From an uncultured Prevotellaceae bacterium (GTDB taxonomy: Bacteria > Bacteroidota > Bacteroidia > Bacteroidales > Bacteroidaceae): a stretch of 64,000 nucleotides of DNA. Every line of letters begins with the position of its first letter. The first letter of the stretch is position 1. Below are positions 1 to 64,000 of the stretch, one piece after another. The translations under genes and the position numbers were made by a program. The DNA is taken from positions 62,001 to 126,000 of the forward strand of contig ONNV01000003.1 in assembly GCA_900319225.1 (NCBI GenBank), given 5' to 3'. Under the pieces are notes generated by a model. The model was not told where the DNA came from and did no database searches. It saw only the letters and a list, made by a program, of their open reading frames with translations.

Positions 1-750
1 GACTACGCATACATAATCATCCACGGAACACCCGGTGAGAACGGCGTACTGGAGGGTTACCTGCGCCTTATGCGCATACCCTTCTCCACATGTGACGTAT
101 TGCCGTCGGCCCTTACGTTCAACAAGTTCGTGCTCAACAAGACCATGAAGAGCTGCAAGGTGAACGTATCGGACTCAGTTCGTCTGCGTAAAGGCGATGA
201 GATTGATACCGACAAGATTGTACGCAAGGTGGGACTCCCCTGCTTTATCAAGCCCACTGACGGAGGTTCCAGCTTCGGCACCACCAAGGTAAAGAGCGTA
301 GAGCAGATCATCCCCGCCATAAACGACGCATTCAAGGAGAACAGTGAGATCATGATTGAGTCATTCATGCAGGGCATAGAGGTTACCAACGGCTATTTCA
401 AGACCCGCAAGCGTGAGGTCAAGCTGCCTGTGACCGAGGTGGTTCCCAAGACTGATTTCTTTGACTATGACGCCAAGTACAACGGCAAGGTTGAGGAGAT
501 TACCCCCGCCCGCATTCCCGATGAACTGCGTGACCGCATCCAGGATCTCACAGCCAGGATCTATGACCTGCTGGGTTGCCACGGAATAATACGTAACGAC
601 TACATAATCACTGACGGTGACAAGATAAACCTGCTGGAGGTGAACACCACCCCCGGCATGACAGCCACCAGTTTCATACCGCAGCAGATCCGTGCCGCCG
701 GTCTGAACCTGACCGATGTACTGACAGAGATTATTGAGGACAGTTTCTAA
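1..750 (+). CDS. ddl: D-alanine--D-alanine ligase, 3' part (5' end outside window)
   Basis: ATP-dependent ligation of two D-alanines for peptidoglycan precursors, in the cytoplasm. The reading frame is open from base 1, so the N-terminal domain lies upstream. What is visible is the central and C-terminal ATP-grasp fold: the segment with KPTDGGSSFGT (ATP-binding loop), then IRNDYIITDGDKINLLEVNTTPGMT near the end, which carries the metal- and substrate-binding Glu and Asn of the family (LLEVNT corresponds to LLEANT in E. coli DdlB). It ends 11 bp before the acyltransferase gene on the same strand, so the two are probably co-transcribed. Identification is secure; the length and start cannot be judged from this window. 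Confidence 0.95.
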   Translation, partial: DYAYIIIHGTPGENGVLEGYLRLMRIPFSTCDVLPSALTFNKFVLNKTMKSCKVNVSDSVRLRKGDEIDTDKIVRKVGLPCFIKPTDGGSSFGTTKVKSVEQIIPAINDAFKENSEIMIESFMQGIEVTNGYFKTRKREVKLPVTEVVPKTDFFDYDAKYNGKVEEITPARIPDELRDRIQDLTARIYDLLGCHGIIRNDYIITDGDKINLLEVNTTPGMTATSFIPQQIRAAGLNLTDVLTEIIEDSF

Positions 751-761
751 ACTTAAGGACT

Positions 762-1919
762 ATGATCATACCTGCCGAATTTGAAAAGATGCGCTCCTTT
801 GAGGATGATGAGGTGCGCAGTGCCATACTCTCGCTTCTGGATGACCGCTCATTCAGGAAGATTGTAAAGGCCAATGTCAAGTTTATCCCTATCTGGCTGC
901 TTAAGTTCTACACAAAGCGTTTCAAGACAGTAAACAGCTTCCAGCTGGGTATGATCTATCCCATACTTAAGAGGATACTCAGGAAAGCAACTACCGGATA
1001 CTCGGCAGACTTTGCGGCTCTGCCCCAGGGACGCGAGGACTTTATCTACCTCTCCAACCACAGGGACATAGTTCTGGACTCTGCTTTCCTGGATTACCAC
1101 CTTCTGCTCTCGGGCATGAAATCCGTTGAGATAGGCATAGGCAACAACCTGCTCATACACCCCTGGATTGAGACTCTGGTCCGCCTGAACCGCAGTTTTG
1201 TGGTAAACCGCTCCGCCACCGCGACTGAATTGCTGGAGTCTTCACAGCAGCTTTCACGCTACATCCGGTTTGTAATTGAGCAGAAAAAGGCTCCCGTCTG
1301 GCTTGCACAGCGTGAAGGACGTGCCAAGGATTCCGATGACCGCACACAGAAGAGCGTACTCAAGATGCTGGCCATGTCGGGCGATGACAGCATGACACTG
1401 TCAGAAAAACTGCAGTCGCTGCACATATGTCCGCTCACCATTAGCTATGAGTATGACCCCTGTGACTGGCTCAAGGCAACAGAGTTCCAGATGAAACGTG
1501 ACAACCCCGGATTCAGGAAGAGCAAGCAGGATGACCTGATAAACATGAAGACCGGTATTTGGGGATTCAAAGGCCATATGCACTATCATGTAGCCGCTCC
1601 CATAGACTCTGAGATTGCCGCGCTTGACACATCGGTTCCGCGCAACCAGTTCCTGGACCAGGTGGCACAGATCATAGACCGTCACATATTTGAGGGATAC
1701 CGCATATATCCCTGCAACCGCATAGCACTTGACATGCTCAGGGGCGATAATGCCCAATCTGCCAACTACACTCCGGATCAGAAGAGGGAGTTTGAGAACT
1801 ATCTGGAGGGTCAGCTCAAGAAAATCAGGATTCCCAATCCTGACTGGGATTACCTTAAGGAGCGCATACTCACCATGTATGCAAACCCGCTTATCAACCA
1901 GAAAAGCGTCATGCAATAA
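762..1919 (+). CDS. 1-acyl-glycerol-3-phosphate acyltransferase-like protein (PlsC/PlsB superfamily)
   Basis: 385 residues. Contains the acyltransferase block SNHRDIVLDSAF, a version of the catalytic His-Asp motif, followed about 70 residues later by a block with LAQREGRAKDSDDRT, which resembles the glycerophosphate-binding EGxRS-type motif. This supports transfer of an acyl chain to a glycerol-phosphate or similar acceptor at the inner membrane face. The spacing in HRDIVLD is one residue longer than the textbook HX4D if the last Asp is counted, so the catalytic Asp could be the nearer HRD. The gene lies between ddl and a lipoprotein gene and shares one base with the latter (TAATG), which indicates an operon. 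The exact substrate is not determined. Confidence 0.8.
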   Translation: MIIPAEFEKMRSFEDDEVRSAILSLLDDRSFRKIVKANVKFIPIWLLKFYTKRFKTVNSFQLGMIYPILKRILRKATTGYSADFAALPQGREDFIYLSNHRDIVLDSAFLDYHLLLSGMKSVEIGIGNNLLIHPWIETLVRLNRSFVVNRSATATELLESSQQLSRYIRFVIEQKKAPVWLAQREGRAKDSDDRTQKSVLKMLAMSGDDSMTLSEKLQSLHICPLTISYEYDPCDWLKATEFQMKRDNPGFRKSKQDDLINMKTGIWGFKGHMHYHVAAPIDSEIAALDTSVPRNQFLDQVAQIIDRHIFEGYRIYPCNRIALDMLRGDNAQSANYTPDQKREFENYLEGQLKKIRIPNPDWDYLKERILTMYANPLINQKSVMQ

Positions 1920-2560
1920 TGAGAAGACCCCCTATCCTGCTCTCCGTCATCCTGTCATGTCTCATGGCGGGTGCCGTATCGTGCGATAAGGCCGATGAAG
2001 AGTATGTTCAGGCCACAGTAAGCGGTTTCTTTACCGCTCATGCCGGCAGTGACGGCATAATTGATTACATGACCGATGATTTTGGCCAGCAGTATGCCAT
2101 TACAGGCAGCAAGCATCTTGCCCCCAACACCACCGCAAGAGCTGTCGGCACAATTGAGTTGACCGACAAGGATTCTCATGGTAACCCCGGCGGCAGGATA
2201 AGGAGTTTGACCTATCCCATGTCATATGAGGCTCCCACTAACCTGCAGATTCATGACTCGCTTAAGGTCAAGGATCCCTTAAAGGTCGTGTCGTCATACA
2301 TTGGCGGCGGGTATCTTAACGTACATCTTGAGGTAATGGTATCAAAGGAGGAGGCATATCATTCCATCATCTACTGCAGGCACTTGGGATATTCCAACCC
2401 CACGTTCAAGATCTACCATAACGCGCGCGGTGACGCTCCCGTATATTCCCAGAAGGCCTATCTCTCCATTCCGCTCACATCATGCTCCAAGAATGACACC
2501 ATCAGCCTGATGACCTACACTTTTGACGGCAAGTATGAGATAAAGCATGTATACAAATAA
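1919..2560 (+). CDS. NigD-like secreted lipoprotein
   Basis: 213 residues. The N-terminus has a basic start, a hydrophobic stretch and a lipobox ending in VSC at about residue 22, so it is predicted to be a lipoprotein. The rest, with a small beta domain containing a YAITGSKHLAP segment and a C-terminal beta-sandwich-like half (YLNVHLEVMVSKEEAYHSI), resembles the NigD-like family of Bacteroidales lipoproteins, whose function is unknown. The start codon overlaps the acyltransferase stop by one base, so translation is probably coupled. The family assignment rests on recall of domain layout and is moderate; lipoprotein export is the firmer part. Confidence 0.6.
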   Translation: MRRPPILLSVILSCLMAGAVSCDKADEEYVQATVSGFFTAHAGSDGIIDYMTDDFGQQYAITGSKHLAPNTTARAVGTIELTDKDSHGNPGGRIRSLTYPMSYEAPTNLQIHDSLKVKDPLKVVSSYIGGGYLNVHLEVMVSKEEAYHSIIYCRHLGYSNPTFKIYHNARGDAPVYSQKAYLSIPLTSCSKNDTISLMTYTFDGKYEIKHVYK

Positions 2561-2588
2561 ATAGCCAGCCGTTCTCACAGCTGGCTAT
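2561..2588. terminator. Bidirectional hairpin between convergent genes
   Basis: A 9-bp perfect stem (ATAGCCAGC at 2561-2569 with GCTGGCTAT at 2580-2588) lies directly after the lipoprotein stop codon and 21 bp before the argF' stop codon, between convergent genes. Its symmetry suits termination in both directions, although the T-tract is weak. Confidence 0.6.
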
Positions 2589-2609
2589 CCGTATAATCAG
2601 TATTGACGC

Positions 2610-3566
2610 TTACTTAAGGCCCTCAAGAATCTTCTTGAGTACTACGGTTGCCGATATCTCACGATTGGCAGCCTCGGGGATGACCAGAGAGCGCGGTCCC
2701 TCAATCACATCATCAGTCACGATCATGTTGCGGCGTACCGGCAGGCAGTGCATAAAGAACGCATTGTCCGTAACGGCCATCTGACGGTCACTGATAGTCC
2801 AGCTGCGGTCCTTGCTCAGGATCTCACCGTAATGCTCGGGGCTGGCGCATGACCAGTTCTTTCCGTATACAAAGTGGGCACCCTCAAAGGCTTTCATCTG
2901 GTCATACTCAATTGTGGCACCTGCGGTGAACTTGGGGTCAAGCTCATAGCCGTGGGGGTGTGTGATCACAACCTCATAACCTGCGGCAACCATCCACTGT
3001 GCGAATGAGTTTGGAACTGCCTGCGGCAGAGCCTTGGGGTGCGGAGCCCAGCTCATTACCACCTTGGGGCGCTCAACGGTCTTGTGCTCCTCAATTGTGA
3101 TCCAGTCAGCAAAACTCTGCAGCGGATGACCGGTAGCAGCCTCCATAGAGAATACGGGGCGGCCTGAGTACTTGATGAACTGGTTGAGTATCTTCTCCTC
3201 ATAATCGTCCTCACGGCTCTCAAAACGGGCAAATGAACGGACACCTATAACATCGCAGTAGCAACCCATAACCGGGATAGCCTCAAGCAGATGCTCAGAC
3301 TTGTCACCATCCATGATGACGCCACGCTCTGTCTCCAGTTTCCAGGCGCCCTGGTTCACGTCCAGGACAATCACGTTCATGCCCAGGTTAAGACCTGCCT
3401 TCTGTGTGCTCAGACGGGTTCTCAGGCTGGAGTTGAAGAACACCATGAGCAGGGTCTTGTTACGGCCCAGCTCAACGTATTTGAAACGGTCACGCTTTAT
3501 CTCAAGGGCCTCCTGCAATGCCTGGTGCAGGTCACCCAGATCCTTTACACTTGTAAAATGTCTCAT
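2610..3566 (-). CDS. argF': N-succinylornithine / N-acetylornithine carbamoyltransferase
   Basis: 318 residues, the same length as the Bacteroides fragilis enzyme that carbamoylates N-succinyl-L-ornithine in arginine synthesis. It has the carbamoyl-phosphate motif FFNSSLRTRLST (about residues 43-54), the HPLQSFAD block and the C-terminal MHCLPVRRN block. From knowledge of that family, residue 90 sets specificity: Pro in the B. fragilis succinylornithine enzyme, Glu in the Xanthomonas acetylornithine enzyme. Here codon 3297-3299 encodes Ser90 within DGDKSEHL, so the acyl group used is open. It is the last gene of a leftward cluster, 12 bp after proA, and meets a shared hairpin downstream. The family call is secure, the substrate is not. 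Confidence 0.92.
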   Translation of the reverse strand: MRHFTSVKDLGDLHQALQEALEIKRDRFKYVELGRNKTLLMVFFNSSLRTRLSTQKAGLNLGMNVIVLDVNQGAWKLETERGVIMDGDKSEHLLEAIPVMGCYCDVIGVRSFARFESREDDYEEKILNQFIKYSGRPVFSMEAATGHPLQSFADWITIEEHKTVERPKVVMSWAPHPKALPQAVPNSFAQWMVAAGYEVVITHPHGYELDPKFTAGATIEYDQMKAFEGAHFVYGKNWSCASPEHYGEILSKDRSWTISDRQMAVTDNAFFMHCLPVRRNMIVTDDVIEGPRSLVIPEAANREISATVVLKKILEGLK

Positions 3567-3578
3567 ATGTTGTTTCTG

Positions 3579-4826
3579 TTAACTTCTTGTCTGGCCATCA
3601 CCGTTGATAAGCCATTTGTATGTGGTTATCTCCTCCAGGGCCATAGGGCCACGGGCATGCATCTTCTGGGTGCTGATACCTATCTCGGCTCCCAGTCCGA
3701 ACTGGCCGCCATCGGTGAAAGCGGTAGATACGTTCACATAGACGCATGCGGCATCTATGTACTGCTGGAACATACGGCCATGGTCTGCGTTCTCAGTCAC
3801 GATGCACTCACTGTGATGTGAGGTGTAGTTACGGATATGCAACAGCGCCTCATCAAATGAGGGCACGGTCTTGATTGACATGCGGTATGCCAGGAACTCC
3901 TTACCGAAGCTCTCGGCTGTGGCATGTTCCAGGAGTTCTGCGGGATACTTTCCCTCAAGGGCTGCATATGACTGCTCATCGGCCTCAATCACAACATTCT
4001 TGGTAGCAAGACGGCTGCAAAGCTCAGGCAGGTCCTTAAGGCGGTCTGCATGGAGCACAAGTGAGTCAAGCGCGTTGCACACGCTTATGCGACGGGTCTT
4101 GGCGTTGAATATTATGTCGGCACCCTTCTTAAGGTCACCCTCTTTGTCAAAATACGTGTGGCATACGCCGGCTCCGGTCTCGATTACAGGTACTTGAGCC
4201 TGCTCACGGACCGACTTGATAAGACGTGCGCTGCCCCTGGGGATTAGCAGGTCAACCTTACCCACAGCCTTCATGAGCTCTGCGGCTGCCTCATGACCGG
4301 CAGGCAGCAGTTCCACTACTGACGGATTGACTCCGTTCTGCTCAAGGACACGGTGTATCAGGGCAACGATAGCCTTGTTTGAGTCATCGGCATCACTTCC
4401 GCCCTTGAGAGCGCAGGTGTTGCGTGACTTGAAACAGAGCGAGAACACGTCAAAACTTACGTTAGGACGGGCCTCATAGATGACGCCAATCACGCCGAAC
4501 GGGACACGTACACGGGTAAGTTTCATGCCGTTGGGACGTACACGCTCGTCAATGACCTTACCTACAGGGCTCTCAAGATTGGCAACATTGCGCATATCAT
4601 CGGCAATACCCTTAAGACGGTCCGGAGTAAGCATAAGACGGTCATACATGGGGTTTGACTTGTCCATGCGGGCCAGGTCCAGAGCATTGGCGCTCAACAG
4701 TGATTCCGTCTCTTTCCCAATGGCATCAGCAACGCCGTTAAGCACATCCTTTATCTTGCTCTCATCAAGGAAAGCAAGAGAGTACGATGCGTCTCTGAGC
4801 TTGTCAAGTATATTGTCTATCATCAT
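3579..4826 (-). CDS. proA: Gamma-glutamyl phosphate reductase
   Basis: 415 residues. Catalyses NADPH-dependent reduction of gamma-glutamyl phosphate to glutamate semialdehyde, the second step of proline synthesis. The aldehyde-dehydrogenase-like fold is seen in [30 protein letters not shown] and the catalytic cysteine in [11 protein letters not shown]. The C-terminal [25 protein letters not shown] is typical of ProA. Its ATGA start overlaps the proB stop by 4 bp, so kinase and reductase are translationally coupled, which fits the labile intermediate passed between them. Confidence 0.97.
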
Positions 4827-5608
4827 TTCTGTTGTTTAGCGTGGAAACGGGTGCAGCGGGCATTCTCAGGATCAGAGAGTACATCCAGCAGCACATCCTG
4901 ACGGCGGCCGTTGGCTATACGGACCTCAATACCGTCGGCAGCTACGCCCAGGGCAGTCTTCATCTTGGTCATCATGCCGCCGCGTCCGAACTTGGATTTG
5001 GTAACGCTCACGTAACCGGAGTAGTCATCCTCAGGATATACGTCATGTATGAGTTCTGAACCGGGTTCATCGGGGTTACCGGTAAACACGCCGTCCACAT
5101 TGCTCAGTATTACGAGCAGTTCAGCATTCATCATACGGGCCACAAGACCGGAGAGCTCATCATTATCGGTAAACATAAGCTCCTCAACCGATACGGTGTC
5201 ATTCTCATTGATTACCGGAACAACGCCGTTGTCAAGCATGGCAGTCATACAACGCATCTGGTTGGCGTGCAGGGTCTCATTCACAAAGTTCTCCTTTGTG
5301 GTGAGTATCTGACCAACCGTTATGCCATACTCCTGGAACAGGTCATAGTAGTGCTCAATGAGCTTGGCCTGGCCCACAGCTGCAAAGAGCTGGCGTCCGG
5401 TAACACTCTCATCCTTGAGGTTTGGCAGTGCACCGCGGCCCGATGCCACCGCACCGGATGAAATGAGAAGGACCTCAATCCCTCTGTGGCGCAACTCGGC
5501 AATCTGGTCAACCAGAGCTGCCATACGTGATATGTCCAGACGGCCGTCCGGACGGGTAAGTACATTGCTGCCTACCTTGACAGCTATACGTTTGGGCTGT
5601 TTCATCAT
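4823..5608 (-). CDS. proB: Glutamate 5-kinase, short form without PUA domain
   Basis: 261 residues. Phosphorylates glutamate in the first, usually feedback-controlled step of proline synthesis. The amino-acid-kinase fold is complete: KVGSNVLT at the N-terminus, [31 protein letters not shown] and a C-terminal [14 protein letters not shown] block. E. coli ProB is about 367 residues and carries a C-terminal PUA domain; this protein stops after the kinase domain and so lacks it. There is no sign of a frameshift, because the stop is embedded in the ATGA junction with proA. The start overlaps the DUF2007 gene by 4 bp. Confidence 0.96.
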
Positions 5609-5820
5609 TCGTTAAGCAATTGTAGGGCACGTTCCTTGTCCTGCGGGTTCACAAGCACGCTCACGGGACCTGCCGTAATGGTATATGTTGAGAATATGGC
5701 ACTCATGGAGTTGTTCATTATCATAGCCGGGATACCCTCTGATTCCAGACGTCCGCGTACTACCTCCGCCTCAAAGGGCTGACCTTTGAAAACGCTTACC
5801 AGATCCTGTTTTTCATTCAT
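5605..5820 (-). CDS. DUF2007-family small protein
   Basis: 71 residues, first gene of the leftward proline/arginine cluster. The pattern VFKGQPFEAEVVRGRLESEGIPAMI followed by [17 protein letters not shown] matches the DUF2007 (putative signal-transducing) family, a small alpha/beta fold related to the ACT/PII size class. Function is not established. Its stop overlaps the proB start by 4 bp (ATGA). A role as a regulator of the proline branch is possible from position only; this is inference. Confidence 0.75.
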   Translation of the reverse strand: MNEKQDLVSVFKGQPFEAEVVRGRLESEGIPAMIMNNSMSAIFSTYTITAGPVSVLVNPQDKERALQLLNE

Positions 5821-5848
5821 AGCAGTCCGTTTAACTATTGTGAACCTG

Positions 5849-5856
5849 CAAAGTTA
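5849..5856 (-). promoter_or_regulatory. -7 box of DUF2007-proB-proA-argF' cluster
   Basis: On the minus strand this reads TAACTTTG, matching the Bacteroidetes sigma-ABfr -7 consensus TAnnTTTG, 29 bp upstream of the DUF2007 start codon. No clear -33 TTG is visible. Confidence 0.55.
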
Positions 5857-5868
5857 ATGATTTTTCCA

Positions 5869-5876
5869 TACCTTTA
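5869..5876 (+). promoter_or_regulatory. Candidate -7 box for the MORN gene
   Basis: Reads TACCTTTA, one base off TAnnTTTG, 8 bp before the ATG at 5884. A start site here would leave almost no leader, so this is weaker than the divergent box at 5849-5856. Confidence 0.3.
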
Positions 5877-5883
5877 CACCGAT

Positions 5884-7017
5884 ATGTCATTCAAACACGC
5901 AGTTATACTCTCAATATTGTCCGTGTGCACCACCCTACTGCATGCCGCAACAGTCACTTCCGATGCCCCGGCCGATACCATCCGTTTTGATGACGGATCC
6001 TGGTATACAGGCGGTATTGCCGACTCCCTGTTCAACGGTTACGGCAAGATGGTTTATGCCGACAGCACCATCTATGAGGGAGATTGGAGAGACGGAATGT
6101 GGAACGGCAAGGGCAAACTCTCATACCCTGACGGAGACAGTTATGACGGTCAGTTCCTGGACCATGAGTTCTGCGGATACGGCACATACATCTACTCCAA
6201 CGGAGCCATGTATGAGGGATACTGGCAACATGGTATGTTCAACGGTGCCGGCACAATGGAATATGCCGACGGCAGCACCTATGCAGGCAACTGGAAGGAT
6301 GACATGAAAGATGGCCTGGGAGTCTTTTACGACGCTTCTACCGGCACACTCATGAAAGGCTATTTTGTCAATGATGAGTTCAGCCACTCCATAAGCAGCC
6401 AGGAGCAGGAGACAGAACCTGAGACCTCATATTCCCCGGTATTCCCAATCTGGTCCCCGGCCAACAAAAAGAGAATCAATTTCCATTACAGGAATGATTT
6501 CCATGCGGGAATCACCTACGGAAGCAGACAGATATTCTCAATATACGGAGACTGTTACCTTACCGACAGGTTCTTTGCGGGCGCGACATTAGGATTCAAT
6601 GTAATCGACTACCGGGTAGGCAAACCGTCAGAGAGCACAGATGACGAGACCGGTGAGCGTATAACCCTGGTGGGATGGGATGACTATCCGGACGAGATAA
6701 TGACAGAGACTGAATACTCCATGTTCAGGCTGGCAGCCGAGTGCGGTTACAGCTGGCGCTGGTTCTCTGTAGGTACTGCCGTGGGATTTGGTCTGCGTAA
6801 CACCATACGCAACTGCCGCAGTCTGGAACACAATGACAGCTTCTTTGCGCCGGGCACGCTGTACTTCCGTGAACAGTCGTCCAGCGTAATATTCAACTAT
6901 GATTTCTTTGCGGATTTTGTCATGAACCGCACCATACCGTTCTTCTACTCATGCTCGCTGCGCGCCGGATGGGGTAAGATGAACGGATTATTCATGGGAC
7001 TTAGCGTTGCATTCTAA
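5884..7017 (+). CDS. Exported MORN-repeat protein with C-terminal beta-barrel-like domain
   Basis: 377 residues. The ATG at 5884 is preferred over one at 5857 because it gives a clean signal peptide (about 21 residues ending LLHA). Residues 40-160 hold five to six MORN repeats of about 23 residues (for example YEGDWRDGMWNGKGKLSYPDG and YEGYWQHGMFNGAGTMEYADG). After a short acidic linker, residues about 195-377 alternate aromatic and polar residues and end in LFMGLSVAF; a terminal Phe is a hallmark of outer-membrane beta-barrels. MORN repeats are known as beta-hairpin modules in membrane-associated proteins; here they would sit in the periplasm or at the surface next to the barrel. No precise function is known. 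It is divergent from the proB cluster and ends at a shared terminator. Confidence 0.7.
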   Translation: MSFKHAVILSILSVCTTLLHAATVTSDAPADTIRFDDGSWYTGGIADSLFNGYGKMVYADSTIYEGDWRDGMWNGKGKLSYPDGDSYDGQFLDHEFCGYGTYIYSNGAMYEGYWQHGMFNGAGTMEYADGSTYAGNWKDDMKDGLGVFYDASTGTLMKGYFVNDEFSHSISSQEQETEPETSYSPVFPIWSPANKKRINFHYRNDFHAGITYGSRQIFSIYGDCYLTDRFFAGATLGFNVIDYRVGKPSESTDDETGERITLVGWDDYPDEIMTETEYSMFRLAAECGYSWRWFSVGTAVGFGLRNTIRNCRSLEHNDSFFAPGTLYFREQSSSVIFNYDFFADFVMNRTIPFFYSCSLRAGWGKMNGLFMGLSVAF

Positions 7018-7020
7018 AAG

Positions 7021-7054
7021 AAGACGGCCCAAGGTAATCACCCCAGGCCGTCTT
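7021..7054. terminator. Bidirectional terminator hairpin
   Basis: Perfect 9-bp stem AAGACGGCC (7021-7029) / GGCCGTCTT (7046-7054) between the convergent MORN and ddh genes, starting 3 bp after the MORN stop codon. Confidence 0.7.
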
Positions 7055-7073
7055 AAGTATTGCGGTTATCAGA

Positions 7074-7973
7074 TCAAACCAGATGCTTAACCAGGTCATC
7101 CCTGTCACCGTACAGGTAATCAATAACGGGAATCTCAATCATGGTGTAGCAACCCGGCTTCTGGAGCACTGATGCACGTGCTGCGCAAACCAGGATCTGA
7201 CCGGTAAGTGCCGGATTGTTGATCTTCATGTCAAACTCAAAGAGCTGGTTCTGTGTCTTGCCCGATACACCCTTGCGTGTCAGGTTAACACCATGGCCCA
7301 TATCCTTGAGAGCATCTACAGACTCTACCTGCATTACGTGGGTCTCATCATTTACAAAGTAGGGATCGGCCTTGATGGCAGCAGCCACATCCTCAAACTT
7401 GTAACCGTCAAGAATCTCAACATATACCATACGGCGGTGTATGCCTGTGCCAACGGGGATGGTCATTGAAAGAGCGGCCTTAACACCCGGAACAGCCTTT
7501 ACTGCAACTGAGTGTCCCATTGACATGCCGGGGCCGAAATTGGTGTAGCTTACACCCTTGGGAGCCATAGCCTGCATGAGTGCGCGAACGATAGAATCTG
7601 TACCCGGATCCCATCCTGCAGATATGATAGCCACCTTACCTGCCTTTGCAGCAACCTGCTGCAGACGCTTGCGGGTCTCAGGGATGAGTGTATGTATATC
7701 AAAACTGTCAACTGTATTGATGCCAAGCGGGAGAATCTCATTGGCATACTCCTCGGTCTTGCGCGAAGGAACGCAAAGGATAGCTACATCAGGCTTGGGA
7801 AGCTCTGAAATATTCTTTACAATCTTATAGCCGTTAAGTTCCTTGGGGCAGTCTGCACTGCCGTTACGGCGAACTATTCCGGTAACCTCAAAATCAGGCG
7901 CTGTCTCAAGTGCTTCAAGTACGTACTTGCCGATGTTTCCATAGCCTACGATAGCTGCTTTAATCTTTTCCAT
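7074..7973 (-). CDS. ddh: meso-Diaminopimelate dehydrogenase
   Basis: 299 residues from the ATG at 7973; an in-frame TTG three codons upstream is less likely. Interconverts tetrahydrodipicolinate and meso-DAP with NADPH and ammonia, a one-step route to the peptidoglycan diamino acid and lysine. The N-terminal Rossmann motif is AIVGYGNIGKYV. Characteristic segments are DSFDIHTLIPE, ISAGWDPGTDSIVRAL, NFGPGMSMGHSVAVKAV and GVSGKTQNQLFEF. A minus-strand TAATTTCG at 7999-8006 resembles a -7 box. Ddh is found in a limited set of bacteria, including many Bacteroidales, so it agrees with the inferred host. Confidence 0.96.
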   Translation of the reverse strand: MEKIKAAIVGYGNIGKYVLEALETAPDFEVTGIVRRNGSADCPKELNGYKIVKNISELPKPDVAILCVPSRKTEEYANEILPLGINTVDSFDIHTLIPETRKRLQQVAAKAGKVAIISAGWDPGTDSIVRALMQAMAPKGVSYTNFGPGMSMGHSVAVKAVPGVKAALSMTIPVGTGIHRRMVYVEILDGYKFEDVAAAIKADPYFVNDETHVMQVESVDALKDMGHGVNLTRKGVSGKTQNQLFEFDMKINNPALTGQILVCAARASVLQKPGCYTMIEIPVIDYLYGDRDDLVKHLV

Positions 7974-8091
7974 AAGGTTCAATTTTTTGTTCCGGCTGCG
8001 AAATTATTAAAAAATCCGCTCCTATGTACACGCGCATGTGCAATAATAACGGGCAACCGCCGTTATTTCTTAGCAACACAAATTGAATGCA

Positions 8092-8688
8092 ATGATTGAA
8101 TTCATCCAAGGAAAGATTGAGGAGCTTACTCCCACCCAGGCTGTCCTGCTTACACAGGGCGGCGTAGCATATGACCTGAACATATCAGTATACACATACT
8201 CTGCCATCCAGGGTAAGGATGACGCACGCCTCTATGTATATGAGGCCATCCGCGAGGATGCCTACATACTTTACGGATTCAGCGGCAAGCAGGAACGCGA
8301 GCTGTTCCTCATGCTCATATCCGTTCCGGGCATAGGCGGTGCATCGGCACGTATGATTCTGTCGTCATTCTCACCGTCGGAACTTATAGGAATCATCAGC
8401 TCAGGCAATGACGCCTTGCTCAAGAAGGTCAAGGGTATCGGTGCCAAGACCGCCCAGCGCATAATCGTAGACCTGCATGACAAGATAGGCGTGACACAAT
8501 CCGATGAGACTCCCCTCAACCTGCAGGCAGGCGCAATGACCGGTCAGGTGGCAACCGAGGCCGTTACCGCCATGGTTACTCTGGGATTCCCCCAGGCAGC
8601 ATCACAGAAAGTGGTGCAGGCCATACTCAAGGAACAGGATGGTCTTACCGTTGAGGCTGTAATACGTGAAGCACTGAAACGCATCTGA
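8092..8688 (+). CDS. ruvA: Holliday junction branch-migration protein RuvA
   Basis: 198 residues from the ATG at 8092 (an in-frame TTG lies at 8083). RuvA binds four-way junctions and loads the RuvB motor. N-terminal OB fold ([18 protein letters not shown]), central tandem helix-hairpin-helix ([16 protein letters not shown] and [19 protein letters not shown]), and C-terminal UBA-like domain ([21 protein letters not shown]) that contacts RuvB. It lies 22 bp upstream of sprA on the same strand; ruvA next to sprA is a familiar Bacteroidota arrangement, as I recall it, and suggests co-transcription. Confidence 0.97.
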
Positions 8689-8710
8689 ACACACCATCCT
8701 CATTAGCTTG

Positions 8711-11700
8711 ATGATTAAGGGAAGAAACCTTGCTGCAGCACTGCTGCTTATAGGCTCCTGCATTTGCGGGGGCCCTTGCCGCCTTTATGCGCAGGGTGTA
8801 AGGACTCTCCCCTATCCTGAGAACATTACGGAGGATATCTCTTACAATGAGGATGACGAGACATTCAGTCTGGGATACAAGCTTGGTGACAGCTATCTTG
8901 AGGTGCCCGACGTACTTACTCCCGATGAGTACAACCGCCTGATGATGCAGCGCTCCATGCGCTCTTTCTACCATGACAAGTATGATGAGGAGGTAAAGGC
9001 CCTGGGAGACAACAAGTTTGACTTTACCGACATGAAGTTTGACCTGGGACCTGCCGAGAAGATATTCGGACCGGGCGGAGTCCAGGTAAGGACCAGCGGA
9101 TCAGCCGCCGTAAAGTTCGGATATAACCGCAACAAGGTGGACAACCCGTCACTCTCTGTCCAGAACCGTACTACAGGCGGATTTGATTTTGACGAGCAGA
9201 TAAACCTGAATATCAATGCCCGCGTGGGCGACAAGGTCAACATGAACCTCAACTACAACACCGAGGCCACGTTTGATGTTGACGCCAAGATGATAAAGAT
9301 GCGTTATGAGGGTAAGGAGGATGAGATAATACGCCTGCTTGAGGCCGGCAACATCAGTTTCCCCACCAACTCGTCATTGATACAGGGTGCCACATCGCTG
9401 TTCGGCATAAGGTCTGACCTGCAGTTCGGCAAGCTCAAGCTGCAGATGGTACTGTCACAGAAAGAGTCCACATCCACATCAGTCAATTCACAGGGCGGAC
9501 AGCAGATTACCGATTTTGAGATTGATGCCAGCAGCTATGATGAGAACCGCCACTTCTTCCTGGCACATTTCTTCCGTGACAACTATGACGCCAACATGGC
9601 TATGCTGCCCAGCATAGTATCAGGGGTACAGATAACCAGAATCGAGGTCTGGGTAACAAACAAGCGCAGCAACTATGACAACCCGCGCAATATTGTGGCA
9701 TTCACTGACCTGGGTGAGACACAGCACATAAGCAACCCCATTTGGTACGTACAGGGTGGCCCGGCACCTGCCAACTCCGCCAACAACCTCTACAGCCACA
9801 TCTTAAGCAACTACCCCGCAGCACGTGACATAGAGCAGGTGGCCACATCCATAGGAACCGTGCTTGAGGGCAGTACCGATTATGAGAAGATATCCAACGC
9901 CCGCAAGCTGAGCACATCGGACTACACCATTAACAGCGAGTTGGGTTACATATCACTCAAGAGCGCCCTGTCATCGGACGAGGTGCTGGCCGTGGCGTTT
10001 GAGTACACCTACGGCGGACAGAGCTATCAGGTGGGTGAGTTCTCATCCGATAACACCGATGCCGGCCAGGCGCTGTTCGTAAAGCTGCTCAAATCCAACT
10101 CCAACTCACCTGGCAGCGGCACCTGGGATTTGATGATGAAGAACATCTACTCAATCAACCAGGGTTCCATACAGCGCGCACAGTTCAAACTGGGCATCTA
10201 TTACAGCAGTGACAGCACCGGCAGCCGCATCACATACCTGCCGGAGTCAACGCTCAAGAGCACCCCGCTCATACGGATGATGAATCTGGACCGTCTGGAT
10301 GACAAGAACAATCCCCACCCCAACGGTCAGTTTGATTTCCTGGACGGATACACGGTGCTGGCATCATCCGGAAAGATCATATTCCCGGTAGTGGAGCCGT
10401 TCGGCAGCCATCTGCGCAAGGTGATTGACAATGACGCCATTGCCGATAAATACGTATTCCAGGAGCTCTATGACTCAACCCGTGTGGTAGCCAAGCGCAT
10501 AGCCGACAAGGACAAGTTCATGCTTATGGGACAGTTCTCGGGCTCCAGCAGCAATGTGATACAGCTGGGTTCTATAAATATCCCGCGCGGATCAGTTGTG
10601 GTGACTGCCGGTGGCGTGACACTCAAGGAAAACAGCGACTACACCGTTGATTACAGCAACGGTACGGTCACCATCATAAACCAGAGCATAATCGATGCCG
10701 GCACCAGCGTGAACGTCCAGCTAGAGAGCAACACCGAGTACAGCATGCAGCGCAAGACCATGGCCGGACTCAACTGGATGTATGATTTCAGCCCCAACCT
10801 GCAACTGGGCGGTACATTCATGCACCTGAACGAGAAGCCGCTTACCAGCAAGGTGACCATGGGTGACGAGCCGCTGGTGAATACCATGTACGGACTCAAC
10901 ATAAACTGGAAACATGAGAGCCAGGCCCTGACCAAACTGATTGACAAGATACCGTTCGTGAACGCCACCAAGCCGTCAAGCATCAACTTCAAGGCCGAGA
11001 TGGCGGCACTGCAGTCATCGGTATCGGACAAGGTACAGGGACAGGCGTCATACATAGATGACTTTGAGGCCGCCGAGAACGGAATCTCCATAGCACAGCC
11101 GTCGGCATGGTCTTTGTCGGCCGTACCTAAGGGCATGCAGGGATACGGCAAGTCCGGCCAGGTGGAGTCAGGATTCAACCGAGCTCTAATAAACTGGTTC
11201 ACTATCGACCCCCTCTTTACACGACGCAACTCACCGCTTACACCGTCACATATCAAGACTGACCTGGACCAGCTGTCCAACCACTACGTACGTGAAATCT
11301 ATGAGCGTGAGCTCTACCCAAACAAGGAGTCCACATCAAGTGAGTCATCAACCCTGCAGGTGCTGAACCTGGCATACTATCCCCGTGAGCGCGGTCCGTA
11401 CAACCTGAATCCGGCCCTTGATGCTGACGGCCATCTGAGCAACCCGCAGGATAACTGGGGAGGTATAATGCGCCGTCTCACCACCACGGACTTTGAGGCT
11501 GCCAACATTGAGTACATAGAGTTCTGGATGCTTGACCCGTTCATCTACAACCCCGCTGCAGCCGGCGGTGACCTGTACCTGAACCTGGGTGAGGTATCCG
11601 AGGATGTGCTGCTGGACGGTAAGAAGTTCTTTGAGAACGGCCTGCCCGTGGACGGCGACTCGGCCAAATGGGCTGCATCCGTTTGGGGTAAGGTTCCCAC

Positions 11701-14700
11701 AGGCAAGAGCCTGGTATACGCATTTGACAACAACAACGCCGACAGCCGTGAGCTCCAGGATGTGGGACTGAACGGTCTGTCATCGGACGAGGAGAGAACC
11801 TGGCCCGCATATGCCACATACCTGAGCCAGATACGAGGCATAGTAAAGCCTGAGGTCTATAGCGCCATTTATGACGATCCTGCAGCCGACAGCTACCACT
11901 ACTACCGCGGATCGGACTATGATGACGCACAGATGTCGGTGCTGGACCGTTACCGCAAGTACAACGGCACTGAGGGCAACTCACCCAACTCGGCCAACAG
12001 CGGCACCAATTATGACCAGTCATCACGCACCACCCCTGATGTGGAGGATGCCAACGGTGACTATACCATGGATGAGTATGAGAAATACTTCCAGTACCGC
12101 ATATCACTGCGTCCGGCCGACCTGGAGATTGGACGCAACTACATATCCGATAAGCGTGAGGTCAAGGTAAAACTGCGTAACGGCAATACCGAGACCGTAA
12201 ACTGGTACTGTTTCCGCGTACCTATTACAGAATATGAGAAAGTTGAGGGCGGCATACGTGATTTCAGTTCAATAAGGTTCATGCGCATGTACCTGACCGG
12301 ATTCTCGGATGAGGTTCATGTACGTTTCGGATCGCTTGAGCTCATGACCAGCCAGTGGCGCAACTACGAGCAGCCCATATACAGCGCCACCAACCGCACC
12401 CCCACCATATCAGGCAAGTTCTCGGCCACATCGGTCAATATTGAGGAGAACGGTGACCGCCAGCCTGTGAACTATGTGGTACCGCCGGGCGTGACCCGTA
12501 TACTTGACCCCACACAGGTACAGCTGGTTCAGGATAACGAGCAGGCCATGAGCCTCAAGGTGACCGGACTGGGTGCCGGCGAGGCCCGCGGTATCTACAA
12601 GAAGAGCTCACTTGACCTGCGCAAGTACAAGCGCATACAGATGTTCAGCCATGCCGAGGCCGTGGTTACAGATGAGGGTATGCTGCATGACGGTGACATA
12701 TCGGTATTCATTCGTCTGGGATCCGACTACTCGGGTAACTACTACGAGTATGAGATTCCGCTGGTTCTCACTCCGGCCGGCCATTACAGCGGCAGCAGTG
12801 AGACGGACCGCCGTATGGTATGGCCCGACAGGAACATGCTGGACATAGACTTTGACATACTTACCCAAGTCAAGAACAACCGCAACGTACAGAAGAATCT
12901 GGGTAACATCAGCAGCTCATCGGTCTACAGCGAGTATGACCCCAATAACCCCGAGAACCGCATAAGCGTTGTAGGTAACCCGTCGATAGGCAATGTACGT
13001 GCCATAATGATAGGTGTGCGCAACAACTCCATGAGTACACGCAGCGCCGAGGTTTGGGTGAATGAGCTGCGTCTGGTAGGTTATGAGAGCAAGGGTGGCG
13101 TGGCAGCACACAGCACCTTGGGCCTGAGACTGTCTGACCTGGTATCGGTTGACCTCTCCGGACAGATGAGTACTGCCGGTTACGGAGGTCTGGAGCAGAG
13201 CATCAAGGACCGCAAGACCGATGACTATTACAAGTACTCCATCACCACAAGCACCAACGTAGGACGTTTCCTGCCCGAGAACTCACACATATCCATACCC
13301 GTCTACTACTCATACACCAGGGAGCAGACATCGCCCAAGTACAGTCCTTATGATACGGACCTGCTGCTGGATGATGTGATAGAGTCATACCCCGAGGGAC
13401 ATGCACGCGACTCGATTAAGAGCATATCGCAGGATATCAGGGAGAGTCATAATTTCAGCATATCCAACGCCAAGGTCAACATAAGCAGTGAGAAGCCCAT
13501 GCCGTATGACCCCGCCAACTTCTCATTCAGTTACTCCGAGAGCGTGAGTGACCGCAGCAACAGCACCATAGAGTATGAGCATGACCTTAACTGGAGGGCA
13601 GCAATGGACTACAGCTACTCACCCGGCCTTAAGGGATGGGCACCGTTCTCAGAGATTGGATATGACGCAAAATGGTTCAGTATAGTAAAGGATACCAGGA
13701 TCAATTTCCTGCCGCAGAGCTTCTCATTCAACACCGGACTGCAGCGCAGCTACCATGAGCTGCAGGAGCGCGACCTGGAGGGTGAAGAAGGCATACCTGT
13801 CACATTCTCACAGCAGTTCTACTGGAACCGCGACCTCTCCGTACGCTGGGATCCGCTCCAGCTCATAAAGCTCTCATTCAGTGCCAGGACAAGGGCCGAG
13901 ATTGAGGAGCCGTACATGGTTGTGAACAAGGACCTCTACCCTGACCAGTATCAGCTGTGGAAAGACTCTGTCAAGATAAGCCTGATGAATCTGGGACGTC
14001 CGCTTGACTACAGCCAGACGTTCAACGCATCATACAACATACCGCTCAACAAGATCCCGCTGTTTGACTGGATGACCGCCGATGCAGGATTCAACTCCAG
14101 CTACTCATGGAACCGCGGTACCACCTATGCGAACGGTGCTAACTACGGAAACATCATAACCAACCGCCGATCAATAAGCCTGAATGGTAGGTTCAACCTG
14201 CTCAACCTCTACAACAAGTCAAAGAAGCTGCAGCGTATAAACAACCTCTACGCAAACAGCACCAACTCCAATCTCAACCAGCTTACGGCCAGCCGTAACA
14301 AGAGGTTCCAGCAGGAGGTTACGCTTACACCCGGCAAGCGCAACGTGATAGTTCATTCCCTGGGTACCCGTAACACCCTGTTCACAGCCACTACAAAGGA
14401 CGGCAAGAACGTAAAGCTCAAATACCGCAAGCTCAGTGCCGACAGCATATCAATCAAGGTACGTGACACCCTTAACGTGGTGATAAAGATGACCCAGGAT
14501 CCCGATATGCCCGCCCGCAGAAAGAAATTCAACTTCAAGGAGGGAACGGATGTGGCACTCAGAATGCTCATGATGGTACGTAACGTATCACTGTCATACC
14601 GCAATGACTACTCCATGACACTGCCCGGATTCATGCCCAACTCACGTGTGCTGGGACAGAACAACACAAGTGGAATCATGGCTCCGGGTCTGGACTTTGC

Positions 14701-15949
14701 GTTCGGTCTGACCGATGACACCTACCTGTACAAGGCTATGGATAACGGATGGCTGCTGTCCGGTGACAGCATAGCCCACACCGCCGCATCCACAGCAACT
14801 GAGGACCTGCAGCTAAAGATGACCGTTGAGCCGTTCCGTGACATCAAGATTGACATGAATGCCAGCTGGAACAAGTCTGGTTCCAACCGCATACAGTATA
14901 TGTATACCGGCATGCCGACCACCCGCGGCGGCAGTTTCAATATGACAACCATCACCATAGGCAGCGCATTTGAGAGTCACTCATCGGCCAATAACTACCG
15001 CTCACGCAGTTTTGAACGTTTCATAAACAGCCTTCCCACCTTCCGTGACCGCATAGAGAGACAGTATGAGGGTGCACGCTACCCGCAGGGTACCGCTCTG
15101 GCCGGACAGCCCTACAAAAGCGCCAACGGCGGCGTGGACATGTACTCATCGGATGTGCTCATACCCGCGTTCCTGGCTGCTTACACCGGACGTGACGCCC
15201 ATAAGGCCACACTTGACCTGATACCGGGCATGCTCAGTATGCTGCCCAACTGGTCATTCACCTACAGCGGTCTGGCCAGGCTGCCGTTCTTTAAGAAATA
15301 CTTCAAGAGCTTCAACCTGACCCACGCCTATAAGAGTGTCTATGCAGTGGGCAGTTTCAACACCATAAACAGCTACGTGGAGTACATGAACGGACGCGGA
15401 TTCATTGAGGATGTAACCAGCGGCAACCCCTTGCCCAGCACCATGTATAACATAAGCGCCGTATCCATAAACGAGTCATTCGCACCTCTGTGCGGCGTGA
15501 ACATGACATTCCACAATGACATATCGGCCCGTCTGGAGTTCCGCAAGACCCGCGTGCTCACGCTCAGCACCACCGCTGTCCAGGTTGTGGAGACCACATC
15601 CGATGACATAACCGCAGGTGCCAGCTATAAGGTCAAAGCACTCAAGCTGTTTGGCGCAAGACCCGGCACCGGACGTACTGCCATTAGCAATGACCTGAAC
15701 CTGAGTGCCGACTTCTCATACCGCAACCAGAACGCCCTGTGCCGCAACCTGCGTGAAGAGACCACACAGGCCACCAGCGGCAACCGCGCATTCAAGTTCT
15801 CATTCCAGGCCGATTACGCCTACAGTCGCATGCTCACCATGAATTTCTACTATGACTACCAGAGCAACTTCCCGCTGGTATCTACCTCATCGTATCCCAC
15901 ATCAACTCATGACGCTGGCTTTAGCTTGAAGTTCACCTTGTCAAGGTAA
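8711..15949 (+). CDS. sprA: Type IX secretion outer-membrane translocon SprA/Sov
   Basis: 2412 residues from the ATG at 8711. SprA forms the very large single-chain outer-membrane barrel through which T9SS substrates leave the periplasm, and it partners with PorV (encoded at 41883). A signal peptide ends near RLYAQ. The sequence is rich in alternating aromatic/polar strands with many YEY-, NMNLNYNTEA- and RSYHEL-type segments over its full length, and the length fits the family (about 2300-2500). Recognisable SprA blocks include YQVGEFSSD, the SYIDDFEAAENGISI region and WVNELRLVGY. The stop codon overlaps the end of the convergent GH3 gene by 9 bp. No frameshift is seen despite the length. 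Confidence 0.95.
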   Translation: MIKGRNLAAALLLIGSCICGGPCRLYAQGVRTLPYPENITEDISYNEDDETFSLGYKLGDSYLEVPDVLTPDEYNRLMMQRSMRSFYHDKYDEEVKALGDNKFDFTDMKFDLGPAEKIFGPGGVQVRTSGSAAVKFGYNRNKVDNPSLSVQNRTTGGFDFDEQINLNINARVGDKVNMNLNYNTEATFDVDAKMIKMRYEGKEDEIIRLLEAGNISFPTNSSLIQGATSLFGIRSDLQFGKLKLQMVLSQKESTSTSVNSQGGQQITDFEIDASSYDENRHFFLAHFFRDNYDANMAMLPSIVSGVQITRIEVWVTNKRSNYDNPRNIVAFTDLGETQHISNPIWYVQGGPAPANSANNLYSHILSNYPAARDIEQVATSIGTVLEGSTDYEKISNARKLSTSDYTINSELGYISLKSALSSDEVLAVAFEYTYGGQSYQVGEFSSDNTDAGQALFVKLLKSNSNSPGSGTWDLMMKNIYSINQGSIQRAQFKLGIYYSSDSTGSRITYLPESTLKSTPLIRMMNLDRLDDKNNPHPNGQFDFLDGYTVLASSGKIIFPVVEPFGSHLRKVIDNDAIADKYVFQELYDSTRVVAKRIADKDKFMLMGQFSGSSSNVIQLGSINIPRGSVVVTAGGVTLKENSDYTVDYSNGTVTIINQSIIDAGTSVNVQLESNTEYSMQRKTMAGLNWMYDFSPNLQLGGTFMHLNEKPLTSKVTMGDEPLVNTMYGLNINWKHESQALTKLIDKIPFVNATKPSSINFKAEMAALQSSVSDKVQGQASYIDDFEAAENGISIAQPSAWSLSAVPKGMQGYGKSGQVESGFNRALINWFTIDPLFTRRNSPLTPSHIKTDLDQLSNHYVREIYERELYPNKESTSSESSTLQVLNLAYYPRERGPYNLNPALDADGHLSNPQDNWGGIMRRLTTTDFEAANIEYIEFWMLDPFIYNPAAAGGDLYLNLGEVSEDVLLDGKKFFENGLPVDGDSAKWAASVWGKVPTGKSLVYAFDNNNADSRELQDVGLNGLSSDEERTWPAYATYLSQIRGIVKPEVYSAIYDDPAADSYHYYRGSDYDDAQMSVLDRYRKYNGTEGNSPNSANSGTNYDQSSRTTPDVEDANGDYTMDEYEKYFQYRISLRPADLEIGRNYISDKREVKVKLRNGNTETVNWYCFRVPITEYEKVEGGIRDFSSIRFMRMYLTGFSDEVHVRFGSLELMTSQWRNYEQPIYSATNRTPTISGKFSATSVNIEENGDRQPVNYVVPPGVTRILDPTQVQLVQDNEQAMSLKVTGLGAGEARGIYKKSSLDLRKYKRIQMFSHAEAVVTDEGMLHDGDISVFIRLGSDYSGNYYEYEIPLVLTPAGHYSGSSETDRRMVWPDRNMLDIDFDILTQVKNNRNVQKNLGNISSSSVYSEYDPNNPENRISVVGNPSIGNVRAIMIGVRNNSMSTRSAEVWVNELRLVGYESKGGVAAHSTLGLRLSDLVSVDLSGQMSTAGYGGLEQSIKDRKTDDYYKYSITTSTNVGRFLPENSHISIPVYYSYTREQTSPKYSPYDTDLLLDDVIESYPEGHARDSIKSISQDIRESHNFSISNAKVNISSEKPMPYDPANFSFSYSESVSDRSNSTIEYEHDLNWRAAMDYSYSPGLKGWAPFSEIGYDAKWFSIVKDTRINFLPQSFSFNTGLQRSYHELQERDLEGEEGIPVTFSQQFYWNRDLSVRWDPLQLIKLSFSARTRAEIEEPYMVVNKDLYPDQYQLWKDSVKISLMNLGRPLDYSQTFNASYNIPLNKIPLFDWMTADAGFNSSYSWNRGTTYANGANYGNIITNRRSISLNGRFNLLNLYNKSKKLQRINNLYANSTNSNLNQLTASRNKRFQQEVTLTPGKRNVIVHSLGTRNTLFTATTKDGKNVKLKYRKLSADSISIKVRDTLNVVIKMTQDPDMPARRKKFNFKEGTDVALRMLMMVRNVSLSYRNDYSMTLPGFMPNSRVLGQNNTSGIMAPGLDFAFGLTDDTYLYKAMDNGWLLSGDSIAHTAASTATEDLQLKMTVEPFRDIKIDMNASWNKSGSNRIQYMYTGMPTTRGGSFNMTTITIGSAFESHSSANNYRSRSFERFINSLPTFRDRIERQYEGARYPQGTALAGQPYKSANGGVDMYSSDVLIPAFLAAYTGRDAHKATLDLIPGMLSMLPNWSFTYSGLARLPFFKKYFKSFNLTHAYKSVYAVGSFNTINSYVEYMNGRGFIEDVTSGNPLPSTMYNISAVSINESFAPLCGVNMTFHNDISARLEFRKTRVLTLSTTAVQVVETTSDDITAGASYKVKALKLFGARPGTGRTAISNDLNLSADFSYRNQNALCRNLREETTQATSGNRAFKFSFQADYAYSRMLTMNFYYDYQSNFPLVSTSSYPTSTHDAGFSLKFTLSR

Positions 15950-18277
15950 AGCTGGCAAAGGGGGCCAAAGGGGGCCAAAAGCAGGATAGCTGCTGGCAGC
16001 AGCGATGCTGAACTGAGCCTGGCAGCGGATATCCTGAGATGATGCGGCAAAGTCTGCCTTGTAGTCTCCCTTTACGGTCTGCCAGTTTGATGCGGATGCG
16101 TTGAATCCGGCCAGATCATACTCAGACAGCGTGAACTCCAAGGTCTGGCTCTCACCCGGCTGCAGCAGATTGGTCTTACCGTAGGTCTTGAGTTCCTTGG
16201 TAAGGTTGTTTGACTTACCCTTGGGCGCCTCAATATAAACCTGTACAGCCTCCTTGCCGGCTACGGAACCGGTGTTGGTAATCTTGACTGAGAGATTTAC
16301 CACACCGTCCGCAACCTTGGCCTGCGGCTCGCTGTAAGCGAATGTAGTGTAGCTCAGACCAAATCCGAACGGGAATGAAACCAGTTCCGGATGACGGTCA
16401 AAATAGCGGTAACCTATATCCAGACGCTCCTTGTACTCTGTGTAGTCATACAATGCAACCTTGGCATCAGGATTGCCGCGGTTGGCGCGTGACTGCATCT
16501 GGAGCTCACGTGCGTTTACAGGATAGTTGGCGGTTGAAGGTATCTTATAGAAATCTGTTACATATGTGTCAACCAGCTTTCCTGACGGGTTCACAGCACC
16601 CCTAAGTACATCGGTTATGGCATATCCTGCCTCCTGTCCGGGCAGTCCGGCCAGCAGTATGGCATCAGGCTGAGATTTCCAGCTGGCTGTCTCGATGGGA
16701 GCGCCGATGTTCAGGATTACAACCACCTTCTTTCCTTTTGAATGGAATGCATCGCAAACATCCTTGATAAGGCCCTGTTCAATGTCGGTAAGGGTATAAT
16801 CACCCTCATAACCGCGGTCGGCAGACTCACCGCAGCTGCGGCCGATAGTTATGATAGCAATGTTACTTGCTATTGCATCGGCACGGTATTGGAAAGGCTT
16901 ACGTACCAGTGACTGCGGAATTACGTGGTTGGTCAGGTTGGTACGCATGAACTGGTTGGCGTCCATACGGGTGTTATGCTCATGTACATACTTGCTGTAG
17001 GCCGATGAAACCGACGGCTCCAGCTGATAACCTGCAGCCTTAAGACCCTCATCAAGTCCGACGGCATGCTTGTAATTTACGCTTCCGCTACCGGTACCTA
17101 CCACATACATGTCATATGAGCTGGTTCCGTAAAGTGAAATCATCTTGCAGCCCTTGGCAAGAGGCAGGGCACCGTTGTTCTTGAGCAGTACCAAACCCTC
17201 GGTGGCGCTGAAACGTGATACCTGTGCATGGGCATCCAGGTCCGGGTCATTGAGGAACTCATAACCCTGCATCTTGGGTGAGCGGGCTATGAATGCAAGT
17301 ATCTTGGCTACGTTGCGGTCAATGACCTTCTCATCAAGTGTGCCGTTCTCAACAGCCTCGATGATGGCCTTGACCTGGTTGGCATTACCCGGCATAAGCA
17401 GGTCATTGCCGGCCTGAACGGTGGCGATGGCATCACGGCCGCCTCCCCAGTCAGTCATTACCATACCCTCAAATCCCCACTCTGTACGCAGTATGCTGTC
17501 TATAAGAGTGGCGTTCTCAGGTGCATATGTACCGTTGATCTTATTGTATGATGTCATGACAGCCCAAGGCTGTGACTCGCGTACTGCAATCTCAAAACCC
17601 TTAAGATAGAGCTCACGGGCAGTCTGCTGGTCAATTCTTACATCATTGGCCATACGGTTGGTCTCCTGGTTGTTAAGTGCATAGTGCTTGATGGTGGCAC
17701 CGACGCCGTTTGACTGCACGCCACGTACCATTGCGGCAGCTGTCTTACCTGATATGACAGGATCCTCTGAGTAATACTCAAAGTTTCGGCCCAACAGGGG
17801 GTTGCGGTGTATGTTCAATGCGGGAGCAAGCAGACAGTCGGCTCCGTAGCGCTTTACCTCATCACCTATGGCAGCACCAACCTCCTCAACCAGCTGCTGA
17901 TTCCAGCTCTGGGCAAGCATGGTAGCTACGGGGAATGATGTGCAGTAATATGTTTTCTCATCACCCTGTCGTGTAGGGTTGATCCTGAGTCCGCCGGGGC
18001 CATCGGGCAGCATCACTGACGGGATACCCAGACGGGGTATGGGATAGGTCTGTCCGGCGCAACCGGGGATAAGGTTCTTGGCATCCTTTATCTCCTGTGC
18101 GATGTCATTGCCGTTCCAGGCACCTACACCTACCAGAAGGTTGACCTTCTCCTCAAGGGTCATGGCGGCAACCACCTTCCTTACGGGCGCTTTTCCGAAC
18201 TGCGGAATACGGTTACATGAGACTACTGTCATTGCAGCTATGGCAGCACAGATAACCGGAAGAAGTCTTCTTTTCAT
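15941..18277 (-). CDS. Glycoside hydrolase family 3 beta-glucosidase-type lipoprotein
   Basis: 778 residues. Hydrolyses beta-linked gluco- or xylo-oligosaccharides, presumably at the cell envelope. Signal peptide with lipobox VVSC at about residues 18-21. Domains in order: TIM-barrel with KHYALNNQETNR and the nucleophile Asp in GMVMTDWGG, the alpha/beta sandwich (LVLLKNNGALPL, IITIGRSCGESADRG), and a C-terminal fibronectin-III-like domain (YGFGLSYTTFAYS, VQVYIEAPKG). The last dozen residues (PAFGPLWPPLPALP) are encoded by the GGGGGCCAAA repeat and run into the end of sprA, so the natural stop has probably been lost or displaced. It lies 35 bp downstream of the CCA-type gene, possibly the same transcript. 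Substrate specificity cannot be read from sequence. Confidence 0.9.
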   Translation of the reverse strand: MKRRLLPVICAAIAAMTVVSCNRIPQFGKAPVRKVVAAMTLEEKVNLLVGVGAWNGNDIAQEIKDAKNLIPGCAGQTYPIPRLGIPSVMLPDGPGGLRINPTRQGDEKTYYCTSFPVATMLAQSWNQQLVEEVGAAIGDEVKRYGADCLLAPALNIHRNPLLGRNFEYYSEDPVISGKTAAAMVRGVQSNGVGATIKHYALNNQETNRMANDVRIDQQTARELYLKGFEIAVRESQPWAVMTSYNKINGTYAPENATLIDSILRTEWGFEGMVMTDWGGGRDAIATVQAGNDLLMPGNANQVKAIIEAVENGTLDEKVIDRNVAKILAFIARSPKMQGYEFLNDPDLDAHAQVSRFSATEGLVLLKNNGALPLAKGCKMISLYGTSSYDMYVVGTGSGSVNYKHAVGLDEGLKAAGYQLEPSVSSAYSKYVHEHNTRMDANQFMRTNLTNHVIPQSLVRKPFQYRADAIASNIAIITIGRSCGESADRGYEGDYTLTDIEQGLIKDVCDAFHSKGKKVVVILNIGAPIETASWKSQPDAILLAGLPGQEAGYAITDVLRGAVNPSGKLVDTYVTDFYKIPSTANYPVNARELQMQSRANRGNPDAKVALYDYTEYKERLDIGYRYFDRHPELVSFPFGFGLSYTTFAYSEPQAKVADGVVNLSVKITNTGSVAGKEAVQVYIEAPKGKSNNLTKELKTYGKTNLLQPGESQTLEFTLSEYDLAGFNASASNWQTVKGDYKADFAASSQDIRCQAQFSIAAASSYPAFGPLWPPLPALP
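15960..15979. repeat. Two GGGGGCCAAA decamers inside the GH3 3' end
   Basis: Two direct copies of GGGGGCCAAA lie just after the sprA stop codon. On the minus strand they encode part of the C-terminal tail of the GH3 protein. The same decamer forms the edge of the element at 21571-21725, where it is repeated three times. Confidence 0.7.
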
Positions 18278-18312
18278 AGACTATTAAGAAATACTGTTAT
18301 ATGGTTAACATC

Positions 18313-19743
18313 TCATTTGGGTTCCAGACCTCGTTTGCGGGCCTCATCAACCATGAACTTGAAAGCCGCGTCATGCTCATTGGGTATGATTCCGTCCAGG
18401 ATAGCATCCTTTATGGCGGCCTTGAGCTCTCCCACCATAGCTGTGGGCTCAAGCCCGAATGTACGCATTATCTCCAGACCGTCAACAGGGGGCTGGAAAT
18501 TACGTATGCGGTCACGCTCCTCCAGGTCCACCATCTTGCGGCGTACCAGCTTGAAGTTCTCCAGATGACGCTGTTTTTTCTGCTCGTTCTTGGAGGTGAT
18601 ATCGGCCTCACACAGTGTCATAAGGTCATCTATGTCATCGCCTGCATCAAACAGCAGACGGCGTACGGCCGAGTCCGTGACCTCATCATCTACGATAGCT
18701 ATGGGGCGCATGTGCAGCTCAACCATCTTCTGCACATATTTCATCTTCTCATTCTTGGGCAGTTTCATGCGCTCAAAAATGGCCGGGATCATCTTCATGC
18801 CCACAAAGTTGTGGTTATAGAATGTCCATCCGTGGGCAGGCTCCCATTTCTTGGTACGGGGCTTACCGATGTCATGCAGCAGGGCAGCCCAGCGCAGCCA
18901 CAGGTCATTGCTGTTACGGGCTACGTTATCCAGTACCTCAAGGGTATGCAGGAACACATCCTTATGCCCGCGGCCGTTCACTGTCTCCACACCCTGCAAT
19001 GCCGTAAGCTCCGGGAATATCAGCTCCAACAAACCGCAACGATCCAGGTCAATGAATCCCTTGGACGGTATGGGCGCCAGCAGAATCTTGTTGAGTTCAT
19101 CGGCTATACGCTCACGGGATATGATCTTTATGCGTTCACGGTTTTTCTCAAGTGAGCTGAACGTATTGTCCTCTATATAGAAATTGAGCTGTGTGGCAAA
19201 CCTTATGCAGCGCATCATGCGCAGGGGATCGTCACTGAACGTAATCTCCGGATCAAGCGGAGTACGTATAATATGGTCCTGCAGGTCATCAATACCTCCA
19301 AACGGATCAACCAGCTCACCAAAACGCTCTGCGTTGAGGCATATTGCCATGGCGTTTATGGTAAAGTCACGGCGGTTCTGGTCATCCTCAAGGGTTCCGT
19401 CCTCAACAATGGGATTGCGTGATTCACGGTGATAAGACTCCTTGCGTGCACCTACAAACTCCACCTCCAGGTCTCCCTTCTTGACCTGTGCGGTACCAAA
19501 GTTCTTGAACAGGCTAACATGTGCCCCCCTGCCCAATGCCTTGCCGTAGGCCTTGGCCATCTCCAGACCACTGCCCACAACCACCACATCGATATCCTTG
19601 CTGGGACGCTCCAGGAACAGGTCACGTACATATCCACCCACTACATAGCACTCCAGCCCCAGACTGTCGGCAGTCTGGGACAGCAGCCTGAACTCCTTAC
19701 GGTCAAGCAGCCTGGCCAATTCATCGTCACTGTATATCTTCAT
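18313..19743 (-). CDS. CCA tRNA nucleotidyltransferase / poly(A) polymerase family with HD domain
   Basis: 476 residues. The class II nucleotidyltransferase head (YVVGGYVRDLFLERPSKDIDVVVVG) has the GG signature and the metal-binding DxD. NRRDFTINAMA and the head-neck block DPLRMMRCIRFATQL follow. A C-terminal HD phosphohydrolase domain is marked by RWAALLHDIGKPRTKKW. In Bacteroidota such proteins are usually the tRNA CCA-adding enzyme, which repairs or builds the 3' CCA end; a poly(A) polymerase role cannot be excluded from sequence alone. A divergent promoter region separates it from the lipoprotein gene at 19837. Confidence 0.9.
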   Translation of the reverse strand: MKIYSDDELARLLDRKEFRLLSQTADSLGLECYVVGGYVRDLFLERPSKDIDVVVVGSGLEMAKAYGKALGRGAHVSLFKNFGTAQVKKGDLEVEFVGARKESYHRESRNPIVEDGTLEDDQNRRDFTINAMAICLNAERFGELVDPFGGIDDLQDHIIRTPLDPEITFSDDPLRMMRCIRFATQLNFYIEDNTFSSLEKNRERIKIISRERIADELNKILLAPIPSKGFIDLDRCGLLELIFPELTALQGVETVNGRGHKDVFLHTLEVLDNVARNSNDLWLRWAALLHDIGKPRTKKWEPAHGWTFYNHNFVGMKMIPAIFERMKLPKNEKMKYVQKMVELHMRPIAIVDDEVTDSAVRRLLFDAGDDIDDLMTLCEADITSKNEQKKQRHLENFKLVRRKMVDLEERDRIRNFQPPVDGLEIMRTFGLEPTAMVGELKAAIKDAILDGIIPNEHDAAFKFMVDEARKRGLEPK

Positions 19744-19760
19744 ATCTGAGTATCAGCGTA

Positions 19761-19768
19761 CAAAAGTA
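19761..19768 (-). promoter_or_regulatory. -7 box for the CCA-type gene
   Basis: Minus strand TACTTTTG, a match to TAnnTTTG, 18 bp before the start codon. Confidence 0.5.
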
Positions 19769-19803
19769 ACCAAATTCGGGTATAGGAGATTAATAAAAAA
19801 GAG

Positions 19804-19811
19804 TACTTTTG
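19804..19811 (+). promoter_or_regulatory. -7 box for the lipoprotein gene at 19837
   Basis: TACTTTTG followed by CAGC, a match to TAnnTTTG, 25 bp before the ATG; it forms a divergent pair with the box at 19761-19768. Confidence 0.55.
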
Positions 19812-19836
19812 CAGCAATTAAACAATAAAAACAGTC

Positions 19837-20685
19837 ATGATGAAAAGGATATTTGTCATACTCGCCGTATGCACCGTTCTGGGCAGTTGCGCAGAGAATG
19901 TGGAGAAACTGGCAGGACGCCATCTGGATAATGCAAAGGAGGCTTTCAGCATGGGCAACTACAATATCGCCAAGCAGGAGATTGATAGCATAAAGATTCT
20001 CTACCCCAAGGCATTTGAGACCCGCCGTCAGGGAATAAAACTCATGCAGAAGATTGAGGAGACAGAGCAACTGCGCGCCATCCAGTATGAGGACAGCATG
20101 ATTACCGTCAGCCAGGCTGCATTTGACAGGATCAAGGCCGATTATGCATTTGAGAAAGATGAGCAGTATCAGGACATAGGTCTCTATACCATCAAAAGCC
20201 AGGCTCCCCAACGCAACACCGACCGCACATACATACGTGCTCAGGTTGACGAACTGGGCCATATGACTCTGATATCCAGCTACCGCGGCAGCTCATATAT
20301 TCACCATGACTGGCTTAAGCTGAGTGTGGGTGATCTCTATGTAGATACACCTGAATCCAAGGACCGTCATGAATTCACGGACCTGGGTGTCTATTATGAG
20401 TGGCTCAGCTTTATAAACGGTAATGACGGTGGTGCTGCCGCATTCATAAGCGCCAACAAGGATGCCAACATCACATACACATTATACCGCAAGACTGGGC
20501 CTGACAGCAGCCGTCCAGTTTACCGCAACCTCAAGCTCAACAAGGATGACCGTTACGCCATAGCCAAGCTCTATGACCTGTCAGTGGTACTGCTCTCCCT
20601 TAACGAGCACAAAGCCGCCCGTGATGAGGCAGACCGCCACCTCAAGTTCATCCGCTCCAAGATGGAGGCGAGTGCTGAAGAATAG
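19837..20685 (+). CDS. Putative lipoprotein with N-terminal helical (TPR-like) segment, unknown function
   Basis: 282 residues. The signal peptide ends in a lipobox LGSC at about residues 15-18. Residues about 25-85 look helical (RHLDNAKEAFSMGNYNIAKQEIDSIKILYPKAFETRRQGIKLMQKIEETEQLRA), the pattern of a tetratricopeptide-like pair. The middle (residues about 110-230) is beta-rich, and the C-terminus is again helical. I recognise this layout from conserved Bacteroidales hypothetical proteins but cannot name a family. It probably sits in the outer membrane facing the periplasm. It has its own promoter box and is followed head-to-head by the Ig-like protein gene. Confidence 0.6.
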   Translation: MMKRIFVILAVCTVLGSCAENVEKLAGRHLDNAKEAFSMGNYNIAKQEIDSIKILYPKAFETRRQGIKLMQKIEETEQLRAIQYEDSMITVSQAAFDRIKADYAFEKDEQYQDIGLYTIKSQAPQRNTDRTYIRAQVDELGHMTLISSYRGSSYIHHDWLKLSVGDLYVDTPESKDRHEFTDLGVYYEWLSFINGNDGGAAAFISANKDANITYTLYRKTGPDSSRPVYRNLKLNKDDRYAIAKLYDLSVVLLSLNEHKAARDEADRHLKFIRSKMEASAEE

Positions 20686-21489
20686 CTATTTGCTATAGAT
20701 AACGCCGTTACTGATATAGAGACCTTTTTCCGGTTCGGACTGTAAAGATTGACCTTTCAGATTAAACAGTTGGTCATTATCACTGCCAACTGGAATTAAA
20801 GGAGTATCCGTAGTTCCACTAGAGCCTCTTTTTGCAACTCGCATAGTAAAACTGCTTTGAGCGCCAACCGTATTAGCCCTGTTATTCATATAGACCCTAT
20901 ATTCCTGCAAGTTGCAATTGGCTATCTCCAAGCTGAATGGCTGAGGATAAAACGCCATCGTTGAATCCTGATAGTTTATCTCAAAACTCAGGAATATGCA
21001 TTGGTCTGTAACAATGTATTTAAGATAATTGGTTTGAGCTCCGCTTCCCCAGAAAGCACCTTCGGCCTTAAACACGCCGTCATTTGAAAGTGAGAACTCT
21101 GTCTCTTTCCATTCACACTCACTGGCAGGAAGCAAAGATTTCTGATCTTTTCTGATACTGCCTTGATTAGAAATGGTAACCTGACATTGCTTGCTTATCA
21201 TGCCATCCATAGATTCCACTATAACAATAGAGTTACCATTTTTCAAGGCGGTAACAAAACCGGATTCATCAACAATGACATAATTGTCATTAAGGTTCCA
21301 GGAGGTCATCCATCTGACCTTAGCATCAGAAGGAATGACATGCAGTTGGGAACTTTCACCTATACTAAGGTTTATACTCTGCTCCTGCAATGAGAAATCA
21401 TCTACCTGTAAGGTATCTCTCAGATTAACTGCGTAAGAACCTGTACACATCAGAACAAGTCCAGACAATGATAAAATGATCCTTTTCAT
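20686..21489 (-). CDS. Secreted protein with bacterial Ig-like (Big_2) domain and short C-terminal sorting-like tail
   Basis: 267 residues from the ATG at 21489, which gives a signal peptide (about 20 residues ending GSYA). Residues about 35-105 form a Big_2-like Ig domain (INLSIGESSQLHVIPSDAKVRWMTSW ... VTALKNGNSIVIV). The last 27 residues, with FNLKGQ and GLYISNG, resemble the short C-terminal motif common on exported Bacteroidales proteins, where a G-Y-I-x-N-G turn ends in a basic strand. A T9SS substrate role is plausible because the window encodes T9SS parts, but this tail is shorter than a classic type A C-terminal domain. Codon use is more A+T-rich than in the neighbours. Function unknown. 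Confidence 0.6.
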   Translation of the reverse strand: MKRIILSLSGLVLMCTGSYAVNLRDTLQVDDFSLQEQSINLSIGESSQLHVIPSDAKVRWMTSWNLNDNYVIVDESGFVTALKNGNSIVIVESMDGMISKQCQVTISNQGSIRKDQKSLLPASECEWKETEFSLSNDGVFKAEGAFWGSGAQTNYLKYIVTDQCIFLSFEINYQDSTMAFYPQPFSLEIANCNLQEYRVYMNNRANTVGAQSSFTMRVAKRGSSGTTDTPLIPVGSDNDQLFNLKGQSLQSEPEKGLYISNGVIYSK

Positions 21490-21570
21490 AATGCAATAAT
21501 GAAATATCAGAGGCAAATATATATATATTTAAAACGCAAACAAATGATAATCATTTATTTTCAGTCAGCA

Positions 21571-21725
21571 GAGGGGGCCAAAGGGGACGGTTCCGTTTGG
21601 CTCCCCATTTGCACATAATTAAGAAGCAGTGAAAATGTTAGCCTTCACTGCTTCTTTTTAGTTTACTGCAAAAGAGCCAAACGGAACCGTCCCCTTTGGC
21701 CCCCTTTGGCCCCCTTTGGCCCCCT
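21571..21725. repeat. REP/MITE-like inverted repeat with nested hairpin and decamer repeats
   Basis: Outer arms of 32-33 bp (21571-21603 and 21674-21705) are reverse complements, containing the core GGGGACGGTTCCGTTTGGC. Inside is a second hairpin, a 13-bp stem AAGAAGCAGTGAA (21621-21633) / TTCACTGCTTCTT (21644-21656) followed by TTTTA. The right edge adds further copies of TTTGGCCCCC up to 21725, three bases before the transporter stop codon. It sits between the end of the tsaB-to-transporter operon and the Ig-like gene and could terminate that operon. Confidence 0.75.
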
Positions 21726-21727
21726 CA

Positions 21728-23095
21728 TCAGCTGAGGATGCAGTTGATGAAGATAAGTGAGATGGCAAGCGGTGCTACCAACTTGAGCAGGTAGTAGATG
21801 GTGAGGCTGAGCCAGCGGGGGATATTGAGATTGCCGCTGTTGGTCAGCTCATCCAGATAGTTGGCACGTTTAAGCCTCCAGCCGGCAAATACGGCAAGCA
21901 GCAGGCCGCCCGCGGGCAGCATGATATTGGAGGTTATGTAATCAAAGAAGTCAAATACGCTCAGGCCGAACAGTTTGAACCCCTCAAGCGGTCCGAATGA
22001 GAGTGAACAGAACACACCCACTCCACCGCACAGCAGGAAGCAGGTCACCACGGCATGCACACGTGAGCGGCGCAGTTCCTCTATGATGAACGCCACCACA
22101 ACCTCCATAAGTGATATGGCCGATGTTATGGCAGCCAGCAGCAGTGCCAGGAAAAAGAGCAGTGCTGCCACCCCACCCAGAGGCATGGCCTTGAAGACAC
22201 CCGGCAGGGTAATGAATACCAGTCCGGGACCGGCGCTGACATTGGGATTCACGCCGTTCATCAGGGCGATGGCATAAACGGCCGGAATTATGGCCAGACC
22301 GGCTACGATGGCAAATGTAGTGTCAAAGAATGCTATCCAGGCCGATGAGGCCGCAATATTCTCCTTCTTGTCCACGTATGATGCATAGGTAAGTATACAG
22401 CCGCATCCTATACTGAGTGAGAAGAATGCCTGTCCCATCGCGGCGATGCATGTATCGGCCGTAACCTTGCTGAAATCCGGCACGAACATATATCGTACGC
22501 CCTCCATTGCACCGGGCAGTGTAAGCGAACGTATTACAACCAGCACGATTATCAGGAACAGCACCTTGATCATAAGCTTTGACATGCGCTCAATACCCTT
22601 GCGCACTCCGAGCGCTATGATAAGACCGGTAATTCCAAGAAACACAAGCGTGTAGAACAGCGGTTTCCACGGATTGCTTATGAATGAGCCGAAAAGGTCT
22701 GAATAATCACCGTCAAATGACATGAGCACACCCGAGCAGGCATCGGCCAGATACTTGACTGACCAACCGCCCACAACGCAGTAGAATGACAATATGCAGG
22801 CCGATGACAGGACTGCCATAAAGCCTATCCAGCGCCATTTGGTGCCGGGGGCCAGTATGTCAAACGTGCGGAAAGGATTGGAGCCGCCACGACGGCCTAA
22901 AAGGTACTCCGATATCATTACCGGGAGGCAGATGAGCACCAGCATCAGAACGTAAAGCAGCAGGAACGCCGCGCCGCCGTTCTGTCCTAACGTGTAAGGG
23001 AAACGCCATATGTTACCCAGGCCGATGGCCGAACCAGCCATGGCCAGAAGCATGCCCATACGGCTGCCGAATGTCTCACGTGATTTGGGTGCCAT
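21728..23095 (-). CDS. Sodium-dependent transporter, neurotransmitter:sodium symporter (SNF) family
   Basis: 455 residues, about 11-12 membrane segments. The N-terminus with MLLAMAGSAIGLGNIWRFPYTLGQNGGAAFLLLY is the family signature around the sodium and substrate site of LeuT-type transporters. Other helices carry FSLSIGCGCILTYASY and FFALLLAAITSAISLMEV. Known members co-transport amino acids or related solutes with sodium; the substrate here is unknown. The start codon overlaps the rseP stop by one base (TGATG), making it the last gene of a long leftward operon. Confidence 0.93.
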   Translation of the reverse strand: MAPKSRETFGSRMGMLLAMAGSAIGLGNIWRFPYTLGQNGGAAFLLLYVLMLVLICLPVMISEYLLGRRGGSNPFRTFDILAPGTKWRWIGFMAVLSSACILSFYCVVGGWSVKYLADACSGVLMSFDGDYSDLFGSFISNPWKPLFYTLVFLGITGLIIALGVRKGIERMSKLMIKVLFLIIVLVVIRSLTLPGAMEGVRYMFVPDFSKVTADTCIAAMGQAFFSLSIGCGCILTYASYVDKKENIAASSAWIAFFDTTFAIVAGLAIIPAVYAIALMNGVNPNVSAGPGLVFITLPGVFKAMPLGGVAALLFFLALLLAAITSAISLMEVVVAFIIEELRRSRVHAVVTCFLLCGGVGVFCSLSFGPLEGFKLFGLSVFDFFDYITSNIMLPAGGLLLAVFAGWRLKRANYLDELTNSGNLNIPRWLSLTIYYLLKLVAPLAISLIFINCILS

Positions 23096-24591
23096 CAGAA
23101 CAGCAAACGGATTATATCATTGATATTGGCAAATATCAGCAATCCGAACAGGATCACCATACCTATGGTGTTTGCTACCTCCAGGAACTTGTCACCCGGT
23201 TTCTTGCCGGATATTACCTCAACCAGCAGGAACAGCACATAACCGCCGTCCAGTGCGGGGATAGGCAGGATGTTCATGAATGCCAGGATGATGGAGAGGA
23301 ATGCGGTCATAAGCCAGAATGCATGCCAGTTCCATTGTGAAGGGAATATGCTTCCAATCGTGCCGAATCCGCCCAGGCTCTTGGCGCCCTCCTTGGTAAA
23401 CACATAGCGGAAATCACCAACATAACCCTTCAGGGTATTCCAGGCGTAACTGATACCGGCAGGGATGGATTCCCAGAATCCGTACTCAACATAAACAGGT
23501 TCATACTCATCTGTTATATGCTGGATGCCTAAACGGAATTCCTCATCGGTAGTAACGGTAAGGGTGTCACGACCCACACCCGGACGTCCTGTTACAATCT
23601 GGAGATTATGGTCCACATATGAGTTCTGGGCGCGTGTACGCAGATCTGTCAGAACAGTCTGGAACGATGTCCACGTTGCAGCCTCCTGTCCGTTGACAAA
23701 AAGGATGGTATCACCTTTCATGATACCGGCTGTGGCGGCTCCGGTGCTGGCACCATCAGTTACCACGCTGTCAATAGTCATGGGGCTTAGTATGGATACG
23801 AACGGTACTGCGCGGGTAAAATCAAACAGAGAGAGCTCACTTGGCATGTCAAGATCTATCTCCTGACCGTCACGCAAGACAGTAACTTTACTGGCCTTGG
23901 CTATGGCACGGTAAAGGTCACCGTCAAACTCACAGGTTGGCTTTCCGTCAGTTGCTACAATAATGTCACCGTCACGGAATCCTATGGACTCAGCATACTC
24001 ATTGAATTCCATTCCGTACTTGAGTCCCTGAGCAGGGATATAGCTGTCTCCCCATGTAAAGAGTACCATGGAGTAAACAAAGAACGCCAGGATAAGGTTG
24101 AACAGCACACCACCCACCATGATAAGCAGACGCTGCCAGGCCGGCTTGGTGCGGAACTCCCAGGGTTTGGGTTCCTGCTGTATGGCTGCCACGTCCATGG
24201 ATTCATCAATCATACCTGCTATCTTGCAGTAACCGCCGAACGGCACCCAACCCACACCGAACTCAGTGTTGTCAGGAGAACGGCGCCAGTCGCCCTCAGG
24301 GAGCGTATCCAGGTCTATGGGCTTGTATTTGATCTCCTCTTTGCCCTCAAAATTGAAATGTTTCTCCTCCTCATAGCTGTCGGGGACATTGGGGCTGAAG
24401 AACTTGACTCTGATCTTACCGTCTACCCTCTTGATCCTTACAAGTGAGAAACGGGGATTAAAGAACGCGTAAAACTTCTCTACCCTTACGCCGAAAAGAC
24501 GTGAGAACAGAAAGTGTCCGAACTCATGGAATACGACAAGGATTGTAAGTGAAAGGATAAGTTGGATTGCTTTGATCCAGACAGTTGACAT
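23095..24591 (-). CDS. rseP: RIP metalloprotease RseP (site-2 protease)
   Basis: 498 residues. Intramembrane zinc protease that cleaves anti-sigma factors or remnant signal peptides. The zinc motif HEFGH is at residues 22-26 in the first membrane helix, and the C-terminal membrane motif MNILPIPALDGG supplies the third ligand. Two PDZ-like regions lie between (YAESIGFRDGDIIVATDGKP and TAGIMKGDTILFVNGQEA). It directly follows dxr by 13 bp on the same transcript; dxr-rseP adjacency is common in Bacteroidota. Confidence 0.95.
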   Translation of the reverse strand: MSTVWIKAIQLILSLTILVVFHEFGHFLFSRLFGVRVEKFYAFFNPRFSLVRIKRVDGKIRVKFFSPNVPDSYEEEKHFNFEGKEEIKYKPIDLDTLPEGDWRRSPDNTEFGVGWVPFGGYCKIAGMIDESMDVAAIQQEPKPWEFRTKPAWQRLLIMVGGVLFNLILAFFVYSMVLFTWGDSYIPAQGLKYGMEFNEYAESIGFRDGDIIVATDGKPTCEFDGDLYRAIAKASKVTVLRDGQEIDLDMPSELSLFDFTRAVPFVSILSPMTIDSVVTDGASTGAATAGIMKGDTILFVNGQEAATWTSFQTVLTDLRTRAQNSYVDHNLQIVTGRPGVGRDTLTVTTDEEFRLGIQHITDEYEPVYVEYGFWESIPAGISYAWNTLKGYVGDFRYVFTKEGAKSLGGFGTIGSIFPSQWNWHAFWLMTAFLSIILAFMNILPIPALDGGYVLFLLVEVISGKKPGDKFLEVANTIGMVILFGLLIFANINDIIRLLF

Positions 24592-24604
24592 AATATTTGG
24601 TTTT

Positions 24605-25756
24605 TCAGTTTTTAATCAGTGATGCAGCCACACGGCGTGACTCGGCATCGGTCTCTATATACTCACTAAGTGTTGATTTGGCACGGAACGGCACGCGCTC
24701 CATGGTCTCGGCTATCACATCACTCATCTCAAGGAATCCTATGCGGTCCTTAAGGAATGCAGCCACACAGACCTCATTGGCGGCGTTCAGTATGCAGGGC
24801 ATGTTACCGCCGCGCTCAATGGCCTGATATGCAAGTGCCAGGTTACGGAAACGCTCCGTGTCAGGCTCCTCGAATGATAGCATATGCATGGTAGTGAAGT
24901 CCACACGCGGGAAATCGGCCTTGAGACGGCGCGGATACGAGAACGCGTACTGTATGGGCAGACGCATATCGGGGGCGCCCAGCTGAGCCTTGATGGCACC
25001 GTCGGCAAACTGTACCATGGAGTGGATCACAGACTGCGGATGTACCACAACCTGAATCTTGTCATACGGCACGCCAAAGAGCCACTTGGCCTCAATCACC
25101 TCAAATCCCTTGTTCATCATGGATGCGGAGTCTATGGTGATCTTGGCACCCATATCCCAGTTGGGATGCTTGAGCGCCTGTGCCTTGGTCACGATGGCAA
25201 GCTGGTCCTTACCCAGGGTGCGGAACGGGCCGCCGCTGGCGGTAAGCAGGATCTTCTCAACCGGATTGTCCATCTCACCGCTCAGGCACTGGAATATGGC
25301 CGAGTGCTCCGAGTCAACCGGCAGAATGGGAGTCTTGTACTGGAGCGCGAGTGATGTGACAAGTTCACCTGCCACAACCATGGTCTCCTTATTGGCCAAT
25401 GCAATCACCTTACCCGCCTTGATGGCCTCAATCGTAGGGCAGAGTCCTGCAAATCCCACCATTGATGCCAGCACTATGTCTATGGGTTGCGCCGTGACAA
25501 TCTGGTTGATTGCATCGGCACCGGCATAGACCTTTACGGGCTGACCTGAGAGGGCCTCCTTAAGTTTTGGGTAATGCTGCTCATTGGCTATCACCACCGC
25601 CTCGGGTTTGAACCGCAGAGCCTGCTCTATAAGCAGGTCAACGCTGTTATTGGCGGTAAGTGCATATACTTCATATTCGTCAGGATGGGAAGCAATGACG
25701 TCAAGCGCCTGCTTTCCGATTGAACCTGTCGAACCCAATATTGCTATCTGTTTCAC
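24605..25756 (-). CDS. dxr: 1-Deoxy-D-xylulose 5-phosphate reductoisomerase
   Basis: 383 residues, beginning with GTG at 25756 (no ATG keeps the N-terminal motif). Second step of the MEP isoprenoid pathway; ispF at 41404 is a later step. NADPH motif ILGSTGSIGKQALDV, substrate and metal blocks VDSEHSAIFQCL and LTASGGPFR, and KITIDSASMMNKGFEVIEA. The start overlaps the end of the M23 peptidase gene by 4 bp (GTGA), so translation is likely coupled. Length is normal. Confidence 0.96.
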   Translation of the reverse strand: MKQIAILGSTGSIGKQALDVIASHPDEYEVYALTANNSVDLLIEQALRFKPEAVVIANEQHYPKLKEALSGQPVKVYAGADAINQIVTAQPIDIVLASMVGFAGLCPTIEAIKAGKVIALANKETMVVAGELVTSLALQYKTPILPVDSEHSAIFQCLSGEMDNPVEKILLTASGGPFRTLGKDQLAIVTKAQALKHPNWDMGAKITIDSASMMNKGFEVIEAKWLFGVPYDKIQVVVHPQSVIHSMVQFADGAIKAQLGAPDMRLPIQYAFSYPRRLKADFPRVDFTTMHMLSFEEPDTERFRNLALAYQAIERGGNMPCILNAANEVCVAAFLKDRIGFLEMSDVIAETMERVPFRAKSTLSEYIETDAESRRVAASLIKN

Positions 25757-26637
25757 TGAAATAGGATATATTTTTCGGGATCAAGGGGCTGGCCCTGATA
25801 CCACAGTTCAAAATGAAGGTGTGAGCTATTATTGGTGTTACCCTCGCCACGGCCAACCAGAGCCACCACATCACCCTGCTTTACGCGGTCACCCGCCTTC
25901 TTGAGCAGTGACTCGCAGTGTTTGTAGACCGATATCAGCTCACCCGGATGTACTATGCATATGGTATAACCCATATCCGATGTATAGTTGGCCATGAGTA
26001 CCGTACCGTCCAGCACAGACACCACGCTCTGGTTGGGACTGGCTACGATATCCACTCCCAGATGTGACTCCATCGCGTTATAGCTGCCGGATACGATACC
26101 TGCCGTAGGACGGAACATGCTGATGGTGAGCACATCATTCACGGGTTGTGACTGTGACGTGATGTTGTAACGCTCATTCTCCTCATACTGGCGCATGAAA
26201 TTCTCCTCACGCTCGGTACGCTCCATAAGGAGTTCACTGCGCTGGCGGGCCAGCGTGTCAACTGAGTAAACGGTATCTATCTTAACGGTTCCGGCAATGA
26301 TATCCTGCAGATTGGTTATGTAACGGTTCTGCATCTCAAAGACCTGCTCCAGGGAGTCTATACGCAGTGCCTCATTCACTATGGCCTGACGTATCCTGTA
26401 ATCCTCAAGGGCCTCATCCTTCTGCTTGGGAGAGTGTTTGTAAGCCTCTATTCCGCCCCATGCGCCAAGTACGGCAATCACAAGAACCGTCAGTGTCAGG
26501 ATAAAATGTGATATCCTCATCCTGAATACACGACGCTGTTCATCCTCATTGACCACTGTAAGGCGGTACAGATAGACAAACCTGCGGAAGAGGCTCTTGC
26601 GGCCTATGGCCTTGCGTTTCTGACGGATACTCTTCAT
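25753..26637 (-). CDS. Membrane-anchored M23 (LytM-type) peptidase
   Basis: 294 residues. A basic N-terminus (about 40 residues, cytoplasmic), one membrane helix at about residues 44-64, a coiled-coil-like stretch (EALRIDSLEQVFEMQNRYITNLQ), then an M23 domain. The zinc ligands are visible: HLGVDIVA (His and Asp) and SHLHFELWYQG (HxH). Known members cut peptidoglycan cross-bridges or, if inactive, activate amidases; since the metal ligands are kept, an active endopeptidase is likely. It sits 1 bp from rimM and overlaps dxr by 4 bp in the operon. Confidence 0.92.
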   Translation of the reverse strand: MKSIRQKRKAIGRKSLFRRFVYLYRLTVVNEDEQRRVFRMRISHFILTLTVLVIAVLGAWGGIEAYKHSPKQKDEALEDYRIRQAIVNEALRIDSLEQVFEMQNRYITNLQDIIAGTVKIDTVYSVDTLARQRSELLMERTEREENFMRQYEENERYNITSQSQPVNDVLTISMFRPTAGIVSGSYNAMESHLGVDIVASPNQSVVSVLDGTVLMANYTSDMGYTICIVHPGELISVYKHCESLLKKAGDRVKQGDVVALVGRGEGNTNNSSHLHFELWYQGQPLDPEKYILFQ

Positions 26638-26638
26638 G

Positions 26639-27157
26639 TTACAGTTCTGCTAACCCATCGGGGAGATTATACTTAAGGGTGCGCATCTTGCGGTCCACAC
26701 CGGTAATCCACTCTTCATTGGCGGGTATGATACGCTCACGCTCACCGTCACGTACCAGGAACAGGATGTTGGGCGTGCTGTCATCCACAGCATGTATGGT
26801 GCCCAGCTTTCCGGCCTTTGCATCCACCACGTTCCAGTCCAGGAACAGTCCCCACTCCAGATCCTCATCCTCACTTTGGGCCACGAAACGGAGCGGCATA
26901 TATACCGTAACCCCCATGAAACGGGAGGTCTGCTCCACCGTATCCACATCCTCAAACTTTACGAGCAGCGTGGTACGGCTCTTCTCACGCAATGACTCCA
27001 CCCAGAAAGGCACCAGTATTCCGTCCATGGAGCATACCAGGCAGTCCAGATCATCGGTCCAGTCAAGAGCGGCAGGTACGCTCACAGCCATCTCACCGCC
27101 TACTCCGTGCGGCTTGACGATCGTGCCTATTCTCTGTACCTCACTCTGCTCTATCAT
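26639..27157 (-). CDS. rimM: 16S rRNA processing factor RimM
   Basis: 172 residues. Binds ribosomal protein S19 during 30S head maturation. N-terminal RimM barrel (RIGTIVKPHGVGGEMAVS) and C-terminal PRC-barrel (EWGLFLDWNVVDAKAGKLGTIHAV ... REDRIIPANEEWI-like region). It lies between murA (1 bp gap) and the M23 gene (1 bp gap). The usual trmD neighbour of other phyla is absent; a murA-rimM-M23-dxr order agrees with Bacteroidales, as I recall. Confidence 0.95.
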   Translation of the reverse strand: MIEQSEVQRIGTIVKPHGVGGEMAVSVPAALDWTDDLDCLVCSMDGILVPFWVESLREKSRTTLLVKFEDVDTVEQTSRFMGVTVYMPLRFVAQSEDEDLEWGLFLDWNVVDAKAGKLGTIHAVDDSTPNILFLVRDGERERIIPANEEWITGVDRKMRTLKYNLPDGLAEL

Positions 27158-27158
27158 A

Positions 27159-28466
27159 TCACTCCACTCTGGTTATCCTGGCGCCAAGTGCATTCAGGCG
27201 GCCGTCAATATCCTGATATCCGCGGTCTATCTGGCCGATGTTATCTATGCGGCTGGTGCCGTTGGCACTCATGGCTGCAATGAGCAGGGCTATACCTGCA
27301 CGTATATCGGGCGATGACATACGACGTGCCTGCAACGGGAACTGGCGGTCATGTCCTATAACCACCACGCGGTGCGGGTCACACAGAATGACCTGGGCGC
27401 CCATGTCAATCAGGTTATCCACAAAGAATAGGCGGCTCTCAAACATCTTCTGGTGAATGAGAACGCTGCCCTTGGCCTGGGTGGCGGTAACCAGCAGCAC
27501 GCTCAGAAGGTCCGGAGTGAGTCCGGGCCAGGGTGCATCGGCCAGTGTCATTATGGAACCGTCTATGAATGAATCTATCTGATAATGCTCCTGTGCGGGG
27601 ATGAAGATGTCATCAGCACGCTGCTCCATCTTTATTCCCAGACGGGCAAAGCTGTCAGGTATGATACCCAGATTCTGATATGATACATCCTTGATGGTTA
27701 TCTCACTGCCGGTCATGGCGGCCATTCCTATGAAACTGCCCACCTCAATCATATCGGGCAGCACCTTGTGGCTGGTGCCATGCAGTTCCTTTACGCCATG
27801 TATGGTAAGGCGGTTGCTGCCGATGCCCTCAATGCGTGCGCCCATGCGTACCAGCATGCGGCAAAGCTGCTGCACGTAAGGCTCACAGGCGGCATTGTAA
27901 ATGACCGTATCACCCTGGGCCATCACTGCCGCCATAATGATATTGGCCGTACCGGTTACCGATGCCTCGTCCAGAAGCATGTATGTTCCGCGTAGCTGGC
28001 TGGCTTTAAGCTCATAGTATCCGCGCTCCTCATTGAGTGAGAATGTGGCGCCCAGTGCCTGGAAGCCCTTGATATGAGTATCCACACGACGGCGTCCTAT
28101 CTTGTCACCTCCGGGTTTGCTCACGGTGGCGTGTCCCAGACGGGCCAAAAGCGGGCCAAGCAACATGACAGATCCGCGCAGGCCTGAGCTGCGGGTTACG
28201 AAATCCATGCTCTCGGCATAGACGCGGTCTATGTTGTCGGCCTTGAATGACCAGCAGCCGGGAGCGGTATTGCGTACCTGCACGCCCAACTGTGAGAGCA
28301 TGTCTATCAGGTTCCTTACATCAAGTATATCGGGGACATTGCTTACCGTCACCTCATCAGAGGTGAGCAGTACGGCACAAAGAATCTGCAGGACCTCATT
28401 CTTGGCGCCCTGCGGACATATAGTCCCCTTAAGTCTGTGACCTCCCTCTATAAGAAATGACGGCAT
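27159..28466 (-). CDS. murA: UDP-N-acetylglucosamine 1-carboxyvinyltransferase with Asp in place of the fosfomycin-target Cys
   Basis: 435 residues. Transfers enolpyruvate from PEP to UDP-GlcNAc, the first committed step of peptidoglycan synthesis. The EPSP-synthase-like fold is seen throughout (GAKNEVLQILCAVLL, SGLRGSVMLLGPLLARLG, SVTGTANIIMAAV). The active-site loop reads GGDKIGRRRVDTH: residue 121 (codon 28104-28106, GAC) is Asp where E. coli MurA has Cys115. Asp at this position is known from Mycobacterium and Chlamydia MurA and makes the enzyme insensitive to fosfomycin, so low sensitivity is predicted. In operon between DUF4290 (5 bp) and rimM (1 bp). Confidence 0.96.
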   Translation of the reverse strand: MPSFLIEGGHRLKGTICPQGAKNEVLQILCAVLLTSDEVTVSNVPDILDVRNLIDMLSQLGVQVRNTAPGCWSFKADNIDRVYAESMDFVTRSSGLRGSVMLLGPLLARLGHATVSKPGGDKIGRRRVDTHIKGFQALGATFSLNEERGYYELKASQLRGTYMLLDEASVTGTANIIMAAVMAQGDTVIYNAACEPYVQQLCRMLVRMGARIEGIGSNRLTIHGVKELHGTSHKVLPDMIEVGSFIGMAAMTGSEITIKDVSYQNLGIIPDSFARLGIKMEQRADDIFIPAQEHYQIDSFIDGSIMTLADAPWPGLTPDLLSVLLVTATQAKGSVLIHQKMFESRLFFVDNLIDMGAQVILCDPHRVVVIGHDRQFPLQARRMSSPDIRAGIALLIAAMSANGTSRIDNIGQIDRGYQDIDGRLNALGARITRVE

Positions 28467-28471
28467 AGCTA

Positions 28472-29074
28472 TCAGTATCTGCGTTTGTTCTTTTTCTTTC
28501 CGTGCTGCTGGGCGCGCTGCTGAGGCGGAGCCTGTGCGAACTGTACGTTCAGGTCACCCTCCTGCAGGTTCAGGCGTCCATGTGAGAAGTATGCCAGGTC
28601 ATCGGCAATACGCTCGTCACTTACCATCTCCTTGTTCCAGGTCATGAGGTCCTTCTTCATCTGTACGGCAAGCAGGCGTACCAGCTGGCTGCGCTCCGGG
28701 CCCTCGGGCATATTCACGGCCACCTTGACCATTGACGGCAGCAGATGTCCGTAATGGCGGTAACGGATATCACCGGCGGGATAGTTTATATGTTCCGGAA
28801 TCTGCTTGGATTTCTCCAGGCGGGTTATCTCACACGGATAGTCTATATCAAGTTTGTAGTCTGACATGAATGCCAGATGATCCCACAGCTTTCCCTGGAA
28901 ATCAGGTACGTCACGCAGTGTGGGGAACATGCTGCCCATGATGTTTATGATGGTATTGGCACAATGCTGACGCTCTGCGCGGTCAGGAATCGTGACTGCA
29001 TACTCAACCATCTCCTGTACGGCACGTCCGTACTCGGGCATCGGCATTTTCTCTCGTTGGGTATTGTAGTTCAT
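28472..29074 (-). CDS. DUF4290 domain protein
   Basis: 200 residues from the ATG at 29074 (one codon after an in-frame TTG). The sequence NYNTQREKMPMPEYGRAVQEMVEYAVTIPDRAERQHCANTIINIMGSMFP matches the Bacteroidota-specific DUF4290 family, a mostly helical cytoplasmic protein of unknown function. The last 25 residues are basic and Gln-rich (PPQQRAQQHGKKKNKRRY), which may bind nucleic acid; this is inference. The start overlaps the tsaB stop by one base (TGATG). The tsaB-DUF4290-murA order suggests an envelope or translation-linked role. Confidence 0.82.
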   Translation of the reverse strand: MNYNTQREKMPMPEYGRAVQEMVEYAVTIPDRAERQHCANTIINIMGSMFPTLRDVPDFQGKLWDHLAFMSDYKLDIDYPCEITRLEKSKQIPEHINYPAGDIRYRHYGHLLPSMVKVAVNMPEGPERSQLVRLLAVQMKKDLMTWNKEMVSDERIADDLAYFSHGRLNLQEGDLNVQFAQAPPQQRAQQHGKKKNKRRY

Positions 29075-29763
29075 CAAACCAGTTTTTTAGGTTTAACAGC
29101 TATAAAATCTTTAAGATAATAGGGCTCAAAATAGGCCACGTCGCGGAACTCCTCACGGTTAAACGCCTGCTCGGCAAGCGGGAACATCCATCGGGCCTCC
29201 GGATTTATGTCATCCAGGAAATGGGCGTTGGGATGGTTGATGGTCTCGCGGCACTTGGCGGCTCCGTTACCCATGAACCAGACCTGATGGCTGTCCAGGA
29301 ACTCGCGGTAGGTATCGGGAGTTACTATATCGGCCTGGATCTTACGCACCTCATTCAATGCACGGTCATAGACGGCGCTGTAGACCTCCATACGGCGGGC
29401 ATCGATCATGGGACAGAGCAGTGCGTCATCGGGAAGCTCAAGTGACAGCAGAGGCTGCACGCAGAGAAGTTTGAGGGTAGATACCGATATCAGCTTGAGA
29501 CCACGGCCGTAGCACACGCCCTTGGCCATAGAGACACCTATACGCAGGCCGGTGTATGAACCCGGACCCTCGCTCACTGCTACGGCATCCAGCTTGAGCC
29601 CGCGGCTGTCAACCAGCGCCAGAGCCTCATCAAGCAGCACGCCCAGTGATACGGCATTGTTATGACCCTCACGGTCAGCCTTGTCAAAGACCAGCTGACC
29701 CTCATCACTTACAGCCACTGAACAACCGTCTGTGGCCGATTCTATATGCAGAATGACACTCAT
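29074..29763 (-). CDS. tsaB: tRNA threonylcarbamoyladenosine biosynthesis protein TsaB
   Basis: 229 residues. Partner of TsaD in making t6A37 in ANN-decoding tRNAs. ASKHA-type N-terminus (ILHIESATDGCSVAVSDEGQLV), the GPGSYTGLRIGVSMAKG block and DARRMEVYSAVY are typical of TsaB. It is the first gene of the eight-gene leftward operon, 26 bp after a -7 box at 29789-29796. Confidence 0.95.
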   Translation of the reverse strand: MSVILHIESATDGCSVAVSDEGQLVFDKADREGHNNAVSLGVLLDEALALVDSRGLKLDAVAVSEGPGSYTGLRIGVSMAKGVCYGRGLKLISVSTLKLLCVQPLLSLELPDDALLCPMIDARRMEVYSAVYDRALNEVRKIQADIVTPDTYREFLDSHQVWFMGNGAAKCRETINHPNAHFLDDINPEARWMFPLAEQAFNREEFRDVAYFEPYYLKDFIAVKPKKLV

Positions 29764-29788
29764 CCCTTCTAATCTTCCTATTAACTTG

Positions 29789-29796
29789 CAAAAATA
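29789..29796 (-). promoter_or_regulatory. -7 box of the tsaB operon
   Basis: Minus strand TATTTTTG, fits TAnnTTTG, 26 bp before the tsaB start codon and just inside the upstream terminator hairpin. Confidence 0.5.
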
Positions 29797-29815
29797 AGGA
29801 TATTTTTCAAAAGGG

Positions 29816-29858
29816 AAAGGCCGTATCGGGGTCTATTTTCCACCCCGACACGGCCTTT
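29816..29858. terminator. Strong terminator downstream of reverse rubrerythrin
   Basis: A 17-bp stem with one mismatch (29816-29832 with 29842-29858; arms begin AAAGGCCGT and end ACGGCCTTT), loop of 9. It lies 27 bp past the rubrerythrin stop codon (minus strand); the flanking A/T runs allow function in both directions. Confidence 0.75.
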
Positions 29859-29885
29859 AGCCTGAATTAGCTTGAGATAAACGGT

Positions 29886-30440
29886 TTACTTGCCGAAATA
29901 GCGTTTGTAAAGAGCCTCGAATCCCTTGCCGTGACGAGCCTCATCCTTGGCCATCTCATGAACGGTGTCATGGATTGCATCCCAGTTCTGGGCCTTGGCG
30001 GTCTTGGCAATCTCCAGTTTGCCGGCACATGCTCCGTGCTCAGCTTTCATACGTTTCTCAAGATTGGTCTTGGTATCCCAAACAACCTCACCCAGCAGTT
30101 CTGCAAAGCGGGCGGCATGATCAGCCTCCTCAAAGGCGTAACGCTTGAATGCCTCGGCAACCTCGGGGTAGCCCTCACGGTCAGCCTGACGGCTCATGGC
30201 CAGATACATACCCACCTCACTGCATTCACCGGTGAATTGCATGCGCAGGTCATTTATCATTGCCTCTGTAGTGCTCTTGGCGGTTCCCAGCTCATGCTCG
30301 CAGGCAAACTGCAGTGACTCGCCGTCATCTACTACCTCCTTGAATCTATCTCTGGGTGCTTTACACTGTGGGCAGCGCTCGGGTGCCTCATCTCCCTCAT
30401 GTACATATCCGCATACGGTGCAGATGAATTTCTTTTTCAT
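29886..30440 (-). CDS. Reverse rubrerythrin (N-terminal rubredoxin, C-terminal diiron domain)
   Basis: 184 residues. Peroxide (and possibly oxygen) reductase of anaerobes. Residues 1-40 are a rubredoxin-like iron site with two CxxC pairs ([23 protein letters not shown]). The rest is a ferritin-like four-helix bundle with [27 protein letters not shown] and [17 protein letters not shown], which hold the diiron ligands. The domain order is the reverse of classical rubrerythrin, as known from clostridia and Bacteroidales. Single-gene unit with a promoter box at 30481 and a terminator at 29816. Confidence 0.94.
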
Positions 30441-30480
30441 AATCCTTTTTTTATTAATTGGTTTGTGAATGGTCTGTTTG

Positions 30481-30488
30481 CAAATATA
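30481..30488 (-). promoter_or_regulatory. -7 box of the rubrerythrin gene
   Basis: Minus strand TATATTTG followed by CAAA, an exact TAnnTTTG, 41 bp upstream of the ATG. Confidence 0.6.
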
Positions 30489-30502
30489 ACTAATTTTTTT
30501 AT

Positions 30503-30907
30503 CTAGAAAGAAATGGATAGAAGTTCTTCACCTAACCTATGCAACGCTGATTCTATCCTATGGATTTGTTTCTTACGCGGCTTACGTCCGCCCGATGCAT
30601 AATGCCACAACTGTTTCTGGTTGATTCCAGTCAGCCGTTCCAGACCGGATTTACTGAATACCTCCTTGTAAAAGCCAAGAAAAGACTCTACGTCCATATG
30701 AAAATCCAGTTTATATGGCCCAGACAACAACTCCGGAACAGGTATATCTGATTCTTTACAAACGGAAATTGTTTCTTCTATGGCCGATTCCAGATTCCTT
30801 TTGATCTCATCAACAGTGTTACCGGAAACCATTATACTATCCAAGCCATCTATCATTGCACAATAGTTATTACCTGTGTGCGCTATCGTTACGTTCAGTT
30901 TTCTCAT
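30503..30907 (-). CDS. hicB: HicB-type antitoxin with C-terminal helix-turn-helix
   Basis: 134 residues. N-terminal HicB fold ([35 protein letters not shown], residues about 15-50) and a C-terminal DNA-binding segment ([41 protein letters not shown], residues about 90-130), the usual antitoxin layout: neutralise HicA and repress the operon. Its start overlaps the hicA stop by 4 bp (ATGA). The toxin-first order is the standard one. Base composition is more A+T-rich than the core genes, so it is probably acquired. Confidence 0.9.
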
Positions 30908-31128
30908 TTCTTCTTTTCAATCTTATCAAAATCTTCCATTGTAAGTCCAGCCTCTTTCAGAAGCCTTCTCAAAAAAGGATTGTAAATGTCATCGTTTCCT
31001 CTTCCCGGTACCGTAATACATCTTTTAGCCTCAGGATTGACAAATACATGATGATCACCTCTGGTTCTGGAATATGTCCAGCCCTTAGCCTCTAATAAGG
31101 CAATAAAGTCTTTTACCTTTTTGTTCAT
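30904..31128 (-). CDS. hicA: HicA-type mRNA interferase toxin
   Basis: 74 residues, a typical HicA length. The double-stranded-RNA-binding-like fold is shown by KDFIALLEAKGWTYSRTRGDHHVFVNPEAKRCITVPGR; the His pair in GDHHVF includes the catalytic His. Known HicA proteins cut mRNA and tmRNA. Complete with its antitoxin, so likely functional. A minus-strand TATTTTTG at 31131-31138 sits only 3 bp upstream of the ATG, which is too close for a normal leader, so the true promoter is uncertain. Confidence 0.92.
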   Translation of the reverse strand: MNKKVKDFIALLEAKGWTYSRTRGDHHVFVNPEAKRCITVPGRGNDDIYNPFLRRLLKEAGLTMEDFDKIEKKK

Positions 31129-31292
31129 GGCAAAAATAACTAAATTTCTACTATTATCAATTATTGGTCACTATTTTTCTACTTATTTCGACGAAAACAA
31201 GGGTATAACACATAGCATTAGACCACTGCACAACAAATATAAAGAAAAAAGCGGAAAGAATTATTCCACTTATGTATTATGCAGGAAACCAA

Positions 31293-31973
31293 CTATAAGG
31301 AAAACCGCAATGGCAATCTTGATGGTATTTTTAAACTGTTACAACACGCCACATTTGCCATTTCAGTATGGTGGTCCCCAAAATCCATATGAGCTACACG
31401 TTCAGATGAATCATGAATATGACCACCTATCAGAAATCTGATATTGCGGGACTCCACAGCTTTACGTAATTCCTTACAGCCAAGGTCTTTCATATCATGG
31501 TCTGAAAAACCTATATGGTTACAATCATACGGTACAGTATGCGTAAGTAACAGATCCAGCTCTTTGGGAATAAGGGCATAGCGCTTACGTAAACCATCAT
31601 CATCAAGAGAGAAAGACAAATTATGAAATGGAACTGGGACCCAAGGAGTTCCATAAATCTTTAGTTCCTTGTACTCAAATCCACTATCACACAGATACAC
31701 CAATTTTCCACCCTCTGAAGGTGCGAACTCCTTTAGCAGCACCTGATTGTTTACCGCGATCCAATGGTCATGGTTTCCGGCTATCAGAATAACACGATTG
31801 CATTCTATCTGCTCTACCCAAGGAATAAATGTATCACGGAACCATTTCCCCTGTGCCATTGGATCTTTATCCATCTCACCCGGAAATATATCACCACAAA
31901 TTACAGCCAAGTCCGATGGCTGCATTCTTGGAAGATAACCATGTGTATCTGAAACTGCAGTTACAAGAATCAT
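31293..31973 (-). CDS. Calcineurin-like metallophosphoesterase
   Basis: 226 residues. The five metallophosphatase blocks are all present: SDTHG, CGDIFPG, AGNHDHW, LLTHTVPYDC and GGHIHDS, so the dimetal site is intact. Substrate unknown; short members of this class hydrolyse nucleotides, phosphodiesters or phosphoproteins. It is cytoplasmic (no signal peptide). The start overlaps the stop of the PHP phosphatase by 4 bp, so the two work as a two-gene unit. The 164 bp between its end and hicA are A+T-rich with no supported gene. Confidence 0.9.
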   Translation of the reverse strand: MILVTAVSDTHGYLPRMQPSDLAVICGDIFPGEMDKDPMAQGKWFRDTFIPWVEQIECNRVILIAGNHDHWIAVNNQVLLKEFAPSEGGKLVYLCDSGFEYKELKIYGTPWVPVPFHNLSFSLDDDGLRKRYALIPKELDLLLTHTVPYDCNHIGFSDHDMKDLGCKELRKAVESRNIRFLIGGHIHDSSERVAHMDFGDHHTEMANVACCNSLKIPSRLPLRFSL

Positions 31974-32614
31974 TTTTGATTAAATACGTGGTTGTCAAAA
32001 AAGTCAATATAACGCTCGTTGTGAAGGTCTGTTCCCACCCATTCAAACATCCTTTCGGCAACCATCTCACCGGTACGAATGCTTACATCCTCACCATACA
32101 AACCTTCCAAAGAACCCAAATTGCGCTGGAACTCAGCGCCGGCATCCTTAAAGGCGCGGATCTGATACATCCCCATATAAGTATATCGTTCTGGATGAGC
32201 CAATACGGGCTGATATCCATCGGCTATCAAACTTCTTATCTCATCGACAGGTACTATACTACCCATCTGCGAAAGGTTATGTAATGGAAGTTCAATAAGA
32301 ATATGATTACCCTTCCAAGGCATCAGCCAATTATTCTGTCGTACCGTTGGCCAGGTTGATTCAGCAAACCTGTATTCCATAGATGGGACCAGATCCAGCT
32401 TTATACTTTGACGATCCAACTCTTCTCGTAACAAGTTGCAGGCATCAGTAACGGTCTTAGGCGTATTATGGAACAGGAATGAGCTGTGCGACGTACAGAC
32501 GGCACGCTCATAGCCTTGTTTGGCAAGCCAACCAGCCAGGTAGATGGCCTCTTTCAGATCCTTGGCTCCGTCATCTATTCCGGGTAAGATATGACAATGG
32601 CAGTCTATTTTCAT
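31970..32614 (-). CDS. PHP-fold tyrosine-protein phosphatase (CpsB/YwqE type)
   Basis: 214 residues. The metal-binding PHP signature is MKIDCHCHILPGIDDGAKDLKEA, with further ligands in CTSHSS, VPSMEYRF, LAHPERY and GTDLHNE. Known members dephosphorylate bacterial tyrosine kinases of capsule synthesis. Here no capsule or Wzc-type kinase gene is adjacent; instead it is coupled to a metallophosphoesterase gene (ATGA overlap). The target may be encoded elsewhere. Divergent from the membrane-protein gene at 32762. Confidence 0.88.
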   Translation of the reverse strand: MKIDCHCHILPGIDDGAKDLKEAIYLAGWLAKQGYERAVCTSHSSFLFHNTPKTVTDACNLLREELDRQSIKLDLVPSMEYRFAESTWPTVRQNNWLMPWKGNHILIELPLHNLSQMGSIVPVDEIRSLIADGYQPVLAHPERYTYMGMYQIRAFKDAGAEFQRNLGSLEGLYGEDVSIRTGEMVAERMFEWVGTDLHNERYIDFFDNHVFNQK

Positions 32615-32706
32615 ATTGATACAAAAATAGATATGAAAGACAACATTTCAAATACAACGGATAAAACTAATAATCAAAAAAATATTAATATATCAAACAA
32701 ACCATA

Positions 32707-32714
32707 TATCTTTG
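32707..32714 (+). promoter_or_regulatory. -7 box for the membrane-protein gene at 32762
   Basis: TATCTTTG, an exact TAnnTTTG, 47 bp upstream of the ATG at 32762. It supports that start over in-frame ATGs at 32597 and 32633, which would lie upstream of the transcription start. Confidence 0.55.
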
Positions 32715-32761
32715 AAATTCAAGCATTCACAATTAAACATCATTTCAACCTACATTGCTAT

Positions 32762-33460
32762 ATGAAATCGGAGAACAAAGTAACATTCAAGGATGACGGA
32801 ATAATATTATTCGCATTATACTATTTGTTCCGCTTTCTAAATTACTTATCTTTTTTTGGTATAATTAGATTGATATGTGACTGTTTACATAGATGGGCTT
32901 TTCGTCTCAGAAATCCCATAATCACAAAACAAGAATATAAAATAATGCGATCATGGTCTAATCCATTTGTATACAGTTCTCTTTTTTCCGAAATATGGGT
33001 AATATTCAATTTAATACTTTCAATTGTTACAAGTCTAATTATTAGGAACTATTCCGATCAATCCATTGGTAAGATCTTGTGCTTCTATGCAGCTTGGCGT
33101 TCTTTTGATATATTTGTTTACCAAGTGAATGTTTTACTTTTCGACCCCATAAAAGTTGGAATAAAACAATATAGAATAAAATCTGCCACAAGAATGATAC
33201 TCATGCTTTTTATCAATTTTGTAGAATACACCTTTTGGTTTTCATCCATATATATATTCTTCAAAGACGATTCTTACCGGAATATATTAAATGAAAGTTT
33301 TAAAATTCTTGCTAATATAACCAGCGGCGACTTTTTTGAAGGAAATCTGCTCTTTGTTGTAGCAAAAATCGAAACCTTTTTTGGAATATTTATAAATCTG
33401 GTATGTTTAGCTAGATTCCTATCAATGCTTCCTCCTGTTAAAAGTCAAAATAATAATTAA
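32762..33460 (+). CDS. Integral membrane protein, possibly a degenerate ion-channel-like pore protein
   Basis: 232 residues from the ATG at 32762. Upstream ATGs exist (32633 would add 43 residues), but the promoter box at 32707 argues for the shorter form. About five hydrophobic segments: residues about 13-40, 75-95, 105-125, 143-165 and 205-225. The last part (ANITSGDFFEGNLLFVVAKIETFFGIFINLVCLARFLS) is laid out like the pore helix, filter and final helix of two-helix potassium channels, but the TxGYGD filter is reduced to TSGDF. I make this comparison by eye and it is tentative. Strongly A+T-rich codons set it apart from the core genome. The following gene starts 7 bp downstream, so the two form an operon. 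No function is claimed. Confidence 0.6.
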   Translation: MKSENKVTFKDDGIILFALYYLFRFLNYLSFFGIIRLICDCLHRWAFRLRNPIITKQEYKIMRSWSNPFVYSSLFSEIWVIFNLILSIVTSLIIRNYSDQSIGKILCFYAAWRSFDIFVYQVNVLLFDPIKVGIKQYRIKSATRMILMLFINFVEYTFWFSSIYIFFKDDSYRNILNESFKILANITSGDFFEGNLLFVVAKIETFFGIFINLVCLARFLSMLPPVKSQNNN

Positions 33461-33467
33461 TACGATT

Positions 33468-34775
33468 ATGAAAAGGAAAAAAAAAATTCTGATAATAGAA
33501 GTGGGAGCTATTATCACTGGAATATTTGCATTTGCACTTGCATATTTAATTAAGCCTGAAATCGATATTGTTGCAATCATCTCTCTCTATGTCGCGCTGG
33601 GGGCATTAACCATCAGTTTAAAGACCTTTTATTCTATAGATGAAGTTAATGCGATAAGTCGCATGGATGGTAACATAATGGAGAATCCAAATTATCAGCC
33701 CAACTTATTTAGTGTCGTCTTAAATTATACAGATTCAGATTATAAGCAAGCTGCTAGTAAAATAATGGAGCATATGGAGGATTTATTCAAAAAAGAAAAT
33801 GTCCAAAGTGGAGCCCATCTTGCGGACAGCGTTCAGGAAGTAGCTGACATGATGATCTTCGTTCCTTTCTTGATACGGGTAAATAAGGATAAAAATTTAA
33901 CAGCAGACAGATATCAAAAAACTATTAACAATTTGATGGTTACAATAAATTGTCGTGTCAAAAAATACGAGGCCATTTCTGATGGTTCATGTAAGCTACT
34001 TAATGAAACGCTCAAACTGGTAGAATATGTTTTCTATTATCAACTTAAAAGTGCCCAAGAAAAAGCCGATCCTTCAAAACTATTAGATATCAGAGGCTCA
34101 CTGTTTGTTAATCCTGTTTCAATTATCCTATACAACGACTACCTTGGGCTGTATTATCTGCAGGAAGCTATCGGGTTGCTTGATCCAGAGACAAAGGAAG
34201 AGAAGAAAGACAAGAAAGAGAAAGATAAAAAGAAGCTTCTTGGAGAGTCAACAGAGTTTATTATAAGCCAACGAGATAAGATTGATGACGATACAAAAAA
34301 CTTAGCCATTTCATACTTAGAAACCGCAGTTAGGCTATTCAAAAAAGCTCTTGAAAACGTGGGAGAAGACACTATTTGGCGTGCATTTATATGTTACAAC
34401 ATGTCAAGAGCCTTATTCAATCTGACTATTCTAAACGTTCACACAAATGAAGATTGGGAAAAAGTAATCAACGAGAGTATTGTTAACTGGCATATATCAA
34501 ACCTAACCGTTAAAGATATATTTAAAGCTAAGTACAATGATCCAATAGACACTTGGTTACTAATTGCACAGAAAAGCCAAGAAGATAAGGTTAAACTTTC
34601 AAAATTTATTTTCCAGATTACAACAAAAAAACCACTGACAGACCATCATGGAAATATTTTGGTAGATAACTATCACGATATTCTCTCACATGATTATTTC
34701 AAAAATACAATCGATGATGATCCACTTGCCAGGACGAAAAAACTAAAGGAAGAAATCATAAAAAGATTATCATAA
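33468..34775 (+). CDS. Membrane-anchored protein with large helical cytoplasmic domain, unknown function
   Basis: 435 residues, not recognised. A basic start (MKRKKK) is followed by two hydrophobic segments (about 7-28 and 33-52), which would form a hairpin anchor with the rest in the cytoplasm. The remainder looks helical, with possible TPR-like pairs (AISYLETAVRLFKKALENVGEDTIWRAFICYNMSRALFNLTI, residues about 282-325). A lysine/glutamate-rich insert lies at residues about 245-262 (EEKKDKKEKDKKK). Same A+T-rich composition as the upstream membrane gene, 7 bp away. It converges on the AAA+ gene, whose stop is 37 bp beyond. The pair may be a membrane effector and its partner; that is inference from position only. 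Confidence 0.65.
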   Translation: MKRKKKILIIEVGAIITGIFAFALAYLIKPEIDIVAIISLYVALGALTISLKTFYSIDEVNAISRMDGNIMENPNYQPNLFSVVLNYTDSDYKQAASKIMEHMEDLFKKENVQSGAHLADSVQEVADMMIFVPFLIRVNKDKNLTADRYQKTINNLMVTINCRVKKYEAISDGSCKLLNETLKLVEYVFYYQLKSAQEKADPSKLLDIRGSLFVNPVSIILYNDYLGLYYLQEAIGLLDPETKEEKKDKKEKDKKKLLGESTEFIISQRDKIDDDTKNLAISYLETAVRLFKKALENVGEDTIWRAFICYNMSRALFNLTILNVHTNEDWEKVINESIVNWHISNLTVKDIFKAKYNDPIDTWLLIAQKSQEDKVKLSKFIFQITTKKPLTDHHGNILVDNYHDILSHDYFKNTIDDDPLARTKKLKEEIIKRLS

Positions 34776-34812
34776 GCTAACGAACCAATATAAAGGAGCT
34801 TACCAATAATTA

Positions 34813-37725
34813 TCAATACCCCACCCGGCCCTTCCGGCTATTCCACCTAAACGTTTCGATATCCGCAAGCTGGACCTGATGCTCCTTGGGACGGCGGGTT
34901 AGGCCGGACTCGCGCAGGATTACCTGCTGGTGGATGGTGCGGGACATCAGTTTCATGGTGCGGGCATTGGCCTCATAGCTGGATTTTAGCGTTGTGATGT
35001 ACTTCTTGATATGGGTCTCAGCTGCCGGAGAGAATGTTATCTTGAACTTCTTGAGACAGTTGCAGAGTATATCGTAAAGCTCATCGGGGGTAAAGTCTTT
35101 GAAGACAAGGGTGTGATCAAACTCGTAGATGCCAGCATCGGTCATCTGCTCGGCAACTGTCTTGTTGGGGGCATCGAGTTCAGCCAGGATAAGGGCACAT
35201 TCTCCGCCTACCTCAACGGTGAGTTCCTCCAGTTTCAGTTTTACGTTCTCCACGAAACTGCTGTATTCAGATGTGGATAGATCCATTTGTTTAGCATCAG
35301 CATCTATAAAGATCAGTCCGTTGCAGGATCTCTTGACAACTTCCTGTAGCCGGTTTTTAAACTCGGTTGGATGCTCTCTTAATAGGCTCTCTGCCTTGAC
35401 CTGAGTTATGTTGCTGTTAGCTATAAGGTGCATGCCTTTGAGTATGGCAGCCATGATCTCAGCTACGGTGCTCTTGCCGGTGCCGGATTTGCCGATAAAA
35501 CGCCATGAAAGCAGGCCTTTGCCCACATACGGTTCACCTATGGAATGCAGGTATCGGGCGGATTGAACAAAGTTGCGGATGGCTTGTTTTACATTGCTTA
35601 GCCCTGACAGATTATCAAGGCGGGCAAGCGCTGCGTCAATGGCCACATCATCAAATACCACATCCTTATATCTCTTTCCTATCACCACATCCTCCGGCTT
35701 GATTATGATAAGGTCTTCGGCCGATGGGTTCTTGACTGTAGCCAGACGTGACCCCATAGAAGCAAGGATCTGGTTCTGTATAAGGTTTGAGACATATCGG
35801 CCGTTACCAAAACGGGGTGACGGCTTTTTAGCCTCTTCATCAATGATGGCACGCAGATTTGCCTCAGCGCCATCAGACAGTTCCAGCCCTTGGTTCCCCA
35901 CCATGATTCGGGCTATCTGCATCAGCTCATCAGTGGTGTAATCCTCAAAGTTGAATACGTTGGGGAATCTGCTCTCTATACCCTCGTTACTCTCCATGAG
36001 CTTTTTCATGGGTGCGGTATAACCGGCCAGGATTACCACCAGGTCTGATTCATCATTACCCAGTTCTGTGAGCAATGAGTTCATGACAATGCGACCGTGG
36101 TCTTTCTCACCCCCTTCTACCAGTTGATAGGCCTCATCAATGAACAGGACATTGCCTTTGGCGCGGGCCAGCAGGTTGCGCATCTTGAACTCGGTCTCAC
36201 CTATGTACTGACCTACCATCTGGCTCTTCTCGGTACGTATCACATGACCGGTTGACAGGATTCCCCATGATGCAAATATCTTGCCTATAATTTTGGCCAC
36301 AGTGGTCTTACCGGTTCCGGGATTACCCAGGAACGCCATATGCAGACGCGGCATCCTGGTGGGAAGACCCTTCTCCATACGCAGATTGACAAGACGTATC
36401 ACATTGAGATAGTCATGAATCTTTTTCTTGAGGCTTCCTAATCCAATGAGAGCATCAAGTTCATTAATTACATCCGTATTACTGTTTAGTTCAGGAATAT
36501 CCTGCATCTCAACCATCTGCATCTTGCTTGGAGACGGATTACGCATGGAACTGATGCGACGAAACTGGGCCGGGATGATCATCTCATGGAATATTCGCTT
36601 TATCATATCCTGATTCTCATATTCCGCACCGCAATAGTTCTGCTTGTGCTGGATATACATCTCCAGCTTGTTACGGGCATCGGGCGTAAGTTTAAGCTTA
36701 TACTCGTTGCATACCGGGTCAATCAACCGGAACAGCTCTGTTGATTTGTAGTTATCAATATAGACGGGGGCCGAAAAATAGACCTTAAGCTCGGGATTCG
36801 CAGCAAAGAGGCTTTCCAGTCCCTCCTCATAACCGGACAGGACCATCATCCAACCGGATTGGTTCCGGGCCTGGCTTAGTGAATCAATGAGTGCCCTAAT
36901 TATCTGCGGCTCATTATCATAAATCTTGTATTCCGATTTGTAGAGTTCATGTGCGTTTTCAAACAGCAGCACTCCACTATACATGTCACTGATTTTCTTT
37001 GACATATTCCCGGAACCTCCGTTCACGGTATCAGAGAGCAGGCTGGATACGTTAATGGTTTGTACATCACAACCATTTATCAGGCCCAGGCTAGAATAGA
37101 TATCGGCCATCATCTCTACGCATCCGGTTAAATTTGTTCCGATGCCTCCAATCAGGATAGTATTGAGTATGGGACGAATCTCCGGCAGTCCTGCCTGCAT
37201 TCTCTCCTTGCTTACCCTGCTGTGTATCACCATATCATCAATACGCTTTTTGAAACTATCCATACCGGGCATATTATGGAGGTTCTCAAGCATATCATCA
37301 AAAGTGGCGTTCCCTTGATGTGATGACACATTCGGCCAGGGGCCATACATAGTAACCTTATTACTCTTAATCATCTTGCCATCCTTGTACAATGTCATGA
37401 CAAGGGCGTCTTTCTGGTCAACTTCCAGTTTATAATCATCATTTACCAGATCCTCCATGCGGAATGGCGTGAAATGAAGATGATTGCCATCACGGAACAT
37501 CTCTATGGAATCTTTATCCCATGTGCACTCCAGCTTTTTCTGTTCACTGGCAGTCGTAATCTCAACTCTCAGATCATTTTCGTCAGAAGGATAGGGAACT
37601 TGAAGGTCTATATGAATAAATTTCTTCTCATCTGGATGAAAGGAAGCAATCATACCATCAACCGGAAACTCTATTGGCGTATCATCAAGTTGGCAATGGA
37701 ACTTGAATTTAGCAGATAGTCTCAT
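34813..37725 (-). CDS. Triple-module CbbX/SpoVK-like AAA+ protein, only the middle module canonical
   Basis: 970 residues from the ATG at 37725 (an in-frame TTG 9 codons upstream overlaps the promoter). An N-terminal beta-rich domain (1-125) is followed by three AAA+ modules. Module 1 (about 150-400): P-loop degenerate (GGIGTNLTG, 193-201), Walker B LLFEN, arginine-finger position Tyr316. Module 2 (about 420-670): GNPGTGKT at 467-474, VLFIDE at 526-531, LAGY at 566-569, arginine finger in SRFP (Arg586), sensor 2 FGNGRY. Module 3 (about 700-935): P-loop GKSGTGKS at 745-752, but Walker B is FIDAD (Ala809 instead of Glu) and the finger position is Glu868. So probably one hydrolysing, one binding-only and one dead module. 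The family remodels protein complexes; the target here is unknown. Divergent from the alpha-CTD-like gene. Confidence 0.85.
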   Translation of the reverse strand: MRLSAKFKFHCQLDDTPIEFPVDGMIASFHPDEKKFIHIDLQVPYPSDENDLRVEITTASEQKKLECTWDKDSIEMFRDGNHLHFTPFRMEDLVNDDYKLEVDQKDALVMTLYKDGKMIKSNKVTMYGPWPNVSSHQGNATFDDMLENLHNMPGMDSFKKRIDDMVIHSRVSKERMQAGLPEIRPILNTILIGGIGTNLTGCVEMMADIYSSLGLINGCDVQTINVSSLLSDTVNGGSGNMSKKISDMYSGVLLFENAHELYKSEYKIYDNEPQIIRALIDSLSQARNQSGWMMVLSGYEEGLESLFAANPELKVYFSAPVYIDNYKSTELFRLIDPVCNEYKLKLTPDARNKLEMYIQHKQNYCGAEYENQDMIKRIFHEMIIPAQFRRISSMRNPSPSKMQMVEMQDIPELNSNTDVINELDALIGLGSLKKKIHDYLNVIRLVNLRMEKGLPTRMPRLHMAFLGNPGTGKTTVAKIIGKIFASWGILSTGHVIRTEKSQMVGQYIGETEFKMRNLLARAKGNVLFIDEAYQLVEGGEKDHGRIVMNSLLTELGNDESDLVVILAGYTAPMKKLMESNEGIESRFPNVFNFEDYTTDELMQIARIMVGNQGLELSDGAEANLRAIIDEEAKKPSPRFGNGRYVSNLIQNQILASMGSRLATVKNPSAEDLIIIKPEDVVIGKRYKDVVFDDVAIDAALARLDNLSGLSNVKQAIRNFVQSARYLHSIGEPYVGKGLLSWRFIGKSGTGKSTVAEIMAAILKGMHLIANSNITQVKAESLLREHPTEFKNRLQEVVKRSCNGLIFIDADAKQMDLSTSEYSSFVENVKLKLEELTVEVGGECALILAELDAPNKTVAEQMTDAGIYEFDHTLVFKDFTPDELYDILCNCLKKFKITFSPAAETHIKKYITTLKSSYEANARTMKLMSRTIHQQVILRESGLTRRPKEHQVQLADIETFRWNSRKGRVGY

Positions 37726-37749
37726 AAGCAAATCATTAACTGATAACCA

Positions 37750-37757
37750 CAAATATA
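37750..37757 (-). promoter_or_regulatory. -7 box of the AAA+ gene
   Basis: Minus strand TATATTTG, an exact TAnnTTTG, 24 bp before the ATG at 37725. It lies in the 108-bp divergent region shared with the gene starting at 37834. Confidence 0.55.
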
Positions 37758-37833
37758 TAACTTATTTTGTAATTTAGCAGAACTGTAACCGATTATTGCT
37801 TTGAAAGAAAAGGACCTGATAGAGAGTAAAGAG

Positions 37834-39264
37834 ATGAATCCCTGGCTTATGGATGAGGTCAAGGAATTCCGTTATACGCACAGTGAGATAGAGCTGCGCA
37901 TAGATTTTACTCAACGATCCGATAACGCCAGGAAGTTGAGTTGGGAGGACTATGTAACGTGGCGGACTCTCATTGACGCCATCGAATACAATCCCTTCCT
38001 GAAGGTGCCCCGTGTATCCATGGAGTTGTCAGAGCAGGTAAAGGAATGGCTGTATTGGAATAACGTGGACATAGTGTTGGATCTAGTCCAGATGTCCGAT
38101 GAGGAACTGCGTGCCATATCCGCTGTTGACAAGACATATTACGACCAGGTAACCCGGTTCCTGTCCGATAACAACATCACACTGCGTCATTGCGCCCAGA
38201 GGACATATAAGATATCATCCGGCTGTTTTACGATAAGAGAATGTCCTTCCACATTGGAAAAATGGATAATAAATCCACCAGGCAACGTGCATACATTCAA
38301 CAAGACCAGACCCTCACTGTATCCTGAATGGTTTGATGAGCACTACAAGATTTACTGTCATACAAAAGATGAGGAAAAAGTCTGCAAAAAAATAACCCCC
38401 GTCGGAGCGGGAGTATCAAGCAAGATAGCACAGGAATTCTACGAGTTCCAGAAAACGCTGAACGAAGTCTGGCAATCATATTATAAGATCTGTACCAAAT
38501 ATCATTTTCATCCCATTGATCCCAGTTACCACATCCCCATAGATGATAAGGAACTCAGGGCAATGCCACTTTACGGATTCATTGAACTCAAGAAAGACGC
38601 TTTCCGTGCTGCTATATCGGCTTATGAGCAAACCAATCTGATATGCAACCTCACATCACATAAATATATCTTTGAAACCAGCGATGAACGCAGGCTTAAT
38701 CTCTGTGAGGAGGAGCAAGATGATGCCATACAACTCATGATGATCAGTCTGGTTGCCATGCGTATTGATTTTGAGAATATAGTATGGTATCTGGAAATGT
38801 GTTTCAAGTTCAATCAGAACCCATGCAATGACTGGCCTATAAATCCCTGGCTACAGGAGGCTATCAGGGAGTATCGTTCAATATATTCCGATAAACAACT
38901 GCGCAGTCAATATGACAAATCGTGTGAGACAAAGCGGGTCAAGACCTGGATAGGTTTTGTATCGGACCAGGCGCTGCAAAGAAAGATAGACAATAACCCG
39001 GCACTGCTTACGTACATTGATGATACCTCTCTGGACGAATCCGTCAAGAAATCTCTGTCACACTATCATATCACTACCATTGCCAATCTGATGCAGTTCA
39101 CAGACATGGAACTGGCAATGCTGTTTGACGGAGACAAGGACAAGGTCCGGCTTATAGATGATTATTTGAAGGAACAGGGCCTGCACCTGTATCATTCGGA
39201 CCGGCTAACCTACAAGATATCCAAGAAAATACGCCAGCTGCTGGACCAATCTAAAAAAGATTGA
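37834..39264 (+). CDS. Protein with a 127-residue internal duplication ending in RNA-polymerase-alpha-CTD-like domains
   Basis: 476 residues from the ATG at 37834, which follows a purine-rich GAGAGTAAAGAG; a TTG at 37801 is the alternative. Residues 2-128 and 337-463 align without gaps over 127 positions, 37 identical by my count (NPWL...YKIS at both ends). The second half of each copy (62-119 and 398-454) matches the helix-hairpin-helix fold of the alpha C-terminal domain of RNA polymerase (LSEQVKEWLYW..VDIVLDLVQMSDEELRAI against the E. coli ELTVRS..DLVQRTEVELL region). At the E. coli DNA-contact positions Arg265 and Asn268, copy 1 has Gln68 and Glu71, copy 2 Ser403 and Lys406, so DNA binding of the usual kind is unlikely. 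The middle (about 130-335) is unrecognised. Not a true rpoA. Function unknown. Confidence 0.75.
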   Translation: MNPWLMDEVKEFRYTHSEIELRIDFTQRSDNARKLSWEDYVTWRTLIDAIEYNPFLKVPRVSMELSEQVKEWLYWNNVDIVLDLVQMSDEELRAISAVDKTYYDQVTRFLSDNNITLRHCAQRTYKISSGCFTIRECPSTLEKWIINPPGNVHTFNKTRPSLYPEWFDEHYKIYCHTKDEEKVCKKITPVGAGVSSKIAQEFYEFQKTLNEVWQSYYKICTKYHFHPIDPSYHIPIDDKELRAMPLYGFIELKKDAFRAAISAYEQTNLICNLTSHKYIFETSDERRLNLCEEEQDDAIQLMMISLVAMRIDFENIVWYLEMCFKFNQNPCNDWPINPWLQEAIREYRSIYSDKQLRSQYDKSCETKRVKTWIGFVSDQALQRKIDNNPALLTYIDDTSLDESVKKSLSHYHITTIANLMQFTDMELAMLFDGDKDKVRLIDDYLKEQGLHLYHSDRLTYKISKKIRQLLDQSKKD

Positions 39265-39287
39265 TCCTATAATACCAACAAAATGAC

Positions 39288-39295
39288 TAATTTTG
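39288..39295 (+). promoter_or_regulatory. Promoter of yicC-gmk-nadD
   Basis: TAATTTTG followed by CGCA, 22 bp before the ATG, with a TTG at 39261-39263 (24 bp upstream) as a possible -33 element. Confidence 0.6.
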
Positions 39296-39317
39296 CGCAT
39301 CAAAATAATTGCACATT

Positions 39318-40193
39318 ATGATTCAGTCAATGACAGGTTACGGCAAGGCTACAGCCGAAGTCGGAAACCGTAAGGTGATAGTTGAAATAAAGTCGCTCAA
39401 CAGCAAGGCTATGGATATATCAACCAAGATTATCCAGGCATACCGCGACAAGGAGCTCGATATCCGCTCACGCATCACAGCTGCACTGGAGCGTGGCAAG
39501 GTAGATTTTTCACTTTATATTGATGCTGCCGCCGCTACCGGTGCGCAGACCATCAACGCAGCCATATTCAACAACTACCTGCAGCAGATTGAATCAATTG
39601 CCGCACAGACTGCTTATAAGGTTCCTGAGGATATAATCACGACCGTTCTGCGCATGCCCGATGTCATTAGCAGCAACCAGCAGGATGAGGTGAGCGAGGA
39701 GGAATGGGCTGCCGTATCAAAGGCTGTTGACCAGGCAATCAACGCACTTGTTGATTACCGCAAAGTTGAGGGCGCCGCACTGGAAAAGAAGTTCCGCGAG
39801 AAGATTGCCAACATATCGGCCCTGCTGCAGTCCGTAGAGCCGTATGAGAAGGAGCGTGTAGCCAAGATCAAGGAGCGTATGCGCGCCAACATGATTGATG
39901 CGGTCGGCAAGAACTATGACGAGAACCGCTTTGAGCAGGAGATGATATTCTACATAGAGAAGCTGGATATTAGTGAGGAGAAACAGCGTCTGAGCAACCA
40001 TCTGGACTACTTCATCAAGACTCTTGAGGAGGGTCACGGACAGGGCAAGAAGCTGGGATTCATAGCTCAGGAGATGGGACGTGAGATCAACACCCTGGGC
40101 AGCAAGAGCAACCAGGCCGAGATGCAGAACATCGTGGTCCGCATGAAAGATGAGTTGGAGCAGATAAAGGAACAGGTGCTGAACGTAATGTGA
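39318..40193 (+). CDS. yicC: YicC-family endoribonuclease
   Basis: 291 residues from the ATG at 39318. N-terminal signature MIQSMTGYGKATAEVGNRKVIVEIKSLNSKAMDIS and the C-terminal DUF1732 block (EEKQRLSNHLDYFIKTLEEGHGQGKKLGFIAQEMGREINTLGSKSN) define the family. E. coli YicC is an RNase acting on small RNA, and the gene is commonly next to gmk, as here. The stop is 5 bp before the gmk ATG. Confidence 0.94.
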   Translation: MIQSMTGYGKATAEVGNRKVIVEIKSLNSKAMDISTKIIQAYRDKELDIRSRITAALERGKVDFSLYIDAAAATGAQTINAAIFNNYLQQIESIAAQTAYKVPEDIITTVLRMPDVISSNQQDEVSEEEWAAVSKAVDQAINALVDYRKVEGAALEKKFREKIANISALLQSVEPYEKERVAKIKERMRANMIDAVGKNYDENRFEQEMIFYIEKLDISEEKQRLSNHLDYFIKTLEEGHGQGKKLGFIAQEMGREINTLGSKSNQAEMQNIVVRMKDELEQIKEQVLNVM

Positions 40194-40198
40194 TTCAT

Positions 40199-40768
40199 AT
40201 GCGCGGAAAATGTCTTATATTCTCAGCCCCGTCAGGTTCCGGTAAGTCAACTATCGTTCAGTGGTTGCTAAAGCATCCTGAGCTAAAGATGGTATTCTCA
40301 ATATCTGCCACCAGCCGCGCTCCCCGTGGTACCGAGCAGAACGGCGTGGAGTATTTTTTCCTTACAGCCGATGAGTTCCGCGCCCGCATAGCCAAGGGTG
40401 ATTTCCTGGAGTATGAGGAGGTCTATTCAGGTTGCTTTTACGGAACTCTTAAAGAACAGGTTGAAAAACGCTTGAATGAGGGCATGAACGTAGTGTTTGA
40501 CGTGGATGTTGTGGGTGGCTGCAATATCAAGAAATGCTACGGGGACGAGGCCCTCTCAATGTTCATCCAGCCCCCATCGGTAGAGGAGTTGGAGCGCCGC
40601 CTCAAGCTGCGCGGCACTGACAGCGAAGAGATGATTGCCAAGCGCGTGGCCAAGGCCAGCTATGAACTCACTTTCGCTCCCAAGTTTGATGTCGTGATCG
40701 TGAACGACGTCCTTGAGGAGGCTCAGCAGAAAGCATTATCTACAATCAAGTCTTTCCTTAATGTCTGA
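40199..40768 (+). CDS. gmk: Guanylate kinase
   Basis: 189 residues from the ATG at 40199; a GTG at 40190 overlapping the yicC stop is an alternative. Phosphorylates GMP to GDP. P-loop SAPSGSGKST, GMP-binding SRAPRGTEQNGVEYFF, and DVDVVGGCNIKK follow the family pattern. Middle gene of the yicC-gmk-nadD operon; its end overlaps nadD by 8 bp. Confidence 0.96.
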   Translation: MRGKCLIFSAPSGSGKSTIVQWLLKHPELKMVFSISATSRAPRGTEQNGVEYFFLTADEFRARIAKGDFLEYEEVYSGCFYGTLKEQVEKRLNEGMNVVFDVDVVGGCNIKKCYGDEALSMFIQPPSVEELERRLKLRGTDSEEMIAKRVAKASYELTFAPKFDVVIVNDVLEEAQQKALSTIKSFLNV

Positions 40769-41339
40769 GCGTATCAGGACAGCCTTGCTGGGAGGAACAT
40801 TCAACCCTCTCCACAATGGGCACCTGACCATTGCACAGAGCGTATTGGACCAGCATCTGGCCGATGAGGTGTGGATGCTCATCACCCCCTGCAATCCCTG
40901 GAAAACCGGACAGGATCTGCTGGACGACCGCATCCGTTACGATATGGTGGCAAGCGCTGTCAAGGATATCCCGGGCATACAGGCATCGGATTTTGAGTTC
41001 GGCCTGCCCAAGCCCTCATACACCGCCAACACGCTGCGCAGCCTAAGCGCCAGCTACCCCGACCGGGAGTTCATCCTCACCATCGGCGCCGACAACTGGG
41101 TCAAGTTCGATGCATGGAGGGAGTACGATTTCATCCTCCGCAACTACAGCATCATCGTATACCCCCGCCAGGACTGTGCTCCCTCTACCCTTCCCGCCGG
41201 CGTCACCCTCCTGAACTGTCCCTTAGTAAACATCTCATCCACCCGGATCCGCCAGCTGGTCCACCAGGGCCAACCCATAGACAAATTTGTCCCGGCATCT
41301 GTTGCCAGGACAATTGCAGACCTTCAGCTCTACCGTTGA
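40761..41339 (+). CDS. nadD: Nicotinate-nucleotide adenylyltransferase
   Basis: 192 residues from the ATG at 40761, chosen because it begins just before the nucleotide-binding motif LLGGTFNPLHNGHL. Adenylates nicotinate mononucleotide in NAD synthesis. The C-terminal ISSTRIRQ motif is present. The start overlaps the gmk stop in another frame. The stop codon abuts a perfect 31-bp palindrome. Confidence 0.94.
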   Translation: MSERIRTALLGGTFNPLHNGHLTIAQSVLDQHLADEVWMLITPCNPWKTGQDLLDDRIRYDMVASAVKDIPGIQASDFEFGLPKPSYTANTLRSLSASYPDREFILTIGADNWVKFDAWREYDFILRNYSIIVYPRQDCAPSTLPAGVTLLNCPLVNISSTRIRQLVHQGQPIDKFVPASVARTIADLQLYR

Positions 41340-41406
41340 TGACCCAATAGGGACAGTCCCCCTGTGCCATCTTGCATGGCACAGGGGGACTGTCCCTATT
41401 GGGTCA
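41340..41406. repeat. Perfect 31-bp palindrome between nadD and ispF
   Basis: Arms 41340-41370 and 41376-41406 are exact reverse complements around a 5-base loop (CTTGC). They begin TGACCCAATAGGGACAGTCC. The first base follows the nadD stop codon, and the right arm end supplies the ispF stop codon, so the palindrome fills the whole space between two convergent genes. There is no T-tract, which is unlike an ordinary terminator. The GGGACAGTCCCC core recalls the GGGGACGGTTCC core of the element at 21571-21725. Confidence 0.9.
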
Positions 41407-41886
41407 TTGCTTTTCGATGAGAGCGACAGCATGGGCAGAGATGCCCTCCTCACGGCCGGTAAAGCCCAGCTTCTCAGTGGTAGTAGCCTTGATTGAGACC
41501 TGGTCGGGTTCGATACCCATGACCTGAGCCATCACCTGCTGCATCCGGGGGATATGCGGATTGAGCTTGGGGCGCTCGGCACAGACTGTGGCGTCAACAT
41601 TCACCACCTGCCACCCTTTGGCAGCAAGCAAATCCACAGTACGTTTAAGCAGTATCTTGCTGTCAATATTCTTGTACTGCATATCGGTATCCGGGAAGTT
41701 GTAACCGATGTCACGCAGCGTGGCGGCACCCAGCAGGGCATCGCAAATGGCATGAATCAGCACATCGGCATCAGAGTGTCCCAGCAGACCCAGGGTATGG
41801 TCTATCTTGATACCACCTATCCACAGCTCACGACCCTCGACAAGGCGGTGAACATCAAATCCGTATCCTACGCGTATGTTTGTCAT
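41404..41886 (-). CDS. ispF: 2-C-methyl-D-erythritol 2,4-cyclodiphosphate synthase
   Basis: 160 residues. Fifth step of the MEP pathway (dxr is at 24605). Zinc ligands in GYGFDVHRL and GHSDADVLIHAICDALLGAA, plus IGYNFPDTD and the C-terminal TTEKLGFTGREEGI. The start overlaps the porV stop by 4 bp, so it is read from the same transcript. The stop codon lies in the palindrome described at 41340. Confidence 0.97.
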   Translation of the reverse strand: MTNIRVGYGFDVHRLVEGRELWIGGIKIDHTLGLLGHSDADVLIHAICDALLGAATLRDIGYNFPDTDMQYKNIDSKILLKRTVDLLAAKGWQVVNVDATVCAERPKLNPHIPRMQQVMAQVMGIEPDQVSIKATTTEKLGFTGREEGISAHAVALIEKQ

Positions 41887-43118
41887 CGGCCGAAAATCTG
41901 TTTAATACCGTCCATATCAAATGACAGGGTGAAACGCAGCGTCTGGTCCAGAGGATTGCTCTGTGCGGTAGAAATCAGGTAGGCGGCATCAAGTGAGAAT
42001 ACATTCATCTTGAAACCGGCACCGACTGTGAAATACTTGCGGTTACCCTTATACTCGTTCTCGTAGTGGTATCCTCCACGCAGGAAAAACTGGTCATTGT
42101 AGTTGTACTCGGCACCTACGCCCCAGTAGATCTCACGCAGCTCCTCCTCCATTCCGCCCGGAGCGTCACTGAATGACTTGAATATACCCGATATGGGAGA
42201 CATCTCATTGTAACCGGTTCCGGCCAGCCACTGGGCATACTCCGATGTGTACTGCAGATCCTTGGGGTCCTCGCCCGCATGCTCCTCCTCCATGAACTGC
42301 TGGTAGGTAGGACGTGTGGGAACCATCAGCTTGTTGGCATCGGCCGATATGGCAAATGAGTTGTACTCATCGATTGGCACGGTGAGCGATACACCCAGAC
42401 GCAGGTTGGTGGGTATGAACTCATTGGTCTGACCTCCGTCATATGATATTTTGCTACCGATGTTAGATGCGTTGAGTCCCAGACCCAGCAGGCAGTCACG
42501 GCGTCCTACACCGATGTAGTTCTGGTAGAACATGGAGATATCGGCCGAGAAGGCCTTGCCCGGGAATACGTCATCATTATAGTTGTACTGCAGGTCCGAG
42601 TATATGAACCTGAGACCTACGGCAGCCGAGAAGTTCTCAGAGAGCTTGCGGGAGTAGTCAAAATCCAGGGCCATCTCATAGGGACGGATAATGATGTTGC
42701 TTGATGTCGCGGCTCCTGAGCTGCCGTTAATCACATATACATCACCCAGTGAGAAATATGTGAGAGATCCGCTCAGTGCGGAGTAATCATCCAGCTTGTA
42801 ATATCCGGTAAGATTGGCCAGGTCTATGTCATCGACCAGCTTACGCAGCCACGGTGTATAGCAGAGTGACACACCTGCCTGACTCTTGGTAAAAGGATAC
42901 TTGGAGGGGTTCCAGTACTGGTTGTTGTTATCCATGTAAGGGTCTGTGGCACAACCCACGTCACCCATGGCACCTGCACGGGAGTCAGGGGCGATTGAAA
43001 GCGATGTCACACCCGTGTACACAGGGTTGAATATCTCTTTCTGTGCAGATATGGCTTGAGCCGACAGGATGACTCCTGCCGCAACAATCATTCTCTTTAC
43101 TATATTGTTTATCATCAT
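41883..43118 (-). CDS. porV: Type IX secretion outer-membrane protein PorV
   Basis: 411 residues with a signal peptide (ending AISAQ). PorV is a 14-strand barrel that binds cargo at SprA and shuttles it to the PorU attachment complex. The N-terminal block VTSLSIAPDSRAGAMGDVGCATDPYMDNNNQYWNPSKYPF is the family signature; the rest alternates as beta-strands and ends near FTLSFDMDGIKQIFGR. It lies 32 bp after porU, the same porU-porV order as in Porphyromonas gingivalis, and overlaps ispF by 4 bp. Confidence 0.95.
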   Translation of the reverse strand: MMINNIVKRMIVAAGVILSAQAISAQKEIFNPVYTGVTSLSIAPDSRAGAMGDVGCATDPYMDNNNQYWNPSKYPFTKSQAGVSLCYTPWLRKLVDDIDLANLTGYYKLDDYSALSGSLTYFSLGDVYVINGSSGAATSSNIIIRPYEMALDFDYSRKLSENFSAAVGLRFIYSDLQYNYNDDVFPGKAFSADISMFYQNYIGVGRRDCLLGLGLNASNIGSKISYDGGQTNEFIPTNLRLGVSLTVPIDEYNSFAISADANKLMVPTRPTYQQFMEEEHAGEDPKDLQYTSEYAQWLAGTGYNEMSPISGIFKSFSDAPGGMEEELREIYWGVGAEYNYNDQFFLRGGYHYENEYKGNRKYFTVGAGFKMNVFSLDAAYLISTAQSNPLDQTLRFTLSFDMDGIKQIFGR

Positions 43119-43150
43119 ACTATTAACTGCAAAAAAAGACTTTTAGTATA

Positions 43151-46100
43151 TCACTGCCCCACAATTACCAGCTTGCACGATGCCTGTGACGACTCTCCGC
43201 CGCTGCCCACAGTGGCTCTGATCAGATAAAGACCGGGCTGCATCCTGTGACCGGAGTTGCCGTGCAGATTCCACTGTATCAGGGTAACGCCGGTGTTGCC
43301 GTTGTCATTCTCAGAGTGCGTCCACTGGACGGTGCCGTTCATATCGGCCACCTGGATATTTATGCTTGCATCCTGTCCCGGACGGTCATGAGTAATGACG
43401 AATGTGGTGCTTTCACGGGCAGGACTCTCAGTGACATCGATCGTGAACTTGGGTTCCAGGTCACTGACAACCTTGAATCCCAGATATACCGTCTGTGAGT
43501 TGTTCATCATATCCCACGCACGCACCATGAGGGTATGCTTGCCCTCGGGCAGCTCAGGCATGGGGAATGTAACCGTGCCACTGGTGTAGTCACCCGGAGT
43601 CTGCCTGAAATAACTGTTGAGCACCCAGGTCCAGTTGGGGTTGTTATCCACAACTACCAGCAGGTCATGACCCAGTCCGTTACCCGATGTATTGATACCC
43701 GAGCTGTCCTGCAGCTCCACAACCAGCAGAGGCGTGCTGTTCACGTTTGCTCCGTACTGGAATGAGGGAGTATTCAGATAGAGCCCGATTGACGGCCCCA
43801 CGGTATCGGTAGCCAGACCTGCGGCAGTACCTCCTACCGTGAAGTTGTCAAAATGGCCGTGAGCCGTATAGCCGCTGTCGCTGATGGCATAGAGCATTAT
43901 CTGGCCCTTCTCATCAGAGTAGTTTATATCCATCGGAACGGGGAAAGTGAGAGTGAACTCACCTCCACGTACTGAGTCCGATCCCGCATAGAGCACGCGG
44001 TCACGGTACTTGAACCGGAACGGCTCATCGGCAACCTTGAGATTGTCAAAGCAGGTGATCATGCGCTCACTGTCATACACGGTGGCCGACAGCATGCCTC
44101 TATAGCTGTCCATCTTCTCTCCGCCGCACTCCACATGGCCGCGTACGATCACCACAGCACCTGCTGCCACAGTCCCCAGGGCCGATGCCTCCACGCCGTC
44201 GATCGAGTCAACCACAACCGCCAGCTGCGGGGCAGCCAAACGCAATGCGGGATCACCCAGCAGCACATAGTGAATCTTGTTCTCGGACATGTCAGTCTCA
44301 CCCTTTCCGGCAGTGACCAACTCATTCTTGGCCAGACGCAGGGCATCACCAAGCGCGTAGGGCTCTCCGTCATCACCATATGCCAGGACGTAGCGGTTAA
44401 AACTCAGGTTCATGCACCTGTTAAGGGATGCGTATACCGTTCTGGTAGTTGACAGCATACCTATTGCGCCACCGGTCTCATTACCTGTCAGATTCAGGCC
44501 CAGACTCTCCAACGGGGAGTCAAACGGAGCCACATCACAGGATGCGGTAATCCAGAACGGCAGACGCGGAGACTTGAGCTGGCGCACATCATTCTTGCTT
44601 ATGACAAGCTCATGTGACAGGACCTCGGTGCTGCCATGGCCTGAATAATTGACTATAAGCACACCCTTGTCAAGCTCCTCAAGCAGCTGCTTGCGTACAC
44701 CCGGGTATCCGTTATATGAAGCCGACACCTCCATCTTGTATGAGTCCCACATCATCTTGCGGACGTCCATATCAGGGTAGAGACTTGAATAGAGGTTTGC
44801 CACGTCATTGGCATCCTTCATGTGGGTGTTGTTATCACCGTCATCACCCAGCACCAGTATCCTGTTGGTCCAGGCACCGGCATAACGGCCCTGCATATAG
44901 TCTATCAGCTGGTCGACCTCACTCTTGGCCTGTGCGGCAGTCATGACAGGTATACGGCCCACTCCCAGGTCAACCTTCTCCGACAGCAGGTTCACGCCCT
45001 CGCTGTCATCCAGCAGACCGAAATAATCCTCCATCACGTATGATGCGGTATGGCTCAATGACTCATAAGACTCATAACAGAGCAGGTAATCATCGGGATC
45101 CTGTCCTGCCCAGTCCGATACATGCATGCGGTTGTCCCATGCGCCCTGGCCCATAAGCAGCAGATAACGCGGTGCAGCGGCACCATCGCGGTCATAGAGC
45201 ATTTTCATGAAACGGCGCACCGCTGTGGCATCGGGGGTACCGGATGAGAACTCATTGTATATCATATCGGCCTTTACCACCGCCACGTTCAGGCTGTCAA
45301 TGGTTCTGTGAGCCTGAGCCAGACGCTCGGCCTGAGCTGTAATCCTGTCCGATGCCGGAACCACAATCACCATATCGACCGAATCCAGCCCATGCAGGTT
45401 CTGGTTTGCCACCCTGCCCACGCTCCTGGGCTCCGGGAACTTGCCCGCGGGATTCACTGCAACCAGTATGTCATTACTGCTGTAATCGGCCCTTAATGTA
45501 TAGGTCTTTCCGTCAGAATACTCAGTGGGGATAACCTGTGCGGTACCGTCATCACTTATCCTCCATACCATCACGCCGGGAGCGGAGTTTGATATGCAGA
45601 AACTGGCGTCACTCAGGTTCTTTGCGGTCCTGAACACCGTGCTTGAGCCGTACATGGCCAGAGTGCGGTTAAAGTTCAGACGAATATAATCCAGATGACC
45701 GGTTGAGCCCGATGCGGCATTGAACGTAAGGCGTATATCTGATGCGTCACGGAACTGTCCGCGGCTTATGAAACTCCTCTCCCTTACCACTGCAATATCC
45801 TGTACGCCCAAGGTTCCCAGATTCATGACGCCCGTCTCAGAGCCGTTTACAGACACCGCAAGCCTTGCACCGGCGGCAGCTGAACTTGAGAACGCCACAG
45901 TCACGCCCACGCTATCCGGTATAATACCTTCAGTCTGCATCTTGTATGTACGGGAGCCGCCTGAGTAATCATAAGACTCAAACATACGTCTGCCGGACCG
46001 GTACCAGCTGAACTCATCGGGATCAATCACGGCATAATCAGGATAGGTATCCAGAATGCTCTCCGACACGTTATCTGACGTAAGAGTGCCGAACGATGCA

Positions 46101-46879
46101 ATATCAGAGTCCGATATATCAGTAAGGAAATAGTAGCCCCAGTCCGAGTAGGTGTTCACCTCATGCACATAACCCTGCGCGGTCTGTTTCCAGCTTACCG
46201 GTCCCTGTGCATAAAAGAGCACAAAGCCGCTCTCACGCCACAAAGGCTGCTCAGGAAGGTCATCGGTCAGGTCCTGCAAGCCAGTCTCGGGCAATACGGC
46301 ACCGCCGTAACCAAACAGGCGCACACGTGACGGATCATTGAATCCCATGGAACGCAGCGTGCTGTTGGTAATCTTGTATACACCGCTCTCAGAAACCTTT
46401 ATCTTGACCCATTTTCCGCTGGAGAGCATTGACTCATGGGTATATCTTTCTGCAGAACTCCTTAAAGGAGCCCTCTGCAGTTCAGACTTATGTGCAGTTA
46501 TGACCGCCTTGTAAGACTCAATGGCATAGAAAGCGCCGTCCCTCTTAAGCAGCGGAATGAAACCGGCATCCAGCGTTGCACGACCGTGTGACTGGCCGAT
46601 GAATGTCTCCACATACGGCCAATCAGGGATGTCAGTGGCATCGAGTCCCCATCGGCCCAGATCACCGGGCTCTATCTTTACCAGCTCCGGATACTCAATT
46701 GAGGCCGTGTATACCGAATCCTGCCAGTTACCCGTCAGCTCTATCCCGAATCCGCTCCACGGACGTACGGAATCAGCCCTCATGGACTGCCAATCGGTGT
46801 CCACGAAGCCGTTTCTCTGGGCGTGCAGGCCTGCGCCCGCACACAGAAGCATGGTGATAATGGCAAGTGTCTTTCTCAA
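43151..46879 (-). CDS. porU: Type IX secretion sortase PorU (C25-like)
   Basis: 1242 residues, starting at TTG 46879; this is the only start that keeps the signal peptide (RKTLAIITMLLCAGAGLHAQ), and it lies one base after the upstream stop codon. PorU removes the C-terminal signal of T9SS cargo and joins the cargo to A-LPS. The C25 catalytic pair is visible in LIVNYSGHGSTEVLSHE (His) and WITASCDVAPFDSP (Cys). The C-terminus (GLYLIRATVGSGG...CKLVIVGQ) is itself a T9SS C-terminal-domain-like strand pattern, as known for PorU. Co-directional with porV and the FAH-family gene. Confidence 0.95.
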   Translation of the reverse strand: MRKTLAIITMLLCAGAGLHAQRNGFVDTDWQSMRADSVRPWSGFGIELTGNWQDSVYTASIEYPELVKIEPGDLGRWGLDATDIPDWPYVETFIGQSHGRATLDAGFIPLLKRDGAFYAIESYKAVITAHKSELQRAPLRSSAERYTHESMLSSGKWVKIKVSESGVYKITNSTLRSMGFNDPSRVRLFGYGGAVLPETGLQDLTDDLPEQPLWRESGFVLFYAQGPVSWKQTAQGYVHEVNTYSDWGYYFLTDISDSDIASFGTLTSDNVSESILDTYPDYAVIDPDEFSWYRSGRRMFESYDYSGGSRTYKMQTEGIIPDSVGVTVAFSSSAAAGARLAVSVNGSETGVMNLGTLGVQDIAVVRERSFISRGQFRDASDIRLTFNAASGSTGHLDYIRLNFNRTLAMYGSSTVFRTAKNLSDASFCISNSAPGVMVWRISDDGTAQVIPTEYSDGKTYTLRADYSSNDILVAVNPAGKFPEPRSVGRVANQNLHGLDSVDMVIVVPASDRITAQAERLAQAHRTIDSLNVAVVKADMIYNEFSSGTPDATAVRRFMKMLYDRDGAAAPRYLLLMGQGAWDNRMHVSDWAGQDPDDYLLCYESYESLSHTASYVMEDYFGLLDDSEGVNLLSEKVDLGVGRIPVMTAAQAKSEVDQLIDYMQGRYAGAWTNRILVLGDDGDNNTHMKDANDVANLYSSLYPDMDVRKMMWDSYKMEVSASYNGYPGVRKQLLEELDKGVLIVNYSGHGSTEVLSHELVISKNDVRQLKSPRLPFWITASCDVAPFDSPLESLGLNLTGNETGGAIGMLSTTRTVYASLNRCMNLSFNRYVLAYGDDGEPYALGDALRLAKNELVTAGKGETDMSENKIHYVLLGDPALRLAAPQLAVVVDSIDGVEASALGTVAAGAVVIVRGHVECGGEKMDSYRGMLSATVYDSERMITCFDNLKVADEPFRFKYRDRVLYAGSDSVRGGEFTLTFPVPMDINYSDEKGQIMLYAISDSGYTAHGHFDNFTVGGTAAGLATDTVGPSIGLYLNTPSFQYGANVNSTPLLVVELQDSSGINTSGNGLGHDLLVVVDNNPNWTWVLNSYFRQTPGDYTSGTVTFPMPELPEGKHTLMVRAWDMMNNSQTVYLGFKVVSDLEPKFTIDVTESPARESTTFVITHDRPGQDASINIQVADMNGTVQWTHSENDNGNTGVTLIQWNLHGNSGHRMQPGLYLIRATVGSGGESSQASCKLVIVGQ

Positions 46880-46880
46880 T

Positions 46881-47498
46881 CTATCTGATATGAAAATCCA
46901 ACACGTTCTTTCCTTCCAGGTAACCCTGCAGATGCTGTCCTATGCTGACCGGCCCTACTCCGACAGGTGTACCGGTATATATCAGGTCACCGGTCTTGAG
47001 GGTGCAGAAACTGCTCACATACTCAATTATCCGGGCTACCGGAAATATCATATCGGCCGTATGTCCCTGCTGCACCGTCTTGCCGTCTATGTCAAGATTA
47101 AAGTGCAGGTCCTGCAGGTCTGCAATCTGCTCCTTTGGAATCCAGTCACCTACCACAGCCGATTGGTCAAAGCCCTTGCACAGTTCCCACGGCAGCCCCT
47201 TCTTACGGAAGTCATTCTGCATATCGCGGGCCGTGAAGTCAATGCCCAGCGTCACCGCATCCCAGTAACGGTCTGCAAATCGGGCGCCGATACTCTTGCC
47301 CAGGCGGCTTATTCTCACCACAATCTCCGTCTCATAATCCACCCGGCCCAGATGGTCCGGCAGGAAAAACGGACGGCGGTTCCTAAGGATTGCAGAGTCC
47401 GGCTTCATGAAAATGACCGGACTCTCCGGTTTTAATAACGTTTCCCCCAGTTCTTTATTGTGCCTGGAGTAGTTCATTCCTACGCAGATGATTTTCAT
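46881..47498 (-). CDS. Fumarylacetoacetate hydrolase (FAH) family protein
   Basis: 205 residues from the ATG at 47498 (MKIICVGMNYSRHNKEL); longer upstream readings run antisense into the SUI1 gene. The metal-binding fold is shown by YETEIVVRISRLGKSI, LGIDFTARDMQNDFRKKGLPWELCKGFDQSAVVG and LIYTGTPVGVGPV. Members hydrolyse or decarboxylate acylpyruvates (for example oxaloacetate tautomerase/decarboxylase-type activity). No pathway neighbours fix the substrate. The stop is 1 bp from the porU start codon. Confidence 0.9.
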   Translation of the reverse strand: MKIICVGMNYSRHNKELGETLLKPESPVIFMKPDSAILRNRRPFFLPDHLGRVDYETEIVVRISRLGKSIGARFADRYWDAVTLGIDFTARDMQNDFRKKGLPWELCKGFDQSAVVGDWIPKEQIADLQDLHFNLDIDGKTVQQGHTADMIFPVARIIEYVSSFCTLKTGDLIYTGTPVGVGPVSIGQHLQGYLEGKNVLDFHIR

Positions 47499-47527
47499 AA
47501 ATGGCAGTTTAATCAGCACAAAGTTAC

Positions 47528-47535
47528 TATCTTTG
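47528..47535 (+). promoter_or_regulatory. -7 box of the SUI1-family gene
   Basis: TATCTTTG, exact TAnnTTTG, 22 bp before the ATG at 47557 and divergent from the FAH gene. Confidence 0.55.
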
Positions 47536-47556
47536 GGCTTACAAACAGCACTTGTC

Positions 47557-47904
47557 ATGGGAAAGAACAGCAGCGATTGGAAAGACCGTCTTGGAGTGAT
47601 GTACTCCACTAACCCTGATTTCAATTATCAGACCGATGAGGAGCCTGAAGAGGAACTGTTGCCACCCCAGCAGCAGAAACTGCGTCTGCGTATGGAGAAG
47701 AACGGCCGCGGCGGCAAGACCGTGACCGTAATAAGCGGATTCCAAGGCCCCCAGGCCGATATGGACGCCCTGGCCCGCACCCTTAAGACATTCTGCGGCT
47801 GCGGCGGATCGGCTAAGGATGGGGAGATTATTATTCAGGGGGATTTTAGGGAGAAACTGAAGGGTAAGCTTCTTTCTTTGGGTTATTCACAAACCAAGGG
47901 GTAA
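47557..47904 (+). CDS. SUI1/eIF1-family translation factor
   Basis: 115 residues from the ATG at 47557. The acidic N-terminal part (about 1-45) is followed by the SUI1 fold: LRLRMEKNGRGGKTVTVISGFQG, MDALARTLKTFCGCGGSAKDGEIIIQGDFREKLKGKLLSLGYSQTKG. Bacterial YciH-type homologues of eIF1 affect initiation fidelity; their cellular role is not settled. The gene is monocistronic with its own promoter and is followed by the inverted-repeat element. Confidence 0.92.
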   Translation: MGKNSSDWKDRLGVMYSTNPDFNYQTDEEPEEELLPPQQQKLRLRMEKNGRGGKTVTVISGFQGPQADMDALARTLKTFCGCGGSAKDGEIIIQGDFREKLKGKLLSLGYSQTKG

Positions 47905-47911
47905 TTACTTG

Positions 47912-48395
47912 CCATGCGGCGGGTTGCTCGCTGCTTCGCAGCTCGGGCTTTTTTGACTTTTATGGCCCTTTCAGGGCCTAAAAAGTCGCTAGCTGGAAAC
48001 CTATCTGCGTATTAGGTGCACGACATTTTTTTAGTTTGGGGCGGCGACGCCCCAAACCCGTTACGCGGTATTCCATTTCATTTCATACCGCTCCACTCTG
48101 CCGGCCTTCCAGGCCGGGTAAAAACAAACCCTGACGGGCTTCGCTGTCAGGGTTTGTTTTTACTGGGTGCAACTGGAAACCTATCTGCGTATTAGGGACA
48201 CGCACGGGGAAACGTATTTATAATTGGAAAGATCCAGCCGTTTAAACGGCTGGCTACCCGTATCCAATGCCTACGGCATTAGCTTGTGCCGATAGGCACA
48301 TGATAGGGGTAGCCAGCCAATTTATTGGCTGGGTTTTTATGGATACATATAAATGGAAGACCGAGCCGCGAAGCGGCGAGAAACCCGCCGCATGG
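47912..48395. repeat. 484-bp hairpin-rich element bounded by 35-bp terminal inverted repeats
   Basis: The 638 bp between the SUI1 and tsf genes hold no supportable gene. Arms 47912-47946 and 48361-48395 are inverted copies, 32 of 35 positions equal, starting CCATGCGGCGGGTT. Each arm contains a small hairpin (GCTGC-TTC-GCAGC on the left, GCCGC-TTC-GCGGC on the right); two of the three differences form a compensatory T-A to C-G change. Between the arms are at least five more hairpins, including 48033-48056 (around GGGGCG/CGCCCC), 48121-48160 (AAAACAAACCCTGAC stem) and a nested pair using CCAGCCGTTTAAACGGCTGG. It could be a MITE-like or REP-cluster insertion between convergent genes. Confidence 0.75.
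47993..48196 (+). repeat. Two 24-bp direct repeats 180 bp apart
   Basis: Copies at 47993-48016 and 48173-48196 are identical, beginning CTGGAAACCTATCTGCG and ending in TATTAGG, exactly 180 bp apart, inside the 484-bp inverted-repeat element. Confidence 0.85.
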
Positions 48396-48399
48396 AAAA

Positions 48400-48433
48400 A
48401 AAAGGAGGCTTCCCTTGCGGAAAGCCTCCTTTT
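48400..48433 (-). terminator. Intrinsic terminator of the rplM-rpsI-rpsB-tsf genes
   Basis: A 12-bp perfect stem AAAAGGAGGCTT (48400-48411) / AAGCCTCCTTTT (48422-48433), with a T-run on the minus strand (plus-strand A8). It is downstream of tsf and just outside the right arm of the 484-bp element. Confidence 0.8.
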
Positions 48434-48542
48434 ACTATAGAGAAATCTTGAAAAATTATTCAGACTTCACAGCGGTCCCGGAGGGCCGCCCGTTTACGGA
48501 GTAAACTAAAAAAAGGTCAAAGTTTCACTTTGGAATCCGAAT

Positions 48543-49370
48543 TTATTCGGATTTTAAAGTAAAGCGACGGAACGCAGTAACTGTCAGATCCTTATCCAGA
48601 GCCTTGAGGTACTCGGCAACGGTCTTCTTCTCGTCAACGATGTACTTCTGGTTCAGGAGGCAGCTCTCATCGTAGAACTTCTTCATACGACCCTCAGCGA
48701 TGCGCTCAATCATATTCTCGGGCTTACCCTCCTCGCGAGCCTTATCGGCAGCGATCTCCTTCTCACGAGCCACGATGTCGGCAGGTACCTCCTCAGGCTT
48801 AACAGCGATAGGATTCTGAGCAGCTACCTGGAGTGCAATCTCGTGGATGTACTCCTTATCGGCAACCTCCTTGTTGAAGGCAACCAGGCAGCAGAGGAAG
48901 TTCTTACCCTGGTGGTTGTAAGATGCAAGCTCAGCAGCCTCAAGGTAGTTGTAACCATCAAGTTCAAGCTTCTCACCTACAATACCGGTGCGCTCCAGAA
49001 CGATATCGGCAACGGTCTTGCCCTGGAAGGGAAGAGCCTTAACCTCATCGAGAGACTTAGCCTTAGCAGCAACAGCAGCGTCAAGGATTGACTGAGTCAG
49101 AGCCTTGAAATCAGCGTTGTTGGCAACGAAGTCGGTCTCGCACTTAAGAGCAATCATAGCACCAAAGTTACCGTCAACCTTTACCAGTACGCAACCCTCG
49201 GAAGCCTCACGGTCAGAACGCTTTGCAGCAACTGCCAGACCCTTCTTACGGATTATCTCAATAGCCTTCTCAAAATCGCCTTCAGCCTCGGTGAGAGCCT
49301 TCTTGCAATCTGACATACCGGCACCGGTCTTGGTGCGCAGGGCTTTAATATCATCAAGTGTTACAGCCAT
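48543..49370 (-). CDS. tsf: Elongation factor Ts
   Basis: 275 residues. Nucleotide exchange factor for EF-Tu. The N-terminal UBA-like domain (IKALRTKTGAGMSDCKKALTEAEGDFEKAIEIIRKKG) and the core motif LKCETDFVANNADF that contacts EF-Tu are present. It follows rpsB by 30 bp. The short hairpin TCCGAAT/ATTCGGA overlaps the stop codon. Confidence 0.97.
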   Translation of the reverse strand: MAVTLDDIKALRTKTGAGMSDCKKALTEAEGDFEKAIEIIRKKGLAVAAKRSDREASEGCVLVKVDGNFGAMIALKCETDFVANNADFKALTQSILDAAVAAKAKSLDEVKALPFQGKTVADIVLERTGIVGEKLELDGYNYLEAAELASYNHQGKNFLCCLVAFNKEVADKEYIHEIALQVAAQNPIAVKPEEVPADIVAREKEIAADKAREEGKPENMIERIAEGRMKKFYDESCLLNQKYIVDEKKTVAEYLKALDKDLTVTAFRRFTLKSE

Positions 49371-49400
49371 TTTCTTTAATGTTTTTACGGTTAATGAAAA

Positions 49401-50321
49401 TCAAGCCTCAGCCTCGCCCTCTGCCTTGGGAGCAGCAGCCTTGCGTGTACGCTTGGGTTTTGCGGGAGCCTCCTCGGCGGGAGCCTCGGCAGCAGCCTCA
49501 GCTACGGGAGCCTCCTCAGCAGCGGGAGCCTCATCAAGTGACTCTTCCTTCTTGGCAACCTTGCGGATGCGCTCCTTGCGGGGCTTCTCTGACTTCTCCT
49601 CATCATCGGCAGCAGCCTCATCACCCTTCTCAGCCTTGCGCTCAGCCAGACCCTCAGCGATAGCATCGCAGCAAGCGGTCAGGATAGCGTCAACAGACTT
49701 GGTAGCGTCATCGTTGGCAGGAATTACATAGTCAATGTTTGAAGGATCGCTGTTGGTATCAACGATAGCGAATACGGGGATACCCAGACGATTAGCCTCA
49801 CGTACAGCGATGTTCTCCTTGAGCACGTCAATTACGAACAGGGCAGCAGGCAGACGTGACAGATCGGCGATAGAACCAAGGTTCTTCTCCAGCTTGGCAC
49901 GCTGACGTGAAATCTGGAGGATCTCACGCTTTGAGAGGTTTGAATATGTTCCGTCCTGAGTCAGCTTATCGATGGTAGCCATCTTCTTCACAGCCTTGCG
50001 GATTGTGGGGAAGTTTGTGAGCATTCCACCCGGCCAGCGCTCAATAACATAAGGCATACCTACGGTTGAAACCTTCTGGGCAACCAGCTCCTTGAGCTGC
50101 TTCTTGGTACCAACAAAAAGGATCTTCTTACCGTCACGAGCCATACGCTTGAGAACCTCAGCAGCCTGATCAATGGCAGCTACAGTCTGGTTAAGGTCGA
50201 TGATATGAATGCCATTACGCTCCATGAAGATGTAAGGAGCCATAGCGGGATTCCATTTGCGACGCAGGTGGCCGAAATGGCAACCAGCTTCGAGAAGCTG
50301 TTCAAAATTTGTTCTTGACAT
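49401..50321 (-). CDS. rpsB: Ribosomal protein S2 with acidic Ala/Glu/Lys-rich C-terminal tail
   Basis: 306 residues. The S2 core (about 1-225) includes LEAGCHFGHLRRKWNPAMAPYIF, ERWPGGMLTNFPTIRKA and IPVFAIVDTNSDPSNIDYVIPANDDA. E. coli S2 is 241 residues; here an additional tail of about 70 residues (EEKSEKPRKERIRK... and repeats of AEEAP) is predicted to be disordered, as in other Bacteroidota S2 proteins. Paired with tsf as usual. Confidence 0.97.
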   Translation of the reverse strand: MSRTNFEQLLEAGCHFGHLRRKWNPAMAPYIFMERNGIHIIDLNQTVAAIDQAAEVLKRMARDGKKILFVGTKKQLKELVAQKVSTVGMPYVIERWPGGMLTNFPTIRKAVKKMATIDKLTQDGTYSNLSKREILQISRQRAKLEKNLGSIADLSRLPAALFVIDVLKENIAVREANRLGIPVFAIVDTNSDPSNIDYVIPANDDATKSVDAILTACCDAIAEGLAERKAEKGDEAAADDEEKSEKPRKERIRKVAKKEESLDEAPAAEEAPVAEAAAEAPAEEAPAKPKRTRKAAAPKAEGEAEA

Positions 50322-50473
50322 AAATTGTTTTAATTGTTTGTTTACTTTCTTTTTTAAATCAACCGTCGGGTAGCTGTCCCTTATGCGGCAGATCCCGACA
50401 GTTTAGATACTAAACACAGATCCCGTAGGCCTGTATATATAATAATGTACAGGCATGGGAATATATCCAGAGC
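50322..50473 (-). promoter_or_regulatory. Leader of rpsB-tsf, candidate structured RNA
   Basis: The 152 bp between rpsI and rpsB contain three possible stems read on the minus strand: CCTGTA/TACAGG (50430-50453), GTTTA/TAAAC (50401-50415) and GTCGGG/CCCGAC (50365-50399). Such spacing inside a ribosomal operon fits an autoregulatory leader for S2 or a processing site. Inferred only. Confidence 0.35.
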
Positions 50474-50860
50474 TTATCGCTTGCTGAACTGGAATCTGCG
50501 ACGTGCCTTGGGCTGACCGGGCTTCTTACGCTCAACAGAACGTGAGTCACGGGTCAGGAAGCCCTCTGAACGAAGAGTCTTCTTGTCATCAGGATTGATC
50601 TTGACAAGAGCGCGGGCGATAGCCAGACGCAGTGCGTTTGCCTGACCGTTGTAACCGCCACCGTCCAGATTTACCTTGATATCATACTTCTCAGCAACCT
50701 CAAGTTTCTTAAGAGGCTGGAGAACTACGTACTGAAGCAGTGATGACGGGAAGTATACTGCCAAGTCTCTCTTGTTAATGGTAATCTTACCAGTTCCTTC
50801 AGTAACGAAGACACGTGCTACGGCGCTTTTTCTGCGACCTATTGCGTTGATTACTTCCAT
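50474..50860 (-). CDS. rpsI: Ribosomal protein S9
   Basis: 128 residues. The signature INAIGRRKSAVARVFVTEGTGKITINKRDLAVYF and the C-terminal RRRFQFSKR tail, which reaches the P-site tRNA anticodon, are present. It follows rplM by 11 bp. Confidence 0.98.
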   Translation of the reverse strand: MEVINAIGRRKSAVARVFVTEGTGKITINKRDLAVYFPSSLLQYVVLQPLKKLEVAEKYDIKVNLDGGGYNGQANALRLAIARALVKINPDDKKTLRSEGFLTRDSRSVERKKPGQPKARRRFQFSKR

Positions 50861-50871
50861 TCTCTTTAAAA

Positions 50872-51333
50872 TTAGCTAAGTGAATTGATATCTATTGCCT
50901 TGGGCTGCTGTGCCTCATGCTTGTGCTCTGTACCTGCATAAACATAGAGGTTACCGATGAGCTTGTCACCGAGTTTTGTCTTGGGCAGCATACCCTTAAC
51001 AACTTTAGTCATAAGTCTCTCAGCGCCGTTGGGTTTAGCCATCAGCTGGGCGGGAGTCATCTCGCGCTGACCACCGGGATAACCGGTATAACGCAGATAT
51101 ACTCTGTCAGTCCACTTCTTACCAGTCAGGACAATCTTATCGGCATTAAGAACGATAACATTGTCACCGCAGTCAACGTGCGGAGTGAAATTTGTCTTAT
51201 ACTTACCGCGCAGCAGCTTAGCAACCTTCACGGCGAAGCGGCCCAGAACCTGGTCCTTGGCATCAACCACGACCCATTCCTTATTAGCGGTAGCCTTGTT
51301 GGCCGAAACAGTCTTGTAACTTAAAGTATCCAT
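50872..51333 (-). CDS. rplM: Ribosomal protein L13
   Basis: 153 residues. WVVVDAKDQVLGRFAVKVAKLLRGKYKTNFTPHVDCGDNVIVLNADKI and KRMLPKTKLGDKL-like GMLPKTKLGDKLIGNLYVYAGTEHKHEAQQP are typical of L13. First gene of rplM-rpsI-rpsB-tsf, preceded by a roughly 175-nt leader. Confidence 0.98.
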   Translation of the reverse strand: MDTLSYKTVSANKATANKEWVVVDAKDQVLGRFAVKVAKLLRGKYKTNFTPHVDCGDNVIVLNADKIVLTGKKWTDRVYLRYTGYPGGQREMTPAQLMAKPNGAERLMTKVVKGMLPKTKLGDKLIGNLYVYAGTEHKHEAQQPKAIDINSLS

Positions 51334-51508
51334 TCTAAACTTTAAATCAATAATTAAACATTCATTACTCTACGCAACCTCTCCGTCTCCCGACGTCCCG
51401 GAAACTCCCTAAACGCTTGCGCTCAGCAGTTACGCTATACCGCAGAACCCGTACTCGGGGGTTTAACACGTTAATAACTAACCTTTTATGCAAAGGTTGA
51501 TAATAATC
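51334..51508 (-). promoter_or_regulatory. Long structured leader of the rplM operon
   Basis: About 175 nt lie between the predicted start site and rplM. Minus-strand stems include AACCTTT/AAAGGTT (51482-51500), CCCG-AGTA-CGGG near 51450 and GCG...CGC segments around 51415-51435. Leaders of this size before L13 genes often bind a ribosomal protein; which one, if any, cannot be told. Confidence 0.4.
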
Positions 51509-51514
51509 GGCTCG

Positions 51515-51522
51515 CAAAATTA
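51515..51522 (-). promoter_or_regulatory. -7 box of the rplM operon
   Basis: Minus strand TAATTTTG followed by CGAG, an exact TAnnTTTG. Confidence 0.6.
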
Positions 51523-51600
51523 CACTTTTTGAATGAATTAGCGCACAAAACGTTTGAGTTTTTTTCGTTTTTCAACCTCATAACGCTCCGCACCCACCAA

Positions 51601-51728
51601 CCTTAGGGAAACAGAACGCAGGTACAGCCATTTCTCTCCCTAAGGTGCGCTACAAATACGAAAGAACGCGGAACACCCACCCACCTTAGGGAAACAGAAC
51701 GCAGGTACAGCCTTTTTCCTCCCTAACA
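51601..51728. repeat. 83-bp repeat family, locus 1 (1.5 copies)
   Basis: CCTTAGGGAAACAGAACGCA begins at 51601 and again at 51684, period 83 bp. In the first unit CCTTAGGGA pairs with TCCCTAAGG at offset 36 (51637-51645), forming a hairpin. The second copy ends at TCCCTAAC (about 51728). Same unit length, arms and offset as the array at 60455. The 452 bp between rplM and the GH2 gene hold only the rplM leader, this repeat and the GH2 promoter. Confidence 0.85.
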
Positions 51729-51752
51729 TATACAGAGCTGTAAGATTCTGCT

Positions 51753-51760
51753 TAAGTTTG
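51753..51760 (+). promoter_or_regulatory. -7 box of the GH2 gene
   Basis: TAAGTTTG, exact TAnnTTTG, 25 bp before the ATG at 51786. Confidence 0.5.
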
Positions 51761-51785
51761 TAACTGCAATTAAAAATGGTTGGAC

Positions 51786-54062
51786 ATGAGGAAATACCTA
51801 TTTCTGCTGAGTTTTCTGATTTCTTATGCTATGACGGCGCGGGAGAGCCGGAGTTTAGACGCCGGTTGGGAGTTTGTGCTGAGTGAGGCTACTGTTGATC
51901 AACTGGCCGGTGTGGAGGGATGGCGCACGGTGGATGTGCCGCACGACTGGAGCATTGAGGGGGAGTTTGACAGGAGTAATCCCAGCGGACAGGGCGGTGC
52001 ATATCTTCCTACTGGTATGGGCTGGTACCGCAAGACCATAAAGGCTGATATCGGGGCCGATGAGCGTTTGTTCCTTGAGTTTGACGGTGTGATGGCATGC
52101 AGCAGCGTATATGTGGACGGCCAGTTGGCGGGATACCGGCCCAACGGATATGTGGGATTTACATATGATATCACTGATCTTGTTACTCCTGGTAAGGAGG
52201 CCACAATTGCCGTGCGTGTGGACAATTCAGTCCAACCTGCATCACGCTGGTACACGGGCAGCGGAATAAACCGCCACGTACGCTTGGTAAGCAAAAATGT
52301 CTGCCACATAACCGCAAACGGAGCTTTTACATCATATAATGACGGTAAGATTGACATAAAGACCAACATATCGAACACATACAATAAAGATATAAAGGTA
52401 AGCCTTCAATATATCCTTAAGGGTGCTGACGGCAAGACAGTAACCCAAGGTAACAGTTCTGCAGTCCAAATAGGAGCCGGCTTACAGACAGAGATTAGCG
52501 GAAGCATAGATATAAAGAACCCGCACCTATGGTCTATAGATGACCCCTATCTGTATACGCTTGAGGTATCGGTCATGGATGGCCGCAAGGAACTGGACAC
52601 AGAGATCGTAACCACCGGACTGCGCACGATCCGTTTTGACAATGAGAAGGGATTCTTCCTGAACGGGCAGAACATGAAGATGTACGGAGTCTGCCTGCAT
52701 TCCGATGCGGGCGCGTTGGGAACTGCCGTACCGGCATCGGTCTGGGAGTATCGTCTGCAACAATTACGCAAACTGGGTGTAAACGCCATAAGGATGGCCC
52801 ACAACCCTGCCGACCCCACTCTGATGGAGCTGTGCGACTGCATGGGATTCCTGGTAATGGCCGAGTCTTTTGATACATGGGATACGCCCAAGAACCATGC
52901 CGAAAAAGGTTACAATCTCTATTTTGACGATTGGTGGGAGGCCGATACACGCGCAATGGTTGAGCAGGCCCGCAACCACCCGAGCGTGGTGATTTACAGC
53001 GTTGGCAATGAGATCCGAGACAATCTGAACAATGAGCAGGGTTTTGACAAATACCGCAAACAGCAGGATCTGGTACATTCATTGGACAACACACGTCCGG
53101 TTACCATGGCGCTGTTCCGCCCCAACTCATCAGGGGTATACCGCAACGGTTTTGCCGAGATGATGGATGTGGTAGGCCAGAACTACCGCGTGGATGAACT
53201 CAAGGCGTATCACGACGCCCACCCCGAGAAGGCAATCATAGGCACCGAGAATACCCATGATGTCCAGTCTTGGCTGATGCTAAGGGATGATCCCTCACTG
53301 TGCGGACAGTTCCTTTGGGCAGGCATTGACTATCTGGGTGAGGCCGCCTGGCCGCAGGTTATGTGGAGCACCTCGCTGCTGGATGTAACCGGAGGCGTCA
53401 AACCGGCCGGCCTGCAGCGTGCCAGCTGGTGGACCAAGGAGCCTATGGTGGCGTTTGCCCGTCATGCCGATAATAATGGCGCAGGTGCGTTGGTATCGGA
53501 CTGGACTCCGGCCGATATGGACACATATGACCAGGCTGTGATTGAGATCTATTCAAACTGTCAGGAGGTGGACGTTTGGATAAACGGAGAACCTCAGGGA
53601 CGCAGACCGATGCCCGACAACGCACGTCCGGTAGTGTATAACGTCAACTATGATCAGGGAATAATAGATGTAAGAGGTTATAACGACGGCGTGGAGGCAG
53701 CCAAATGCTTTTCTGTAACCGTAGGCGATCCCCAGAGAATCATGATTGAGAAGATAGGAGGCCATGCCGGAACAAGTTTTGATGACGTTGAGATACTGTC
53801 AGTATCCGTTGCCGACGCTGAAGGCAATGTTTGCCCAAACAACGACTGCCGGATTGAGCTGAAGGTTGAAGGCGCTGAACTGATAGCCGTAGACAATGCC
53901 GATATCCTGGCGCACGAAACCAGTCACAAGAGTGCAGTCTTCAATACATATCAGGGACGCATGACCGCCTATATCCGCCGTACATCGGCCACGGGTAAAG
54001 TAACAGTAACGGCGACCGACTGTTCATCGGCCGCCGCACTTAAGGGTACTGCAACGTTCTGA
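51786..54062 (+). CDS. Glycoside hydrolase family 2 (beta-galactosidase-type)
   Basis: 758 residues from the ATG at 51786, which gives a signal peptide (about 18 residues ending MTA). Jelly-roll sugar-binding domain first (WRTVDVPHDWSIEGEF ... ASRWYTGSGINRHVRL), an Ig-like domain, then the TIM barrel with the acid/base Glu in VVIYSVGNEIRDN and a likely nucleophile Glu in AIIGTENTHDV. C-terminal beta domains follow (VDVWINGEPQG; a second near YNDGVEAAKCFSVTV). Exported to the periplasm or surface. Family members cleave beta-galactosides, beta-mannosides or beta-glucuronides; the sugar is unknown. Monocistronic, with a promoter box at 51753. Confidence 0.92.
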   Translation: MRKYLFLLSFLISYAMTARESRSLDAGWEFVLSEATVDQLAGVEGWRTVDVPHDWSIEGEFDRSNPSGQGGAYLPTGMGWYRKTIKADIGADERLFLEFDGVMACSSVYVDGQLAGYRPNGYVGFTYDITDLVTPGKEATIAVRVDNSVQPASRWYTGSGINRHVRLVSKNVCHITANGAFTSYNDGKIDIKTNISNTYNKDIKVSLQYILKGADGKTVTQGNSSAVQIGAGLQTEISGSIDIKNPHLWSIDDPYLYTLEVSVMDGRKELDTEIVTTGLRTIRFDNEKGFFLNGQNMKMYGVCLHSDAGALGTAVPASVWEYRLQQLRKLGVNAIRMAHNPADPTLMELCDCMGFLVMAESFDTWDTPKNHAEKGYNLYFDDWWEADTRAMVEQARNHPSVVIYSVGNEIRDNLNNEQGFDKYRKQQDLVHSLDNTRPVTMALFRPNSSGVYRNGFAEMMDVVGQNYRVDELKAYHDAHPEKAIIGTENTHDVQSWLMLRDDPSLCGQFLWAGIDYLGEAAWPQVMWSTSLLDVTGGVKPAGLQRASWWTKEPMVAFARHADNNGAGALVSDWTPADMDTYDQAVIEIYSNCQEVDVWINGEPQGRRPMPDNARPVVYNVNYDQGIIDVRGYNDGVEAAKCFSVTVGDPQRIMIEKIGGHAGTSFDDVEILSVSVADAEGNVCPNNDCRIELKVEGAELIAVDNADILAHETSHKSAVFNTYQGRMTAYIRRTSATGKVTVTATDCSSAAALKGTATF

Positions 54063-54065
54063 TAT

Positions 54066-54635
54066 TTACTTGATTGAAGCCTTAACCTGAGTGATCATGT
54101 TCTTGTGAGCCTCATCCTCCTCGGTCAGGGTTGAGGTGAGCTTTATCTCCCCGGCCTTGTCCTTGGTTGAGAATGATCCGCTGTAAAGGATGACGCTGTT
54201 AAAGTAGAGAGTAGCCTCAAAGCATATCTTATAATCACCGGCAGGAACATCCTTGCCGTCGGCATCCTTGAAATCCCAGGTATAGGTCTGGATTCCGCTC
54301 TGAGACGGTGTAGCACCGGTTACGGCGTCAATCTGCCCATCGGTCATCTCCTCTGCCTTGGCGTTTTTTACCCATGTGGGAGCGCAGGTGGGACGGAATG
54401 TGTAACCGCGTCGGCCTCCACGGCCCTTTGATGTAAATGAAGTTACAGTAAGGGTGCGGACCACCTTGCCCTCTGAGTTCTCAATCCAGACAGCCCACTG
54501 ATTGGAGCCTGCTCCTGACTGTTTCTGATAGTTGAATGAGAGTTCCACCGCACTGGCTTTACTGGAACGCTGTGCCGATGCCGGCATGGCAATGAAGGCA
54601 GATAGAACTGCCAAAAGAATGATTCTGATCTTCAT
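54066..54635 (-). CDS. DUF2271-family exported protein
   Basis: 189 residues from the ATG at 54635, giving a signal peptide (KIRIILLAVLSAFIAMPASAQ). The body (VELSFNYQKQSGAGSNQWAVWIENSEGKVVRTLTVTSF ... YTWDFKDADGKDVPAGDYKICFEATLYFN) is the beta-sandwich of DUF2271, related in layout to FlgD-type Ig folds. The role is unknown; such proteins are often near flavin- or heme-linked redox genes, but none is visible here. It converges with the GH2 gene (3 bp gap). A 12-bp inverted repeat covers its promoter. Confidence 0.8.
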   Translation of the reverse strand: MKIRIILLAVLSAFIAMPASAQRSSKASAVELSFNYQKQSGAGSNQWAVWIENSEGKVVRTLTVTSFTSKGRGGRRGYTFRPTCAPTWVKNAKAEEMTDGQIDAVTGATPSQSGIQTYTWDFKDADGKDVPAGDYKICFEATLYFNSVILYSGSFSTKDKAGEIKLTSTLTEEDEAHKNMITQVKASIK

Positions 54636-54646
54636 ATAAAAACATA

Positions 54647-54680
54647 TTTGGTTATCTTGCTGAGTGCGAAGATAACCAAA
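54647..54680 (-). promoter_or_regulatory. Promoter with operator-like inverted repeat before the DUF2271 gene
   Basis: TTTGGTTATCTT (54647-54658) and AAGATAACCAAA (54669-54680) form a perfect 12-bp inverted repeat with 10 bp spacing, 12 bp upstream of the ATG. The minus strand contains TATCTTCG, close to the -7 consensus, within the repeat, so a bound repressor would block it; alternatively it is an RNA hairpin masking the ribosome site. Confidence 0.5.
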
Positions 54681-54694
54681 TTGTTTTAAAACAA

Positions 54695-54835
54695 CTAATC
54701 TCCTAACGGAGCCGATAGTGGAGACAGCGAACTCAAGTTCAGACTTGGGAACCCTCCCGTCCACTTTGATGTTTCAGTTGTGTCTTCTTGAACTTCCTGC
54801 AAATGGGAAGCGGTAGTATTTTTCCAGTCCTTCAT
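54695..54835 (-). CDS. Candidate 46-residue small protein
   Basis: Small reading frame beginning MKDWKNTTASHLQEV and ending in a Ser/Leu/Pro-rich tail. In favour: a consensus -7 box (TATCTTTG, minus strand) at 54897-54904 leaves a leader of about 50 nt, and the 309-bp region otherwise lacks a reason for a promoter so far from the DUF2271 gene. Against: no family is recognised, and a clear ribosome-binding site is missing apart from the weak A/T-rich leader ending ATTATAT. No membrane or signal segment. Confidence 0.35.
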   Translation of the reverse strand: MKDWKNTTASHLQEVQEDTTETSKWTGGFPSLNLSSLSPLSAPLGD

Positions 54836-54896
54836 ATATAATATTGTTTTCACGTTATATTGTCCTTTTCTGCGCTTATATGCGATGCTTCTAGGA

Positions 54897-54904
54897 CAAA
54901 GATA
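54897..54904 (-). promoter_or_regulatory. -7 box in the 54.6-54.9 kb intergenic region
   Basis: Minus strand TATCTTTG followed by TCCT, an exact TAnnTTTG. Drives either the small frame at 54695-54835 or a long leader of the DUF2271 gene. Confidence 0.5.
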
Positions 54905-54944
54905 TGAAAACAAATGGAAACAAGTGTTAAAATCTGAAAAAATT

Positions 54945-55358
54945 TTATTCCAATCCGCTAAAAGGTGCAGGCATACGCTTTGTATAGCCCTGAGCGTGGA
55001 ATGTAGCTATAACCGTTCCGTTCTGGTCTTTCACCTGAACCTGAGCTGCCGGAATCTTTGGGTGGCGGCTGGTGAAATGGCCCTCGGCCGTAAGAACATC
55101 ACCCAGTTTGGCCGATACATGATAATATATGGTGGAGTTGATGGCAAACGCCATATTCTCACCCTGATTCACCAATGCGGCAAAAACCAGGTCGGCAAGA
55201 GTGAAAAGTGCTCCGCCCTGGCAGATATTTCCAGCATTCATGTGATACTCCGTCACAGTCATGGTAGCCTTTGCTGTTCCGGGTTTGACTTCAATAAGGT
55301 CTATGCCTATGTACTTGGCGAACTTGTCGCCCTCATTAAGGAAATCTTTCAGTGTCAT
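54945..55358 (-). CDS. PaaI/hotdog-fold acyl-CoA thioesterase
   Basis: 137 residues. The hotdog fold is seen in MTVTEYHMNAGNICQGGALFTLADLVFAALVN, where the HxNxxGxxxGG pattern marks the catalytic and CoA-binding turn, and in INSTIYYHVSAKLGDVLTAEGHFTSRH. Hydrolyses acyl- or aryl-CoA thioesters; specificity unknown. It is 11 bp after the PI-PLC-like gene and probably co-transcribed with it and the GH10 gene. Confidence 0.88.
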   Translation of the reverse strand: MTLKDFLNEGDKFAKYIGIDLIEVKPGTAKATMTVTEYHMNAGNICQGGALFTLADLVFAALVNQGENMAFAINSTIYYHVSAKLGDVLTAEGHFTSRHPKIPAAQVQVKDQNGTVIATFHAQGYTKRMPAPFSGLE

Positions 55359-55369
55359 GATGTAGTGTG

Positions 55370-56305
55370 TTATTCTGCTGCAAAAGTATTCAAAAAAGTA
55401 ATGGCGTCAATCAGTTCCTGCCCGGGGAAATCCATGGGAACAATACCTATGGGACTCTTATGGCCGGTCAGGTACTCCAGCAGGCGGGCATTAGTGGTCT
55501 TGGCATTACGGTTTATGTTGGTGCTGATACCCGAACCAGTATATCCTGACGCATGGTTAATGCACCAAACTCCCTCAGGGGCCGATGCAAACTCCCTTAT
55601 CATGCCCGTAACAATATCCCATTTGGAGTCCACATAATTGCCCTTGCCCCCGTCAGTGAAAAAATCCTGTGCCCAGAGGACGGCACTCATTTCCTGAGAT
55701 GACATCATTCTGGCGTGATGCGATAACACGTTGCCGGGCCAGCCAAACACAACAGTGCCGGGCCAATCCCTGCCGTTGGTCGGGTGGTCCCTATGTATAA
55801 AGAGTACACGCCCGCGCATATCGGCCACAGTCATATTTGCCTTGAATGATGCCAGCATACCGATGGGAAAGAGAGAATTTATATCATCCATTGTCATATC
55901 CACCCCCTCAAGTCCACCTCCAGCGCTGTTGGTCATTACCACACAGAACTCTGAAGGGTGTTCTTCAAGTTTCCTTTTAATTATCAGCAAAGCCTCCCGG
56001 AATCCAAGATGGCAGTCGGCAGGACCGTGATAAATCCTGAGTGTTCCGTTTACAAGTCTGGGGCGCAGGTCAAAGAAACGGATTCCGGCATCCCACTGCC
56101 GGGAAAGATCCATCGTCTGGGTACGGGCGTAGTGGCGCATGGGGAACTTTACGCCATATGTCCCCGAATCATGCGTACCCGGAATTGACACCCTGCAGGC
56201 TTTCAATGAGTCGGGCAATCCGGCCATCCATCGGTCACGGACAGGTTGTGCGCCGGCACTAAGTGCCAGCAGGAACATTAATAATATGGATATTTTCCTC
56301 TTCAT
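55370..56305 (-). CDS. Phosphatidylinositol-specific phospholipase C-like exported protein
   Basis: 311 residues from the ATG at 56305, which gives a signal peptide (KRKISILLMFLLALSAGAQ); longer upstream frames overlap the GH10 gene and are unlikely. PI-PLC X-type features: first catalytic His in VSIPGTHDSGTYG, then GIRFFDLRPRL, second His in LRIYHGPADC, and a late YTGSGISTNINRN segment. Bacterial members cleave phosphatidylinositol or GPI anchors. Such enzymes occur in gut Bacteroidota, where they could act on host lipids; the target here is unproven. Located 37 bp after the GH10 gene. Confidence 0.85.
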   Translation of the reverse strand: MKRKISILLMFLLALSAGAQPVRDRWMAGLPDSLKACRVSIPGTHDSGTYGVKFPMRHYARTQTMDLSRQWDAGIRFFDLRPRLVNGTLRIYHGPADCHLGFREALLIIKRKLEEHPSEFCVVMTNSAGGGLEGVDMTMDDINSLFPIGMLASFKANMTVADMRGRVLFIHRDHPTNGRDWPGTVVFGWPGNVLSHHARMMSSQEMSAVLWAQDFFTDGGKGNYVDSKWDIVTGMIREFASAPEGVWCINHASGYTGSGISTNINRNAKTTNARLLEYLTGHKSPIGIVPMDFPGQELIDAITFLNTFAAE

Positions 56306-56342
56306 TGGTAAAAACGGCGCGTTGCGCTCGTTTAAGAAAGCG

Positions 56343-57473
56343 TCACTTTGGGATGTTGAGCACTGCCTGGAGGGCAGGTTTGGGTGTGCGGTCGCGGTTG
56401 TAGAGCAGCGGATAGTTGGTGCGGTTGGGTATGGGATAGCCGTTCTTCCATGACATGCCGTCATGCAGGCCCCATATCGTCACGCGGTCTATCTTGTCGC
56501 GGCGGCTGTAGAATATGTTGAAGAGTTCCGCATATCGGGCCGTAAGCTGCGCCTGGACATCATCGGGCAGACCGTTCTTGTACGGATCCAGATAGGTCTC
56601 AAACTCCTCAAGCTGGAACATGGGGTCCTGCAGGGACTTACCTATTACCTGACCCTCCTTGGTGAGCGGCAGCACATCAACATCAAGTTCCGTTATCATA
56701 ACCTTTACGCCCAGGGCGGCGAATGTGTCAATGGCTGCAGTTATATACTCGTTTTTGGGGAAATTGAGTCCCCAATGTGCCTGTATGCCGATGCCATCTA
56801 TGCGGATACCCTCTTTCTGAAGCATACGTACCATGCGGGCTATGCCGTCACGTTTGGTGGGGCGCCATACGTTGAAATCGTTGTAATAGAGTTCGGCATT
56901 GGGATCATACTCGTGGGCGAACTTGAATGCCAGACGCACCACCTCATCGCCGTCACCGTTAAAGGCATTGGTCCACAGGGTCTTGCGGTATGAGCCGTCA
57001 TTGTCTATTATCTCATTCACCACGTCCCATGCATCGATCTTACCGCTAAAGTGGCCGGCCACCGTCTCAATGTAACTGCGCATGGTCTCCACCATCTCAT
57101 CGTGGCTCTTGGGTGTGCCGTCAGGATGGTTAAAAAAGAAATCGGGGGTCTGGTTATGCCAGACCAGGGTGTGGCCCAATGCCCACAGTCCGTTATCCTT
57201 GGCAAACTGAACGTAGCGGTCGGCCGCCTGGAAGTTCCAGCGGTCTGGTGACGGATGCAGCACCTCGGCCTTCATATCATTCTCGGGGCTTACTGCATTG
57301 AACTGCTGCAGGATTATCCGGGCCGACCTGCTGTCACGGCCGTTTACAATACTGGAGTTCACGGCGCATCCCATCTTGAATGCATCGGCATAAGCACCTT
57401 TAAGCGTCTTCTGCGCAGATGAAGTAATGGTGCACATCAGAAACAGGGCAAAAACTACTGTAATTCTTTTCAT
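56343..57473 (-). CDS. Endo-1,4-beta-xylanase, glycoside hydrolase family 10
   Basis: 376 residues from the ATG at 57473, with a signal peptide (about 20 residues, ending ITSSAQ). A single GH10 TIM barrel: FNAVSPENDMKAEVLHPSPDRWNF, GHTLVWHNQTPDFFF, the acid/base Glu in DAWDVVNEIIDNDGSYR, YYNDFNVWRP, HWGLNFP and the nucleophile Glu in VMITELDVDVLP. It ends soon after the barrel, so there is no carbohydrate-binding module. Degrades xylan outside the cytoplasm. Divergent promoter shared with the gene at 57546. Confidence 0.96.
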   Translation of the reverse strand: MKRITVVFALFLMCTITSSAQKTLKGAYADAFKMGCAVNSSIVNGRDSRSARIILQQFNAVSPENDMKAEVLHPSPDRWNFQAADRYVQFAKDNGLWALGHTLVWHNQTPDFFFNHPDGTPKSHDEMVETMRSYIETVAGHFSGKIDAWDVVNEIIDNDGSYRKTLWTNAFNGDGDEVVRLAFKFAHEYDPNAELYYNDFNVWRPTKRDGIARMVRMLQKEGIRIDGIGIQAHWGLNFPKNEYITAAIDTFAALGVKVMITELDVDVLPLTKEGQVIGKSLQDPMFQLEEFETYLDPYKNGLPDDVQAQLTARYAELFNIFYSRRDKIDRVTIWGLHDGMSWKNGYPIPNRTNYPLLYNRDRTPKPALQAVLNIPK

Positions 57474-57497
57474 TATTCTGATTATTGGGTTAGTATG

Positions 57498-57505
57498 CAA
57501 ATATA
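57498..57505 (-). promoter_or_regulatory. -7 box of the GH10 gene
   Basis: Minus strand TATATTTG followed by CATAC, exact TAnnTTTG, 24 bp before the ATG at 57473. Confidence 0.6.
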
Positions 57506-57512
57506 AAAACAC

Positions 57513-57520
57513 TATCTTTG
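57513..57520 (+). promoter_or_regulatory. -7 box of the lipoprotein gene at 57546
   Basis: TATCTTTG followed by ACAAC, exact TAnnTTTG, 25 bp before the ATG; it is divergent from the GH10 promoter only 7 bp away. Confidence 0.6.
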
Positions 57521-57545
57521 ACAACACAACTAATTGCGTCTAAAT

Positions 57546-59468
57546 ATGAGAAGAGTCCGTTCTTTGTTTGTCATTGCGTGCATAATGATCTGCTCATGCA
57601 AGAGCAAAAGCGTTGAAACCACATCATCGGCCCTGACAGGGAGGATTTCCGGTGCAGAAGCCCTTATAGAGACATTCTATAAAGCCTATTGCACTGAAGG
57701 CGATGCTGCCTCCAAGACAGACTCCATCCTTTCCGTATACTGCACGGATGAGCTGCGCAGGTATGTAATGGAGTGTGTGGGTGAGTATGACTTTGTTTTA
57801 AACGGAGGAATATATTCTGAAATACACACAGAATCTTTCCGTGTTGTCAAACAGAATGAGAAATACATTGTCCATTTTGAGTACACCCCATGGCCAGTCA
57901 GAGATGAGCCGGCAAAGGATTCCGTATATGTTATTGTCAATAAAGAGAATAAGATATCATATATCATAAGACCACAAGACAACTACCGCATTCCCAATGC
58001 TTACAGCGCCGTCATCCCTGATCTCTACTCCTATTATGAATATGTAGACCTGGGCCTGAGCGTAAACTGGGCTACCTGTAATATCGGATCTTCTCCAGTC
58101 AACCCCCATTATTCGGGCCAATATTTTGCATGGGGTGAGACCGAACCTAAGGATAATTTTGATGAGGGAAATCCGTTTGCAGAACGACAGAAGCACTATT
58201 TTGCCAGCGGGATAACCGTACTGGAGCCTAGTGATGATGCAGCCACTGTACAATGGGGCCCCGAATGGCGTATGCCCACAAGAGAGGAGTTCCAGGAACT
58301 CATGAACAACTGCTTATGGGAATGGATAGAACTGGAAGGCGGCAGCTGGGTATATAAGGTGACAGGAACAAACGGCAATTCCATTATTCTCCCGGCCGGA
58401 GGATTCAGGATTGGGAAACAATGGCAGGGCCTGGGCGAGCGTCTGTTTTACTGGACCAGCACATGTAATGCGGATAATCCGGCAGATGAACCGTGTGCAT
58501 GGGAGTTCATTTCCATGCCGGATAGAGGTAAGAACAGCCAATACCGGAGCAACATTGTCAGCTCAGTTATTCTTAGGAGTCCGATAGGAATAAACATAAG
58601 ACCGGTCACTGAACAGGAGTTCATACCTATTGATGGCATAGCCCTTGACAGGAAGAAACTGGAACTGACAATAGGTGATGAATATATCCTGAAGGCCTCA
58701 TTCATCCCTCAGGATGCCAGCAAAAAGGGAATCCGGTGGCGCAGTGGAAACTCGGCCGTTGCCTGCGTTGACAGGAACGGAAAGGTCACTGCCGTATCAG
58801 ACGGAAAGTGTACCATCACCGCTGTATGCGGAGAGTTCAAGAAGGAGTGTCTGGTTACAGTCATCAGGCCCAAGGAGTATGTTCCCTTACGGCAGGAGAA
58901 GGTTACCACCATATATGAATTCGGTAAAGAGGTGAACAGCACCTTAGTTGAAGGCTTGCAGGATTTTGCCGATTCGCTGAAACTTAAAGAGGTGTTCAAG
59001 ACTCATATAGGTGACAAATCAAAGGGCTTTGATATAACTGTATCTGACTTTACCAGTCAACTCTGGAAGAATGACCCCGGCGATTTCCGTATGATAACGA
59101 TTGAGAACGCATCGGGACAGTACAGATTCAAAAACTACGACTGGGTTTATGAGGATCTGTTTGATAACAACCTTTTCTACTGCCATCAGGTAGACAAGTC
59201 CCGGTATCTGCTGTTCCTGAGATGTTTCACTTATGGATGCTGCGCCGGTGTACTGACTGTACTGGCAATTGATGAAACCGGTGCACGGGTAGTCTATAAT
59301 CAGGAATGTAAACTAGATGATTTAAACAAGGATCCTTTCTCCATAACAATTGAATCCGACTACCCTGAAGGTGTTTCAAAGTATGAAACCCACTACTACC
59401 CTGCCTATAACCTGTTTGTAGAGGACGGTGCCCTAAAGATGAAATCCGTTGAGTTGCTACGCGAATAA
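57546..59468 (+). CDS. Multi-domain surface lipoprotein with DUF1566-like and Big_2 domains
   Basis: 640 residues from the ATG at 57546. A lipobox-like ICSC lies near residues 15-18. Residues about 30-145: a mixed helix/strand domain (AEALIETFYKAYCTEGDAASKTDSILSVYCTDELRRYV), like the DUF3828 type. Residues about 165-360: the Bacteroidales module EYVDLGLSVNWATCNIG ... YFAWGETEPK ... WRMPTREEFQELMNNC, of the Lcl/DUF1566 class. Residues about 365-445: a Big_2 Ig-like domain (LELTIGDEYILKASFIPQDASKKGIRWRSGNSAVACVD). The C-terminal 190 residues are unrecognised. The architecture suggests a surface-exposed adhesive or sensing protein; no enzyme motif is seen. Confidence 0.75.
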   Translation: MRRVRSLFVIACIMICSCKSKSVETTSSALTGRISGAEALIETFYKAYCTEGDAASKTDSILSVYCTDELRRYVMECVGEYDFVLNGGIYSEIHTESFRVVKQNEKYIVHFEYTPWPVRDEPAKDSVYVIVNKENKISYIIRPQDNYRIPNAYSAVIPDLYSYYEYVDLGLSVNWATCNIGSSPVNPHYSGQYFAWGETEPKDNFDEGNPFAERQKHYFASGITVLEPSDDAATVQWGPEWRMPTREEFQELMNNCLWEWIELEGGSWVYKVTGTNGNSIILPAGGFRIGKQWQGLGERLFYWTSTCNADNPADEPCAWEFISMPDRGKNSQYRSNIVSSVILRSPIGINIRPVTEQEFIPIDGIALDRKKLELTIGDEYILKASFIPQDASKKGIRWRSGNSAVACVDRNGKVTAVSDGKCTITAVCGEFKKECLVTVIRPKEYVPLRQEKVTTIYEFGKEVNSTLVEGLQDFADSLKLKEVFKTHIGDKSKGFDITVSDFTSQLWKNDPGDFRMITIENASGQYRFKNYDWVYEDLFDNNLFYCHQVDKSRYLLFLRCFTYGCCAGVLTVLAIDETGARVVYNQECKLDDLNKDPFSITIESDYPEGVSKYETHYYPAYNLFVEDGALKMKSVELLRE

Positions 59469-59473
59469 AAGCG

Positions 59474-59481
59474 TATCTTTG
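59474..59481 (+). promoter_or_regulatory. Promoter of the gate-domain gene
   Basis: TATCTTTG followed by CAGCC, 25 bp before the ATG at 59506; TTG at 59454-59456 (17 bp upstream) may be the -33 element. Confidence 0.6.
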
Positions 59482-59505
59482 CAGCCTGTTTAGGAAAAGA
59501 TACGC

Positions 59506-60438
59506 ATGGAAAAATTCAAGAATGTTGTAAAGCAGGCTGCACCAAGGGCATTAAAGACGATATGGTGGATATTCAAAATAACCGCCACCGTATCTTTTAT
59601 CATGTTCCTGCTTAAGTATACCGGTATACTTACATGGATTGCGACGGCTGTAAGTCCCGTGTTCCATATATTCGGACTCCCGGGTGACGCGGCACTGGCT
59701 TACGTGAGCGCGTACTTTATTAATATATACTCGGGCATCGCGGTGATATCGACCCTTGATATGACCGTCAGGCAGATAACCATACTGGGTACCATGAACC
59801 TGGCGGCGCATGCCATGGTGGCCGAGACCGCCATCCAGAAAAAGACCGGCACCCCCATCAAGCATATGGTGATTGTACGTACCCTGGCGTCAATCACGCT
59901 GGGAATCGTGATGAACCTGATACTTCCCGGAAGGCCTCAGTTCAGTGAGCAGGCCATAAGTCTGTCAGAGGTTCCGTTCCTGAATATACAGGGAGAGTTC
60001 TGGCCCATGTTCCTGGTTTGGCTCAAGGGTCTTGCCAGGCTTACTGTATGGATGACCACGCTCATATTCCTGCTCAACATCATGCAGCGGGCATTGTATG
60101 AGTACGGCATCATGAACAAGATATCCAGGTTCTTCAGTCCGCTGCTCACCGTGTTCGGTCTGCCCAAGGAGACCACGTTCCTCTGGATCGTGGCTAATGT
60201 CATCGGCCTGCTGTACGGATCGGCCGCAATCATGGATGAGATGGAACGCGGTAAGATATCGGACCGAAGCATACTGCTGCTCAACACCCACATCGGCATA
60301 TCTCACAGCAACCTGGAGGACCTGACGCTGTTTACTGCAATAGGCGGAGTCTGGTACTGGATGCTGCTGTTCCGCTGGGCCCTGGTCACCATCCTCATCT
60401 GGTCAATGCGTCTCTATTTCCGCCTCACCTCCCGCTAA
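59506..60438 (+). CDS. Nucleoside-recognition (gate) domain membrane protein
   Basis: 310 residues with about eight membrane segments. Two gate-domain halves are visible: FHIFGLPGDAALAYVSAYFINIYSGIAVISTL and LTVFGLPKETTFLWIVANVIGLLYGSAAIMDEM, each with the G-L-P and aromatic pattern of the family shared by nucleoside transporters and the SpmA/SpmB and YjiG/YjiH proteins. It may move a nucleoside-like solute across the inner membrane; the substrate is unknown. Monocistronic with its own promoter; the 83-bp repeat array begins 17 bp after its stop codon. Confidence 0.85.
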   Translation: MEKFKNVVKQAAPRALKTIWWIFKITATVSFIMFLLKYTGILTWIATAVSPVFHIFGLPGDAALAYVSAYFINIYSGIAVISTLDMTVRQITILGTMNLAAHAMVAETAIQKKTGTPIKHMVIVRTLASITLGIVMNLILPGRPQFSEQAISLSEVPFLNIQGEFWPMFLVWLKGLARLTVWMTTLIFLLNIMQRALYEYGIMNKISRFFSPLLTVFGLPKETTFLWIVANVIGLLYGSAAIMDEMERGKISDRSILLLNTHIGISHSNLEDLTLFTAIGGVWYWMLLFRWALVTILIWSMRLYFRLTSR

Positions 60439-60454
60439 TCCCCGCACCCCCTCA

Positions 60455-60748
60455 CCTTAGGGAACTATAGCGCACGTAGAAGCGATTTCATCCCTAACGT
60501 AAGCAGGAAATACGTGATATCGCGGGCTACCCCTGCACCTTAGGGAACTGTAGCGCACGTAGAAGCGATTTCATCCCTAAGGTGCACGGAAAATACGTGA
60601 TATCGCGGGCTACCCCTGCACCTTAGGAAACTGTAACGCACGTAGAAGCGATTTCATCCCTAACGTAAGCAGGAAATACGTGATATCGCGGGCTGACACG
60701 TGACCTTAGGGAGCAAAATGAGGCTATGGGAGCTGCAGTTCCCTAAGG
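60455..60748. repeat. 83-bp tandem repeat array, locus 2 (three full units plus a partial)
   Basis: The 436 bp between the gate-domain gene and asnS hold no gene. CCTTAGG begins units at 60455, 60538, 60621 and 60704, period 83 bp throughout. In unit 2, CCTTAGGGA and TCCCTAAGG (60574-60582) pair as a hairpin at offset 36. Shared unit segments include GCGCACGTAGAAGCGATTTC and GATATCGCGGGCT. The fourth, partial unit keeps the arms but has a different core and ends with CCCTAAGG at 60741-60748. Confidence 0.9.
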
Positions 60749-60768
60749 TAGGGGGTGGCGCAAAAAAA

Positions 60769-60792
60769 CGCTCCAACCATGAGGCTGGAGCG
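60769..60792 (-). terminator. Intrinsic terminator downstream of asnS
   Basis: Minus-strand stem CGCTCCA (60786-60792) / TGGAGCG (60769-60775) followed by a run of seven T (plus-strand A7 at 60762-60768), 83 bp beyond the asnS stop codon. Confidence 0.8.
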
Positions 60793-60874
60793 CTTATTAA
60801 ATAATTCGGAGCGAAGCGACCAAGTCCCCCCCGGGGATTTAGGGGGCATAGACAAGGCCCTGTAATACCGTTTA

Positions 60875-62320
60875 TTAGAACTCCGCGGAACGTGGAGTTC
60901 TAGGAAAGGGTATTACGTCCCTTATGTTCTGCATTCCTGTCACGAACAGGATCAGGCGCTCAAAGCCCAGGCCGAATCCGGCGTGCGGGCAAGAACCCCA
61001 GCGGCGGGTATCCAGATACCACCACAGATGTGTCATATCCATCTGGCGGCGGTTGATTTCACCCATAAGGTTGTCATAATCGGCCTCACGGACAGATCCG
61101 CCTATGATCTCACCAATCTGCGGGAAGAGAACGTCTGTACCCTGCATGGTAGGTGCGGGAGCCTTGATGCCCTTGTAACCGATTGATCCGCCATCGGGAG
61201 TAGCCTCATTCTGCTTCATGTAGAATGACTTGATGGCTGTAGGATAGTCAGTCATGATTACGGGCTTCTTGAAATACTCCTCTACCAGGTAGCGCTCATG
61301 CTCAGAGGCCAGGTCATCACCCCAGTTGCAGGGGAACTCAAACTTGCGGCCCTTCTTGATTGCCTTCTGGAGGATATCGATACCCTCAGTATAGGTAAGA
61401 CGTACAAAATTCTCCTTAAGTACACTCTGCAGGCGCTCCAGCAGGGTCTTGTCAATCATCTGGTTCAGGAACTCCAGGTCATCCTTGCAGTTGTCAAGTG
61501 CCCACTGTACGCAGTACTTGATGAAATCCTCCTCAAGGTCCATAAGCTCCTCCTGATCCAGGAAAGCAACCTCAGGCTCAATCATCCAGAACTCGGCCAG
61601 GTGGCGCGGAGTGTTGGAGTTCTCGGCACGGAAGGTAGGACCAAAGGTGTAGATGGCACCCAGAGCAGTTGCAGCAAGCTCACCCTCAAGCTGACCGCTT
61701 ACGGTAAGAGAGGTCTGCTGGCCAAAGAAATCATCATCATAGATGATCTTGCCCTCAGCATCCTTCTTAAGGTCATAGAGGTTCTTGGTGGTTACCTGGA
61801 ACATGTTGCCTGCTCCCTCGCAGTCACTAGCTGTGATGAGAGGAGTATGGAAATAGTAGAATCCATGCTCGTGGAAGTAGGTATGAATGGCCATGGCCAT
61901 GTTGTGGCGGATACGCATTACGGCACCAAAGGTATTGGTACGCAGACGCATATGGGCATGCTGGCGCATATATTCAAATGACTGACCCTTTTTCTGCATG
62001 GGATAGTCATCACCGCACAGGCCCAGCACCTCTATATCGGCAGCCTGAACCTCAACGGCCTGACCTGAGCCGATGCTCTCAACCATGGTACCCTTAACGC
62101 TCAGGCAGGCACCGGTGGTTATCTGTTTCATCAGTTCATCACTGAATTTATCCAGGTCAGCTACAATCTGAACATTCTTGATTGTCGATCCGTCATTAAG
62201 GGCAATGAAGCTTACGTTCTTGCTACCACGCTTGGTCCTCACCCAGCCCTTTACAACTACCTCCGTTCCAAAATCGGTACGTTTAAGGAGGTCGGCAATC
62301 CTAGTTCTCTTAATATCCAT
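60875..62320 (-). CDS. asnS: Asparaginyl-tRNA synthetase
   Basis: 481 residues, class II. N-terminal OB-fold anticodon domain ([28 protein letters not shown]), motif 2 [22 protein letters not shown] and motif 3 [34 protein letters not shown]. The Asn- rather than Asp-specific form is supported by the overall length and the C-terminal end [10 protein letters not shown]. It is 22 bp after the pseudouridine synthase gene and ends before a strong terminator. Confidence 0.96.
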
Positions 62321-62342
62321 TGTATAAGGTTTAATTCATTAA

Positions 62343-63710
62343 TTACTCATATGCACCCATGCGGAGCATGTTAACCTCCTTCTCAGTGAGGAAACGCCAG
62401 TCACCGCGACGCAGACGCTTCTTGGTAAGTCCGGCAAACTGTACGCGGTCAAGCTTGGTTACGCGATAACCCAGAGCGTCGAACATACGACGAACCACAC
62501 GGTTACGGCCTGAGTGAATCTCAACACCCACCTGGGTCTTGTCATCGTTAACGTAGCTTACCTCATCGGCGCGTACGATATCGCCATCCTCCTCACCTAT
62601 GTTTACACCGTCAAGCAGCTTCTGCAGATCCTCGCCGCTTACAGCGCGGTCCAGACGTGCATGATAGATCTTCTTCTTGAGGAACTTGGGGTGTGTAAGA
62701 CGGCTTGCCATCTCACCGTCATTGGTAAGCAGCAGCACACCAGTGGTGTTGCGGTCCAGACGGCCTACGGGGTATACACGCTCCTTGCAGGCACCCTTTA
62801 TATAATCCATAACGGTCTTACGCTCCTGGGGATCATCAACAGTGGTAACGCAATCCTTAGGCTTGTTGAGCAGGATGTAGATCTTACGCTCAATGCTTAC
62901 CAGCTGATCGTGGAACAGCACGTTGTCACCGCGATGTACCTTGGTACCCAGCTCGGTAACGGTCTGGCCGTTTACCTTAACTACACCAGCCTGGATGAAC
63001 TCATCGGCCTCACGACGTGAGCATACACCGGCATTTGCCAGGTACTTGTTCAAACGTATCTCCTCCTCGGGATCGTGAATTACATCCTGATACTCAATAC
63101 GCTTGCGGTTGTCCTGACGCTTCTGCATGGGCTTGCGGAAACCGCCCTGCTGGCCGTAGCCACCCTGGCGCTGGTAACCGCCCTGACGCTGGCCGTAGCC
63201 GCCCTGGCGCTGATAGCCACCCTGACGCTGGCCGTAGCCACCCTGACGCTGGTAGCCACCCTCCTCACCGTTCTGGCCCTGCACACGCTCTCTGTAAAAA
63301 CGGGGCTGACCCTCCTGGTCCTGGTTGTTGTACTGACGCTGCTGATTATATCTGGGACGATCCTGTCCGTACTGCGGGCGGTTATTGTTGTAACCACGGT
63401 TCTGATATCCGCCACCGTACTGGCGCTGGCCATACTGGGGACGATCCTCACCTGCACCCTGACCGTACTGACGACGGGGACGATCCTGGTTGTAGCCCTG
63501 CTCGCCATCCTGGCGTGCGGGACGCTCTACTCTTGAATACTGAGGACGATTGTTGTTGTAATCAACTCTTACAAAACGCGGACGGCCCTGACGTGTGCCA
63601 CCCTGATTGTTGTCATCGGAATTTCCGTTAAATCTGTTGAAGCTGTTTTCCTGCTCTTCCTGATTCCCGCTCTCGTCGTAGAATCTGTTTCCGTTCTCTG
63701 TTTCCATCAT
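62343..63710 (-). CDS. RluB/RsuA-type pseudouridine synthase with long Arg/Gly/Gln/Tyr-rich N-terminus
   Basis: 455 residues. Residues about 215-455 are a normal 23S/16S rRNA pseudouridine synthase: S4 RNA-binding domain (IRLNKYLANAGVCSRREADEFIQAGVVKVNG), catalytic Asp in PVGRLDRNTTGVLLLTNDG, and HSGRNRVVRRMF. The first 210 residues are low-complexity, rich in Gly, Gln, Asn, Tyr and Arg. They contain a near-perfect 13-residue tandem repeat (GGYQRQGGYGQRQ, three times, residues 151-189; DNA 63144-63260). Such tails occur in Bacteroidota RluB-like proteins, as I recall, and resemble RGG/prion-like RNA-binding regions. Downstream of purB by 88 bp, upstream of asnS by 22 bp. Confidence 0.9.
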   Translation of the reverse strand: MMETENGNRFYDESGNQEEQENSFNRFNGNSDDNNQGGTRQGRPRFVRVDYNNNRPQYSRVERPARQDGEQGYNQDRPRRQYGQGAGEDRPQYGQRQYGGGYQNRGYNNNRPQYGQDRPRYNQQRQYNNQDQEGQPRFYRERVQGQNGEEGGYQRQGGYGQRQGGYQRQGGYGQRQGGYQRQGGYGQQGGFRKPMQKRQDNRKRIEYQDVIHDPEEEIRLNKYLANAGVCSRREADEFIQAGVVKVNGQTVTELGTKVHRGDNVLFHDQLVSIERKIYILLNKPKDCVTTVDDPQERKTVMDYIKGACKERVYPVGRLDRNTTGVLLLTNDGEMASRLTHPKFLKKKIYHARLDRAVSGEDLQKLLDGVNIGEEDGDIVRADEVSYVNDDKTQVGVEIHSGRNRVVRRMFDALGYRVTKLDRVQFAGLTKKRLRRGDWRFLTEKEVNMLRMGAYE

Positions 63711-63798
63711 AATAAAATCCTTTTTTAGTCAGAAAGCCTCACGGCCTCCCTTTTTTTTAGTAAACAATTAGATTTTGAAAAATAATAAGTTAGTTAGT

Positions 63799-64000
63799 TT
63801 ATACACCGTAATAGTTGCCCGGTGTTATGGCTTTTAATTCATTCTTTACACTCTCGCTAACATTAAGACCATCGATAAAATCGCTTATGGACTCACGGGT
63901 TACTTGACTGTTTGTACGGGTAAGAGCCTTGAGTGCCTCATACGGATGGGGGTAGCCCTCACGACGCAGGATAGTCTGTATGGCCTCGGCCACAACGCTC
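63799..64000 (-). CDS. purB: Adenylosuccinate lyase, C-terminal end (5' part outside window)
   Basis: The frame is open to the window edge. The visible 66 residues (SVVAEAIQTILRREGYPHPYEALKALTRTN ... ISDFIDGLNVSESVKNELKAITPGNYYGV) match the C-terminal domain of PurB, which cleaves SAICAR and adenylosuccinate in purine synthesis. Only the tail is present, so catalytic residues cannot be examined. Likely first of purB-rluB-asnS, read leftward. Confidence 0.85.
   Translation of the reverse strand, partial: SVVAEAIQTILRREGYPHPYEALKALTRTNSQVTRESISDFIDGLNVSESVKNELKAITPGNYYGV

Follow-up and report, generated by a model that had tools for sequence, protein, structure and literature searches.

The SpoVK-CbbX-EccA clade of AAA+ proteins is marked by a GY in sensor 1, an Asn four residues before the first arginine finger and a second finger in sensor 2, and its members studied so far are dedicated chaperones, according to PMC10659427. 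Kaur et al. 2020 (PMC7159879) describe, in MoxR-vWA ternary conflict systems, an FtsH component whose first AAA+ domain is dead and whose second is active. NSF, p97/Cdc48, Rix7/NVL and Drg1 each carry AAA modules in tandem that differ in role; they belong to other AAA families and have two rings, against the three proposed for the protein described here. In NSF, a motor ring is paired with a C-terminal ring that holds ATP (D2). Among the papers listed in our literature search, in which subscription journals were thinly covered, none dealt with CbbX-like proteins of several modules in Bacteroidales.

Within the window, by which we mean the whole 64,000-nucleotide stretch of DNA analyzed, one gene encodes three AAA+ modules in a single chain, with the following features:

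34813..37725, minus strand: three-module AAA+ ATPase of 970 aa, from the ATG at 37725 to the stop at 34813
37306..37725, minus strand: N-terminal beta-rich domain, residues 1-140, no fold match named (low-confidence AlphaFold2 region)
36496..37281, minus strand: AAA+ module 1, degenerate, residues 149-410 (HMM, AlphaFold2 model)
35686..36462, minus strand: AAA+ module 2, complete motor by sequence motifs and HMM, residues 422-680
36301-36327, minus strand: P-loop of module 2
36133-36138, minus strand: Asp530-Glu531 of module 2
35968-35970, minus strand: Arg586 finger of module 2
34858..35622, minus strand: AAA+ module 3, predicted binding-only, residues 702-956 (HMM, conservation)
35470-35493, minus strand: P-loop of module 3, GKSGTGKS
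35296-35304, minus strand: D-A-D of module 3
34816..34830, minus strand: GRVGY tail at the C terminus, conserved pattern [KRTS][VIL]G[FY] (family comparison)

The reading frame is free of stops, and an alternative TTG start at 37752 would yield 979 aa. Because a TAnnTTTG element, read by eye and resembling a -7 promoter element, overlaps this TTG, the ATG chosen in the first-pass annotation is the better start. The three homologous modules proposed there score 189, 303 and 177 bits against the family HMM (modules 1, 2 and 3), and the protein is confirmed as three AAA+ modules of the SpoVK-CbbX-EccA clade. Even degenerate module 1 is AAA+ by profile, and in the AlphaFold2 model it has confidently predicted helices and strands that, by eye, follow the AAA+ order. 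The monomer model, computed from 20 proteins (the ATPase and 19 relatives), is confident over most of the chain, with a pTM of 0.40.

Among solved structures, CbbX (3syk, 3zuh) is closest to module 2 in sequence (E 1e-47), and it also tops the Foldseek search with the whole model. It shares the P-loop, Walker B, pore loop and finger motifs of module 2 but has one module, to which the ATPase adds two more and the N-terminal domain. The next Foldseek matches are two-ring AAA proteins, aligned over about 540 to 770 columns at low TM-scores to the query (0.19-0.35), with long two-module stretches of p97, Drg1, Rix7 and NVL among them. NCBIfam models for SpoVK, EccA and CbbX match over three stretches, all below their equivalog cut-offs (TIGR02881, SpoVK, 377.9 of 422.95 bits; TIGR03922, EccA, 280.7 of 466.65 bits). 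A Rubisco activase was rejected, as TIGR02880 reaches 315 of 459.25 bits and the Rubisco large subunit (PF00016) has no match in the genome assembly, whose completeness is 85%. The likeness to SpoVK and EccA lies in module 2, with its GY sensor 1, an Asn before the finger (N580, six residues before R586 against the published four, and possibly another Asn) and a sensor-2 Arg (R643); a GY is also found in module 1 (SGY) and a sensor-2 Arg in module 3 (R922). The order of modules 1 and 2, dead then active, resembles the FtsH of the MoxR-vWA systems, which differs in being of FtsH type with two domains and MoxR and vWA partners; neither partner was found among the five window neighbours scanned.

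Module 2 carries the motifs GNPGTGKTT, VLFIDEAY, AGY, NEGIESRFP and GNGR and the pore loop GQYIG. As claimed in the first-pass annotation, it alone is catalytically complete, with P-loop, DE, sensor 1 and finger all present, and by its motifs it is the sole module in which catalytic site, pore loop and finger are all complete. Module 1 has lost the P-loop lysine (GGIGTNLTG) and carries Tyr316 at the finger position, again as first described and at the same residue; both Walker B acids are gone (VLLFENAH), and the sensor-2 Arg is absent. In module 3, the good P-loop (GKSGTGKST), Ala809 in Walker B (LIFIDADA) and Glu868 were all found where they had been placed. Its finger column lacks Arg, Glu868 lying in that loop with the HMM column one residue further on; the loop aligns poorly and has a pLDDT under 50. 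Module 3 is additionally without the GY signature (AEL instead) and the pore-loop motif, although a crude pore-loop flag was positive for it (a His at that column), and it keeps R922 within NAR. Module 3 can probably hold ATP while lacking the parts to hydrolyze it.

The relatives collected include the best 80 of 593 from one motif scan, and the group with this module 3 comprises at least 22 proteins. The scan used intact-module motifs, which leaves relatives whose module 2 is dead under-represented in it, and the counts leave out module matches under 150 model positions and loci L010-L016 and L018, which are shorter copies of L039-L046. The first-pass view of the family as mostly one- or two-module proteins proved too narrow: among 105 multi-module proteins, 23 have three modules, 12 have four and one has five. 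Membership was set largely by module 3 similarity, which favours the pattern, and the module 2 branch served as an independent check. In a tree of 233 modules of more than 190 positions, covering part of the loci, the module 2s of the 14 first-found members group with only three other sequences, from two-module proteins (support 0.97); the module 3s of these members form a monophyletic set (support 0.85). In the same tree module 3 also falls beside degenerate modules from actinobacteria, a placement that probably reflects long-branch attraction and that we disregarded. Since three distant three-module relatives (L062, L105, L129) have all modules intact, the altered state is limited to one group. 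The C-terminal tail lies within 12 residues of the end in all 24 proteins compared (the 22 group members and two sisters), and a looser pattern occurs in the last 20 residues of 56/105 multi-module proteins against 7/1001 control ORFs.

The ATPase gene lies in a genomic island with these further features:

30488..39281, no strand: genomic island, flanked by rubrerythrin (29886-30440) and yicC (39309)
37801..39264, plus strand: partner gene, 487 aa, divergent from the ATPase
37753..37800, no strand: 48-bp intergenic region common to both divergent genes (with a promoter-like element, by eye)
33468..34775, plus strand: neighbour 1, 435 aa, hydrophobic N terminus by eye, convergent with the ATPase
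32591..33460, plus strand: neighbour 2, 289 aa, hydrophobic by eye

The partner gene directly adjoins the ATPase in 9 of 23 loci and was not found in the other 14. Across 301 genomes its strong matches stand solely beside the ATPase (5 genomes), and a search of plasmids gave no match. The protein is helical by low-confidence prediction and contains two repeats, each weakly matching the RNA polymerase alpha-CTD (HhH); its structure model (pLDDT 40) was set aside. The ends of the island carry an imperfect 15-bp repeat, which is present four times in the region and could be a chance occurrence.

Most members of the genus lack the island at this position, and it is found there in 3 of 35 readable genus genomes (G255 and G313 counted at the site despite one broken or partial flanking gene, G297 and G301 unreadable). 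Neighbouring genes are swapped between close relatives: the two hydrophobic proteins here are replaced by RCK/RyR-like and TIR proteins in one relative. Neighbour 1 weakly matches a 2TM effector profile (E 4e-4), and a search of 300 further genomes of the family gave no match to it; profile searches gave no family for neighbour 2. The RCK/RyR-like gene was rejected as a dedicated partner, being present in at least 37 of 301 family genomes (E 1e-20). Among the matches listed it stands near a CbbX-like gene, by eye, only in G243, which indicates that it is widespread cargo and not a constant companion of the ATPase. No PADLOC model matched the ATPase over its full length; the AAA matches were partial, the strongest covering 70 residues at E 7e-11. 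The ATPase has matches in 11 of 50,697 phage records; the best, MT835894.1, was rejected as a phage copy since it is chromosomal, with six genes 96-99.7% identical to the ATPase surroundings in L191. In viral contigs, 122 stretches fit the module 3 patterns, with no relative among them.

The adjacent partner gene and the island setting with changing neighbours are new here. An ATPase-partner core within an island of changing genes suggests a dedicated, non-housekeeping role, and the ATPase is proposed to be a dedicated protein remodeller, perhaps acting in bacterial conflict. We consider it somewhat unlikely that the protein is instead a housekeeping or envelope chaperone comparable to SpoVK, which serves MurG, or CbbX, which serves Rubisco; the island context would then be incidental and there would be no conflict role. 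Such a role would agree with the chaperone function of known clade members (PMC10659427) and with the ordinary-looking genes, by eye, around relatives L189, L191, L195 and L196, but it sits poorly with the patchy occurrence and the exchange of neighbours between close relatives. It is also at odds with the 6 of 23 loci that have TIR, RCK/RyR-like, CARF, NYN, DUF4062 or restriction genes at a distance of up to about 12 kb, a count that has no random-gene control.

If the pattern reflected plain decay after tandem duplication, module 2 alone would matter, and modules 1 and 3 would be leftovers without any function in nucleotide handling. Module 1 fits this description, being intact in 3 of the 22 group proteins (L040, L189, L193), degenerate in 16, undetectable in two (L190, L191) and off the contig in one. 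The P-loop lysine is missing only in the 970-aa ATPase, L039 and L154 and is retained by the other 13 degenerate copies. Module 1 also evolves fast, as does the N-terminal domain: dN/dS for the N terminus and modules 1, 2 and 3 is 0.155, 0.152, 0.054 and 0.041 to G314 and 0.248, 0.115, 0.085 and 0.070 to G288. Module 1 thus appears to be drifting within the group. Module 3 is what makes decay quite improbable as a general account. The constraint on it is equal to that on motor module 2, which is itself intact in 22/22; GxxGTGKS is kept, hhhD-x-D replaces DE and the arginine finger is absent in all 22, and the sensor-2 Arg is likewise present in 22/22. Local decay in this strain is accordingly contradicted for module 3, with no intact Walker B or finger in the group and strong purifying selection, but only in part for module 1. 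The dead, active and binding-only succession put forward initially therefore describes this protein; the group's design is a motor with a binding-only third module.

Module 3 might also hydrolyze ATP at a slow rate, the lost glutamate being replaced by D810 or by a conserved Glu, residue 838. D810, the second Asp, is invariant and could be a relocated catalytic acid, the D-x-D being kept in 24/24 if the two sisters with D-E-D are counted. The Glu, which precedes the sensor-1 strand, is invariant in an 11-sequence alignment, though not listed as invariant in a 9-sequence alignment. With the finger-column Arg absent in all 22 proteins and the GY signature missing too, we regard slow hydrolysis as quite doubtful.

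The arginine fingers bear on how the modules are arranged. In 105 proteins, all 199 intact sites have a finger in their own module, compared with 164 that have one in the next module and 165 in the previous one; in the 14 first-found group members the figures are 15/15 for the own module and 1/15 for each neighbour. None of 10,000 shuffles, which ignore relatedness, reached the observed coupling. The count precedes L154, L166 and L189-L196, which by our own count add 12 intact sites and bring the total to 209/211; the two sites without a finger are in sisters L195 and L196, whose module 3 has K, D and E and whose finger is found nowhere. As 13 modules outside the group also have a finger without an intact site, the coupling runs in one direction only. 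That intact sites keep their own finger favours stacked homotypic rings over a dynein- or midasin-like ring, in which modules lie side by side, two chains form one six-module ring and fingers serve the neighbouring module of the same chain. Dynein and midasin typically mix active with inactive modules within a chain, and four- and five-module relatives exist, but we rejected this very improbable arrangement on the finger coupling, because module 2 would need a finger from module 1 or 3, both of which lack one in 13 of 14 members, and because six is not divisible by four modules.

We consider it somewhat probable that the ATPase is a multi-tier remodeller of stacked rings, with module 2 as motor, module 3 holding ATP, module 1 as adaptor, an associated partner and perhaps a part in conflict. 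Chains would assemble into hexamers in which like modules stack as rings. The module 2 ring would hydrolyze ATP and pull on substrate, and the module 3 ring, by analogy with NSF D2, would keep its ATP unburnt and may serve as an assembly clamp or a nucleotide sensor beside the motor. Module 1 and the N-terminal domain would form a recognition or adaptor tier, and the partner protein may deliver a substrate or signal. ATPase and partner together would be the island core, acting perhaps against phages or rival elements. A more specific version, speculative and on present evidence unlikely, is a previously unreported two-gene conflict core, in which a finger-less clamp in a triple-tier AAA+ protein sets the threshold of the motor, the adjacent gene encodes an adaptor and the effectors, of membrane or TIR/RyR type, are swappable.

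The division between a motor tier and a non-hydrolyzing, ATP-holding tier is best known from eukaryotic machines. Here a bacterial group offers natural variants, with module 1 intact, degenerate or absent and module 3 always without the catalytic glutamate and finger, so that the role of silent AAA+ modules can be put to a direct test in single soluble proteins. The partner gene, together with the swapping of neighbours, also points to a possible new conflict system in Bacteroidales.

37725 to 34813, minus strand: open reading frame starting with ATG at 37725, encoding an AAA+ ATPase of 970 amino acids

The ATPase, present once in its own genome, matches Pfam AAA and AAA_lid_6, and the NCBIfam SpoVK, CbbX, and EccA models each align to three stretches of it, with every score under the equivalog cutoff. 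A family-built HMM gives 189, 303, and 177 bits for modules 1, 2, and 3 (numbered from the N terminus), indicating that all three are genuine homologues, as the first-pass annotation had proposed; its placement of Tyr316, Ala809, and Glu868 is also correct. The structure prediction that it called for bears this out, since an AlphaFold2 model of the monomer (20 sequences; mean pLDDT, 76) contains AAA+-like elements in each module. The pTM of 0.40 does not fix the order of the modules in space. The closest solved protein is CbbX (E = 1e-47, via module 2), also the top Foldseek hit of the model, followed by two-ring proteins such as Drg1, p97, Rix7, and NVL, with low TM-scores. Studied members of the SpoVK-CbbX-EccA clade are described as dedicated chaperones in PMC10659427, and the dead and active AAA+ domains paired in the FtsH component of conflict systems, described in PMC7159879, offer a precedent.

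Relatives were drawn from 301 family genomes, 80 named loci (the best 80 of 593), and 393 order genomes searched with a module 3 profile (fetched loci are numbered L; genomes, G). At least 22 proteins, 14 first found (including that of the window) and 8 later, carry a window-type module 3 and form a group whose membership was decided mainly by module 3 similarity. Throughout these 22, the module 3 P-loop reads GxxGTGKS and Walker B reads hhhD-x-D, where x is Ala, Gly, Met, Leu, or Val. In none does module 3 have Arg at the finger column or an aromatic-hydrophobic-Gly motif at the pore-loop position; the window's module 3 does score positive on a crude single-column pore-loop flag. All 22 have a complete module 2. 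Module 1 is degenerate in 16, intact in 3 (L040, L189, and L193), undetectable in 2 (L190 and L191), and lost to the contig end in L166; its P-loop lysine is missing only in the window protein, L039, and L154. The dead, active, and binding-only pattern first proposed therefore describes the window protein correctly, but the constant design of the group is a motor plus a binding-only module 3. Intact homologues of modules 1 and 3 had been named as the contrary evidence: module 3 has lost glutamate and finger in every member, and module 1 is intact in three. The original observation thus holds, more strongly than first supposed for module 3 and more weakly for module 1. At the sequence level, the architecture is one complete motor module, one conserved P-loop module without glutamate or finger, and one drifting module.

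In a module tree, the 14 first-found module 3s are monophyletic (support, 0.85), suggesting that glutamate loss was one old event, and module 1s are scattered. The corresponding module 2s cluster with only three others, from the two-module proteins L047 to L049 (support, 0.97), a check on the group that is independent of module 3. Comparing the window with G314, its nearest relative at 87% identity, gives dN/dS values of 0.155 for the N terminus and 0.152, 0.054, and 0.041 for modules 1, 2, and 3; against G288 the values are 0.248, 0.115, 0.085, and 0.070, at saturated synonymous distances of 1.2 to 2.4. Constraint on module 3 equals that on the motor module.

More distant three-module relatives (L062, L105, and L129) have all three modules intact. 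Eight loci (L053, L066, L067, L069, L076, L089, L108, and L128) encode four-module CbbX-like proteins of ~1,100 amino acids, in which module 1 has Walker B DN rather than DE, keeps the finger Arg, and precedes three intact modules. Two sister proteins (L195:7465-10896 and L196:8046-11495) have three modules, with D-E-D in module 3, a dead module 2, and no arginine finger anywhere; judged by these residues, they may be fully non-hydrolysing AAA+ proteins.

Were like modules to stack as homotypic rings, each intact site would have to use a finger from its own module type; in a side-by-side arrangement, it would have to use a neighbour's. Across 105 multi-module proteins, the finger is present in the same module for 199 of 199 intact sites, in the next module for 164, and in the previous one for 165. 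Among the 14 first-found members these counts are 15, 1, and 1 of 15. When fingers were shuffled within the 35 mixed proteins, 0 of 10,000 trials reached the observed zero mismatches (mean, 21), a statistic that ignores kinship. The coupling is one-way, as 13 modules outside the group have a finger without an intact site, and the later loci L195 and L196 are two exceptions to it. From these residue patterns, we read the ATPase as a probable stack of rings, only one of them a motor.

The ATPase ends in GRVGY (34816-34830), and a [KRTS][VIL]G[FY] tail closes all 24 group and sister proteins. Of 105 multi-module proteins, 56 carry a looser pattern within their final 20 residues, versus 7 of 1,001 control ORFs. 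Tails of the [KR][VI]G[FY] type are common on Bacteroidota multi-module CbbX-like proteins and absent from 14 actinobacterial ones.

37801 to 39264, plus strand: partner gene, divergent from the ATPase, encoding 487 amino acids

Partner homologues adjoin the ATPase directly in 9 of 23 loci (the window, L154, L039, L059, L041, L042, L044, L060, and L103), six divergently and three co-directionally; the L039 copy is a shortened variant. No partner was found in the other 14, among them L166, a 3.1-kb contig. Profiles from one N-terminal type recover the other (E = 8e-11 and 5e-13; 4,776 ORFs). In the 301 family genomes, strong matches occur in 5, all adjoining the ATPase, and weak ones (2e-4 to 5e-4) in 5 more; because all five strong genomes also fed the profile, this search speaks to absence elsewhere rather than to new cases. 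L154 came to light later but is a close relative. Similarity of the partner's repeats to the alpha C-terminal domain of RNA polymerase is weak (E = 4e-4, below cutoff).

Both genes lie in an island (30488-39281) whose flanking genes share one contig in 35 of 37 genus genomes. By subtraction of coordinates, these genes are 74 to 880 bp apart in 31 of the 35, often roomy enough for rubrerythrin, as read in L155 and L157. The window has 9.5 kb between them, G288 has 9.8 kb, and G314 has 13.6 kb; G243 has 2.2 kb and carries other genes there. The window and G314 match at 86% across 34812-41167; similarity ends at the ATPase 3' end and resumes only from a CpsB-like gene (31968-32618) onward. The genes in between differ among relatives: the window encodes two hydrophobic proteins, G288 a 1,242-amino-acid protein that matches STAND weakly, and G314 two TIR-hexapeptide proteins above cutoff plus one protein whose RCK and RyR matches fall below it. 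Phage RyR-domain proteins are described as acting on TIR-made signals (PMC13232231), making the G314 cargo suggestive at most. In the ATPase island of L154, two TIR proteins with C-terminal hexapeptide repeats (8716-10989 and 11002-13536) lie beside an RCK/RyR-like protein. The neighbour at 33468-34775 had no match in 300 other family genomes searched. No integrase was seen among scanned island ORFs and no tRNA in the window. The island also encodes a 134-amino-acid UPF0150-like protein of HicB type (30503-30907; weak, below cutoff) and a calcineurin-like phosphoesterase (31293-31973) 57% identical to L044:578-1348, with the ATPase system near both. Outside it, a large C25 peptidase of the gingipain family (43151-46879; E = 2e-92) adjoins a 411-amino-acid protein (41883-43118); the two resemble the PorU/PorV pair of type IX secretion.

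Other members neighbour an NYN nuclease (L040), CARF-TM and RAMP genes (L043), Csx1 CARF-HEPN (L060), DUF4062 and an RCK/RyR-protein relative (L192; E = 7e-35), or McrBC and HpaII-like genes (L045). Counting G314, such neighbours lie within about 12 kb of 6 of 23 loci, a raw count and not a claim of enrichment; by eye, the neighbours of several others look ordinary. MT835894.1 (L209), labelled bacteriophage, is a chromosomal fragment, since six of its genes share 96 to 99.7% identity with genes surrounding the G668 ATPase.

The partner adjoins the ATPase in some loci, and the setting is an island. We propose that like modules of several chains would form homotypic rings, with ring 3 acting as an ATP clamp and ring 1 and the N terminus serving in recognition. 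The partner might deliver a substrate or signal, and the role of the ATPase system may be in conflict.
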